From the IMG/VR virus record IMGVR_UViG_3300008113_005698, positions 1 to 44,695 of that record: a stretch of DNA of 44,695 nt; one strand, given 5' to 3'. Position 1 is the first letter of the stretch. Every line of letters begins with the position of its first letter. Under the pieces are notes generated by a model. It saw nothing but the letters and a program-made list of their open reading frames with translations, made no database searches and was not told where the DNA came from. Source of the stretch: a virus. Below are positions 1 to 44,695 of the stretch, piece by piece. Made by a program: the position numbers and the translations under genes.

Positions 1-1120
1 TATTAAGTATTCTACTACTGAATGAACTACTATTGCTATAATATGATTGTGTAAATGTTAGGTAAGATGCACTATATACATTTAAGTTATCAATTACAGA
101 TGCACTTAATGTATTTTGAAAAGTTACTTTATTTGTAAATGTTTGTTCGGAATAGAAAGTATTTCCACCAACTAATTTGGCATATCCCATTGCCGTTATT
201 TGGGTTGCCCCACTTACTATACCGCTTCCACTTAATATTTGAGCAGATGATGAAATTACACCATCCAATGAAGTTATATAAGATGATGTTGCTGCTTCTA
301 AACTATCTACTCTACTATCTATTGATTGTGTAAAAGTATTTAATGAGGTTAAATCAGTTGATGTTGAAATAAATCCTAATGCAGTTATTTGGGCAGAACT
401 ACTTATTGTTCCTGCTACTGCACTACCACTAATAATTCTATTATTAAAAGATGCACTATCAATTGAATATGATGAAGTTAATAAAAGTCCTGCTATAAAT
501 TGCTCATTAGTTGCTGCTTCTATTCTATTACTAAACGAAGAACTTTCTGAATGATAACTCGTTATAAATTCTGTTAGGGATTCACTTATATAATTTGTTC
601 CACTTATGTGTTGATTGATTCTTTCAATAAAACTTGAACTATCAATTTGGTATGATGAAGTTAATAAAAGTCCTGCTATGAATTGTTCATTAGTTGCTGC
701 TTCTATTCTATTACTAAAAGAAGAACTTTCAGCGTGATAACTTGTTACAAATTCATTGTATGATTCACTTATATAAGATGTTCCAGATATATGTGATGTT
801 ATTCTATTATCAAATGATGCACTATCACTATAATATGATTGTGTAAATGTATTTAATAAAGTTTTAGTTGCTAAACTAGAAGTATCAATTGTTACGTTAT
901 CCAATCTACTATCTAATGATGCACTAAAAGTATTAAATGAAGAACTAAACGTTTCTAAAAAATCCAATCTTGCATCGGTTGATGCTGATAGCATATTAAT
1001 CACAGCATCTTCTAATACATCTAATGTTATTTTATATGTAACACCATTATCAATTCCGACTAATGTTGTATTTAAAGATGCACTACTTAATGCATTTAAT
1101 TGTGATATTCTTTTTGCCAT
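1..1120 (-). CDS. Fibre-like virion protein, C-terminus beyond window
   Basis: An open frame of at least 373 codons begins at 1120 and leaves the window at base 1 without a stop. Its ATG overlaps the stop of the upstream gene by one base (TAATG). The N-terminus (MAKRISQLNALS...VGIDNGVTYKITL) resembles the anchoring start of many phage fibre proteins. The rest is rich in Ser, Thr and Asn, with repeated phrases such as TQSYYS, SASF, SSAQI and ISGS. Residues 99-159 and 160-220 are a tandem duplication of 61 residues. Such sequence is usual in trimeric phage fibres. Its place after the neck and tail-completion genes suits a tail or collar fibre. The receptor-binding tip, if present, is off the edge. 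The fibre-like character is clear; the exact role is inferred. Confidence 0.75.
   Translation of the reverse strand, partial: MAKRISQLNALSSASLNTTLVGIDNGVTYKITLDVLEDAVINMLSASTDARLDFLETFSSSFNTFSASLDSRLDNVTIDTSSLATKTLLNTFTQSYYSDSASFDNRITSHISGTSYISESYNEFVTSYHAESSSFSNRIEAATNEQFIAGLLLTSSYQIDSSSFIERINQHISGTNYISESLTEFITSYHSESSSFSNRIEAATNEQFIAGLLLTSSYSIDSASFNNRIISGSAVAGTISSSAQITALGFISTSTDLTSLNTFTQSIDSRVDSLEAATSSYITSLDGVISSSAQILSGSGIVSGATQITAMGYAKLVGGNTFYSEQTFTNKVTFQNTLSASVIDNLNVYSASYLTFTQSYYSNSSSFSSRILN
461..826 (-). repeat. Two tandem 183-bp units inside the fibre gene
   Basis: Two consecutive 183-base units encode 61 residues each (99-159 and 160-220 of the protein). They share the string IEAATNEQFIAGLLLTSSY exactly and a similar ISGT.YISES segment. 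The second half of each unit is almost identical at DNA level, which points to recent duplication or homogenisation. The period is a whole number of codons, so copy number can change without breaking the frame. Confidence 0.85.
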
Positions 1121-1515
1121 TATAATATTATTTCTTCATCATTTTCTGTTAATAATACATCGTTTTCTTCGGATGTTAATGTTGTGTTTTTAAATTTACC
1201 TTTAATCGTACATGAATTTGCTCCAAAGTTCTCAAAATAATTATCTGAATTTTCAAAATTTACAGATATAGTTGCACTTCCAAATTCTATATTTTTAATA
1301 TCAGATTTTTGTAATCTTAATCCACTAATATAAACACCTGTTAAATCATCATATTGATAACCTTTTGCATATGTAACATTATTAAAAATAAAACTAACAC
1401 CATTAGATGATGAAACAAATGTATCAGCTACCAATGTAGTATCGGTTGCCAATTGTGTTCTAACTTCTTCTCTAAATGCCATTTGCATTTTAGTATTTTT
1501 CTTTACAATTTTCAT
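1120..1515 (-). CDS. Small beta-rich virion-associated protein, unrecognised
   Basis: This 131-residue protein was not recognised. After a basic start (MKIVKKNTKMQ) it reads as alternating beta strands (GVSFIFNNVTYAKGYQYD, then SATISVNFEN) and ends in an acidic tail (ENDEEIIL). Its ATG overlaps the stop of the gp15-like gene by one base, and its own stop overlaps the fibre start by one base, so the three genes are translationally coupled. A role in tail completion or fibre attachment is inferred from position only. Confidence 0.6.
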   Translation of the reverse strand: MKIVKKNTKMQMAFREEVRTQLATDTTLVADTFVSSSNGVSFIFNNVTYAKGYQYDDLTGVYISGLRLQKSDIKNIEFGSATISVNFENSDNYFENFGANSCTIKGKFKNTTLTSEENDVLLTENDEEIIL

Positions 1516-2900
1516 TATATAGAATCTAATGGTCCATCAATTGTTATAACATCATCACTACCTAATGTATATGCAAAGTTATTTTTTCTAAATGCAACTT
1601 TGATATGGTTATCAATATCACTAACTACATAATCTTTATTTGATATAGTTTGCGAGTTTACATCAATTTCAAATTTAGGAATACCCACAACATTATCTGC
1701 TATTCTATAATTTGTATTTTCAAATATAAAGAATTTACTATTTTCACTTAAAAATGATAAAGTTATTTTTGTAGTTTCTATACTATTAACTAACTCACCA
1801 AATGTTAATGGTTTATATGTTGTGTTTTGTTGCAACAATTTGATTTTACCATTCAATGTAACTTCATCTTGAGCATCAACATTAAATCCAATAATACTTG
1901 TATCAAATGTTGCTGTGATAGATGTATCATTTATATCAAGTTCATATGAAGTTGGTGATTGGTATTGACCGTTTATGTAGATTTTAATAGTATCTGCTTC
2001 TGATAATGAATCTAACCCCGAAGGTGGTGTTATATATTTTATATTTTCAAATATAATTTGATTATCCAACGTATATGTTCCAATTACTGTCCCATTTAAT
2101 GTTATATAATCGTATATTAATTTATTTCCGGTGTAATCATCTGTTTTAACTTTCTTTTCTTCACCAATTATATTTGTATCAACCTGAATTGCTTTTGGTG
2201 ATATTGATTTTTTAATTGTACTATCTCCATCAAATTTTTCAGGAAGTAAATATGCTTTTACTACCATTGTAAATGTAGTTCTAATAATTCTTTCACCACC
2301 ATCTACCATATCTTGTGATGTTTCAAAGTTATCAATTTTTGTATTAAATTTAAACTTTGCTTTATCTCCCCAATATTCATCCGATGCATATTGGAAAGCC
2401 TCAACTATGGTATTCATATGTTCTGTGTAGTTTGTCCAAACCATAACCTGATATGTAACATCAACATAATCTGGCATTGTTATATTATAAACTTCTTTCT
2501 TTGGTCTAAAATTATTTAGAATAGAAAATTTATCGTATGCATTTTTTTTACTCCAAATAGCCTGTGATGTATATGATAAATGTCTATTTAACATTTGCAT
2601 TGATTCGTTTCTAGCGACAGTATTTCTTTTAAACATTATCATTGGGATTTGTATTTTCCCTCTACTATCTCTAAATACTCCATCTATTTGTGCACCTTTC
2701 CATCTTTCAGCGTTACCATATATTAAAGGGACATTTAATTTTTGTCCACTTTCTTCTAATTGAGGTATAACAACATCTTGCATATATTGGGAAATAGCAA
2801 AATCAACATCATAAAGAGTTATACTTCTTTTTGTAAAGACTTCTTCTCTTTTGATTTCGTTTGCTCTGTTTCCTGTATTTTTAAGTGGATTAACTGCCAT
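1515..2900 (-). CDS. gp15: gp15-like tail sheath stabiliser / tail completion protein
   Basis: The 461-residue product resembles T4 gp15, which caps the top of the tail and joins it to the neck. Family-like segments run through residues 30-220: an N-terminal stretch ending in VPLIYGNAERWKG, a middle segment ITMPDYVDVTYQVMVWTNY with EHMNTIVEAF, and GGERIIRTTFTMVVKAYLLP. T4 gp15 is about 270 residues, so this protein carries roughly 200 extra C-terminal residues, which are beta-rich and repeat LNG and FEN(I/T)XY phrases. It follows the gp14-like gene by one base, matching the T4 order 13-14-15. The family call comes from recalled motifs and synteny, not an alignment. Confidence 0.65.
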   Translation of the reverse strand: MAVNPLKNTGNRANEIKREEVFTKRSITLYDVDFAISQYMQDVVIPQLEESGQKLNVPLIYGNAERWKGAQIDGVFRDSRGKIQIPMIMFKRNTVARNESMQMLNRHLSYTSQAIWSKKNAYDKFSILNNFRPKKEVYNITMPDYVDVTYQVMVWTNYTEHMNTIVEAFQYASDEYWGDKAKFKFNTKIDNFETSQDMVDGGERIIRTTFTMVVKAYLLPEKFDGDSTIKKSISPKAIQVDTNIIGEEKKVKTDDYTGNKLIYDYITLNGTVIGTYTLDNQIIFENIKYITPPSGLDSLSEADTIKIYINGQYQSPTSYELDINDTSITATFDTSIIGFNVDAQDEVTLNGKIKLLQQNTTYKPLTFGELVNSIETTKITLSFLSENSKFFIFENTNYRIADNVVGIPKFEIDVNSQTISNKDYVVSDIDNHIKVAFRKNNFAYTLGSDDVITIDGPLDSI

Positions 2901-2901
2901 T

Positions 2902-3381
2902 TTATTTTATTCTTTCTTCTATGTTTAAAGATGATTTTCTAGTTAAGAATGTTCCAGCTACAATAGATAAACTATTAGCCGGCTGACCTGCTATGAATTG
3001 ATTTTCATTTACATTATTAACTTCATAATATCCATTATTATATCCTATATAATCACCAACTTCTAAATAAATTCCCGAATCTATTAATTCTTGTTTTACA
3101 AATGAGAATTTAACAACCTGTGTTGCATCTGGTCCAAATCCTTCATATGTTGTTGTTATTTCACCATACTCAACTCTGGCATATAATTCAACAGGTCTAA
3201 AATATGTTTTGCCCAATGATTCTCCATACAAATTAGTTTTAGATTCATATGGGTTTACCTTATAAAAATTAACTAATTGTTGTACAGCTTGTTTTGTTAG
3301 CTCTCCACCTATACTTAAAAATATAGATATGTCTCTAGGTCCTACTATACCTCCTGTTGGATTTGCGCAAGTGTTACTCAT
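2902..3381 (-). CDS. gp14: gp14-like neck protein
   Basis: This 159-residue protein lies between gp13-like and gp15-like genes, the T4 position of neck protein gp14, which helps close the head after packaging. It has a pattern seen in short phage gp14 proteins: a helical start (KQAVQQLVNFYKVNP), then YGESLGKTYFRPVELYARVE, then a beta-rich half with YLEVGDYIGYNNGYYEV. T4 gp14 is longer (256 residues), but phage versions vary in length. The gene starts one base after the upstream stop. The assignment leans on synteny as much as on sequence. Confidence 0.55.
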   Translation of the reverse strand: MSNTCANPTGGIVGPRDISIFLSIGGELTKQAVQQLVNFYKVNPYESKTNLYGESLGKTYFRPVELYARVEYGEITTTYEGFGPDATQVVKFSFVKQELIDSGIYLEVGDYIGYNNGYYEVNNVNENQFIAGQPANSLSIVAGTFLTRKSSLNIEERIK

Positions 3382-3382
3382 A

Positions 3383-4627
3383 TTATCCTATATAAAATGG
3401 TAATGGTACTTTATTCAACATCTTCTGAACTTGTTCAGCTTCTGCTGCTTTATATTCCATTTGTTTTGGTTTACTTAATTCTTCTAATGTTTGTCTTAAT
3501 TGTTGGAACAATACTTCTTTATCTTGCAATGCTTCTGCTCTTAATGCTGCTCCATCTAATGAAATACTTTCTCCTCCTGGAATTGGAATTGTAGCATATT
3601 TTTCTCTAACTGCTCCTAATAATTCTTTTGCTAATGCTAAAGTAAATCTCCAAATCCATTGTTTACCAACTGAATTAATTGTACTATATTTCATAAAATC
3701 ATAACCAATGTTAGAATAATCTCCAATAACATTACTAATACCGGTTGAATTATCTCCCATAATTTTTATGTTCCCATCATTACCACCTTCATATCTATCT
3801 TCTTCTAATGTATATTGAATCCATACTTTATGAATATTTGATGTTGTAGTTGGTATCGGAAATACTTTTAAAGTATTATCCATTAAATGAAATGAATATG
3901 CACTTCTACGAACTTGGTCATTAAATTCAATAGCTTGCATTCTTAACATATCTTCGAATAATGGCATTAATACGAATTGTGATGATGGTGAGAATGAACT
4001 AAATCCAAACTCATCTATTAAGTTAAGTGTACCCATTGCAGATATTGCATATGGGTCAAAGAAACGAGATACCGCAGGTGTTCCATCATGGAATACTTTA
4101 CGAACTTCTATTTTCTTTCCACTATGAGATGATGATTCTAATAATTGTTTTAAATCATATGTTTGTTGACCTGCTTGTAAATCAATACTTGCACTATGTA
4201 ATTCTAAATTACCTCCTACCAATGCCTCCGAACCATATTGTTCAGAAATTATTATTGTTTGGTTTAAGTTTGAACCTTCTACAAATTTACCATTCAAATC
4301 CAATGATGACGTAGAATCTACTTTTTCATATGTTCTTTCGTTTCCAAATAAATTATATAAATTGTTACGAATATTGAATTGATTAACTTGAGCAGAGTAC
4401 TCAGTCACTGCTTCTTCGAAGCAAGTATAAATTTGGTCATCACATAATTCAATATCAATTGATGGCCATCCTAATCTGTGTGCTACATATTTAGCAACTA
4501 AAGGTCCATCGTGTTGGAAATGTGTATCGGTATCATATAAACCAAATGGAGTAGAACCGGAAATTACACCTGGTAAACCATCGTATTTATTTGCTAAACC
4601 ACCACTTACGTTATTATTACAAGACAT
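3383..4627 (-). CDS. gp13: gp13-like neck protein
   Basis: The 414-residue product matches the general layout of T4-like gp13 neck proteins, which bind the portal vertex of the filled head. An early helix-rich block reads VAHRLGWPSIDIELCDDQ followed by CFEEAVTEYSAQVN, as in phage head-completion and adaptor proteins. A later beta block includes NTLKVFPIPTTTSNIHKVWI. T4 gp13 is 309 residues; the insert here is Ser/Gly-rich around residues 105-175. A promoter-like AT motif lies 18 bases upstream, so this gene may begin the neck transcription unit with the gp14-like and gp15-like genes, each one base apart or overlapping. Confidence 0.6.
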   Translation of the reverse strand: MSCNNNVSGGLANKYDGLPGVISGSTPFGLYDTDTHFQHDGPLVAKYVAHRLGWPSIDIELCDDQIYTCFEEAVTEYSAQVNQFNIRNNLYNLFGNERTYEKVDSTSSLDLNGKFVEGSNLNQTIIISEQYGSEALVGGNLELHSASIDLQAGQQTYDLKQLLESSSHSGKKIEVRKVFHDGTPAVSRFFDPYAISAMGTLNLIDEFGFSSFSPSSQFVLMPLFEDMLRMQAIEFNDQVRRSAYSFHLMDNTLKVFPIPTTTSNIHKVWIQYTLEEDRYEGGNDGNIKIMGDNSTGISNVIGDYSNIGYDFMKYSTINSVGKQWIWRFTLALAKELLGAVREKYATIPIPGGESISLDGAALRAEALQDKEVLFQQLRQTLEELSKPKQMEYKAAEAEQVQKMLNKVPLPFYIG

Positions 4628-4645
4628 CTATATAAAGTTTGATTT

Positions 4646-4657
4646 TATATAAATATC
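4646..4657 (-). promoter_or_regulatory. AT-rich promoter-like motif before gp13-like gene
   Basis: On the coding strand this reads GATATTTATATA, matching 11 of 12 positions of the sequence TATATTTATATA that recurs before head and packaging genes. It ends 18 bases before the ATG at 4627. It may be a phage late promoter element. AT richness raises the chance of coincidence. Confidence 0.4.
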
Positions 4658-4685
4658 TTAAATATATAGAAATACAAAATATGCT

Positions 4686-5573
4686 CTATCCTATTTGTGT
4701 AAGTGTTGCAATAACGGATGGAATTGCCGGTCTTGTTGGATTAATTGATGATCCCGATGCGTGCAATTGACCAGTTGAATCATTACAACTCCATTTTATT
4801 TCAACATAATCATTTGCAGCTATGGGTAACATCCAGTTCCATGCAGCAACACTTCTACCCAATTGTCCTGATGATTTATTTACATCAATTTGTGTGTTTG
4901 TATTTGCAACATTGCTTCCTGTATACGATAGCCAAATATCAAATGTAATATTTGTATTTGCAGTATTTCCTAATTGTGCTGAGAATTGTAAATTATAGAT
5001 ACCAGTATTCGATGGTGTTATTCTACTACCACTTACAATCGTAACATTATGTGCAAAATCAATTGTATTTATTTTCATTGAATATGCAGTATTTGAGCTT
5101 CCACTTTGGATAGTAGTATCACTAAACTGTCCGTAATTGAATAATTTATTTCCTGCTAAATAAAACTCCGAACCACTTGCTACATTTATATTTCCTTTAA
5201 CATCCAATGAACCAGTGATTACTTGTGAACCACTTGTAAATATTGAACCTGTCATTGTAATAGTGTGATTACGGAAATTAGTAGAACCACTTACATCCAA
5301 TGTTCCACTCATTATGGTATTTCCAGTTAATGTATTATTACCAATTTGTGTAGTAGAACCACTTACTAAAAGTGAACCTGTAATGGTTTGCTCTCCTATA
5401 AATGTATTAGATGATGTTAATGCAAATTGATTTACATTGAAATAACCAAACTCATCATCAGGCTGGCGTGCCATTACCCACGATTCTTCTCTTCTACCAT
5501 CATCTATACTATGAGTGTATAAATCGTAAGCTCTAAATTTTATTCGATATCCACCAGGAACTGTCCATTTCAT
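4686..5573 (-). CDS. Fibre-like decoration protein with jelly-roll-like C-terminus
   Basis: The 295-residue product has three parts. Residues 1-55 (FRAYDL ... WVMARQPDDEFGYFNVNQF) match the start of the neighbouring 107-residue protein and probably form a virion-docking module. Residues 60-150 repeat phrases such as TGSLLVSGST, SGTLDVSGST and TGSLDVKGNI, typical of beta-structured fibre shafts. The C-terminal 130 residues (SNTGIYNLQFSAQ ... FDIWLSYTGSNV ... NDYVEIKWSCND) resemble a C1q/TNF-like jelly roll, a common trimeric fibre head. It follows a terminator and lies next to the major capsid gene, so a head fibre or decoration protein is likely. The fibre nature is well supported; the docking partner is inferred. 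Confidence 0.6.
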   Translation of the reverse strand: MKWTVPGGYRIKFRAYDLYTHSIDDGRREESWVMARQPDDEFGYFNVNQFALTSSNTFIGEQTITGSLLVSGSTTQIGNNTLTGNTIMSGTLDVSGSTNFRNHTITMTGSIFTSGSQVITGSLDVKGNINVASGSEFYLAGNKLFNYGQFSDTTIQSGSSNTAYSMKINTIDFAHNVTIVSGSRITPSNTGIYNLQFSAQLGNTANTNITFDIWLSYTGSNVANTNTQIDVNKSSGQLGRSVAAWNWMLPIAANDYVEIKWSCNDSTGQLHASGSSINPTRPAIPSVIATLTQIG

Positions 5574-5592
5574 ATACTATAAGTATAAGCAT

Positions 5593-5625
5593 AAAAAAAA
5601 GGAGAATATTTCTACTCTCCTTTTT
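5593..5625 (-). terminator. Factor-independent terminator after the 107-residue gene
   Basis: On the minus strand a ten-base stem (AAAAAGGAGA paired with TCTCCTTTTT) encloses a ten-base loop and runs into eight T residues. It lies 16 bases after the stop of the small fibre-like gene and before the 295-residue gene, in the right orientation. Confidence 0.85.
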
Positions 5626-5641
5626 ATAATATTTTATTTTA

Positions 5642-5965
5642 TTATGATAATCTAACCTTAACCGCACCTTGTGAGTGGTATAAACCACCAACAGGAATAC
5701 CTGCTGCAGATGCAGATGCATCGTTCCAACCACCATTTGAACCAGTGATGTAGTTGAATGTTGTATTGTTTAATTTAGTTGCAACTGCACCACTAACTGA
5801 TGCCAATGCTGCATCTGTTGCCAATCCGTTGCCATCTAATGTTGTTTGTAATTGTGATGCTGGAACATATCCAAATTCACCATCAGCTCTTTTTGCCATT
5901 AATTCTGTACCCGATACACTATCGAATGTAGGTAATTCGTACGCTTTAAATACTACGTTTGCCAT
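5642..5965 (-). CDS. Small fibre-like structural protein
   Basis: This 107-residue protein begins with a module shared with the next gene: FKAYELPTF, then LMAKRADGEFGYVPASQL. Its C-terminus, AAGIPVGGLYHSQGAVKVRL, is of a type recurrent at the ends of phage structural proteins. Between them lies an Ala/Ser-rich helix (ATDAALASVSGAVATKL). The gene sits just after the major capsid gene and is bounded by a terminator on each side with a promoter-like motif in front, so it may be a single-gene transcript made in quantity. A capsid decoration or head-fibre base is the best guess. Confidence 0.6.
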   Translation of the reverse strand: MANVVFKAYELPTFDSVSGTELMAKRADGEFGYVPASQLQTTLDGNGLATDAALASVSGAVATKLNNTTFNYITGSNGGWNDASASAAGIPVGGLYHSQGAVKVRLS

Positions 5966-5986
5966 AATTTATACTCTTTTTGTTTG

Positions 5987-5998
5987 AATATAAATATA
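5987..5998 (-). promoter_or_regulatory. AT-rich promoter-like motif before the 107-residue gene
   Basis: The coding strand reads TATATTTATATT, 11 of 12 positions of the recurring TATATTTATATA sequence. It is 21 bases before the ATG at 5965 and starts immediately after the gp23 terminator hairpin, whose T-run it partly shares. This is a sensible place for a new transcript to start. Confidence 0.4.
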
Positions 5999-6031
5999 AA
6001 AAAATAGGGGAAATCTTTCGAAATCCCCTAT
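5998..6031 (-). terminator. Factor-independent terminator after major capsid gene
   Basis: On the minus strand ATAGGGGA pairs with TCCCCTAT. After two mismatches, TC pairs with GA around a GAAA tetraloop, and seven T residues follow. It lies 20 bases after the gp23 stop. A GC-rich stem in such AT-rich DNA makes the call strong. Confidence 0.88.
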
Positions 6032-6051
6032 CTTTATTATTATTTACTAAA

Positions 6052-7695
6052 TTAGATTCTGTCTAAATCAGCAATTTTAATTTTACCATAGAATTCTGGT
6101 CTTACCATCTTCTTAGCGTATCTTGTCATAACACCACGTCTTGGAGTGAAGTTATCTGGATCGTATACTAATGGAGTTAATACCAATGGTACATATGGAG
6201 CATATACAGCACCTGTTTCTAAGAAGTTGTTACCTTTGTAACCTAATAACATTACGTTTTCAGTCATATAAGGGTTCTTGTAGACAGTGTATCTGTTAGC
6301 AATGTTACCAACTGAAGTCACACCTGCAGAGAACTGCTTAGCGTCTTTATCAGCTGATACTGCGAATCCTGGAATAGATTCTAAAATAGTACAAACATCT
6401 GGAGATGCAACGATGAAGTTAGCACCACCTCTTAATGTTAATTGATGAATCTTGTTAGAAACTTTGTTGATTTTCACACCTAAAGTTTGGAACCAAGAGT
6501 TCTTTTGGTATGCAGAAGCTGCTGCTGCGTTTGAATCAATTTCAAATGCGTCAGTACCTTGATTATACTCATATCCAACTCTAGCTGACCAGTACTCAGT
6601 TGTTAAAGCGTTAGCTTGTAACATTTCTAAGATTTCTAAGTCAATCTCTAAAGAGATGTATTCAGATAACATAGAAGTTAATTCAGCTTCAGCGTCAATT
6701 GAGTGGTAAGCGTTTAAGTCTTGAGCTAATTCAGGAGTCCATACTGCTTTCAACTTACGAGTTTTAGCAACGATAGCCTCTGATTTTAATTCAAGGTCGA
6801 TTGTTGGGATATCTAATGCATCACCATCATTTACATCATTAAATCTAGTTCCTTGCTCTTCGAAGTCACCTCTGTTGTAAGCTGTTGGTTGCTTAGAGTA
6901 AGCTAATACTACTGAACCAGTCCAACCTGAAGTTGAAGGTACTACGAAAGTAATGTTAGAACCATTAACTTTTGTAAATTGTGGGAAGTAACCACCATTG
7001 ATTGGTGCACCTGTGATTTGGAAAGTTCTTACTGCATTTAAATCTGCATCAGATGGAGCTCCGATAGTAATCTTCTTGTAAGTACCAGCGATTAAACTAG
7101 AACTGAAGTTTGCATCGAAATCTAAATCAGATAAATCTACTGAAGAAGTTGTCCATAAACCACCTGCAGATGCTGATGTAGTGTCATTGAATGTATATCC
7201 AAATCTACCAGCACCATATAAACCACCTTGAGCAGTTTGAGTTGAACCTAATTTGTCACCCGCTGGAGATAAAGAATCTTTACCTGCTAAACCACCACTA
7301 CCGAATAATGATGAGTTTTGGAATGAAGGTCTACCTGGTTGGTTAGAACCATATTTGAAGTCCATATAGAATATAAGACCTGAAGGTAAGTTCATTGGTT
7401 GAACTGAAACGAATTCCTTCGCTGCAATTTCACCGAAGATACGTCTTACAAGTGGTAAAGCCACCCCAGACCATTCTTCGTTACCAGCTGTTGTTGAAGT
7501 ATAGTTTGCTTCATCCAACAATTGCTTTGCTTGGTTTTCTAAAAGTACAGCCATACCCGCTTTTTCTGTTGGGGCTGCGATACCTTCTAAAAGGCCAGTT
7601 TTTTCCCACTTGCTTCTCAAACCTCTTGTTTGCTCAAGCATTACTGATTGTGGGTTTTTGCCTTCCATTAATTTTGATAAATCGAATTGTGCCAT
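6052..7695 (-). CDS. gp23: Major capsid protein (gp23-like)
   Basis: The 547-residue product is the T4 gp23-type major head protein (HK97 fold). Supporting segments include LPLVRRIFGEIAAKEFVSVQ near residues 82-101, the motif SEAIVAKTRKLKAVWTPELA, AHSIDAEAELT-like helices followed by ISLEIDLEILEML, and a C-terminus with YDPDNFTPRRGVMTRYAKK. The N-terminal 62 residues hold several (L/I/M)XE sites (residues 9-11, 35-37, 51-53), the cleavage preference of T4 gp21 protease, so the mature protein probably starts near residue 54-63. The leader before ATG is A-rich with no Shine-Dalgarno. It follows the scaffold gene by 23 bases and is closed by a strong terminator, as expected for the most abundant virion protein. 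Confidence 0.93.
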   Translation of the reverse strand: MAQFDLSKLMEGKNPQSVMLEQTRGLRSKWEKTGLLEGIAAPTEKAGMAVLLENQAKQLLDEANYTSTTAGNEEWSGVALPLVRRIFGEIAAKEFVSVQPMNLPSGLIFYMDFKYGSNQPGRPSFQNSSLFGSGGLAGKDSLSPAGDKLGSTQTAQGGLYGAGRFGYTFNDTTSASAGGLWTTSSVDLSDLDFDANFSSSLIAGTYKKITIGAPSDADLNAVRTFQITGAPINGGYFPQFTKVNGSNITFVVPSTSGWTGSVVLAYSKQPTAYNRGDFEEQGTRFNDVNDGDALDIPTIDLELKSEAIVAKTRKLKAVWTPELAQDLNAYHSIDAEAELTSMLSEYISLEIDLEILEMLQANALTTEYWSARVGYEYNQGTDAFEIDSNAAAASAYQKNSWFQTLGVKINKVSNKIHQLTLRGGANFIVASPDVCTILESIPGFAVSADKDAKQFSAGVTSVGNIANRYTVYKNPYMTENVMLLGYKGNNFLETGAVYAPYVPLVLTPLVYDPDNFTPRRGVMTRYAKKMVRPEFYGKIKIADLDRI

Positions 7696-7718
7696 TTTAT
7701 TTAATTGTTTAATGGTTG

Positions 7719-8825
7719 TTATTTAATAATACCAGCTAATTGTTTAAATCTGTCTGCAAATGCTTCTGATTTACTTTCACTGATAATTTGTTTTGATGGA
7801 GCAGTACTCTTTTGTGCTTTAGATGCAATACCTTCGGTAATGTTCTTTTTAGCTTGAGTATTTCCACCAAATTTCATTGATTCTGCTAAAGTTGAATAAA
7901 CCAATTTAACTTCTCTAACATTTGAAGTTCTATCTAATGTATCAATTACTTTAGATTTTTGCTCATTTGTCATGTTAAATGCTCTAAACAATTTGTTAGC
8001 GAATAACAATTTTGCGTTTAAAAGATTTACTTCGTTGATTGTGCTTTTTAATTGCTTAATCACTCCGTAAGCTTCTTCTAAATCTGATGATAAAGCATCT
8101 ACTTGAGATTTTTCTTCTTCACCAGCTTTTTCAGCAGCTTCTTCATCTTCTAATTCTTTGATGATTTCTTCGATGTCAATAACGTCATCTGCATTCTCTT
8201 CTTCTGACATGTCAGCTTCAGGTTTTTCAGTTGGTTCGTCCATTTCTTCTGCTTCTTCTACTGCAGTATCATCTGCTGTATCATCTGCTTCTTCACCTTT
8301 AGATAATTCATCTTCTAATTCTTTGATGATTTCATCTAAATCTAAATCATCATCATCACTGTCATCATCTGAATCTTCTTCAGAATCCATGTCCATTGAT
8401 GGTTCTTCTTCTTCCATAAGGCTGTCTACTTCTGTATATTCCTCATCTTCTTTACCTACTTCTGATGATTGATTATCAGTGTCAGATAAACCTAATTGTA
8501 AAGTGTCAGCATCATCTGTGTAAGATGGTTGTTTACCATCAGTACCAGAACCTGCTCCTGCTTTACCAATTCCAGATGAAGTCAATGTTTCATAAACACC
8601 TTCTGGTTTTTCTTCGTCCTTTTCAGCTTCCATTTCTTCACCTTCTTTTACATCTTCCATATCTTCTTCATTATCTTGCATTTCTGCTTGTAATTTTTTA
8701 GATAACATAGATGACAAACGAGGAGCGAATGCTTCAGCCAATTGGATTTTAGCGTTTGCTAATGCAGTTTCTCTTACAGCTTTTGCATCGGCGATTGCTT
8801 CTTTCAATAATTTTGAATTTGCCAT
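7719..8825 (-). CDS. gp22: Prohead core scaffolding protein (gp22-like)
   Basis: This is the internal scaffold of the prohead, removed by protease during maturation. From the chosen start (MANSKLLKEAIADAKAVRE) the protein has 368 residues: a helical N-terminus, a very acidic centre with long Asp/Glu runs, a helical C-terminal half, and the ending FADRFKQLAGIIK, similar to other gp22 C-termini. The acidic region holds a duplicated helix, DEIIKELEDE and EEIIKELEDE. An in-frame ATG ten codons earlier (8855) is possible, but the 8825 start has AAGGA nine bases upstream and the MAN..LLKEAI start fits the family. Its place directly before gp23 supports the call. Confidence 0.82.
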   Translation of the reverse strand: MANSKLLKEAIADAKAVRETALANAKIQLAEAFAPRLSSMLSKKLQAEMQDNEEDMEDVKEGEEMEAEKDEEKPEGVYETLTSSGIGKAGAGSGTDGKQPSYTDDADTLQLGLSDTDNQSSEVGKEDEEYTEVDSLMEEEEPSMDMDSEEDSDDDSDDDDLDLDEIIKELEDELSKGEEADDTADDTAVEEAEEMDEPTEKPEADMSEEENADDVIDIEEIIKELEDEEAAEKAGEEEKSQVDALSSDLEEAYGVIKQLKSTINEVNLLNAKLLFANKLFRAFNMTNEQKSKVIDTLDRTSNVREVKLVYSTLAESMKFGGNTQAKKNITEGIASKAQKSTAPSKQIISESKSEAFADRFKQLAGIIK

Positions 8826-8903
8826 GGTAATTTGTCCTTGGTCTTCTGAAGTCATTAGTATAAAGGGAACTTCAATGCGGTTAAGTTAGTCTTTCGGTGA
8901 TTT

Positions 8904-8915
8904 TATATAAAGATA
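8904..8915 (-). promoter_or_regulatory. Promoter-like motif before the scaffold/capsid pair
   Basis: The coding strand reads TATCTTTATATA, 11 of 12 positions of the recurring motif. It lies between the terminator after bS21 and the scaffold gene, 78 bases before the preferred ATG at 8825. It could drive scaffold plus capsid as one transcript. Confidence 0.4.
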
Positions 8916-8937
8916 AAATATTCATCAACCAACCAAT

Positions 8938-8963
8938 AAAAAAATAATCCTATTGTGAGGATT
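8938..8963 (-). terminator. Terminator after bS21 gene
   Basis: On the minus strand AATCCT pairs with AGGATT around CACAAT, then A and seven T residues. The stem is short, but the T-run and position 34 bases after the bS21 stop support it. A second inverted repeat at 8981-9008 (AAAGTTTAA and its complement around six T) overlaps the bS21 stop and could add to termination. Confidence 0.65.
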
Positions 8964-8996
8964 TATGAATATACATATATAAAAGTTTAAAAAAAA

Positions 8997-9233
8997 TTAA
9001 ACTTTTTTGTATTTTGTGGGAATATTTTTATCTTTTTTGAAATTTAGAGTAGATTTTATTTCTTTTAGATTGCTTCTAACCGCTTTTTCTAACTCTAATC
9101 TTTTTCTAACAGATGGTTTGGTGTACTCTTTTCTATCTCTTAATTGCTCAACGGCTTTGGAATCTTGCCATTTTCTTTTAAGTTTTTTTAAAGCCTTATC
9201 TATGTTACCATCTCTAACGTCAACAATCAACAT
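8997..9233 (-). CDS. rpsU: Phage-encoded ribosomal protein bS21
   Basis: The 78-residue product has the bS21 pattern: MLIVDVRDGNIDKALKKLK, then KWQDSKAVEQLRDRKEYTKP, then SVRKRLELEKA, with a basic tail. Cellular bS21 is about 65-70 residues and sits by the 3' end of 16S rRNA on the small subunit, where it affects initiation. In Bacteroidetes the 30S platform around bS21 is reported to hide the anti-Shine-Dalgarno, so a phage copy could alter start-site choice. No Shine-Dalgarno precedes its ATG. It lies among head genes, three bases after a structural gene and before a terminator, implying late expression. Phage bS21 genes are known in other phages. Confidence 0.88.
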   Translation of the reverse strand: MLIVDVRDGNIDKALKKLKRKWQDSKAVEQLRDRKEYTKPSVRKRLELEKAVRSNLKEIKSTLNFKKDKNIPTKYKKV

Positions 9234-9236
9234 ATA

Positions 9237-10100
9237 TTAATGTTTGTGATGTCCACCACATCCACAATCGTGATTTGTGTTACATCCACAATTGTTTTCT
9301 TTAATTTCATTTTTAGGTACACAATTTGGAACTTCTTTACCATTCTTCATCTTCATACCAATTTGTTGGTAACCATCCCAACAAGGACCTGCTTCATTAA
9401 CAGAAGTGGTTTTATATTTTTCAGCTAAACCTTTTAATCTTAATTTGGATTCTTTTACTTTTTTAATAGCAGTTGAAACTCTTTCTTTCTTTAATTTTAA
9501 ATCTTCGTTAGCTGATTTTAATCTTTCTTTATGCATTTGAACGTGCATTGTAGCATTTTTAATTCTACCTGCTTGCTCATTTTTTTGTATCTTTAATTTT
9601 TCAGCAATACTTTTAAGTTTGAATTTTTGTTCTTTAACTTTTTCAATTGCCGTATTTAATCTATACCCTTTATCGTTGTTTGAATCTTTATCTGCTAATT
9701 CTTTTTCAGCTGCAATTTTTTCTTCATCTGGTAAATCAGCAATTTCAAAGTATCTACTTAAAATATGACCCATATCATCATATAAAGCTGACATTCTATC
9801 TTCGAAAACTTTTGATTCAGATGCTACTTTTCTAAATTCTTCTGAAATCTTGCCCAATGCATCCATATTCTTTTTAACAGTCATACTATCAAACCAATCT
9901 TCTGCTTCATTTACTGAAAACATTCTTGCAGCATTTGCAATACCACCTAAATTTTCTGCAATATCAGAAAGGTCTTGTTCTCTTTTAAGTTGTTTGCCGT
10001 ATTGGTTGAAAGTAGATATGATTTCCAAAAAGTTTTTACGCATTGTATCTTTTGGATTTGGACTTTCGTTTTCTTTTATAATATTATTCAACTTTATCAT
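9237..10100 (-). CDS. Coiled-coil head-region protein with Cys/His-rich tail
   Basis: The 287-residue product was not assigned to a named family. It is mostly helical and charged. A helix is duplicated at residues 149-170 and 209-230 (TAIEKVKEQKFKLKSIAEKL and TAIKKVKESKLRLKGLAEKY). Residues 239-262 (PCWDGYQQIGMKMKNGKEVP, then NCVP) resemble a short motif I recall at the ends of several phage head proteins. The last 17 residues hold Cys271, 273, 279, 281 and His277, 284, 285, 287, a likely metal-binding tail. Two bipartite (I/L)xE-type sites suggest it could be cut in the prohead. It sits between the protease and scaffold genes, the zone of prohead core proteins, which is my best guess. Confidence 0.55.
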   Translation of the reverse strand: MIKLNNIIKENESPNPKDTMRKNFLEIISTFNQYGKQLKREQDLSDIAENLGGIANAARMFSVNEAEDWFDSMTVKKNMDALGKISEEFRKVASESKVFEDRMSALYDDMGHILSRYFEIADLPDEEKIAAEKELADKDSNNDKGYRLNTAIEKVKEQKFKLKSIAEKLKIQKNEQAGRIKNATMHVQMHKERLKSANEDLKLKKERVSTAIKKVKESKLRLKGLAEKYKTTSVNEAGPCWDGYQQIGMKMKNGKEVPNCVPKNEIKENNCGCNTNHDCGCGGHHKH

Positions 10101-10114
10101 ACTAATAAGTATTA

Positions 10115-10381
10115 TTATTTTACATTACATGCATCTTTAAATCTAGTCTCATCGAATCTAGAATTATCTTTTGTAAATAATGTAGTAAATTTATCACATA
10201 ATTCTCCTCTTAATGAAGAACTACCTACACTCTTTATTATTTTAGCTACTTCCTCATAATGTTGACGAGAAAATGCAGCTTCTGTTACTATTTCTTTTGT
10301 TTCTTCTACTCTTACTTTAGATGTAATTCCTAATGGTTTTGGTGTTACCATTGTGGTAATCATTCCTCCTAACTTTATCAT
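10115..10381 (-). CDS. Small head-region protein, unrecognised
   Basis: This 88-residue protein has no family I can name. Its C-terminal half (AFSRQHYEEVAKIIKSV, then FTKDNSRFDETRFKDAC) looks like a small helical domain seen as a single gene or appended module in other phages. The start MIKLGGM recalls the MIKLNNI start of the next gene. It follows the ferritin-like gene by one base and lies between protease and scaffold genes, so a prohead role is possible. Confidence 0.5.
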   Translation of the reverse strand: MIKLGGMITTMVTPKPLGITSKVRVEETKEIVTEAAFSRQHYEEVAKIIKSVGSSSLRGELCDKFTTLFTKDNSRFDETRFKDACNVK

Positions 10382-10382
10382 A

Positions 10383-10754
10383 TTATTGTAAATTTACTAA
10401 TTTATATTTTGTTTGATACAATAGTGTTACGACAGTATCTATATCGTTTTGTAACCAACTCATTTGTAATTTATCTTCTTTTCTTAATTTTGCTACTGCT
10501 GAAATTAATTTATCAAAATATGAAATTACATTTTTAATATCATTGTTTGTATCTAATCCACTTACTGATTGTAATTTGATTAAACCATATTGTCCTTGAT
10601 ATGCTTCTACTAAACCATCTACCATACCACCAATTGCATCATAATATGCGCCTAATGCTATGTGTGCTGCATATGCCCCAGCTCCTTTTTGTCCTAAATG
10701 GAATGAATGAACCTGTGTTCTACTATGTAATAATAATGATGCTAATTGTTCCAT
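10383..10754 (-). CDS. Ferritin/Dps-like helical protein (DUF5856-like)
   Basis: The 123-residue product resembles the phage DUF5856 group, which has a ferritin/Dps-like four-helix character. The first helix reads LLLHSRTQVHSFHLGQKG with His10, His16 and His19, followed by AAHIALGAYYDAIGGMVDGL and VEAYQGQYGLI, giving His31, Asp46 and Glu50. That spacing of His, Asp and Glu recalls a metal site of ferritin-like proteins. It is eight bases after the protease gene. It may bind DNA or metal in the virion, or protect DNA from oxidation; the sequence does not decide this. The family call is from memory of its motifs. Confidence 0.6.
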   Translation of the reverse strand: MEQLASLLLHSRTQVHSFHLGQKGAGAYAAHIALGAYYDAIGGMVDGLVEAYQGQYGLIKLQSVSGLDTNNDIKNVISYFDKLISAVAKLRKEDKLQMSWLQNDIDTVVTLLYQTKYKLVNLQ

Positions 10755-10761
10755 TTATTTA

Positions 10762-11346
10762 TTAGTTTAATTCTTCTATAATGTTTCTCATTAAATCATG
10801 TGCTCTACAATATTTACCACATTCATCAACGATGGTTTTGTTTACTCCCTCATTTACAGGTGATAAAAATGCACCATGAGTAGATGGGTTTGAAACAAAA
10901 TCCCAACCAATCAATTCAAAATCTTCTTGAACTACAACTTTGTTTTCTCCGATAGGTTTTACTGAACCTAATCCTCTACTACTAATACCTAAACGAATAT
11001 TATGCTTAAATAATTCTTTAAGAATATTTCCCGCTGGTGTAGATAATACTTCTACTGTCCCAACCAAATCTTTACCATCCCAATGCATATCTCTTACATT
11101 GTGTGATACATTCTTTAAGTTAATAACTGCAGAATCTGGATGGTCTAATTCACCCAAAGCTCTACGTTCATTAATTAATGTTTCGTATTTTTTAGCTTCT
11201 CTTTGTAATATTTGATATGGATATACTCTGCCATTTTGATTTTCAGCATCTGCTCTTTGCAATACACCTTTAACCAAAAAAGAACCATCCTTTTCTTCAA
11301 CCACTCCTTCAAATAGTCTATGTTCTATGATTAAATTCTTACTCAT
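10762..11346 (-). CDS. gp21: Prohead core protease (gp21-like, S80 serine peptidase)
   Basis: The 194-residue product is the maturation protease that digests scaffold and trims the capsid protein inside the prohead. It carries the family signatures: GRVYPYQILQREAKKY, the catalytic-histidine segment ALGELDHPD (His69), the serine segment LGISSRGLG (Ser122/Ser123), and a following VQEDFELIGWDFVSNPST block. T4 gp21 is about 210 residues, so the gene is full length. It lies between portal-side core genes and scaffold, as in T4. The C-terminal 40 residues (VNEGVNKTIVDECGKYCRAH) are probably a helical tail that may be self-cleaved. Confidence 0.92.
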   Translation of the reverse strand: MSKNLIIEHRLFEGVVEEKDGSFLVKGVLQRADAENQNGRVYPYQILQREAKKYETLINERRALGELDHPDSAVINLKNVSHNVRDMHWDGKDLVGTVEVLSTPAGNILKELFKHNIRLGISSRGLGSVKPIGENKVVVQEDFELIGWDFVSNPSTHGAFLSPVNEGVNKTIVDECGKYCRAHDLMRNIIEELN

Positions 11347-11349
11347 TTA

Positions 11350-11646
11350 TTATTTCTTTTTACCTTCGTTTTTTGCTCTCAATTTAGCCAAATCATCACC
11401 ACCTATTTTACCATCACCATCAACATCTAATTTATGTTGGTTACCAACTAACCCCTCTACCTTTGCTTTATAGATGGTATCAACTGTCGTAAAGAACTTC
11501 TTCTTTTCTTCATCTGATTGCAAGTCTGCAGGAGAGTTGATTCCAAATTTAGCCATTACTTTGTTAAATACTTTTTGGTAATCTTCTTCTTCTTTCATTA
11601 CCTCTTTTACTATTCCTTTAAGAGCTTCTCTTGTTAATTTAGCCAT
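11350..11646 (-). CDS. Small prohead-core-like protein with EF-hand-like loop
   Basis: The 98-residue protein starts with a helix (LTREALKGIVKEVMKEEEDY) and ends with a calcium-loop-like segment, LDVDGDGKIGGDDLAKLRAK, in which acidic residues at loop positions 1, 3 and 5 (DVDGD) and a later Asp fit an EF-hand or dockerin-type site. The tail is basic (NEGKKK). It sits three bases before the protease gene, the place of small core proteins 67 and 68 in T4. Membership of the prohead core is inferred from position and size. The loop is visible, but calcium binding is not shown. Confidence 0.55.
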   Translation of the reverse strand: MAKLTREALKGIVKEVMKEEEDYQKVFNKVMAKFGINSPADLQSDEEKKKFFTTVDTIYKAKVEGLVGNQHKLDVDGDGKIGGDDLAKLRAKNEGKKK

Positions 11647-11657
11647 TGTATGTTAGT

Positions 11658-12335
11658 TTATATCTTTTTTAAAATTAATGCTCCACCTTTTAATGTTGAT
11701 TTTGCATTTATATCTTCAAACCCATATGCTTTAAATATAGGTCTTCCCAAATTTCTCATTCTCACCGCTTCCTTTACATCTTTAAACAAAATAGCATATC
11801 CACCATTTTGTAATGATTTTATTTCATCGTAAGTTTGTAATCCGTATTTTTGTATTAAGGATTCCATATCTTTACGAAATTGCTTTGGGTCTTGTTGTAA
11901 TTCATTTACATAATTACCCAATCTTCCCAATCTCTCCTTTATCTTATAAATATGACTATTTGTACGTTTCCAAAAAGATTCATTAGATAAATTATTCTCA
12001 TGCTTCAACATACCATACCATTTCATAAACTTTTCAATTTCATCTATTTGTTTACGAACTTCTCTGATACCCAGTCCTATCTTTTGTTTTGGAGAATATT
12101 CTGCATTGTTTCTCATTTCTAACCAACGATTTTCAGAAACAATTTGACCATGTGCCAAATCTGCTAATTTCTTATCTTGCTTTTTCTTTTGTTTCTTACC
12201 ATTTGAAAATGAAAATGGAGTTTGATAAATGTCAAAAGCAGCTGTGGTATTACCCGCTGCTGCTCCATCTTCTTCGGTAGCTAATGTTTTAATTAACTCC
12301 GATAATTTTTTTAGGTATTTACTTTCCAGTTGCAT
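11658..12335 (-). CDS. Basic helical protein in the portal-protease interval, unrecognised
   Basis: The 225-residue product is helical and basic, with a Lys-rich stretch (GKKQKKKQDKKLADLAHG) near residue 46 and a C-terminal half of short strands (GGYAILFKDVKEAVRMRNLG). I could not place it in a family. Its start overlaps the upstream stop by 17 bases. Position between portal and protease matches T4 core genes 67/68, though it is larger. A core or DNA-contacting head role is possible. Confidence 0.5.
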   Translation of the reverse strand: MQLESKYLKKLSELIKTLATEEDGAAAGNTTAAFDIYQTPFSFSNGKKQKKKQDKKLADLAHGQIVSENRWLEMRNNAEYSPKQKIGLGIREVRKQIDEIEKFMKWYGMLKHENNLSNESFWKRTNSHIYKIKERLGRLGNYVNELQQDPKQFRKDMESLIQKYGLQTYDEIKSLQNGGYAILFKDVKEAVRMRNLGRPIFKAYGFEDINAKSTLKGGALILKKI

Positions 12336-13191
12336 TTAATAATTCCTTTTTTAATTCATAAGAAATCATTATAGCTGAAATGTGATTATCTTTGATTTTT
12401 TTAGTTTCTCCAATTTTCTTTAACTGATTTATAGTTTCGGTTAATTTAATTTTGGTTACTTTATCATTGATTTTTTTAGAAATCGCTACAAAATCATTCT
12501 TTAATTCTGTTACTTTTGTTTGTATGTTTTCAGAAAGAGAATCTTCGTTTGTATATGAGTTTATGTATGTTTGTAGTAAACTCTTTTGACTTTCATCTAA
12601 AGTTTTGTATTTTTTGTTGAATGAGTCAACTAATATTTTATAGCTTAAATCCCTTATATCTTTATCTTCCTTTTTGAAAGATTCATATATTTTTTCTTCT
12701 ATGTTTTTAGAATTAGAAGTTTTAGCCGTTATATGCTCTATGATTGTTATTTTTGTATTTAAAAAATCTTTAGGGTCATACACCGATTCTTTTTGTGCAT
12801 TATATTCAAATATTTTGTATATAGATGCTAATATTTTATAATTAGGAATTTGAGTGTTTAAGAAACTATCCAAATTATAACTTTCTTTAATTTCTTTAAT
12901 TAACTCATACTTCTCTCTTAAAATTTTCTTTTCATTTAATTTAGAACGAGTTTCTAAAATAGCGGTGATAAATTTTTCAGCTCTATTTTCTACTCCGTAT
13001 TTTTCATTAACTAAAAAATGATATAGCTTCAATTCATTATGCAATTCTGTTTTTGAATTGAAATATTTTTTTAACAAATTTTCAGCAATAGATTTTGGTC
13101 TTCCGTTTAAAATATCAGACGTCACTTGTCTTACTAATAGTTCAAATATAAAGCCTGTGTTTCTAAACTTCGAGTGTTTTATTGATTTCAT
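12319..13191 (-). CDS. Helical portal-proximal protein, unrecognised
   Basis: The 290-residue product is nearly all helix, with a strongly conserved-looking start (FRNTGFIFELLVRQVTSDIL) that I associate with a protein commonly next to the portal gene in T4-like phages of marine and Bacteroidetes origin. The remainder is Lys/Glu-rich and probably coiled coil (TETINQLKKIGETKKIKD). A promoter-like motif lies 16 bases upstream. It may be a prohead core component assembled on the portal. No enzyme motif is visible. Confidence 0.5.
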   Translation of the reverse strand: MKSIKHSKFRNTGFIFELLVRQVTSDILNGRPKSIAENLLKKYFNSKTELHNELKLYHFLVNEKYGVENRAEKFITAILETRSKLNEKKILREKYELIKEIKESYNLDSFLNTQIPNYKILASIYKIFEYNAQKESVYDPKDFLNTKITIIEHITAKTSNSKNIEEKIYESFKKEDKDIRDLSYKILVDSFNKKYKTLDESQKSLLQTYINSYTNEDSLSENIQTKVTELKNDFVAISKKINDKVTKIKLTETINQLKKIGETKKIKDNHISAIMISYELKKELLNATGK

Positions 13192-13207
13192 AATGTTATT
13201 TTCCTAA

Positions 13208-13219
13208 TATATAAATATA
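13208..13219 (-). promoter_or_regulatory. AT-rich promoter-like motif before the 290-residue gene
   Basis: The coding strand carries an exact TATATTTATATA 16 bases before the ATG at 13191, in the 33-base gap after the portal gene. The same 12-mer occurs in the gaps before the 78-residue gene and the 233-residue gene. Confidence 0.45.
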
Positions 13220-13224
13220 CAGAT

Positions 13225-15042
13225 TTAAATTTCGAATAAGTTTTCTTCATCCATCATATTTTTTCCTTCGTGGATTATCTTCTTTGGATTGAATTTTTCT
13301 TTCAATTGTTTCATAAATGATTTACGAAAATCGGATTCAAACATATTTTGGTTTTCCTTATTACCCAATGGGTCTCTACCAAATTTTGAATCATCCTTTT
13401 GGTAACGATTTGCCGATTTTGGTCTACCTGCTTTATTAGCTTCCTCTACTCCTAAATCTTGTTCTAAACTTTTAATTTGTTGTTCTGCATCTACACCATC
13501 ATCCTGTTGGTTATCATCTTCTCCTTTAAATTTACCCAATTCACCATTAACATCTGTTTTTTGTTGGTCTGCTTCTGCTTTAGGGTCTTGTCCTGCTGTT
13601 TCAATTTGTGTTAAGCGGAATCTTTCTTTCGCATCTTTAACTAACATTTGTCTCATTTCCTCTGATTCCTCATCTGTGAAATGGAAAACATTTTTGTATA
13701 TCCACTCAACTGGAACTATTTTGTTATCTTGCATATCTCTCGCCAAATTAACTTTGTTTGACCATAAGTTAATTTTTTCTTGCTCAGCAATTGTTGATGG
13801 GTTTGTTAATTCCAATTCGAAATTTACTAATCTCTCATCTGTAATCCCTTGTGCATATAGGTGAGTCATACCAATTTTGTATAATTCACTAATTATAATC
13901 TTTTGCAATCTATCAATAGTTCTTGCAAAACGAACATCTTCTGCTGCTAATGTAGCTTTACCACTAACGTTTTCTTCATATCCTAAAAATGCTTTTGGAA
14001 CTTTTAAAGCAGCCATAAACTTATTTTTAAGATAATTGATATCATCAATTGCGGTATATTCTAAACCATCCAATGTTTCAACATCAGTACCACTATCACT
14101 ACCTCTTACCGGGAAGTAATAGTCTTCCATAATGTTTTGAATATTGAATTTTAAGTTATAATCACCTGTGTTCTCATTGATATATGGTTGCTTTTTAGAT
14201 TGAGCAATAATTCTCTTCATATAGTTCTCAACTTCATGTGGAGGAATATTACCAATATCAATTTTGAATTTTCTTTTCGCAGGAGCTCTCGTAATACGAT
14301 GGATTAACATCGCATCTTCCATAAGTGTTAATTGTTTCCAAACTCTTCTTGCTCCTTCTAATATTGATTTACCATAAGGTAACCAGTTAGTATCTGCTAA
14401 ATGACGGAAATGGGCAATCTCATAGTTATCATATTCAACTTTTTGCCCTGCTGAATACGTTGAGCGGACAGTAATTGGTGTTTGGATAAACTTTACTTTT
14501 TGTAAATGGTCTTTATCATATTCCTCAACTCTATTCATTTCATAAACCGAAACGGGTTGTACTGATACTATTCCCAATTCAGGTGCTATTTCTAATACTA
14601 AAAAGAAATCTCCATATTTACAAAGATTTCTAATCCAAGGCCATAAATTAAAATCAACATTTAAAATATCATAAAATAAATTTTCTAATATTTCTTTTAT
14701 TTGTTCATCCGATGAGTTAATTGCTAATACTTTTCCGTACTCATTTCTTGTTGTACATTCATCCGCATAGATATCCAACACCGATGCTATAATCGGGTCA
14801 TTATCCATTGCATCATAATCTCTAAAAAGTTCTTGTCTAATTTGTTGATAGGCAATATAATTCTCATAGTTGTATTGTGTAGATGAGGTGGTCATTCTTA
14901 AGAATCTATCTCTCAAGTTTGTTGATACCGCCTGTGTTTCATCATAATCAACTACCTTAATCTTTTTACCACCGACATTACGAATAATTACCTGTCCGGT
15001 GAAAAGTTTTTTTAGCCTACCAAATATTGTTGTATCTGCCAT
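13225..15042 (-). CDS. gp20: Portal protein (gp20-like)
   Basis: The 605-residue product forms the dodecameric DNA gate at one capsid vertex. T4 gp20 family features are present: the start with FGRLKKLF, MDNDPIIASVLDIYADECT in the first 100 residues, WPWIRNLCKYGDFFLVLEI, the segment GARRVWKQLTLMEDAMLIHR, the stretch RAPAKRKFKIDIGN, and FMAALKVPKAFLGYEE. T4 gp20 is 524 residues; the extra length is a polar C-terminal tail from about residue 490 (Gln/Asp-rich, ending FNPKKIIHEGKNMMDEENLF). It lies between the terminase side and the core/protease genes, as in T4 except that gp18 and gp19 are absent. The leader contains TATATTTAA. Confidence 0.93.
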   Translation of the reverse strand: MADTTIFGRLKKLFTGQVIIRNVGGKKIKVVDYDETQAVSTNLRDRFLRMTTSSTQYNYENYIAYQQIRQELFRDYDAMDNDPIIASVLDIYADECTTRNEYGKVLAINSSDEQIKEILENLFYDILNVDFNLWPWIRNLCKYGDFFLVLEIAPELGIVSVQPVSVYEMNRVEEYDKDHLQKVKFIQTPITVRSTYSAGQKVEYDNYEIAHFRHLADTNWLPYGKSILEGARRVWKQLTLMEDAMLIHRITRAPAKRKFKIDIGNIPPHEVENYMKRIIAQSKKQPYINENTGDYNLKFNIQNIMEDYYFPVRGSDSGTDVETLDGLEYTAIDDINYLKNKFMAALKVPKAFLGYEENVSGKATLAAEDVRFARTIDRLQKIIISELYKIGMTHLYAQGITDERLVNFELELTNPSTIAEQEKINLWSNKVNLARDMQDNKIVPVEWIYKNVFHFTDEESEEMRQMLVKDAKERFRLTQIETAGQDPKAEADQQKTDVNGELGKFKGEDDNQQDDGVDAEQQIKSLEQDLGVEEANKAGRPKSANRYQKDDSKFGRDPLGNKENQNMFESDFRKSFMKQLKEKFNPKKIIHEGKNMMDEENLFEI

Positions 15043-15101
15043 TTAATTTTATTTTGTTAAATATACTTAATTATTTTGTTACTACAAAATTTTTTGGTAT
15101 A

Positions 15102-15338
15102 TTATTGAAGTACATATACTGAACCGGTTGTTACGTTTAACACCGATGCATAACATGGGAATACTTCTTTACCCGCTAAAACATTTAATGGAATAGTTCC
15201 ACCACCTTCTAAAGTTAATGTACCTTGTGATGAAGAAGAAACAAATATTCCCCAATGTTTAGGAGCATCATCTATTAGATAATACGGAGATTCTGCCGAT
15301 GTAATTGCTGTACTTTTATACGCTCTGTAATTTGTCAT
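15102..15338 (-). CDS. Small beta-rich protein between terminase and portal, unrecognised
   Basis: The 78-residue protein looks like one small beta domain: ESPYYLIDDAPKHWGIFVSS, then GTLTLEGGGTIPLNVLAGKE, ending with VTTGSVYVLQ. It has no catalytic motif and was not recognised. Its own promoter-like motif and isolated position, with gaps of 42 and 59 bases on either side, suggest separate regulation. A capsid decoration or head-joining protein is possible but unproved. Confidence 0.5.
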   Translation of the reverse strand: MTNYRAYKSTAITSAESPYYLIDDAPKHWGIFVSSSSQGTLTLEGGGTIPLNVLAGKEVFPCYASVLNVTTGSVYVLQ

Positions 15339-15365
15339 TTTATTTTTATTTTATTCGTTCTATAA

Positions 15366-15377
15366 TATATAAATATA
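15366..15377 (-). promoter_or_regulatory. AT-rich promoter-like motif before the 78-residue gene
   Basis: An exact TATATTTATATA on the coding strand, 27 bases before the ATG at 15338 and within the 42-base gap after terminase. It is one of three perfect copies in the packaging and head region. Confidence 0.45.
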
Positions 15378-15380
15378 AAG

Positions 15381-16982
15381 TTATCTGCGAATTGAGGACC
15401 TATCTATCAACCAAGTTAAATCTTCATCCTCAGCTTGCCCATTTACTTTCATTTTATAGGGGTTTTCTCTAAAGTCAGTTGATGAGTAGAACATTTCATA
15501 AGAGGTCTGTGTTATTGCTCCTAATGATGTTCTTGTTAAATCTATACCTTCTTGTCTTAAACGAAGTGCAGTATCTCTAATCCACAACCCAATACCTAAT
15601 GCAAATATAAGGTCATCGTTGTAACCTCTCATTGCTTCTGCTCTACTAGCTGGTCCCCATATGAATACAAAAAATTCATCCATTATTCTTTTACTCTTTA
15701 ATACAACTGAATTTTCTTTCATATAGTTATCAATTTTAGATACTATTAATGGTCTTGTTTTTGATGATATACCAAAACCTGGTGTCATATTTTTTTCTTT
15801 ACGATACCATTTGTTTGTCCATTGTGTATCTATATCAACATATTTTATATCATCATTTGAATAAAATAAATTTCTATATTCTCTATCTAATACTTGTTGT
15901 ATGGTTGCCCATCCAATATTTGCATTATCTATAATAAGTAATGCATCATTATATTCTGTTGCTGCGTTTACTAAAAAGTTTCCAAATTCTTTTGGGTCCA
16001 ACTTTCCTTTATATTCGGCAACTTGCTCACAATTTTCTAATTCTATTATATGAAATGCAGAATAATCTGCACCATCTCCTCTAGCCACATCCGCACATAA
16101 TAAATAACTTTTAGTATAATCTGGTCTTTTCCATATCCAAAAATTACCATCAAATCCTTTTCTTTCAATTGGTTCTTCTACTCTATCTAAATACTTTACT
16201 AAAATTTCAGAATCAATGACAGTATCACCTGTTGATATAAAGTCACAATCACATTCCTGTGCTGCTCCTTTTTTACCTAATTGTATTTCTTGTTCTTCTC
16301 TCCAACTTTGGTCTCTATCAGGATGTACTGTCCAATGGAGTTTAATAGGATTGAATAGATTTGTTTTATTTTCTGCACCAACCCATACCTGATGGAACCA
16401 GTTACCCACACCATTTGGAGTAGAAAGTGCAATACAACTACCACCCGTTGATAATGTAGATTGCGCAGATGTCCATATTTCTTCAATGTAATCAATGAAC
16501 GCTGCTTCATCAAATACAAGTAATGATAAGGCTTCCGAACGACCTGCATCTGGTTTTGATGAAATTGCTTTAATTTGAGAACCATTTGTAAAACGAAGTG
16601 AAAGTTTGTTATCTTCCTGTTCCGTTACCTTTAACCAGGATGGGAGAAACTCATTCATAACTCTAACTTTAAGTACCAAGTTTTTTGCAACCTCTTGTTT
16701 AGTTGCAATTACAAGTACGTTAAAATCATTATTAAAAATCATTTTCCAAAGTGAAAATCCCGCCACCAAAGTAGAGATACCTAGCTGACGAGATTTAAGA
16801 ACAACATTAAATCTGTTGTCTTTAAAATCAGATAATACATCCTCCTGAAATGAATAAAGGTCAAATGGAATTTTACCTTTAATTGGATGTTGAATCTTAC
16901 AATATTTTCTCATAAAGTAAATAGGGTCAACGGCACACTTACCATATTCTTCCCTAATTACTTCTTTAAGAGATTTAGCCAT
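15381..16982 (-). CDS. gp17: Large terminase subunit (gp17-like packaging ATPase/nuclease)
   Basis: The 533-residue product pumps DNA into the prohead and cuts it. ATPase motifs: Walker A VLKSRQLGIST (residues 61-71), Walker B LLVFDEAAF (154-162), and the coupling-type motif ALSTPNGVGNWF (185-196). Nuclease acidic residues fit Asp298 in LLCADVARGDGADYS, Asp352 in LLIIDNANIGW, and Asp456/457 in RGYNDDLIFALG. T4 gp17 is 610 residues; this one lacks some N-terminal length but has both domains. It follows a membrane-protein gene by two bases and is upstream of the portal. Confidence 0.95.
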   Translation of the reverse strand: MAKSLKEVIREEYGKCAVDPIYFMRKYCKIQHPIKGKIPFDLYSFQEDVLSDFKDNRFNVVLKSRQLGISTLVAGFSLWKMIFNNDFNVLVIATKQEVAKNLVLKVRVMNEFLPSWLKVTEQEDNKLSLRFTNGSQIKAISSKPDAGRSEALSLLVFDEAAFIDYIEEIWTSAQSTLSTGGSCIALSTPNGVGNWFHQVWVGAENKTNLFNPIKLHWTVHPDRDQSWREEQEIQLGKKGAAQECDCDFISTGDTVIDSEILVKYLDRVEEPIERKGFDGNFWIWKRPDYTKSYLLCADVARGDGADYSAFHIIELENCEQVAEYKGKLDPKEFGNFLVNAATEYNDALLIIDNANIGWATIQQVLDREYRNLFYSNDDIKYVDIDTQWTNKWYRKEKNMTPGFGISSKTRPLIVSKIDNYMKENSVVLKSKRIMDEFFVFIWGPASRAEAMRGYNDDLIFALGIGLWIRDTALRLRQEGIDLTRTSLGAITQTSYEMFYSSTDFRENPYKMKVNGQAEDEDLTWLIDRSSIRR

Positions 16983-16984
16983 AA

Positions 16985-17632
16985 TTATTTTTTCAATTTA
17001 ATCTTCCAATATACACCACCTCCGATGTATGGAGAAAGACTTCCATTAGTACCATCTGTTACTCTATTTGCAACACCTACACCAAGTTGATAGATTTTAT
17101 CTTTTTTAGTTTTTACAATAACACCTGCACCTATATTTGAAACAACATCTGTTTTGTTAAAACCACCATTGAAACCATAGTATACTTGTGTTTTTGGCAA
17201 TTCTTTAACAATAAGAGTTTCCTTAATAGTTCTTTCTTTTACTTTGGCATCAAACGTTCTACCTAATATTTTGTTTTGTGAAATTGTATCAGTTACAGCA
17301 ACTGTCCCTAATGAATCAGGTAATACTAATACATCTTTGTATAATACTTTTGAATAGTAATCTTTTAATAATGCTGCAGTATCAATAACCGCAGGAATTA
17401 CCACTTGCTTTTCTACAATTGTTTCGTGATAGATATCTTCACCTTTTTTAGTTACTACTTTTGTTTTAACAACTTCAAACGTATCTATATCATGCTTAAT
17501 AACTTCATATTTCTTTCCTTCAATACGAATTGTTCTACCAGGCATCTTTCCACCTGGATTAAAATACTCTAATAAAATGATTGCAATCAAAACTGCTATT
17601 GCAATATTCTTAATGTTCAATAGTTTTTTCAT
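16985..17632 (-). CDS. Membrane-anchored envelope protein, possible spanin-like role
   Basis: The 215-residue product has one N-terminal transmembrane segment (NIAIAVLIAIILLEYF, about residues 8-23) preceded by basic residues. A polar periplasmic-type stretch with heptad-like and beta character follows, then a C-terminal part of short aromatic strands (YYGFNGGFNK, IGAGVIVKTKKDK, LGVGVANRV, YIGGGVYWKIKL) resembling outer-membrane strand patterns. This could span the host envelope, as spanins do, or be an unrelated membrane protein. It sits between a zinc-motif protein and terminase. Topology is visible; the lysis role is speculative. Confidence 0.5.
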   Translation of the reverse strand: MKKLLNIKNIAIAVLIAIILLEYFNPGGKMPGRTIRIEGKKYEVIKHDIDTFEVVKTKVVTKKGEDIYHETIVEKQVVIPAVIDTAALLKDYYSKVLYKDVLVLPDSLGTVAVTDTISQNKILGRTFDAKVKERTIKETLIVKELPKTQVYYGFNGGFNKTDVVSNIGAGVIVKTKKDKIYQLGVGVANRVTDGTNGSLSPYIGGGVYWKIKLKK

Positions 17633-18311
17633 AATAATTGTTTTCTATAAATAGAGGAACATATAATTCTTTTATACTTTCCCAACTTTCGTCTCTAACT
17701 TTTCTTAAATTACTCAATAATTCTCCCAAATTTTCTATATCAGAAAGTATAGATTTCTTTAGTTCTTCAAGGTTACCATTAAAATTCCATTTTTCAAACG
17801 TACCATCTTCGTTTACAATTTCGGTAGTTTGTTTTGCATCTCTATATGCTTGCTCTAATTTAGCTTGCACTTCATTAAAATATCCAATTTCATTTGATGC
17901 TATTTTCCATTTCTCATAATCATCCCACTTACCTTTTAACATTATAAGAGATTCTCTTTTTGTTAAACAATTTATACAAAAACCATTTCTTCTTACCATC
18001 ATTAAATCTTTTGATGATAACTTTATGGTATTGCAATCATTTGCTTTGCATGTTGATAATGAATCTATGTATTGACGAATGTCATCGTATTTGGAAACTG
18101 ATATTTTAAAACCTTCTTTTTGTTCCCATTCCTTTCCATCACTATCGGTCCATCTTTCACCAACTTCTCTTTTGATTTGAGGTTCACTTTCAGGTGTCCA
18201 ACCGAAAGTATCTTTTGTATTCGATGCTCTACCATAGACAGTATCTATGATTTTTTGTCTTGACTTATGGATGTGTTTATTCTTTTCGTCAAACGATTTT
18301 CTTTTTGCCAT
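17610..18311 (-). CDS. Zinc-ribbon-like protein upstream of terminase (candidate small terminase)
   Basis: The 233-residue product has a basic N-terminus, a segment WTPESEPQIKREVGERWTDS, four cysteines spaced as a zinc ribbon (Cys88, Cys93, Cys112, Cys115; CKANDCNTIK and GFCINCLT), and a long charged helix ending LSNLRKVRDESW. It lies just upstream of the membrane protein and terminase genes, near where T4 has small terminase gp16. Small terminases bind DNA, so a zinc-binding DNA recognition protein would fit, but no family signature confirms it. It overlaps the next gene by 23 bases. Confidence 0.5.
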   Translation of the reverse strand: MAKRKSFDEKNKHIHKSRQKIIDTVYGRASNTKDTFGWTPESEPQIKREVGERWTDSDGKEWEQKEGFKISVSKYDDIRQYIDSLSTCKANDCNTIKLSSKDLMMVRRNGFCINCLTKRESLIMLKGKWDDYEKWKIASNEIGYFNEVQAKLEQAYRDAKQTTEIVNEDGTFEKWNFNGNLEELKKSILSDIENLGELLSNLRKVRDESWESIKELYVPLFIENNYYEKTIEH

Positions 18312-18325
18312 ATAACTAATTTATA

Positions 18326-18347
18326 TTTGTATATATAAATATACAAA
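18326..18347 (-). promoter_or_regulatory. Promoter-like motif inside an inverted repeat
   Basis: The 12-mer TATATTTATATA (18332-18343 on the coding strand) sits inside an inverted repeat whose arms TTTGTATA and TATACAAA are perfect over eight bases and separated by six. It is in the 36-base gap between the 1351-residue gene and the 233-residue gene, 20 bases before the ATG. It could be a promoter with an operator. It marks the border between the glycan/fusion region and the packaging genes. Confidence 0.45.
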
Positions 18348-21300
18348 TTATCTTCCAAACTTAAAAATTCCTAGTATCTGATTTAATGGTGCGAATGTAC
18401 CTGTTAATTTGTAAGTGTTTCCGTTGTAGAAAAATACCAATCCTTCGTTTGGAACTAACTTATCAAATCCACCAATTGCGTTTAATCTAGCTAATTCTTT
18501 TTCTAATCTTTTTATTTGTTCTTCGGAACCCTGTGAACGTATTTGTGATATTGTACTATCTAATGAAGTTTTGATTGATTGTAATGCTTTATTAGGTTGT
18601 GCAGTTAATACTGAACTCATAAATGATAAAACTTCAGCACCAACTCCTAAAAAGATATCTTCAAATTTACGAAGGTTTCCTTTCATAATTTTATCTTTTG
18701 CATCTTTATCTACACCATCTGCCCATTTTTTAGCATCCTCATCTGTTATAGATTTTATACTAAATGCTTTGTTATCAAATGCCCATCTATTTGCTAAACC
18801 TACCTTTTCTTGTTGTTTTAATTTCTTCTTTGATTTATTTAAAAAATTAATCCACCAAGCATAATGATAATCAGCTACACCATCTGAATCTTTCAATCCA
18901 AATTCAGATTGTAGTTTAGAAATCATACCATTAAATCTACTTTTTTGAGAACTTAATTTTTCATCCTTTGGTAGTTTTGTAATAGGAGGTCCTTGTATTG
19001 TATATTTATTTTGTACATCTGCATTTACTTTTTTAATCATAGATGCCAATTTACTTTCCCCACCTTTTACTACACCAATTGCATTTCCTTTTTCATCATA
19101 CTCAACAACATTATGAAATACTAATAGATTTTGACCATAAGGTATTACGTTGGAATTTTTCGGATATATTACTTCTAAATTACAAAACGCTTTACCATCT
19201 TTGAATATTGCTTTTCTATCCTTTTCACTTAATGAATTTATTGCTGCTGATAAATCTCTCATTGCGAAATTGTATGCATCTGCCAATGGTCCTCTACCAC
19301 TAAATTTATCAGATAAAGCAGATGAATCTAATGCATTTGCTCCTGCATTTGCAAGATGTCCTTTATTACGAGCTGCAATTAATCTACCATTCTTCCAACT
19401 TACAGCCAATGCTTGTCCATCGGTTTTTTCTCTAACAACTCCCAAATTACCATCCAATGCACCATTTACTATATTTTTTAAATCACGAAAAGTTAAATTC
19501 ATTGAAATATCAAATGGATGATTCATATGTCCATATGCACCACCTTCTTTGATAATTTCTTTAGCTAAATAATCACTCAATGAATTATATACTTCTGTTT
19601 TTGTTTTATCCGAACCAGATTTAGCTGCAATACCCATATCCTCTGCAAATTTATTTGACATTGGAATAATCTTATCAATAGTATCATCAATAATCATTAC
19701 CTTCATTGGTATTGGCTTATCAGGATGTTTTAAATTATATGATGTAACTGCTGCCCATCTATGATGCCCATCGACTACATATCCATCTTTTGAAACATAT
19801 ATAGGAGCGGTGATTGCCGGATGTTCTGGGTTTTCTTCTAAAGCCCCTTCCATACCTAATACTTTTTGTCCAACTAATTCGGATTGGGTTGCTTTTAATG
19901 ATTCAACCGGTACTTCTTCGTTTGTAACTTTTATACCTTTATCTGCTAACATTTTTTTAAACATTGGTTCAGTATCAACCTCACCATCTTTATTTAATTC
20001 CATATTAGCAGCGGGTGTTCCAGGAATTGGTTTACCTTTGAATTGTGGCATTGCACTTCTTTCTATTCCTTTATTACCATCACAATACAAGTTAGTACCA
20101 GGTACTGAAATTTGGCATAAATTATATACCTCTCTCTTTATTCCGTTTTTCTTATCGTCTTCAAATTGTTTTTGTAAATCATTTATTTTTGTTGCAACTT
20201 GCTTTTTAAAATCTTCAGGAACATCTTGTAATTTAGGTTCTTTATCTATCGTTGTTCCATCTACTTTTAATCCACCACCTATTAAATCAACATGCCCATC
20301 ACCTGCTATTGTTATTGGTATTTTACCTTGTGATTGTAGTTCTTTTGTTTTCTTTAATAAGTTTAAATCTCTTGCTTTATTGAATGCAACTTGTACATCA
20401 TTTACCGGTGTTTCTATATCACCTTCGTCTTTTGGGAATGATAATCTATAAAGTGTTTCTACATCTTGTTCGGTTGGTTCTTTCCAATTTTGTATCGGCG
20501 GGAATCCAGCTTTTTTTATAGCATCGTTTAAAAACTTAACACCTTCTTTATCTAAAAAAATATTAGGTTTCATTGTATCTGTTCCTTCACCCTGTCCAAT
20601 CATACTAGCCCAGTTACCTGCCTTTACCTTACTTAAAGATAAACCAGTTGATTTAACTTGCATTGAATACAAATTAGAATTAGGATTATGCACATCCAAA
20701 TCATCACCATCAAATGTATCAATACCCGCTCCCATTTCTTTAAACTTTGGAGCTGCATATTTCATTTCATCGTTGAATTCTATTTCCCCATCTTTTCCGG
20801 TTCTACCACCTTCACCTACAAATACAACATCTTTCCATCTTTCTTCTGGAATAGTTGCTTTAACTTGTGTGATGATATCATCAACCATTTTTGTATTTTT
20901 ATGCTCAACACCATATAACTGCCCACCTTTTGTAAAAGGTAATGTTTTTATTTCTTGTTTAGATGATTCTCCTTTAAATACTTTTATTTTAGATTCAGGA
21001 TTATCACCATATGGTTTTAATTCTACTTTATTTGCAGATGGTTTAAATATATTTGGTTGTGGTTGTTGTTCTTCTCCACCATCGGTTGGTTTCTCTACCC
21101 CATTCTTCGGAAGTTCAGCTTTTTCGGAGCCGCTACTTTTGTCTGTGGTTTTAGGTTTTTCAGTAGAATTTGGTTTGGTTGTTGGTTTTTCTGCTCCTTT
21201 TTCACCTGTTGGTTCTTGTTTTGTTGCTTTTGGTTTGGCATTTGGTTCTACTGGTTTTTGTGCTCCTTTTTTTTGTACTAATGCAAGTGCCGTTTTATAT

Positions 21301-22403
21301 GCTGCACGCATACCTGGATCTTTTGCATCAGAATAGTTAAGAGCTGTTTTAACTTTAATCTTTTGTTTTGTTTTTGGATTTTCTACCGTCTGATTTAAAA
21401 CTTCTTCACTATATCCAGTACCATCTGAACTAGCTTCTGTAATTGGTTCATAGCAATATTCTTTATCGGTATCAGTTTTTTTTCTATAATCTGCTACTTT
21501 TTTTAATCTTGCATTTAATTCATCCTTTCCAGGATATCCCATACGAATACCACTCGCACCTGTCCCTACTCCAACTTCTTCTTCTACTTTTTTTAATTTA
21601 GTATAGTAATGTAAATCTTCCCAAATATGGTCTTTTGCTATTTCTGCTGCAATACGAATATCGGTTGTGTGTTCCATTTCAACTTTGATACCGATTTTAA
21701 TCTGCTCTTTTACATTCTCCATTACGTTTCTCCAATCATAATATTGGCCGGCGTATTTTTTAGCAATATCCTCTAATGATTTACTTTCCGATTTACCACC
21801 TGGAATAAATTCTTCGTTTATTTTTTTCTTTACCATGTTGAAAATGGTTTTATCCATTTTACCAAATGCATTGATAAAGAATTTTTCTTGTTGTTTTTCT
21901 GTTCCTTTTTTGAAAGCATTTCTAACTTCCGTACCACTCAATACATCTTGTTCTGGTGGGATTATATAAACATATCCTTTATCTTCGTATCCTTCTTTTT
22001 TTCCACTATTACTATATGTTTTAAAATAAGCACCTCTTAATCTTTGTGCATCTTTATCACCAACAGCTGCTACATAATAAGTTGTTTTTTTATCAAACTT
22101 ATTCATTATTTCTACCGGAGAATATGGATTTTTAATTTGAACAAATTTAGATGAAGGTACTCCGAACATTTTTGTTGCGATTTCCTTTTTATCTTTAAAT
22201 GAAAATGGAGATTTACTATCATCGGTTGCATTTGATGATGCTATAAAAACATTCCCACTACCAAATTTAGATACTAATCTTTGATAAGCGGCATAGTGTC
22301 CTCTATGAAATGGTTGGAATCTACCGGAATACACAACAACTGGTTGCATATCTTTTGCTTCCATTAATATACTTTCTACTAAAAAATTGGATAACGAATT
22401 CAT
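18348..22403 (-). CDS. Giant multi-domain protein: NMNAT-like, DGHHRW and KTDG domains
   Basis: The 1351-residue product has at least three recognisable parts. Residues 20-200 form a cytidylyltransferase-fold domain with VVYSGRFQPFHRGH (HRGH, 33-36) and SGTEVRNAF (156-164), as in NadM/NMNAT-type enzymes that join a nucleotide to a phosphate. Residues 375-455 are a Pro/Lys/Thr/Glu-rich linker. Residues about 755-920 contain NLCQISVPGTNLYCDGN and then a ParB/sulfiredoxin-like core, YVVDGHHRWAAV (876-886). Residues about 955-1110 hold REKTDGQALAVSW (Lys993), like the KxDG nucleotidyl-lysine motif of ATP-dependent ligases, with later FCNLEVIYP and LLVFHNV segments; this resembles the phage DUF6267 group as I remember it. 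The gene overlaps the SGNH gene by one base. Activities are inferred from motifs. Confidence 0.7.
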   Translation of the reverse strand: MNSLSNFLVESILMEAKDMQPVVVYSGRFQPFHRGHYAAYQRLVSKFGSGNVFIASSNATDDSKSPFSFKDKKEIATKMFGVPSSKFVQIKNPYSPVEIMNKFDKKTTYYVAAVGDKDAQRLRGAYFKTYSNSGKKEGYEDKGYVYIIPPEQDVLSGTEVRNAFKKGTEKQQEKFFINAFGKMDKTIFNMVKKKINEEFIPGGKSESKSLEDIAKKYAGQYYDWRNVMENVKEQIKIGIKVEMEHTTDIRIAAEIAKDHIWEDLHYYTKLKKVEEEVGVGTGASGIRMGYPGKDELNARLKKVADYRKKTDTDKEYCYEPITEASSDGTGYSEEVLNQTVENPKTKQKIKVKTALNYSDAKDPGMRAAYKTALALVQKKGAQKPVEPNAKPKATKQEPTGEKGAEKPTTKPNSTEKPKTTDKSSGSEKAELPKNGVEKPTDGGEEQQPQPNIFKPSANKVELKPYGDNPESKIKVFKGESSKQEIKTLPFTKGGQLYGVEHKNTKMVDDIITQVKATIPEERWKDVVFVGEGGRTGKDGEIEFNDEMKYAAPKFKEMGAGIDTFDGDDLDVHNPNSNLYSMQVKSTGLSLSKVKAGNWASMIGQGEGTDTMKPNIFLDKEGVKFLNDAIKKAGFPPIQNWKEPTEQDVETLYRLSFPKDEGDIETPVNDVQVAFNKARDLNLLKKTKELQSQGKIPITIAGDGHVDLIGGGLKVDGTTIDKEPKLQDVPEDFKKQVATKINDLQKQFEDDKKNGIKREVYNLCQISVPGTNLYCDGNKGIERSAMPQFKGKPIPGTPAANMELNKDGEVDTEPMFKKMLADKGIKVTNEEVPVESLKATQSELVGQKVLGMEGALEENPEHPAITAPIYVSKDGYVVDGHHRWAAVTSYNLKHPDKPIPMKVMIIDDTIDKIIPMSNKFAEDMGIAAKSGSDKTKTEVYNSLSDYLAKEIIKEGGAYGHMNHPFDISMNLTFRDLKNIVNGALDGNLGVVREKTDGQALAVSWKNGRLIAARNKGHLANAGANALDSSALSDKFSGRGPLADAYNFAMRDLSAAINSLSEKDRKAIFKDGKAFCNLEVIYPKNSNVIPYGQNLLVFHNVVEYDEKGNAIGVVKGGESKLASMIKKVNADVQNKYTIQGPPITKLPKDEKLSSQKSRFNGMISKLQSEFGLKDSDGVADYHYAWWINFLNKSKKKLKQQEKVGLANRWAFDNKAFSIKSITDEDAKKWADGVDKDAKDKIMKGNLRKFEDIFLGVGAEVLSFMSSVLTAQPNKALQSIKTSLDSTISQIRSQGSEEQIKRLEKELARLNAIGGFDKLVPNEGLVFFYNGNTYKLTGTFAPLNQILGIFKFGR

Positions 22404-23206
22404 TATGTATAAATATTACTAAAAAATTTTGTATATATACTTTCTGCAATTATTTTATGCCCTTCTAATGATAGGTGTGTATCTCCACATTGTTTTCCAT
22501 ATTTTGCACAAAAATCAGATTGTATTGAAAATATACGACCATTGTTGGTGAAATCGTGTATTGATGTGTATTGAATGTTTTTGTTATTTATTTTTATTAA
22601 ATTTTCTTTTATGAATTTGAATTCATCTTCACATATAACATCATACCAATGCTTATGTTGCCACAATAAAAATCCAACTTTGATTCCGATTTGAATATAT
22701 GGTTCTAATTTTTTCAGATATTTTCGTAACATATATCTAATCGCATCCATTTCAAATGAACTTGCACTAATTCCTTTTTCTATACAATAATCATATTGTT
22801 TTTCTTTATTCCATTCTTTTTTAGAACCCATACTTTCAAATTGGTCTCTATAAATGTCAGTAAATTGAATTACAATATGAGTTAATTCTTCTTTTTTAAA
22901 TGCAGTTTCTTTATCAAATCTTAATGTATCCGAATTACTTACCATTTCAGGTGTTTTTTCTGTAAGATAAAATAATCCATTTGAATTATTGCCACCATTT
23001 ATTGCTTGTGTTATATCTACACCATTTGCCATATCGGCAACTAATTTAGAAAATCTATGTTTTCTAATAAATTGATATTGTGGATATGTTAGTTCCGACT
23101 GATTATATACATGTTTCGGATGGAATACAACCGATGGTAATCCCGAATAATATTGTAATCCCTCACCCCAAGTGAATGAGCATCCTAAAAAAAGAAAAAC
23201 ATTCAT
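22403..23206 (-). CDS. SGNH/GDSL-family hydrolase
   Basis: The 267-residue product shows the SGNH pattern: block I FLGCSFTWGEG with nucleophile Ser10, and a C-terminal block with GDTHLSLEGHKI (Asp242, His244). Enzymes of this fold remove or transfer acyl groups, often acetyl, on carbohydrates. At the end of a glycan operon it could trim or acylate the sugar product, or de-acylate host polysaccharide. There is no signal peptide, so it would act in the cytoplasm or as part of the virion. The N- and C-terminal motifs are clear; the Asn and Gly blocks (GGNNSNG near residue 70) are plausible. Confidence 0.7.
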   Translation of the reverse strand: MNVFLFLGCSFTWGEGLQYYSGLPSVVFHPKHVYNQSELTYPQYQFIRKHRFSKLVADMANGVDITQAINGGNNSNGLFYLTEKTPEMVSNSDTLRFDKETAFKKEELTHIVIQFTDIYRDQFESMGSKKEWNKEKQYDYCIEKGISASSFEMDAIRYMLRKYLKKLEPYIQIGIKVGFLLWQHKHWYDVICEDEFKFIKENLIKINNKNIQYTSIHDFTNNGRIFSIQSDFCAKYGKQCGDTHLSLEGHKIIAESIYTKFFSNIYT

Positions 23207-23208
23207 TA

Positions 23209-23328
23209 TTACATATTTTTGTAAATGAATGGGTCTCTCTTACGAAGTTCTTTTATTTTCTTTTTAAATTCTTTTCTAAGCTTATATTCTTTATATAATT
23301 TCTTAAAATACGTTATAATCTTTTTCAT
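23209..23328 (-). CDS. 39-residue basic protein (small ORF)
   Basis: A complete frame of 39 codons begins with ATG at 23328, inside the last 26 bases of the glycosyltransferase gene, and ends two bases before the SGNH gene. The product is very basic and helical (MKKIITYFKKLYKEYKLRK) and ends KRDPFIYKNM. It fills what would otherwise be the only sizeable gap in the island. The coupling and the orderly helix followed by a DPFIY ending argue that it is real. I recall similar short proteins in other T4-like phages. Function unknown. Confidence 0.6.
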   Translation of the reverse strand: MKKIITYFKKLYKEYKLRKEFKKKIKELRKRDPFIYKNM

Positions 23329-24649
23329 TCTTAAAATTTTTTATTTTTTTGTAAAGTTTATACTCATATGTATCTCTATCCTTTCCTATTTGTTCCAATA
23401 ATTTTCTGTTATGTTCCAAATCAGCAAAATTTTCTTTTATCTTTTCTTTTATTTTATTTATATCAATAACGTTTATTCTATTTATTTCATTCATAACAAA
23501 TCTAAATCTTTCTTCGTTATTTTCTATATTGTCATAATATTCATTTATTAACCAATCAAAAGTTTTGAATCCTAATTCTTTTAAGTATTTTAAACTACCA
23601 GGTCTTCCTATCAAAATAAAAGGTTGTCCGTACCAGATTGGTTTCCAAATCTTTTCACTTAAATAGTTTGGTTCATCAAAAAATGAAGTTTCAGTCGTTA
23701 TATTAATTAATGTTCTATCGTAATGATTTTCGGTTTCACAATTGTACCCATGTGCGTTATTCATATCAACAAAATCTAAAACTTCTCTATCCTGAAGTTG
23801 TTCATATTTGGTTTTTATATCTTCACTTGCTTCTTCTTCAAACCACCTTTTACATATGTTACTTAATAGATGCTTATCAAAACTTATTAATGCATTATTT
23901 TTTATATTTTCAAATTGTTCTATTAAAAATAAAATTCTATGTTGAGATATATTTTTGTTATATGATAAAAACTTTTTATCTTTGTTATCTATTCCTTCTA
24001 TATTAAAATTGTATTTAGATTGCTTTGTAAAATATTCAGAACTATTTAATAGATACCAAGAATAATTTATAAATTTTGGAAAAAACTTTTCAGATAATAA
24101 GTTATTATTTTTACTTTGCTTATATTTTTTTATCTTATTTTCAATATCAAAATCATTCACTATTACCAAAACATTTCTCAAATCAAATCCATTTTCTCTC
24201 AATTTAGTAACAATACTATCTATAAAAAAATTACTTACATATCCTTCATGCGAATAATTTATTATTAGATTTCCCTTTCCATTATTTATTGCATCTTTTA
24301 TTTTAGGATTTATCTTTGAAAATACATTTGAATCATAAACAGAATGACTCCAATGACCCCAAAATTCTATTGGGTAATACCAAATATTTCCACATGCACC
24401 GGTTGCTGCGTAATAATATGGAACGAAATCAACTAATTGTTGGTGTGTTTTTATAAACCCACAATAGTTTGTCCATGTGTTGTATTTATCTGCTGTAAAT
24501 TTTCTTCCTAATTCAAATTCTAAACCATCTATATTTTTGTTTTCAATTTCTTTAATATAATTGAATACCTCACCATCCACTCCATTTGGAATAAATCCAT
24601 GAATGTTCCAATTATCATAAACTAAATATATTCTGTCAAAATTACGCAT
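23303..24649 (-). CDS. GT10-like glycosyltransferase, paralogue 1
   Basis: The 448-residue protein is one of three relatives in the island. All share a C-terminal donor-site-like block: here ITTETSFFDEPNYLSEKIWK, then PFILIGRPGSLKYLKELGFK and FDWLINEYYD. The pattern TE..F...LSEK..KP with a following G..G.L..LGF resembles the C-terminal part of GT10 fucosyltransferase-like enzymes. The N-terminus (FDRIYLVYDNWNIHGFIPNG) matches that of paralogue 3. It overlaps the thiamine-enzyme gene by eight bases. It probably moves a sugar from a nucleotide donor to a growing glycan; donor and acceptor cannot be read from the sequence. Confidence 0.55.
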   Translation of the reverse strand: MRNFDRIYLVYDNWNIHGFIPNGVDGEVFNYIKEIENKNIDGLEFELGRKFTADKYNTWTNYCGFIKTHQQLVDFVPYYYAATGACGNIWYYPIEFWGHWSHSVYDSNVFSKINPKIKDAINNGKGNLIINYSHEGYVSNFFIDSIVTKLRENGFDLRNVLVIVNDFDIENKIKKYKQSKNNNLLSEKFFPKFINYSWYLLNSSEYFTKQSKYNFNIEGIDNKDKKFLSYNKNISQHRILFLIEQFENIKNNALISFDKHLLSNICKRWFEEEASEDIKTKYEQLQDREVLDFVDMNNAHGYNCETENHYDRTLINITTETSFFDEPNYLSEKIWKPIWYGQPFILIGRPGSLKYLKELGFKTFDWLINEYYDNIENNEERFRFVMNEINRINVIDINKIKEKIKENFADLEHNRKLLEQIGKDRDTYEYKLYKKIKNFKNEKDYNVF

Positions 24650-25187
24650 AGTATAATTCAGGATACTCTACTAATATATGAATACCACCTTCTTTGGTTG
24701 CATATTTGTAAGCCAATTCAATATCAACTGGTGTTTTTAAATCGTGAAATTCTATATTTTTACAAAGAGATTTAAATTCTTCAAAATAATTTCCTCTATG
24801 TTGATGACCTGGATCTATTGGTTTATCACTACCCTTACCTAATCTAATAATTAAGTTTGGTTTCCATTTACCATCACTCATTACACCAATCTTATCAACA
24901 TGATTTATTAATTGATTTGCTGCACAAATAATAAAATCCCAACGAGGATAGAATGTAATAACTCTTTTACCAGCCATTGCCATACCTAAACTCATTCCCA
25001 TTTGAGTTTCTTCCATTACAGGAGTTTCTATCATTTTTTCTTTGGGTACAAAGTTTAAAGTTGTACTCATAGGATTACCTTGATAAACTATTTGTTGACC
25101 AATAAAAACAGAATCTTCTAATTCTGCTAAATTTTTCATAGCTTCGGTTAAAGCATCTTTATAAGGTGTATATTGTGGTGAACTCAT
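24642..25187 (-). CDS. Thiamine-diphosphate enzyme, pyrimidine-binding half
   Basis: The 181-residue product matches the pyrimidine-binding domain of transketolase and E1-beta type enzymes. Typical parts are ALTEAMKNLAELEDSVFIGQ, the segment IETPVMEETQMGMSLGMAMAG (Glu59 or Glu60 as the cofactor-activating residue), FYPRWDFIICAANQLINHVD, and KIGVMSDGKWKPNLIIRLG. It lacks the third C-terminal transketolase domain of full E1-beta. Its partner half is about 6 kb upstream at 31320-31964. Together they could transfer a two-carbon unit or decarboxylate a keto acid during sugar synthesis. The fold call is strong; the substrate is unknown. Confidence 0.75.
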   Translation of the reverse strand: MSSPQYTPYKDALTEAMKNLAELEDSVFIGQQIVYQGNPMSTTLNFVPKEKMIETPVMEETQMGMSLGMAMAGKRVITFYPRWDFIICAANQLINHVDKIGVMSDGKWKPNLIIRLGKGSDKPIDPGHQHRGNYFEEFKSLCKNIEFHDLKTPVDIELAYKYATKEGGIHILVEYPELYYA

Positions 25188-25190
25188 ACT

Positions 25191-26168
25191 TTATTTTTTA
25201 AATTCTGATTTATGCTCTAAATACCATTCGTATGCTGATTGTAATCCATCTTCTAATGATGTGGTTGCTTGCCATCCTAAATTATCATAAATCTTAAATG
25301 AATCAATCTTACGAGTAGGAATCATAGATGGTTTACCTTTGATAAATTCAGTTGGTGCATTATAGTTTGCAATTCTTTTCATTGATTCCAATACTTCCAA
25401 TACTGAATATACTCTATTAGAACCGATATTATAAACTTGGAAATCTTCTGTTTCTTTTTCCATCACAATTTGCAATGCTTCAACAAAATCTTCAATGTAT
25501 AATAAATCTCTTAATTCACTACCATCACCCCATACTGGAATTGGGTCCATCTTATCTGCTACTTTTCTAATTGTTGCGGGTGTAACATGGCATTTATCAA
25601 AATCATATTTATCATGCGGTCCGTATAAATTTGCAGGTCTAATGACAGTACATTTCATTTTAGTTGGTAAATATTTTGCATATAATTCACATTGAACTTC
25701 TGCATATCTTTTCATCCAACCAACAGGAAAGTATACTGGATATGGTTCATCGAATAAGAAATCTGTTTCTGTCACAGGTTGGTCACCTTTCGGTGGATAG
25801 ACTGTATTTGATGATAAGAAAATGTAATGTTGAACTTTATTTCTCCAACTTGCATCAATTAAAAAATTATTCATTGCTACATTCGGAGTAACATGTGCAA
25901 GTGGGTCAACGACAGTATCAACTGCATTTGATGTACTTGCTGCACAATGAAATACCGCATCTACTCCTTCGGTTGCTGCTAAACATCCATCATATGTTTT
26001 TAAATCATAGTATGTGTATTCAACACCATCTAATTGGTTTCTTACACCTCTATTGTGTAAATTAACTCTTATGTTTTTGTAACCTTGCTTATGTAATCGG
26101 TTTGTTAAATTCTGTCCGACTAAACCAGAACCACCTGTTATCAGGATTTTTGAATCTTTATTTATCAT
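25191..26168 (-). CDS. NAD-dependent nucleotide-sugar epimerase/dehydratase (SDR), first copy
   Basis: The 325-residue extended SDR has the dinucleotide-binding loop ITGGSGLVGQ (residues 10-19), FLSSNTVYP (117-125), RPANLYGPHDKYDF, and DLLYIEDFVEAL. It acts on NDP-sugars in the cytoplasm, in GDP-fucose-synthase or GalE style. One oddity is that the expected YxxxK tyrosine (four before Lys153) is Val149; the sequence reads PVYFPVGWMKRYAE. This GWMKR form seems shared with related sequences I recall from phages and bacteria, so it may be a distinct subfamily and not a dead enzyme. It lies three bases upstream of the thiamine-enzyme half. Confidence 0.82.
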   Translation of the reverse strand: MINKDSKILITGGSGLVGQNLTNRLHKQGYKNIRVNLHNRGVRNQLDGVEYTYYDLKTYDGCLAATEGVDAVFHCAASTSNAVDTVVDPLAHVTPNVAMNNFLIDASWRNKVQHYIFLSSNTVYPPKGDQPVTETDFLFDEPYPVYFPVGWMKRYAEVQCELYAKYLPTKMKCTVIRPANLYGPHDKYDFDKCHVTPATIRKVADKMDPIPVWGDGSELRDLLYIEDFVEALQIVMEKETEDFQVYNIGSNRVYSVLEVLESMKRIANYNAPTEFIKGKPSMIPTRKIDSFKIYDNLGWQATTSLEDGLQSAYEWYLEHKSEFKK

Positions 26169-26169
26169 A

Positions 26170-26883
26170 TTATTTTTTTATTATAACTTTGTTTTCTATA
26201 AACTTTTTGTGTTTTTTACTTGTTTCATATACTGATGGGAAGTGTATAGATGCATATCTTTTAAATTCTCCTTTTACTTCCGATACACCATGTTCTACAT
26301 CATTTTTTAACATATCCAATACAACATAATTTCCAAATACAGGCTCTATTGCCATATTATCTTCACCTTTGTTTCTTATATATAACCTACCACCATTTTC
26401 TTCTTTCCATTCATTTGGTTCTGTTAGGTAAATTAAAACCGCACATAATATATTACCATAGTTTCCATCTCTATGTGGATTTTGCATATCTCCATCAATA
26501 TATAAAGTAAATGGTCCACCTAAATTTAAATCAGATTGCTCGAAATCATATTCTTCATATAAATGATTTAATAATTTAAATGTTATTCTGTTTATGGGTA
26601 CTTGTATACTTTCATCATGTAGACCTTCTATCTCTCTCCATTTTTGATATACTTGATATCTATTTGTTTTAACATCAATATCTCTTTCTTTTAATTCTTC
26701 AAATGTAACTCTATTTGATTCGTAGTTACCACCCGAATGGTCATATCTTCCAGTTATGAATTTTGTATCCTTACTTTGCTCAATTACTTTGTTTTTAAGA
26801 ATAATCAATTCATCAATTTCTTCTTTTGTTAATATATCATAGATACTACCTATGTGATATCCTATTTCAAAAAAGTTTTCCAT
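26170..26883 (-). CDS. 2OG-Fe(II) oxygenase, copy 2
   Basis: The 237-residue protein has the prolyl-hydroxylase-like double-stranded beta helix: NPHRDGNYG (His137, Asp139), VFGNYVVLDM, DVEHGVSEV (His198) and FKRYASIHF (Arg209 for 2-oxoglutarate). It would hydroxylate or otherwise oxidise an amino acid side chain or sugar precursor using iron, oxygen and 2-oxoglutarate. It directly follows a related oxygenase with a one-base overlap and precedes an SDR gene by one base. The substrate is unknown; hydroxylation of a virion protein to make a glycosylation point is one possibility. Confidence 0.8.
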   Translation of the reverse strand: MENFFEIGYHIGSIYDILTKEEIDELIILKNKVIEQSKDTKFITGRYDHSGGNYESNRVTFEELKERDIDVKTNRYQVYQKWREIEGLHDESIQVPINRITFKLLNHLYEEYDFEQSDLNLGGPFTLYIDGDMQNPHRDGNYGNILCAVLIYLTEPNEWKEENGGRLYIRNKGEDNMAIEPVFGNYVVLDMLKNDVEHGVSEVKGEFKRYASIHFPSVYETSKKHKKFIENKVIIKK

Positions 26884-27632
26884 TATTTTACATTTTTTAT
26901 TTCAGCAAATTTATTCCAAGCATTAGATTCTGAATTTTCTTTCATTTCAACAAAATGTGCGTATGTAAATCTTTTAAATCCGTTTTTAATTTTATTAACA
27001 GCATGTCTTACATTATTTTGAGTGAAATCTAATATAACATAATCACCAAATTTTGGTGGAACATTTGCTATCTGTTTTTCATTTTCATTTTCCAAAACCA
27101 ATTCACCACCAAATGTATCATTCCAATTTTCGTTTAGATATAAAAGTATAACACATAATCTAGTTTCATTCACACCATCAGCATGCATTTCTATAAAATC
27201 ATTATCTTCGTAATAAGTTATCCCACCTCTACTTCTAACATCTGTTTCTTTTATTTCTAATTCTGGGTATGCATTATTTAATATTCGGATTGAAATATTA
27301 TGAAATTGTTCTCCCATTTGTAATGCATATCTTATATCTTTATTTGCTGCTTTAAACAATTCAACTTCATTTACAAAACACCATTTTTGAGAAAAATGTA
27401 AATTATTTTCTGTTAGGTATTTGTGAACGATGTGCATCTCATCATATGAATATGTATCATCCTCGCTCTTATCTTTGTAGTTATTTGTTGATAATCTTCC
27501 TTTTAATATTTGATTTTTATTATCTTCTACATATGGAAATATAGTAGTTAATTCTTTCAAATATTCTATTTCATTTGATGCTAAAACATTATCTATATTA
27601 TTAATTAAAAATCCGCTTTTTAAAATTTCCAT
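26883..27632 (-). CDS. 2OG-Fe(II) oxygenase, copy 1
   Basis: The 249-residue protein has the same fold as the next gene: FIEMHADGVNETR (His150, Asp152), LLYLNENWNDTFGGELVL, KFGDYVILDF, NNVRHAVNKI (His210) and FKRFTYAHF (Arg221). All metal and cosubstrate residues are in place, so it should be active. The pair arose by duplication or joint acquisition; they differ widely outside the core, so they may act on different substrates. Both ends overlap neighbouring genes by one base, implying coupled translation. Confidence 0.82.
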   Translation of the reverse strand: MEILKSGFLINNIDNVLASNEIEYLKELTTIFPYVEDNKNQILKGRLSTNNYKDKSEDDTYSYDEMHIVHKYLTENNLHFSQKWCFVNEVELFKAANKDIRYALQMGEQFHNISIRILNNAYPELEIKETDVRSRGGITYYEDNDFIEMHADGVNETRLCVILLYLNENWNDTFGGELVLENENEKQIANVPPKFGDYVILDFTQNNVRHAVNKIKNGFKRFTYAHFVEMKENSESNAWNKFAEIKNVK

Positions 27633-28564
27633 TATATGTGCTTTTTATAATAATTATATGTTTTTTCTAAAGCCTTTTCAAATCCCAATTTAGGTAATAA
27701 ATTAATTTCTTTTTGTTTAGTAGTATCCATTTGTCTTCTCATATCACCATTTGGTTTGGATGTATCCCAATTTATTGATAAATTTTTACCACTAATTTTA
27801 ATAAGAGTTTCAATCATTTGTTTGATTGTAATTTCTTCACCTGCACCAAAGTTTACAACTTCATTTTTACCATTGTGATATAATTGTAAAATAGCATCGG
27901 CAACGTCACCTGCATATACAAAATCTCTAATAGGAGAACCATCTCCCCATGCTTCAATTGAGTTACCATTTGCTTCATAAATTTTTTTAATAGTAGATGC
28001 AATTACTGTCCCCTTTCCACTAAAATCATCATATTCACCGAATATATTTGCTGGTCTTAAAATTGACCATTTAGTATAATCATATTGAACTTTATATGCT
28101 TCCAATAATATTTCACCCATTCTCTTACTCCAAGATGGAAACCAATCTGCTTCACCTGGTAATGTTTTCCATACATCACTTTCTACAAATTTTTCAGCAG
28201 GTGAATATACTCCAACTGAACTAACAAATACTAACCAAATATTATTCTTTGAACATTGATTAATAATTTCTGTATTAATTTTGAATGATGGGTATAGGAA
28301 ATCCACAGGTTTTTCTTTTGCTCTTAACGGAGAACCCTTTACTCCAAAAGTATTAAATACTGCATCAAATTTATGATTCATAAATAGGCTCTCTATTGCA
28401 AATGGTTTTGTTAAATCATCTGCTATAAATTCCCAACCAAATGATGGTAGTTCATCATTTTTTCTCAAATCAACTCCTACTACTTTGTAACCTAAATCAA
28501 TACACTTTTTTACTAAATGTGTACCAACTAATCCACTACAACCTGTTATTAAGACCGTTTTCAT
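27632..28564 (-). CDS. NAD-dependent nucleotide-sugar epimerase/dehydratase (SDR), second copy
   Basis: The 310-residue extended SDR begins MKTVLITGCSGLVGTHLV with a classic nucleotide loop. It has FVSSVGVYSPAE (residues 113-124), LRPANIFGEYDDFSG, and IRDFVYAGDVADAI. As in the first copy, the tyrosine expected four before the lysine is absent: the sequence is WFPSWSKRMGE (Lys147, Pro143). It probably modifies an NDP-sugar for the island's transferases. It overlaps the upstream glycosyltransferase gene by 29 bases. Confidence 0.8.
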   Translation of the reverse strand: MKTVLITGCSGLVGTHLVKKCIDLGYKVVGVDLRKNDELPSFGWEFIADDLTKPFAIESLFMNHKFDAVFNTFGVKGSPLRAKEKPVDFLYPSFKINTEIINQCSKNNIWLVFVSSVGVYSPAEKFVESDVWKTLPGEADWFPSWSKRMGEILLEAYKVQYDYTKWSILRPANIFGEYDDFSGKGTVIASTIKKIYEANGNSIEAWGDGSPIRDFVYAGDVADAILQLYHNGKNEVVNFGAGEEITIKQMIETLIKISGKNLSINWDTSKPNGDMRRQMDTTKQKEINLLPKLGFEKALEKTYNYYKKHI

Positions 28565-29858
28565 TATGTTTTAATTTATCGTATAATATTTTAAATCCAT
28601 CATTAATATTCAAAGATAAGAAATGTTTTTGGTTTTCTCTAATAATATCTATATCTTTTTTTATAACTTCAATTAATTCTTCGTTTGTCATTTTTAAAAA
28701 TCTATCAATTTCCGATAACACCATGTCTAATCTTTGAAAATCATTTTCACATTCATCAAATGAATAATCTAATATTGTATATTTTTTAAATCCTAATTTT
28801 TCTAAATTACCAACCAATCCTTTATTTCCTATTGGTATAAAAAATTGACCATTTAATATTGGTTTAAATATCTTTTCAGTTAAATTGCATCCTTTTGAAA
28901 AGAAATCAGTTTCAGTTACAATGTTAAAACAACTATTTTCATAGTAACTAGCAATATTATATTTTGGAGATGCTTGCTCTCCTATTTCTTCCTGTGTTAC
29001 TGAATCTAGATTAAATGGAAATAATTTAATAAGTTCAATAGAATCTTCTTTTGTTAAGTTTCTCATTGTTCTATATTGATGTATTATTTTAAATAATTCA
29101 TCCGAAAAATCTATATGGTCATATAACAATGCAGAGACATATCCATCTTTTAAGTAACCATTTTTATATAACCAAAGTAAAAATACAGAACGATGTGCTC
29201 TGTTGCAACTTTTGTTTAATGAATAATATTTTTTTTCTTTTGGTGACTCTATCCATTTATCAATATCGGATATTCTTACTTCATAATCTTTTATACTAAA
29301 TTGTCGTTTAACATCACTATATTGATTAACTTCTTGCCCCATACTATATGCAAAGAATGGAAACCAAATACCATAATCACTTTCTAAATTTTCATATATT
29401 GTGTTACTCGATATAAATGTACAATTATCATATCCAATTAGTCCTTTTAATTTATTATGTGTCCAATCATCATAACTACCTTCGTGTAAATTTATAAATA
29501 AAAATCTTTTATTTAATGTTTTAAAATAATGTAATTTTTCAAAATCTAAACTATCATATCTAACCTTTCCAGAGAATATTATGTAATCTGGATTGTCGTG
29601 GTTATTACTCAAATATATTTTTCTATCATCGTCCAATGCTAATTTTATTAAACCAGGTTTATGTTCTTCAATTCGTTGATTCATTATAAATTCGGGATGA
29701 CGAGTTGATTCTATATTTGAATTTATAAATTTTTTAAATTCATCATATGATGTGAATTCTTCTGCTTTTATTTTTGCAATATCAGAATCACTTGTTGCAT
29801 TTGGAATTGGATATAAATCTTTATACCAATCTTTATAATATAATTTAATCGTTTGCAA
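28536..29858 (-). CDS. GT10-like glycosyltransferase, paralogue 2
   Basis: The 440-residue protein shares the C-terminal block of its two relatives: FNIVTETDFFSKGCNLTEKI, then FKPILNGQFFIPIGNKG, LEKLGFKKYTILDYSFDE. The N-terminal half is different from the other two (IPNATSDSDIAKIKAEEF). The middle part has LNKSCNRAHRSVFLLWLYKN, which corresponds to LSYNKNISQHRILFLIEQF in paralogue 1 and LLNRNAYKPHRFYLLSKLNE in paralogue 3. It overlaps both neighbours. A glycosyltransferase with its own acceptor is likely. Confidence 0.55.
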   Translation of the reverse strand: MQTIKLYYKDWYKDLYPIPNATSDSDIAKIKAEEFTSYDEFKKFINSNIESTRHPEFIMNQRIEEHKPGLIKLALDDDRKIYLSNNHDNPDYIIFSGKVRYDSLDFEKLHYFKTLNKRFLFINLHEGSYDDWTHNKLKGLIGYDNCTFISSNTIYENLESDYGIWFPFFAYSMGQEVNQYSDVKRQFSIKDYEVRISDIDKWIESPKEKKYYSLNKSCNRAHRSVFLLWLYKNGYLKDGYVSALLYDHIDFSDELFKIIHQYRTMRNLTKEDSIELIKLFPFNLDSVTQEEIGEQASPKYNIASYYENSCFNIVTETDFFSKGCNLTEKIFKPILNGQFFIPIGNKGLVGNLEKLGFKKYTILDYSFDECENDFQRLDMVLSEIDRFLKMTNEELIEVIKKDIDIIRENQKHFLSLNINDGFKILYDKLKHNENGLNNRL

Positions 29859-31335
29859 TTTGTACTAATATTTTAGATAAAAAAGATTTATTTTTTAAAT
29901 CCATATACATGTCGTGATTATGTTTTAATATATCAAAACTTTCTATGTATATTTTTTTAAGTGTTTCTATGTTGTTTATTTTTTCAATTTCTTTTAAAAC
30001 CGCTTTCATTCTTTCTTTAGGGTCTTTTATTAAATCATAACTCTCATCAATCCATTTATCAAATGTTTTAAATCCTCTTTCTTTTAAATGATGTAAATGT
30101 TTATATCCACCTACCACAATAAACGGATGAAAATAATATAATGCTTTGCAAGTTTTTTCTGTTAGATGTGCAGAATTATCTTCGAAGCAAGTTTCTGATA
30201 CTATTGAGAAATATGAATTTTTAAACAATGTATGGTCGGTATTTGCAAACACATCAAAAAATTCCTTTAAGTTTGCTAATTGTGTTCTTTCTTCTGGTAT
30301 TTTTACAGAACCTAAATTTTGAAATGCTTCCATTATAGGTAAATCTTTTATAAAATCATTTTCACTTAATATTGGTTCTAAATAATTATCGTATTTTATA
30401 ATACCTTCGTTATTAAAAAGACAAGAAAAATAACTATCATCCAATGCTCCCATTTCATTTAATTTTGATAACAAATAAAATCTATGTGGTTTATATGCAT
30501 TTCTATTTAATAATATAAACTTTTTATCTCTATCTAAATTTTCTAATACTTCTTCTTCTGTTAGATTTTTTATTTCATATCCCAATTTATCTATCCTACC
30601 AATATTCATTTGCATACTCTTTGAAATAATTTCAAACAAATATTCCGATTTATATACATGTATTTTATTAATAATATTATTTTTAATACAATATTCATCA
30701 TATAATTCTTCTACATTATGATTACCATGTATTATATAAATTAATTCAGCAGGTAAATCAAAAGCCTTTATTGATTCGTATATACAATCAAAAAATAAAT
30801 TTATATCACCACCTCCTTCTTCTATATTTGATAAAACTAATTTTATTTTTCCATTACGAAGTGCAGTTAATACTTTATCATCTAAATTTAAAAGTTTACC
30901 ACCTCTATACATTCTTTCGGTTGGACTTATCCATTCTGGTTCTTCTGCAAAAATAAATAAAACATTACCCTTAAAATCTATAAGATAAATGTTTTCTTCA
31001 CCATCAACAATATCATCTAAATTTTTTAGATTAACTGTCCATCTTTCATCTGAATTTTGTAGTTTGAATCTGTATTTATTATCATCAATACCTTCCCAAT
31101 ATCCATACCATTTAAATGGTTTATTATATACATAATTGTAAACCTTTTCTCCTGTTTCTTTGACATATACATCCCACATACCATCGTGGCAGTGGCGTGT
31201 AAAATCATCCCAATTATCTATCTTATAAAATTTTCTTACTTTATCTAAAGATTCAATAATTAAGTCTGTGTTTCCGTTTGGTATGAAACACCCATCTATT
31301 TCTTTATCGAAAACTAAATTTAAAAAATTACCCAT
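29845..31335 (-). CDS. GT10-like glycosyltransferase, paralogue 3
   Basis: From the chosen start (MGNFLNLVFDKEIDGCFIPN) the protein has 496 residues. An ATG eight codons earlier (31359) exists, but the 31335 start aligns with paralogue 1 (MRNFDRI...GFIPNG) and shortens the overlap with the upstream gene to 16 bases. The C-terminal block reads FSIVSETCFEDNSAHLTEKT, then FHPFIVVGGYKHLHHLKERG and FKTFDKWIDESYD. The middle holds LLNRNAYKPHRFYLLSKLNE. It probably adds a sugar to the island's glycan. The family link to GT10 is from motif shape only. Confidence 0.55.
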   Translation of the reverse strand: MGNFLNLVFDKEIDGCFIPNGNTDLIIESLDKVRKFYKIDNWDDFTRHCHDGMWDVYVKETGEKVYNYVYNKPFKWYGYWEGIDDNKYRFKLQNSDERWTVNLKNLDDIVDGEENIYLIDFKGNVLFIFAEEPEWISPTERMYRGGKLLNLDDKVLTALRNGKIKLVLSNIEEGGGDINLFFDCIYESIKAFDLPAELIYIIHGNHNVEELYDEYCIKNNIINKIHVYKSEYLFEIISKSMQMNIGRIDKLGYEIKNLTEEEVLENLDRDKKFILLNRNAYKPHRFYLLSKLNEMGALDDSYFSCLFNNEGIIKYDNYLEPILSENDFIKDLPIMEAFQNLGSVKIPEERTQLANLKEFFDVFANTDHTLFKNSYFSIVSETCFEDNSAHLTEKTCKALYYFHPFIVVGGYKHLHHLKERGFKTFDKWIDESYDLIKDPKERMKAVLKEIEKINNIETLKKIYIESFDILKHNHDMYMDLKNKSFLSKILVQIAND

Positions 31336-31964
31336 TTTCCAGTTCCGTAATGTGGCCATTGTTTTTCATAAGAATACCAAATAACTTTTTCAGTAGGTAC
31401 ATCTCTTTTTACACCATTCCAAGTTGCTTCCGTTGGTGTATTAGTTGATACACCATTATCTTCTACTATAAATACAATTGGTAAATCGTATCTAACTGCG
31501 TATTTATGTGCTTCATAAAAACCACCGGTCTCAAACGCCATATCACCTATGAAACAAAATACTTTATCTTCTTTACCATCTCTTTTATTTGCCATTGCAA
31601 CTCCTAATGCTATTGGTATAATTGCACCCACAATTGCAGAAGCATAAAATTTATTTTCTTCATCTACCATTGTAATAGATTTTCCATCTAATATCATTTG
31701 TTCTGCGTAATCTGCTGATATTCCTTTTAATACCCAATGATAGTGTGAACGCCAAGTTGAGAATACCCAATCGGTTTCTTTAACTCTTTTGAATATTTCT
31801 ATCAATTCATCTTCATTACCACCACTTAAATGAACAGGTCCTTTAATTCTACCTGCTTCCCAATGGTCAGCAATCATTCTCTCAAAACGTATTAATTTTT
31901 CTTTTGTCCATCCAATCTCATTATTATCTCTAACGATTGGGTATTTTTCTAAATTTTGTATCAT
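31320..31964 (-). CDS. Thiamine-diphosphate enzyme, cofactor-binding half
   Basis: The 214-residue product matches the diphosphate-binding domain of E1-alpha/transketolase enzymes: VFSTWRSHYHWVLKG, AIVGAIIPIALGVAMANK, the metal and diphosphate motif FIGDMAFETGGFYEAHKYA (Asp141), and LPIVFIVEDNGVSTNTPT (Asn170). It is short compared with typical E1-alpha (330 or more residues). Its partner domain is encoded at 24642-25187. The gene overlaps the RmlC-like stop by four bases. The pair probably forms a two-subunit enzyme acting on a sugar or keto acid for the island's product. Confidence 0.78.
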   Translation of the reverse strand: MIQNLEKYPIVRDNNEIGWTKEKLIRFERMIADHWEAGRIKGPVHLSGGNEDELIEIFKRVKETDWVFSTWRSHYHWVLKGISADYAEQMILDGKSITMVDEENKFYASAIVGAIIPIALGVAMANKRDGKEDKVFCFIGDMAFETGGFYEAHKYAVRYDLPIVFIVEDNGVSTNTPTEATWNGVKRDVPTEKVIWYSYEKQWPHYGTGKWVIF

Positions 31965-32506
31965 CTGTCTCTTTTTTGTAATATTGGATTATTTGTTGGC
32001 CATTCCATTTGAAACTCCGGGTCATTCCACTTCACCACACCTTGCTCATCTGCATCCACATAACCATCTTTATAAAATAAGTTATAGTGAAACATACAAT
32101 CGGTTAAAGCGTAATGTCCATTTGCAAAACCCGGTGGAACTAATACTTGATTTCGTAATCTTTCGGTTATAATAAAACTTTCCCATTCACCATATGTATC
32201 TGATTCTGGTCTCATATCCAATACAACTAAATAGATATCACCAACTGCTGCTTGGACTAATTTCCAAGTTTTATTATCCCAATGTAATCCTCTTAATACA
32301 CCTTTATATGAACGAGAAAACCTTCCGTGAATGGAAAGTTCTTCTTTATCATAATGTATCTGATTCATAACCGGATGTTCTTCCGAATGATATGTTGTAA
32401 ATATTTCACCTCTGTATTCTCTGAATACTGATGGTGTGTACATTGGTACTTGATAACCGAATTTTTTAGATGGAGTTACTGAAAACTCATCCCATTTATT
32501 ACTCAT
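31961..32506 (-). CDS. dTDP-4-keto-sugar 3,5-epimerase (RmlC-like cupin)
   Basis: The 181-residue product matches RmlC: FSRSYKGVLRGLHWDN, GDIYLVVLDMRPESDTYGEW, RNQVLVPPGFANGHYALTD, and a WNDPEFQMEWPTNNPILQKR ending. RmlC enzymes are about 180 residues and epimerise C3 and/or C5 of 4-keto-6-deoxy sugars. The start at 32506 is preferred: it lies one base after the upstream TAG, whereas a longer frame from 32575 would overlap by 68 bases and adds no family sequence. The neighbouring SDR probably makes or uses the same keto-sugar. It may be a 3- or 5-only epimerase. Confidence 0.85.
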   Translation of the reverse strand: MSNKWDEFSVTPSKKFGYQVPMYTPSVFREYRGEIFTTYHSEEHPVMNQIHYDKEELSIHGRFSRSYKGVLRGLHWDNKTWKLVQAAVGDIYLVVLDMRPESDTYGEWESFIITERLRNQVLVPPGFANGHYALTDCMFHYNLFYKDGYVDADEQGVVKWNDPEFQMEWPTNNPILQKRDR

Positions 32507-32507
32507 A

Positions 32508-33479
32508 CTATAACGATTTTGCATATCCCAAAGGAAAGCCGTTTCTAAATTCAGATGATGCTTTTGGTATAACAATTTTATATGAGTTTATTAATTGTTT
32601 GATACCATCATCTAAATTATAAATAGGTTGCCATCCAGTTTTTTCAATCTTTTTATTAGATACTATATAATCTCTTTTATCCGGGTCTTGATAGAAATCC
32701 GAATACGTTACTGCAAAGTTTGGAATGTATTCTTTTATTTTATCCAACAATTCTGCTTTACTTAAATTTGCATCACTCAATCCTATATTAAATACTTCTC
32801 CTTTGTGTGTATCAAAGTTTTTAAGTAAGAATATAAATACTCTAGCCACATCTTCTATGTGAATAAAATTTCTTTTAAAATGTTGTTCAAAGACAGTAAT
32901 ATATTTATCTGTCATTGCTTTGTAAACAAATTCATTAACTAATAAATCCATTCTCATTCTTTGTGAACAACCAAAGACAGTTGCTAATCTAACAACAACT
33001 GAGTCGGTGAATTCTAACAATAACTTTTCTGCTGCACATTTACTTTCACCATAAACCGAAATTGGATTTAGAGGAGATTCTTCTGTACATTCTGTCTGTC
33101 CCACACCTATACCATATCCACTATTTGTATTTGGATATAAAATCTTTTTACCAGCACTCCAACGGATTATATTTTCAATTTGTCTATAATTTACATCCCA
33201 AGCTAATTTAGGGTCTTTATCGCAAGCGGGAAATCCTACGATTGCTGCCAATGGAATTATAACTTCGTTTTCTTCTACTAATTTTTTTAATAGTTCAACT
33301 TCTCTAACATCACCATATATAAATTTAAATCTACTATCGTATGCATATTGTAATAAAGATGTTTGATTATACATTAAATTATCTAGGACCGTTATTTGAC
33401 ATTCTTTAAATTCGTTTAATAAATGTCTTATTATTACTGAACCCAAATATCCGCTTCCTCCTGTTATTAATATTTTCAT
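32508..33479 (-). CDS. NAD-dependent nucleotide-sugar dehydratase/epimerase (SDR), third copy
   Basis: The 323-residue extended SDR is canonical: ILITGGSGYLGSVII, VIIPLAAIVGFPACD, NSGYGIG, the active-site YGESKCAAEKLL (Tyr and Lys both present), VRLATVFGCSQRMR and RNFIHIEDVARVF. It fits dTDP-glucose 4,6-dehydratase or 4-ketoreductase-type enzymes. It differs from the two other SDRs in the island, which lack the usual tyrosine. It sits one base before the RmlC-like gene, consistent with consecutive steps on one deoxysugar nucleotide. Confidence 0.85.
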   Translation of the reverse strand: MKILITGGSGYLGSVIIRHLLNEFKECQITVLDNLMYNQTSLLQYAYDSRFKFIYGDVREVELLKKLVEENEVIIPLAAIVGFPACDKDPKLAWDVNYRQIENIIRWSAGKKILYPNTNSGYGIGVGQTECTEESPLNPISVYGESKCAAEKLLLEFTDSVVVRLATVFGCSQRMRMDLLVNEFVYKAMTDKYITVFEQHFKRNFIHIEDVARVFIFLLKNFDTHKGEVFNIGLSDANLSKAELLDKIKEYIPNFAVTYSDFYQDPDKRDYIVSNKKIEKTGWQPIYNLDDGIKQLINSYKIVIPKASSEFRNGFPLGYAKSL

Positions 33480-33482
33480 AAC

Positions 33483-34322
33483 TTAAATTAAATTAAAATT
33501 TTTATTTACTTTTTTAGTGGCTTCTTCTTCGATTTTTAATTTAACACCAAATTCACTTATCTCTTTTCTATCTTTAGAATATGATTGTAATTTTGCTCTA
33601 ACTTCGGTATAATGCCAATCAGGAACAATTCCATGATTACCATTATTGCTTTTATCAAAAACTTTAAATCTACTAAAATTTCTTATTGTAAATTCAAACC
33701 AACAAAACAATGATTCGGTTAATTCGGAGTTTATTAAATTTTCGTATCCTTTATTTTCAAATAGCTGATTTACATTTTCGATTGATAAATATTTTTCATT
33801 TATTGAAAATTCATATATTTCACCATTGAAAAACCATCTCAAATCATTACTATACCAAGGTGCACATGCTCCTATCCAAAATGGAGCCTGTATATAATCT
33901 ACTAATTTGTGTTCTTTTGCAATTGCCAATTCTTCCGATTGACCATTAACATATAATTTTAATTTATTTTCTTCTGCGTTATATTGAAATAATATTTGTA
34001 TTTCATCAAAAAATTCAGAATCTTCTAATCTTATTGGTATGCCATATTCTACAATATTATTATTTTCATCTTGACAAAATAATAAACCAGTTACAAAATT
34101 ATCCTTTAACCAAACACCCGAATGCATACCTTGTTTGGCAAATAAACCATAGTGTTCATTTGCAACATATGTTTCTTTGTTTAATTTACAACGAGTGTAT
34201 ATACTAAATGTATCATTGAAAAATGATTTTACTTTTTGGTCTTTTAAAGATGTATTGTGTTTACTCTCTTCAAAAATTTGTACGGAAAGGTTATCCGTAA
34301 ACTTTACATATTCTTTTAACAT
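33483..34322 (-). CDS. Free LamG/concanavalin-like lectin domain protein
   Basis: The 279-residue product resembles the C-terminal lectin-like halves of the three GT fusions nearby: NDTFSIYTRCKLNKETYVAN, HSGVWLKDNFVTGLL, NKLKLYVNGQSEELAI, then APFWIGACAPWYSNDLRWFF, NGEIYEFSINEKYLS. The order of strands (substitute for FNGxIxxFxxxxxxLS) is the LamG signature. It has no GT domain and no signal peptide. It may be a fragment of a fourth fusion, or a separate glycan-binding subunit for the enzymes. It overlaps the radical SAM stop by seven bases. Confidence 0.65.
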   Translation of the reverse strand: MLKEYVKFTDNLSVQIFEESKHNTSLKDQKVKSFFNDTFSIYTRCKLNKETYVANEHYGLFAKQGMHSGVWLKDNFVTGLLFCQDENNNIVEYGIPIRLEDSEFFDEIQILFQYNAEENKLKLYVNGQSEELAIAKEHKLVDYIQAPFWIGACAPWYSNDLRWFFNGEIYEFSINEKYLSIENVNQLFENKGYENLINSELTESLFCWFEFTIRNFSRFKVFDKSNNGNHGIVPDWHYTEVRAKLQSYSKDRKEISEFGVKLKIEEEATKKVNKNFNLI

Positions 34323-35710
34323 AATTCTTTACATTTATTATAAAATTCTTCTAATTCAGGGAATGTTTTACAAAAATCAGTTCCTCTTCTTCTATCATGT
34401 TCACTAAAAAAACGATAGAAATCTTGCCTATCATATTTAATAGCTTCTTCATCTCCAACTGATTTCATATAATCAGCTATTCGTTTCATTTTAACAATTT
34501 CAACATCACTATATCCCCAACATCCAGCTCCAACTCTACTGAACTCATAAAAATCCATAAGTTGTGCTTGTTCCATTATTTCCTTTGACCAATAGTTATC
34601 TAATAATTTAATATGTTGGTGTGAAGGCCAACGAAGATATGAACTATCTAAAAGAATTGATTGTTGATAATAACGATTTTCATCAGCGTACATTGATTTT
34701 AAATCATATACTTCGTGAATTAGTTTTTTATAATTTGGTACAGATAACGCATTATAAGTACTCATAATGATAATGGTTAAACGAGGAATTTCTTTTAACA
34801 ATATATCTAGTCTATCAGCCCATTGATTGTAAACTAAACCATTTCTAATATATTCGGCCTGAGCACCATGTGTATCTACTGATGTGAATAGAATTAATTC
34901 TCTTACCAATCCTCTATCACTTATCTCTTTTAATTTTTCTTTTGCTTTGTTAAATAGTTTATCAGGTACTCCCAAGTTACTATTCAAACTTAAAGCTAAA
35001 TTCTTATTTGGATTTGGAGTTTCTAAAATATAATCTAAAACTTTAAATGTATCTTTATGCATAAGTGGTTCTCCACCTGTGATACGAAAAGTATGTAAAC
35101 CTTTATATAATTCAGGCCACCATTTCCAAAATGCTTCTACATATGGGTTGTGTTGGTTTTGTGGAATAGGCATTCTATCACTTAATTCAAAATGTTCTAA
35201 CCCATTAAATTTACCCGCAGTTGGATATGCACCAAATTGTTCAATCTCTTCCATCCATTGTGTTGAAAATGGTGGTGCACAATATGAACATTTAAAATTA
35301 CAAGCATTTGAGAACGAAACTTCTACATAAGATGGAAGTACATTTGCATCTGCCGGCAGATTTTTTATTTGATTGTAATAAGGTAAAGCCCAAGGTTCTG
35401 CTGATTTAAATGTTCTATCGGAAAATGCATCAGAACTATCCTCTACTCTCCAACAATAATCACATTCTTTGGGTCTTTTACCCTCTAACATTTCTTTTCT
35501 TCTTTCTTTTTTATAACGAGTGTTATGAAGATGTGATGGGTCTTCTGCTATTTCTCTTTCTGATATTTTATGTGTACCTGGATGGTGACAACTATGGTTG
35601 TGACCGATGTGTAAGTGCAGTGTAACTTGCTTCCATTTAGCTAAACAAAATCCAGGTCCTACTGAATTAAGTTTATATCTTACATCATCAAAAAAATTAT
35701 TACTTATCAT
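34316..35710 (-). CDS. Radical SAM protein, twitch-like
   Basis: The 464-residue product carries the radical SAM cluster motif FSNACNFKCSYCAPPF (Cys137, 141, 144), followed by FRITGGEPLMHKDTF. N-terminally there are further possible metal ligands: LHLHIGHNHSCHHPGTHKIS (His/Cys-rich, residues 31-50) and ECDYCW (Cys83, Cys86), as in twitch-type proteins with an auxiliary cluster. The overall layout fits phage and polysaccharide-operon radical SAM proteins. It would generate a radical on a sugar or protein substrate. It sits between the GT7-LamG array and the LamG protein. Confidence 0.8.
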   Translation of the reverse strand: MISNNFFDDVRYKLNSVGPGFCLAKWKQVTLHLHIGHNHSCHHPGTHKISEREIAEDPSHLHNTRYKKERRKEMLEGKRPKECDYCWRVEDSSDAFSDRTFKSAEPWALPYYNQIKNLPADANVLPSYVEVSFSNACNFKCSYCAPPFSTQWMEEIEQFGAYPTAGKFNGLEHFELSDRMPIPQNQHNPYVEAFWKWWPELYKGLHTFRITGGEPLMHKDTFKVLDYILETPNPNKNLALSLNSNLGVPDKLFNKAKEKLKEISDRGLVRELILFTSVDTHGAQAEYIRNGLVYNQWADRLDILLKEIPRLTIIIMSTYNALSVPNYKKLIHEVYDLKSMYADENRYYQQSILLDSSYLRWPSHQHIKLLDNYWSKEIMEQAQLMDFYEFSRVGAGCWGYSDVEIVKMKRIADYMKSVGDEEAIKYDRQDFYRFFSEHDRRRGTDFCKTFPELEEFYNKCKELC

Positions 35711-35713
35711 TTA

Positions 35714-37171
35714 TTAACATTTACAATTTATCATTACAGAATTGTTTCCTATATCATCAATAGATAACAATTCATATTTTAAGGTATTCATGCCATCATT
35801 TTGCCAATCATATTCACCTCTCTGCATTTGAAGAACATATCTTCTCTCATTTCTAGCAGTTGTTTCTCCTTTTGCCCATTTATCAACACCACCCACATTA
35901 ATTAATCCTTCGGTTTGATGTGGTAAGCATTCAAACTTACCATCTCTACGAAAAGGTAATATAGTATGTGGTATTGCAATTTCTTCTTCTTTTTCATCTA
36001 TATTAAAAGTATTTCCGTAATTATCGTTACCACTTAAATCCGATATCAATCCGAATTGTGATTTAGAAAAATCATAATACAATTGTAAATCTTCTTTAGA
36101 TGGTTCTCCTAAAATACTTTCTTTGATTTCAGATTGTGTTAAACATCTATCCCACATAACAACCTTTGCGATATCACCTTTAAACCATTTAGCTGGGTTT
36201 TTATCTTCTAATGAATTTGTAGTTCCTAATATATAAGGTTCACTTGCATATCTTTTTAATAAACCATTATAAATTAACGGAGATGGGACACCTGTCCCAA
36301 ACCTACTATCACTTTCCTTTCCATTTAAATATAATCTAATTTCTTTTGTTTCATCATCAACTGTCAATGTTACCCAAGTCCATTGTTCTTCATATCGTTT
36401 CATCCACATATACAAAAACTCTTTCTCATAATTCCATAACATAGTTGTATATGCTCTACTATTATTATAACTCAATCCCCAATCATAACCAGGTCTTCTT
36501 AATATTGGATATTCAACAAATCGTCTATCAGTATCACCAATCAAATATAAAGGTGCTTTTTCTAATTGTTGTTCTGCTTTTACCAATACAGAAATAGTGT
36601 GTGAACGAGAACACAATCCTCTTATATTTCTACTTACTGGTATTTCTACTGATGAATTGTTTCCGTTGAAATGTGCTACCTTTTGTGTATATTTTTGTTG
36701 TAGAAATGTTTGGTCTGCATATCCATTTATTACACATCTCCAAAACAAATCATCATCCTCCATGCCCCAATCCCAATAATCATTTGAATAACCATTTGTT
36801 TGCATCACTTGCTCTTTCGTAAATAACACGGCGCCACCAAAATACTCCTCATATTTGAGGTTATAATCTGTTTGTGATATTCTTACTGCCAAATGTTTAG
36901 GGCTATCAGGATTGTAACTATAATCACAGGAATCATCCTCCGGTATCATATCAATATCGTGCCATACTATATAATCACACCCATCTTTGAATGCAACATC
37001 AGCAGCGATGTTTTTCATCTTACCTCTATTGAATAATTTATCATCACATTGATGGGCAAAATATATTTTATGTTCAATACCTCTTTCTTCCAAAAATTTA
37101 TGAACTCTTGGTGAGAATTGAGCTAAATGTTCTTCTCTATTTCTATATGGTACACATACTCCTAATTTCAT
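35714..37171 (-). CDS. GT7-like galactosyltransferase-LamG fusion, copy A
   Basis: The 485-residue product has an N-terminal galactosyltransferase-like domain (MKLGVCVPYRNREEHL; LFNRGKMKNIA; HDIDMIP at residues 71-77 with DxD metal ligands; YWDWGMEDDDLFWR near 131-144) and a C-terminal LamG-like domain (about 185-360: GYDWGLSYNNSRAYTTMLWN, IRLYLNGKESDSRF, WFKGDIAKVVMWDRCLTQSE). The GT half resembles animal-type beta-1,4-galactosyltransferase GT7; the LamG half likely binds glycan or protein. The catalytic residues are in place, so it should be active. It overlaps copy B by four bases. No membrane anchor is present. Confidence 0.78.
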   Translation of the reverse strand: MKLGVCVPYRNREEHLAQFSPRVHKFLEERGIEHKIYFAHQCDDKLFNRGKMKNIAADVAFKDGCDYIVWHDIDMIPEDDSCDYSYNPDSPKHLAVRISQTDYNLKYEEYFGGAVLFTKEQVMQTNGYSNDYWDWGMEDDDLFWRCVINGYADQTFLQQKYTQKVAHFNGNNSSVEIPVSRNIRGLCSRSHTISVLVKAEQQLEKAPLYLIGDTDRRFVEYPILRRPGYDWGLSYNNSRAYTTMLWNYEKEFLYMWMKRYEEQWTWVTLTVDDETKEIRLYLNGKESDSRFGTGVPSPLIYNGLLKRYASEPYILGTTNSLEDKNPAKWFKGDIAKVVMWDRCLTQSEIKESILGEPSKEDLQLYYDFSKSQFGLISDLSGNDNYGNTFNIDEKEEEIAIPHTILPFRRDGKFECLPHQTEGLINVGGVDKWAKGETTARNERRYVLQMQRGEYDWQNDGMNTLKYELLSIDDIGNNSVMINCKC

Positions 37172-38619
37172 ATTCTTGCAAATAAATGATGTATATTTTT
37201 ATTAAATGTTTCTTCTTTAACTAAATTATATAAGCAATTATTTAAACCATCTTCTCTAACATCTATCATATTATTCGATACATCATTCATAAAACGAATT
37301 TGATTTAAACGAGTTTCTTCTTGAATCCATCCACCTCTTTCCCAACCATTATTGTAGTGATTTAATTTTCTGAATTTAGATATTCTTCTGTGTGGTAATG
37401 ATATTGTTTTTCCAAAAACTTCTTTTGTTTGTTTAAAGTATGCATTTGTTATTTCACCATGCCTTCCCTTTCCACTTATATCTAATATTTTATTTTGTTT
37501 ATAATGTTGAAAATCATAATAAACAGCCAAATCTTCGGAAGATTTATATTTCTTAAAATTGGTAAGTAATGAAAATGAATTTATATTTTCATATAAAAAC
37601 TCAATTTCTCTTTCTTCCAATTCTTTATCAAATACTGCAAAGCCGGATATAAGACCGGTAAAGAAGTTTTTATCTTTACTTCTATATGGGTCACCAACTC
37701 CTAAATAAAAATTAGGTTCTTCGGTTACATATTCTTTAAAGAAAGATGGCATTTTTTCAATACCTATTAATTTATTATTTAAGTAAAACTTTATTTGTTT
37801 TTTCTTAACATCCAATACAAACGCAATTTGAACCCATTGTTCATCCATTGGTTCGGAATTAATAGATATACATTGATTTGAATCTGTCCATGTTTCTACT
37901 TTATATCTTCTATCGGAAGTATAAGAAATACAAGTATCATAACCAGGAATAGAGAAGACTGAAAAATCATCTTTCTTTTTTGATGGGTCACAAAATATAT
38001 TATTTGGTTGGAATGTAATTAAAATAGTTTGAGATTTTCTCCAATCAAATAGAGTATCATTTTGCAATGGCTGGATTGGTACACTTATAAATGCATCACC
38101 TGTAAATGAAAAATTATTCATTACTTTTAATGTAGATTTACCATAAGTTTTTTTATCTAATGGTAAATTGAATTTCTTACATCTAAATAATAAATCATCA
38201 TCTTCAAATCCCCATCCCCAATATTCATTTGAATAACCATTTATTTTTTCAAATTGGTCCAATGGGAATATAGTAACACCTCCAAAATATTCATCAAAAT
38301 GTAATGTTTCGATTTCATTTGTTTCATCTTTAACAAATGATGTTGCTAAATGAATAGGTCTAAATTCAAATGAATAATCAGCATCAATTGGAATCATATC
38401 CACATCATGAAATACAACATAATCACATTCTAACTTTTTAGCCTTTATAGCACCAATATTTAATAGCTTACCTCTATTAAAAGGTTTATCATCATATTGC
38501 TCAACAATTATCAATTCAAATTCAATTGATTTTTGTTCAAGATATGCAACAAATTCCCTTCTAAAAATATTTAGATGTTCTTCTCTATCTCTATATGGTA
38601 CTATAACTCCTAATTTCAT
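37168..38619 (-). CDS. GT7-like galactosyltransferase-LamG fusion, copy B
   Basis: The 483-residue product is a close architectural twin of copy A: MKLGVIVPYRDREEHLNIFR, PFNRGKLLNIGA, FHDVDMIP (DxD, residues 71-77), WGWGFEDDDLLFR, then a LamG-like half with GYDTCISYTSDRRYKVETWT, IKFYLNNKLIGIEKMP, and FFTGLISGFAVFDKELEERE. All GT7 catalytic motifs are kept. It starts at the last base of the 90-residue gene, so translation is coupled. The two active copies may add different residues or act on different acceptors. Confidence 0.78.
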   Translation of the reverse strand: MKLGVIVPYRDREEHLNIFRREFVAYLEQKSIEFELIIVEQYDDKPFNRGKLLNIGAIKAKKLECDYVVFHDVDMIPIDADYSFEFRPIHLATSFVKDETNEIETLHFDEYFGGVTIFPLDQFEKINGYSNEYWGWGFEDDDLLFRCKKFNLPLDKKTYGKSTLKVMNNFSFTGDAFISVPIQPLQNDTLFDWRKSQTILITFQPNNIFCDPSKKKDDFSVFSIPGYDTCISYTSDRRYKVETWTDSNQCISINSEPMDEQWVQIAFVLDVKKKQIKFYLNNKLIGIEKMPSFFKEYVTEEPNFYLGVGDPYRSKDKNFFTGLISGFAVFDKELEEREIEFLYENINSFSLLTNFKKYKSSEDLAVYYDFQHYKQNKILDISGKGRHGEITNAYFKQTKEVFGKTISLPHRRISKFRKLNHYNNGWERGGWIQEETRLNQIRFMNDVSNNMIDVREDGLNNCLYNLVKEETFNKNIHHLFARI

Positions 38620-38891
38620 TAGTCAATTATTCTACGTGTTGGTCTTACAAATTCCGATTCCGTTTCTTCTTCATCTTCGATTACTTCCTCTTCATCTTTT
38701 TTATTTACTGCTGCTTGGTGGAATTCATATAAATAATATTGGATTCTCTCACTCCATTCTGTTTTATCTATATCTTCGAACCAATTTGTTAATGCATCCA
38801 ATGATTTAGCAATCTTTTCCAAAGCCTTTACTTTTCTTTCTTCTAAAGGATTAGATTGTGATACTTCTTCTTGTTTTTTACTAGTTGCCAT
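38619..38891 (-). CDS. Small charged protein between GT7-LamG copies, unrecognised
   Basis: The 90-residue protein has a basic, Ser/Glu-rich start, a helix (VKALEKIAKSLDALTNWFED) with WSERIQYYLYEFHQAAV, and a strongly acidic tail (EEVIEDEEETESEFVRPTRR). No family recognised. It lies five bases after copy C and overlaps copy B by one base. It may be a small partner or regulator of the fused transferases, but the sequence gives only position. Confidence 0.5.
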   Translation of the reverse strand: MATSKKQEEVSQSNPLEERKVKALEKIAKSLDALTNWFEDIDKTEWSERIQYYLYEFHQAAVNKKDEEEVIEDEEETESEFVRPTRRIID

Positions 38892-38896
38892 TTTGT

Positions 38897-40387
38897 TTAT
38901 AATTTAATTTGATATATTTTAAAATTTTCTTTTTCCGTTCCTTGTTCATCCGTTTGTTTGAATTCGTTTTGAACTCTATACGTTGATGTTGATAATCCTA
39001 TTTTTTTATAATAATTTTTTGTAGTTTGTACATCATCAAAATATATTTTTTTATTTTCTTCTAAATCACCATCACCCGACCATCTCCATATATTTTTAAA
39101 ATCGTTCATTTTATCAACATCCAAACATTTAAACTTACCATATGGTTCTTCTGGAAAATTATAATCAAAGTTTAAATTTACCAATTCTGTTTTGGTGTTG
39201 TTATCTTTATTTGCTGATAAATCTCTTACATGCGATTCGTACAATCCCATATCAATATAAAAATCTTTATATTTTTTGGAGAATGGTATATCAATAATTG
39301 CTTTTTCTCTTGTTACAATGTTACCCGTTTCATTGATATAATTTTGTTTATATAAGTTTAAAATTTCAGAATCGGATAGTGCATAATCAAACATTAATAT
39401 ATTTGAAATCTTACCATAAAATTGGTTATTAAATGCTAAACTACCAATCCATAAATCCTTATCAGTATAATCAAACACATCACCTGAAAATGGTTTACTT
39501 GCTACGGGTATACCATCTATATATAACCATAGGAATTGCGAATCAAAATCAAATTTCATTGTTACTTTGACCCATCTTTCCAATAAATTAAAATTTTCAT
39601 ACCATACCTCACATACCTTACCATCACTATTCCACAACTGCAAATTAATTGCTTTGTTATCTTTAAAAAAGATACCAGAATTATATCCTTGCTTACCCAA
39701 TATAAAACTATCTATATTTTTATCTCTATCAACATATAAAAACATATCAATTGTAAAACTATCCTGAAAAAGATACTTTGTATTTTTTACAGATTTAATC
39801 ATACAAGATGTATATTTCTTATCGAAATTAAAATATGTTAAGTTTACTCTTTTAAGATTTGAAATTTCATTGATATCGAACAAATCATGCTCTCTATTCA
39901 TATCAATATTAAAATACTTTTTATTAGTAACTAATTTTCTTTTATTTAATCTAAATAATAAATCAACATCTTCCATTCCTTCTCCCCAATATTCATCGGA
40001 ATATCCGTTTATTTCTTCAAATGTTTGATGTGTAAATTTAATAGCACCTCCCATCCACTCTGCATATGGTTTTTTAAATCCAAATGCATCCACTACCGAA
40101 GATATGTGTTGTACTTTATCGGAGTAAGAATAATCACAATCATCTTCAACTGGTATAAAATATGGACTATGAAAAATAAAATAATCACATTCATCCTTTG
40201 CTATCTCATATCCACTATTGCATAAAGCACCATAATTAAATGGCTTTTTATCAACCTGTTCTATTACATAGATTTTGTGTGGTATTCCTTTATTAGTTAG
40301 GAAATATTCCATATGCCCGGTGAATTTATATAGCTTACTATATTCACCACGCCAAGGAACTATTAAACCTAATACTTTATCACTCAT
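38897..40387 (-). CDS. GT7-like-LamG fusion, copy C, DxD motif lost
   Basis: The 496-residue product has the same two-domain layout as copies A and B, but its GT half is altered: the DxD position reads FIFHSPYFIP (residues 71-79) where the others have HDIDMIP/HDVDMIP, and FNYGALCNSG replaces FNRGKLLNIG. The last motif WGEGMEDVDLLFRL is partly kept. Without the DxD metal site it may be inactive or use another mechanism. The LamG half is intact (NSGIFFKDNKAINLQLWNSD, FLWLYIDGIPVASKPF, FYGKISNILMFDYALSDSE). A promoter-like sequence overlaps its start. Confidence 0.72.
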   Translation of the reverse strand: MSDKVLGLIVPWRGEYSKLYKFTGHMEYFLTNKGIPHKIYVIEQVDKKPFNYGALCNSGYEIAKDECDYFIFHSPYFIPVEDDCDYSYSDKVQHISSVVDAFGFKKPYAEWMGGAIKFTHQTFEEINGYSDEYWGEGMEDVDLLFRLNKRKLVTNKKYFNIDMNREHDLFDINEISNLKRVNLTYFNFDKKYTSCMIKSVKNTKYLFQDSFTIDMFLYVDRDKNIDSFILGKQGYNSGIFFKDNKAINLQLWNSDGKVCEVWYENFNLLERWVKVTMKFDFDSQFLWLYIDGIPVASKPFSGDVFDYTDKDLWIGSLAFNNQFYGKISNILMFDYALSDSEILNLYKQNYINETGNIVTREKAIIDIPFSKKYKDFYIDMGLYESHVRDLSANKDNNTKTELVNLNFDYNFPEEPYGKFKCLDVDKMNDFKNIWRWSGDGDLEENKKIYFDDVQTTKNYYKKIGLSTSTYRVQNEFKQTDEQGTEKENFKIYQIKL

Positions 40388-40391
40388 AATA

Positions 40392-40423
40392 CAAATATAA
40401 CAAATTTTTTTGAAATAACAAAT
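40392..40423 (-). promoter_or_regulatory. Bacteroidetes-type promoter-like sequence before copy C
   Basis: On the coding strand TTTG (40422-40419), a 19-base spacer, and TATATTTG (40399-40392) fit the Bacteroidetes consensus TTTG-N19-TAnnTTTG. A nine-base direct repeat ATTTGTTAT (40423-40415 and 40405-40397) overlaps both boxes. The start site would be at or next to the ATG at 40387, so the transcript could be nearly leaderless. It is in a 35-base gap, the largest in this part of the island. AT-rich DNA makes a chance match possible. Confidence 0.45.
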
Positions 40424-41262
40424 TAAATTGACTGAATTATTTTAAACACTTTATCCCATTGTGAATATCCCCATACACCACATTCTTCAATCATAAATCT
40501 CTCATCATATATATCAATTTGAAAATTATTATTCTTTAAAGATTGATACATTTTTTCATATTCAGATGAATATGCAAATGGACTTTTTATATCAGCAACT
40601 GCTCTAATTCTATCTATACAAGTACTATCCCATTTAAAATGATTTACAATAACATTGTATCTATCAGTAGGTGCAATCAATGGGTGATTCCATCCTTGCC
40701 ATTTCCAAGTAGTATATCCATCTATTTTTGCATAATGTTGACCAGGTGTTAGTTCAATATATCCTTTCATTATACAAATCTTATTAGGACATGCTCCACT
40801 TAAAGGATATCTAAAAAATCCTGCCAATGGAAATTGTTTGAATATATCCTCTTCATTATTTATTTCAGGGAAAGTTCCATCTATTCCTATTCTATCAACA
40901 AACCCACCTCTAACTAATTCCCATCCATTCAATTCACATTCTTCTGTTATAGAATCTATATCCTTTGAATATTCGTGAAATTCATCATCATCTGCAACAA
41001 CCCACCAATCGTTAGGGTGTAACATTTTAGTTTTATTATATAATGAAGTTACAATTTCCCAATTATACTTTTCAGCAACTAATCTATCTACTATTTTTAC
41101 ATTTGGAAAATCTTTTGCAATAATTTCTACTTCATTATAGGTACTACTACCTTCCCATTCATATACAACAACATATATCTCATCTACTAAATTTTCATAA
41201 TATGAAAAAAAATGTCGTAATGTATTTGTTCTACTACCGGTGACCGTAACTAATCTTGTCAT
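40423..41262 (-). CDS. DXD glycosyltransferase (GT2/GT92-like)
   Basis: The 279-residue product begins MTRLVTVTGSRTNTLRHFFS and has a nucleotide-sugar metal motif WWVVADDDEFHEYS (Asp91-93), with YNKTKMLHPNDW before it. The rest (GFVDRIGIDGTFPEINNEED, GYIELTPGQHYAKIDGYTTW, VNHFKWDSTCIDRI) is like phage and bacterial GT2/GT92-style transferases. It would use a nucleotide-sugar donor in the cytoplasm. It overlaps the methyltransferase by one base. The family is moderately certain, the linkage unknown. Confidence 0.65.
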   Translation of the reverse strand: MTRLVTVTGSRTNTLRHFFSYYENLVDEIYVVVYEWEGSSTYNEVEIIAKDFPNVKIVDRLVAEKYNWEIVTSLYNKTKMLHPNDWWVVADDDEFHEYSKDIDSITEECELNGWELVRGGFVDRIGIDGTFPEINNEEDIFKQFPLAGFFRYPLSGACPNKICIMKGYIELTPGQHYAKIDGYTTWKWQGWNHPLIAPTDRYNVIVNHFKWDSTCIDRIRAVADIKSPFAYSSEYEKMYQSLKNNNFQIDIYDERFMIEECGVWGYSQWDKVFKIIQSI

Positions 41263-42017
41263 TATTTTTTTCTTATCAACGTTAATCCAGTTGAAGCTGG
41301 TTTATTTTTTACGATACCAAAATTAAACAAATCAAATACTTGCCATTTTTCTGTATCTATTTCTTTTGCTAATTTAATAGGCCCTGTCCAATCATCGTGG
41401 TCACCTCTATCTTTTACTTCATTTGTAACTATGTATTTATCCGCATAGTTAGGGTCGGTATCGTGAATTGATATAATACCATTTTCACTCATTAATTGAG
41501 AATACAATTCAAAATCTTCTTTTACATTTTCATATGAATGACCGGCATCTATATGTAAGTAATCAATCTTAATATCGTTTAAGACAAAGAAATTATGAAA
41601 TGCATTTGCAGTTGTATCATTTATAATTCTCGGCCAAAATGTTCTTCTAAAAAATGATTCTTCTTTAAACCAATTTACGTTTCCACCTATACCATTCATA
41701 GCATCAACTACATAAGTTGTTCCGATATCACCCCAATTATAATCACCATTACCTTCAAATATATTTTGAGAATGTAAATCAATTCTAGCTTGCGTCATTA
41801 TTCTCGGAATAAATCCTCCACCACTACCCAAACATACACACACCTTTGCTCGCATATACTGAATAAGTGAGTATACAATTAATCCATCTCCTAAGTGGTC
41901 ATCCGTTGCTCCATGTGACCAACGATATGGAACATCTTTTAAAACTTCTTCACCAACTTCATTGTATTCTAAATTGTTGCTGATATAATTCTTAATGTAA
42001 TCTTTATTTGTTATCAT
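41262..42017 (-). CDS. SAM-dependent methyltransferase (class I, Methyltransf_24-like)
   Basis: The 251-residue product has motif I KVCVCLGSGGGFIPRI (around residues 59-72) and a later block IKIDYLHIDAGHSYENVKED, then SENGIISIHDTDPNY, which is the usual layout of the Methyltransf_24 group that often modify sugars. The N-terminal part includes YRWSHGATDDHLGDGLI. It overlaps the GT-B gene by 14 bases. O-methylation of a sugar is the likely role, either capping a chain or protecting it; the acceptor is not known. Confidence 0.75.
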   Translation of the reverse strand: MITNKDYIKNYISNNLEYNEVGEEVLKDVPYRWSHGATDDHLGDGLIVYSLIQYMRAKVCVCLGSGGGFIPRIMTQARIDLHSQNIFEGNGDYNWGDIGTTYVVDAMNGIGGNVNWFKEESFFRRTFWPRIINDTTANAFHNFFVLNDIKIDYLHIDAGHSYENVKEDFELYSQLMSENGIISIHDTDPNYADKYIVTNEVKDRGDHDDWTGPIKLAKEIDTEKWQVFDLFNFGIVKNKPASTGLTLIRKK

Positions 42018-43023
42018 TTAATATGTTTATAATTTTACCAATCCATTTTTCTTTAATAGTAAACTTTTGCAAAAACAATTTTAAATTATAAAATTCTTTT
42101 TCTTTTTCTTCTATCGAATCTAATTTTATTATTTCATAAACATTATCAAATTCGGCTTTTGTACTTGCTCTATATTTGTACTCAAATTCAGTACACCAAT
42201 CTGTATGTAGTATTGGTAACTTACCATTATCTACTGCATTAAAAATAGAATATCCAAACGGCTCATTTGTATAGCAAGCATGGAATATAGAGAAGTCTAA
42301 ATTAAAGAATTTTTCGTGATTTTCCAAATTATATGGGTACATTTTTATTTTTTTAGAATCTATCTTAAAATATTCCCTATAATTTTCCCAATCCATTTTA
42401 TTCGTACATATCAATGCTTTTTTACCCGATAGGTAGTGTGGTGCTTTTCTTGTTTCTATTCTTGCTGCATATCCTATTGTATCATTAATATATTCAAATG
42501 GTTTGTTTTTTGTAAATTCATAATAATTTGGAATACGAATACATTTATTTTTAAAATCCGTTTCAACTAAACCATCGTTACATCCAATCCAAATAATTTT
42601 TTTACATTCCTTTAATACATCTTGTTCCCATTGTAAATCCATTTTAGTTGGTAAATAAATTTTATCTAATCCTAATTCTATATTTGTGTTTATTATTTCT
42701 TGAATATAGGCATGACAAAAGTAGGTGTGGAATTTATCTTTATATTTCCACAATTTACGTCTTTCAAAGTAATTGTTATGAAGAAAATGTATTCTAGTTG
42801 CTTTTTGTAAAACCAAATCAACTATTCGTTCATCATCATTTGTAATGATATGCTTTATAGGAATACTTTTTGGGTCAAATCCCAAAGGTAATTTATTATC
42901 AATATACAGAACAACATCTGAATTTAAATATGGTACTACCTCTTTTAAAAAAATGTTTACCCAAATATCACTGCCACCTAACGGAATATTACCCGCTCCG
43001 GTTGTAACTAATACATCTAACAT
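42004..43023 (-). CDS. GT-B-type glycosyltransferase
   Basis: The 339-residue product looks like a GT1/GT4-style two-Rossmann enzyme: N-terminal VLVTTGAGNIPLGGSDIWVN, a central ATRIHFLHNNY segment, the C-domain start IGYAARIETRKAP, and the donor-binding end FHACYTNEPFGYSIFNAVDN with the E-x7-type glutamate. It is the first gene of the island after the fibre gene, 13 bases downstream, so the two are probably co-transcribed. That link is the main reason to think the island acts on a virion fibre. The sugar is unknown. Confidence 0.68.
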   Translation of the reverse strand: MLDVLVTTGAGNIPLGGSDIWVNIFLKEVVPYLNSDVVLYIDNKLPLGFDPKSIPIKHIITNDDERIVDLVLQKATRIHFLHNNYFERRKLWKYKDKFHTYFCHAYIQEIINTNIELGLDKIYLPTKMDLQWEQDVLKECKKIIWIGCNDGLVETDFKNKCIRIPNYYEFTKNKPFEYINDTIGYAARIETRKAPHYLSGKKALICTNKMDWENYREYFKIDSKKIKMYPYNLENHEKFFNLDFSIFHACYTNEPFGYSIFNAVDNGKLPILHTDWCTEFEYKYRASTKAEFDNVYEIIKLDSIEEKEKEFYNLKLFLQKFTIKEKWIGKIINILNDNK

Positions 43024-43036
43024 AACCTTTTATTTT

Positions 43037-44695
43037 TTATATTGAACCCGTGATATATACCATCCTTTCAGATAAAGTTGAATCTAAATAATCAGATTTA
43101 AATTTCTCTGGTTTATATTTTCCATTTCTATCATATAAAGGACTTTTTAATATCTCACTATCGTTTCTTTCTGCAATAACCGTCCAATCAATTGATGCAG
43201 TTGAGTTTTGATTTTCAGATATAACATATACACTACCACTTTCTACATTTCCTTTTACTCTATCAAATGATTCATTATTTTGTAGGAACAATTGTGCATT
43301 TTTAGTTAATAATTCAAATGTACCAGTTGTCATATTTGATTCCGAATCTATACTTGCACTACCTATCCCATTTGATAATTCAATAATACCTCTATAAATT
43401 AAATCTGCTCTTGGTGATTCCGTTGCAGTATGAAATAACCATTTATTTTCATTTATAGGATGCTGTATTTTAAATTGTTTACTATTTGCACTTAATCCAG
43501 ATGTTATGTTTAATGAACCTATAATTTGAGATTTTCCTTTTACTATAAAAAAGTTTGATGAATCTCCCGATGAACCCGATGGTAAAGATGCATTCATATA
43601 GTTTCTAACACCCTGATACACCTGCAATCCACCTGGTGAGAATACCGAATAACCATTTGCTACTCTACCAAATTTTACAAAAATATCAGTAGCTGGTCTA
43701 TAAATTCTAATTTCACTATCAACATTGCCACCATCCGCTTGTGCATACCAACTTTGATTAAGTTCTATTCTATACCAGTTTGCGTTACCAGGTGTATTTA
43801 TACCACCCTGACCTGCTGCCGGGATGGTTGCTCCGAATACCTCACTTCTATCTATATTTTGACTCGTATCCCATTGATAATATCTATATTCTTTATATGC
43901 AACCAATACTTCCTTTGTACCATATGCAGTATCTTGGTTGGTTTGATTTACTGCGTCGGTTGCTGTTGGATATTTTCTAACTCTTAATGTACAATTCCAA
44001 TAACCATATACTTGGTCTGATGAACCGAATCCGGATACCCCATATATTATATTACTAATATTTGGAAAATTTTCCGATTCTATAAATATTTCCTCGTTTG
44101 CATATTGTAAACCAACGATACCCCATCCATATCCATAATTATAACCACCACCATCTCCCAACACAAATCCGGTGTCACCATATTCATATGATGGGTCATC
44201 ACTACCATATACTTGTGCTACTAGTTGCCCAGAATTTGACCAATTTATAGAACCAGTATCAGATACCGCGATTGTAGGAATATCGGTAGATGCATCTATT
44301 ATAACTCTATCAATACTATCCACCGAATTTGCTTCCGTAATTGCAATTCTTTGTGAGTTAGATGCCAATCTCAATGTATAAGCTCCCGTTGTTTTATATA
44401 AACCGCTAGTATCCATATTCCAACCAGCGATTGAACCAGTATCAAATCTAGCATCTTTACCACTAAATTGTAATGATGAAACTTTACTTGCATTTATTTG
44501 ATTTGCTTGGATATTATTTGCAGTAATCGCATCTGTTGCTATTTTACCTGCTATAATTGCGCCCGCTTGTATTTTACCCGCGGTAATTGCATCGGTTTGA
44601 ATGTTACCCGCTACAATGGCATCAGTTGCTATTTTACCGGCAGTAATTGCTCCCGCTTGAATATTACCAGCAACAATTGCATCAGTTGCTATTTT
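43037..44695 (-). CDS. Fibre-like virion protein, N-terminus beyond window
   Basis: The open frame enters from base 44695 in phase and ends at 43037, at least 552 residues. A Met at 44416 is internal, since the frame upstream of it stays open. The first 70 residues in view are seven 10-residue repeats (IATDAIVAGN, IQAGAITAGK and similar). After that comes FSGKDARFDTGSIAGWNMDT, a beta-rich region, and a polar end (YITGSI). Such repeats occur in phage host-specificity and fibre proteins. The glycan island follows directly. Receptor binding is inferred. Confidence 0.7.
   Translation of the reverse strand, partial: KIATDAIVAGNIQAGAITAGKIATDAIVAGNIQTDAITAGKIQAGAIIAGKIATDAITANNIQANQINASKVSSLQFSGKDARFDTGSIAGWNMDTSGLYKTTGAYTLRLASNSQRIAITEANSVDSIDRVIIDASTDIPTIAVSDTGSINWSNSGQLVAQVYGSDDPSYEYGDTGFVLGDGGGYNYGYGWGIVGLQYANEEIFIESENFPNISNIIYGVSGFGSSDQVYGYWNCTLRVRKYPTATDAVNQTNQDTAYGTKEVLVAYKEYRYYQWDTSQNIDRSEVFGATIPAAGQGGINTPGNANWYRIELNQSWYAQADGGNVDSEIRIYRPATDIFVKFGRVANGYSVFSPGGLQVYQGVRNYMNASLPSGSSGDSSNFFIVKGKSQIIGSLNITSGLSANSKQFKIQHPINENKWLFHTATESPRADLIYRGIIELSNGIGSASIDSESNMTTGTFELLTKNAQLFLQNNESFDRVKGNVESGSVYVISENQNSTASIDWTVIAERNDSEILKSPLYDRNGKYKPEKFKSDYLDSTLSERMVYITGSI
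44486..44695 (-). repeat. Decapeptide (30-bp) repeat array in the fibre gene
   Basis: Seven consecutive 30-base units encode I-(A/Q)-x-x-(A/Q)-I-x-A-x-(K/N) decapeptides such as IATDAITANN and IQAGAIIAGK, with alternating IAT and IQ starts. The array begins beyond the window edge. It reads as a protein repeat in phase with the gene, not a CRISPR array: there are no spacers. Confidence 0.8.

Follow-up and report, generated by a model that had tools for sequence, protein, structure and literature searches.

What role does a protein of 1351 residues, made up of several enzyme-type domains, play beside the terminase and portal genes of a T4-like freshwater phage? We addressed this question in the window, the whole 44,695-nucleotide stretch of IMG/VR virus record IMGVR_UViG_3300008113_005698 (Table 1). 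The original prediction had proposed a nucleotide- or NAD-handling polyenzyme, perhaps packaged and injected. The open reading frame is real: its frame is conserved over the full length in phage contig L004 (84% identity), and the chance of an open frame this long is ~1e-49 at 29.7% GC. It lies on the minus strand, which had not been given before. Two scans returned at least 225 and at least 304 relatives from uncultured aquatic T4-like phages; a scan of bacterial genomes returned only three MAG contigs, which are likely phage. In almost all loci the family gene stands shortly before gp17 and gp20. The canonical T4 late promoter TATAAATA was not found upstream of the gene on the coding strand, and the opposite-strand form TATTTATA stands there instead. 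A PADLOC run gave no match.

Table 1. Positions in the window of the gene, its protein segments and the phage genes discussed (↓, protease-type site)
Feature	Position	Strand	Basis or remark
Whole ORF, 1351 aa	18348..22403	(-)	ATG to stop
Leader MNSLSNFLVE↓SILME↓A, aa 1-15, two (L/I)xE sites	22359..22403	(-)	T4 capsid-targeting-sequence-like
HIGH-superfamily nucleotidyltransferase, aa 19-200 (HRGH, SGTEVR)	21804..22349	(-)	PF01467; phrog_395; invariant residues
DUF5661, aa 205-280 (match 232-276)	21564..21791	(-)	PF18905, E 1.9e-10
Low-complexity P/K/T/E-rich linker, aa 350-465, richest 380-462	21009..21356	(-)	Composition
Middle alpha/beta domain, aa 485-730 (GEGG, AGDGHV)	20214..20951	(-)	AF2 confident
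ParB/sulfiredoxin-like domain with DGHHRW, aa 757-926	19626..20135	(-)	phrog_2859, Foldseek
Second leader-like stretch NSLSDYLAKEIIKE↓ before C-domain, aa 934-953	19545..19604	(-)	(L/I)xE↓GG
Probable RNA-ligase-like covalent nucleotidyltransferase domain (C-domain), aa 954-1351	18351..19544	(-)	Motifs, AF2, Foldseek, hhalign
Unnamed gene directly downstream, between family gene and gp17	17610..18311	(-)	Conserved in 92 loci, with a median gap of 30 bases
Large terminase gp17, conserved downstream neighbour	15381..16982	(-)	Synteny
Portal gp20, conserved downstream neighbour	13225..15042	(-)	Synteny
Prohead protease (gp21/Peptidase_S77), proposed processing enzyme	10762..11346	(-)	PF03420, E 1.5e-25
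Major capsid protein gp23	6052..7695	(-)	LLDE62↓A63 site

Fixed ends and an exchangeable middle

The motifs named in the original prediction are present: HRGH and SGTEVR at residues 33-36 and 156-161, KTDG at 993-996, and a PKTE-rich linker whose residues 380-462 are 55% P/K/T/E, compared with 30% for the whole protein. DGHHRW is also there, at 878-883, one residue away from the 877-882 first given. That account did not mention DUF5661, the second middle domain (~485-730), the leader at the N-terminus or the (L/I)xE site where the C-domain begins.

The N-terminal domain had been described as NMNAT-like. It does belong to the HIGH superfamily of nucleotidyltransferases: its match to PF01467 (CTP_transf_like) scores 24.9 bits and passes the curated Pfam cut-off of 21, 32 of 35 relatives match the same model, and H36, T158 and R161 are invariant among relatives. 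NMNAT specificity was not supported. The nearest NCBIfam models are NMN adenylyltransferases, and all score far below cut-off; equivalog level was not reached, with best scores of 25.7 bits against 449 (NadM type) and 23 against 127 (PRK01153). We consider it highly improbable that the protein is a NAD-handling polyenzyme in which NAD formed by the N-domain serves the KTDG domain, in the manner of NadR or a NAD-dependent ligase. The identity of the nearest models speaks for such a role, as do a weak LigA match to one C-domain (E 0.052) and the marine members, whose kinase and HIGH nucleotidyltransferase recall NadR (NMNAT plus kinase; PMC9503650). The low NMNAT scores and the lack of any recognised LigA NAD-binding domain speak against it, as do the kinase matches, which are of AAA_33, zeta-toxin and polynucleotide-kinase types; a NAD-specific function is thus not supported. 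The family shares the HIGH nucleotidyltransferase core with NadR and NadM, the NMNAT-type enzymes of phages, and in marine members also a fused kinase, but it differs from them in having no Nudix domain and another type of kinase.

A ParB/Srx-like fold around DGHHRW was borne out. Residues 757-926 match phrog_2859 (E 2.4e-20), and Foldseek returned sulfiredoxin (3cyi, prob 0.99, E 0.042) and ParB (7bm8, prob 0.97); Pfam ParB_N did not match the window protein and matches one relative. The structure predictions and fold searches proposed at the outset also put ligases on top for residues 954-1351, at E>=0.05, but they gave no clear Foldseek match for residues 485-730 despite a confident AF2 model. 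A TIKI/ChaN/EreA-like identity for this alpha/beta domain was a by-eye call without Foldseek backing, and we do not claim it. Marine members hold 28-30% relatives of the domain.

Between clades the middle is swapped wholesale, and the N- and C-terminal domains are retained. Marine members carry an additional P-loop kinase, and zincin-like modules also occur among the family cargo. The family thus has the features by which polyvalent proteins are recognised, namely several domains, exchangeable effector-type modules and a place near portal and terminase genes. The description as a polyenzyme needs correcting: because the middle is exchangeable cargo and the borders resemble prohead-protease sites, the domains may work separately rather than in a single chain.

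A ligase-like C-terminal domain

KTDG had been linked to the KxDG of ligases, and it fits motif I of a ligase-like domain. K993, D995, G996, R1012, E1077, E1320, G1321 and K1332 are invariant in 166 of 166 C-domain sequences, VFH (1095-1097) is nearly invariant across the same set, and the ligase motif residues are held in relatives down to ~35% identity. ATP-dependent RNA ligases (T4 Rnl1, Rnl2 and archaeal Rnl3) have KxDG, the Glu of motif III, the EG of motif IV and the Lys of motif V in the same order, and the AF2 topology of the C-domain appears similar. Rnl2 has K35 and R55 at a spacing of 20; the C-domain resembles it in placing an Arg at +19 from the motif Lys. Unlike these ligases, the C-domain has a ~200-residue helical insert and HxxHPF at its start, carries Thr at the second motif V Lys and shows no significant sequence match to them.

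The top 13 PDB matches of the AF2 C-domain model in Foldseek were all RNA or DNA ligases, each at E>=0.05 and none significant alone. In the BFVD viral fold search, RNA ligases come directly after the C-domain homologues. Profile-profile alignment by hhalign with controls set ligases weakly apart from the controls and ranked Rnl1 and Rnl2 first and second of 12 at low probability; the alignment is in register at the Lys, and its score is level with that between Rnl1 and Rnl2. Against single T4 proteins hhalign did not separate ligases from controls, and the C-domain profile searched against PDB sequences gave only ribosomal S6/TetR-type chance matches. Pfam RNA_ligase did not match the window protein, and the C-domain carries no annotation in the libraries searched. 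As a check for redundancy with ordinary phage RNA repair, we looked for Pfam RNA_ligase in relatives: it was found in jumbo relatives, whose RNA ligase and kinase have genes of their own at other loci, and not in the 237-kb relative G001.

The motifs and models together make the C-domain a probable, divergent member of the RNA-ligase-like covalent nucleotidyltransferases, with no individually significant match to a known ligase. The low hhalign probabilities, the Foldseek E values and the unmatched Pfam model would suit a structural or catalytically dead descendant in which KTDG is no active site. We judge this improbable, given the invariant Lys, Asp-Gly, Arg, Glu, Glu-Gly and Lys and the rank of RNA ligases in the viral fold search.

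Leader, junctions and a proposed route into the head

The pattern M1..L4..F7L8.E10 of the leader matches the register of T4 IPII/IPIII (MKTYQEFIAE). In the T4 capsid-targeting sequence, residues 4 and 7 target and residues 8 and 10 permit processing (PMC9026906). The strict motif occurs in 1 of 46 window genes, the one studied here; in contig G001 the homologue is the only carrier among 296 genes. By the pattern used, the leader was scored in 41/70 (complete members plus the window), and it is retained ahead of nucleotidyltransferase, KOW-like, basic or kinase modules alike. One clade is without it, its 22 members having starts of IVDKP/RDKP type, probably at GTG, and no hidden upstream leader was seen in the other frames of that clade.

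At the C-domain junction, 100 of 103 unique relatives have (L/I)xE↓GG, the T4 gp21 prohead-protease consensus; P2 is free (entropy 2.49 bits), P1 is E (0.15 bits) and P1' is an invariant G. By comparison, (L/I)xE has a background frequency of 0.9% per residue. In all 16 cases the junction ahead of the kinase reads xE↓G, P3 being aliphatic or Met, and the internal nucleotidyltransferase junction is looser (11/13, the site lying several residues upstream). The tripeptide also occurs inside domains, at 262, 857 and 1060. A leader-profile scan of internal junctions was mixed, with 36% of junctions scoring above 95% of their own shuffled versions, so we claim no more than a likely internal recurrence of the complete leader, in the window and in a few other sequences. 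What is robust in the internal-junction signal is the (L/I)xE tripeptide. The capsid protein has a site of the same form (LLDE↓A / LISE↓A), which aligns in gp23 with the T4 site FLTE65↓A66. A targeting-like N-terminus, an (L/I)xE site and an S77 protease, which are sequence marks of a T4-type internal head protein, are present.

These T4-type head-loading and trimming signals, at the start and at domain borders, suggest that the protein is probably a swappable enzyme kit shipped with the phage DNA. We see an even chance that this late gene encodes a polyvalent polyprotein which T4-like phages package in the head, cut where domains meet and inject. The leader would bring the precursor into the prohead core, and cuts by the gp21-type protease of the phage would follow the (L/I)xE motifs of the leader and of the domain borders, most clearly the one ahead of the C-domain. 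Cleavage would free separate nucleotide- or RNA-end enzymes that are retained in the head and pass into the host along with the DNA. There the HIGH nucleotidyltransferase, the ligase-like domain (AMP on Lys993) and the ParB/Srx-like domain may act early, as may the P-loop kinase in marine relatives; the substrate would most likely be RNA or DNA ends.

Head packaging is favoured by the leader register, the junction consensus, the S77 gene, the gp23 site, the position by gp17/gp20 and the cargo swap, as well as by the ParB/Srx and zincin-like modules, which polyvalent proteins also have (PMC5512222). The leaderless clade, the leader score of 41/70, the (L/I)xE tripeptides within domains, the looser nucleotidyltransferase junction and the lack of a significant ligase match weaken this reading as a whole. 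The suggestion that the protein is packaged and injected gains support from the leader, protease sites and head-gene position.

A polyvalent head protein might instead be packaged and injected uncut, its (L/I)xE stretches being remnants of helical linkers. The long disordered linkers fit a single threaded chain, one clade has no leader, and N4 vRNAP is packaged uncut despite its own peptidase domain (PMC5512222). We find this somewhat unlikely: the constraint on P3 and P1, with free variation at P2 and in the upstream context, falls precisely on the protease consensus and on the conservation border, and the same phage has a capsid-protein site of the same form. The synteny with gp17/gp20 in nearly all loci could also point to a soluble late enzyme that aids DNA packaging or end maturation beside the terminase and is not itself packaged, a role that the ligase-like and kinase domains could fill by healing DNA ends. 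The targeting-like leader argues against this role, cargo replacement would be odd for a packaging factor, and jumbo relatives already encode separate RNA ligase and kinase genes; we regard it as quite unlikely. Extending head packaging with cleavage to the family, we propose only tentatively that fresh- and sea-water T4-like phages ship an end-repair kit (the HIGH nucleotidyltransferase, the divergent ligase and, in marine phages, a polynucleotide-type kinase) as one targeted precursor with a central cargo slot, diced by the prohead protease.

Comparison with known systems

If this model is correct, it would explain how one gene delivers several enzymes and would precisely predict the mature N-terminus of each domain. 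The cargo slot could be searched for domains of host takeover or counter-defence, and a likely new family would be added to the RNA-ligase superfamily. These ideas are testable because a named phage has a minimal version. The cytidylyltransferase-like protein WWT39297.1 of Microcystis phage Mel-JY01 is a direct homologue (N-domain 34%, C-domain 37%) in the same place, before the terminase. Unlike the window protein it has no cargo, with ~20 residues between the two domains, and its C-domain is unannotated.

The literature searched held no phage-head precedent for a capsid-loaded, protease-processed polyprotein. Polyvalent proteins of phages and conjugative elements, as described by Iyer et al. 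(2017; PMC5512222), are large enzyme chains of exchangeable domains near head/terminase genes, with ParB/Srx and zincin-type modules and expected entry with the DNA, like the family here. In contrast to them, the family has two fixed bookends (HIGH nucleotidyltransferase and ligase-like domain), a T4-type leader and protease-consensus junctions; an ATP-grasp ligase was not found among the polyvalent domains in the passages covered. T4 IPI-III and Alt (PMC9026906) share the leader register, the (L/I)xE site, the gp21-type protease and the head-gene context. They are separate genes with one cargo each, whereas here one precursor holds several domains and repeated sites. The family would thus join T4 capsid targeting and processing with polyvalent proteins in one widespread gene.

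Genomic setting and domain content

The record, an IMG/VR virus contig of 44,695 bases, carries a genuine 1351-aa ORF on the same strand as its T4-type head genes (table). A long run of sugar/glycan-type genes (23303-43023) adjoins the head genes; by eye it includes several epimerases, dioxygenases and glycosyltransferases, and a lone transketolase pyrimidine-binding domain lies inside it (24642-25187). The motif TATTTATA occurs 4-29 bases before seven gene starts, that of the 1351-aa ORF among them, and shows a strong strand bias, 14:2 in the window and 201:33 in marine relatives. It may be a variant form of late-promoter element in these phages.

Most motifs of the original prediction were located as described: HRGH at residues 33-36, SGTEVR at 156-161, KTDG at 993-996 and a P/K/T/E-rich linker at 380-462. 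DGHHRW is present, at 878-883 rather than near 877-882. Residues 19-200 match the CTP_transf_like profile above its curated cut-off, and their HIGH-type motifs are invariant across relatives. The proposed NMNAT-like domain stands at the level of the HIGH superfamily. Scores against NMNAT models fall far short of cut-off, so we assign no substrate; NAD chemistry is a possible alternative to the end handling considered below. DUF5661 follows at 232-276. An AF2 model of residues 465-945 (pLDDT 80; the AF2 models drew on shallow alignments of 35 and 18 sequences) matched sulfiredoxin (prob 0.99, E 0.042) and ParB N-domains (prob 0.97), in agreement with the suggested ParB/Srx-like fold. Residues 757-926 match phrog_2859 and resemble parts of 'PLxRFG' proteins from Salmonella and Klebsiella phages. 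Residues 485-730 form a confidently modelled domain with no fold assigned.

Coordinates of features in the window and in related phage loci
Feature	Location	Strand	Remark
1351-aa ORF	18348-22403	minus	family gene
233-aa unnamed gene	17610-18311		between family gene and gp17 in 92 loci
gp23, gp20, gp17 (capsid, portal, terminase)	window	minus	T4-type
Peptidase_S77 prohead protease	10762-11346	minus	
DUF5856 protein	10383-10754		head-gene cluster, directly downstream of protease gene; E 1.5e-14
TATTTATA	4648-4655, 5989-5996, 13210-13217, 15368-15375, 17646-17653, 18334-18341, 22408-22415	coding	
Giant phage proteins	L085:5272-9546, L086:5269-11247, L087:2-3916		both middle modules
Jumbo phage L172 (same phage as L003)	5986-7248 and 7271-9241		free-standing C-domain gene and separate gene

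The C-terminal domain

Searches of residues 945-1351 gave zero Pfam matches and no convincing PHROG family. K993, D995, G996, R1012, N1013, K1014, E1077, E1320, G1321 and K1332 are unvarying in 166 relatives, and their order and spacing correspond to motifs I, III, IV and V of ligases, as in T4 Rnl1/Rnl2. The best 13 PDB matches of an AF2 model (pLDDT 78, pTM 0.67) were all RNA or DNA ligases (E 0.05-0.6), and in a viral structure library a series of RNA ligases came next after the homologues. In a comparison with 12 profiles, Rnl1 and Rnl2 ranked first, with the catalytic lysine in register, and scored at the level of Rnl1 against Rnl2. None of these tests is significant singly, but in combination they make a divergent ligase-like nucleotidyltransferase quite probable.

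Putative head-targeting leader and candidate cleavage sites

The protein begins MNSLSNFLVE/SILME/A, and T4 IPII/IPIII begin MKTYQEFIAE/A (slashes, cut or candidate sites). The two share register at positions 4 and 7, which serve targeting in T4, and 8 and 10, which serve processing (PMC9026906). The strict motif occurs in one of 46 window genes and one of 296 genes of a 237-kb relative, each time the family gene; Microcystis phage Mel-JY01 has a single occurrence, in a different gene. The leader is retained whether a nucleotidyltransferase, KOW-like, basic or kinase domain follows. In a split family gene (L101) the second ORF opens with its own leader-like sequence, and the free-standing C-domain of L172 begins MKFLKSYEEFLNENLILE/GG. 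One clade lacks the leader, so targeting is either not universal or uses a different signal there.

The T4 gp21 protease consensus is (L/I)xE. This motif directly precedes the invariant GG of the C-domain in 100 of 103 unique sequences, and conservation begins exactly at the junction. P1 holds E in 90 of 92 unique 24-mers and P1' is G without exception; P3 is L/I, and P2 varies (2.49 bits). Kinase junctions read (aliphatic or Met)-x-E/G in all 16 unique cases. Five of nine (L/I)xE sites in the window protein (10, 15, 197, 323, 953) lie at or near domain borders. T4 gp23 FLTE65/A66 aligns with LLDE62/A63 of the window capsid protein and LISE60/A61 of Mel-JY01; gp21-type specificity is therefore probably kept in this phage group, as judged from these alignments. 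Cleavage after Glu by the T4 protease is confirmed (PMC5694885).

Cargo exchange and a proposed role

Two partial IMG/VR scans found 225 and 304 relatives, lower bounds drawn from fragmentary contigs. Among phage records, the C-domain was found only in Mel-JY01 and two uncultured jumbo genomes. The family gene lies upstream of gp17 in 160 loci (median 1.1 kb) and of gp20 in 135. The 233-aa gene lies directly 3' of it (median 30 bases); a Pfam search of this gene found none, and it is possibly a small terminase or partner.

Relatives retain the end domains around a middle of 15 to 1376 aa. In 23 of 24 relatives whose C-domain is at least 80% identical to the window's, the middle was not alignable (BLAST E 1e-5); inside clades it is mostly conserved. 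Cargo modules include ParB/Srx, a zincin (HELVHLKQ), a KOW-like module (LMGKFKNKKV) and Zn_protease, and marine members carry N-terminal P-loop kinases with GGPGSGK(S/T). Both middle modules of the window protein recur, in changed order, in giant proteins without end domains, one of which (L086) has two ParB/Srx copies. In L172 the C-domain gene comes first, followed by a gene whose end is the nucleotidyltransferase domain, a natural split of the family gene. Family genes are also broken into two or three ORFs in three other loci (L054, L077, L080), through either sequencing errors or real splits.

The most economical reading of these sequences is a capsid-targeted polyvalent polyprotein, whose precursor would be cut in the prohead and its products injected. 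A mostly open-access literature search on prohead-protease polyproteins matched only the polyvalent-protein paper (PMC5512222). The enzyme activities are less certain. The combination of a kinase, a nucleotidyltransferase and a ligase suggests nucleic-acid end handling, perhaps to mend RNA that the host has cleaved, just at entry; PMC9503650 and PMC7824862 review conflicts of this kind.
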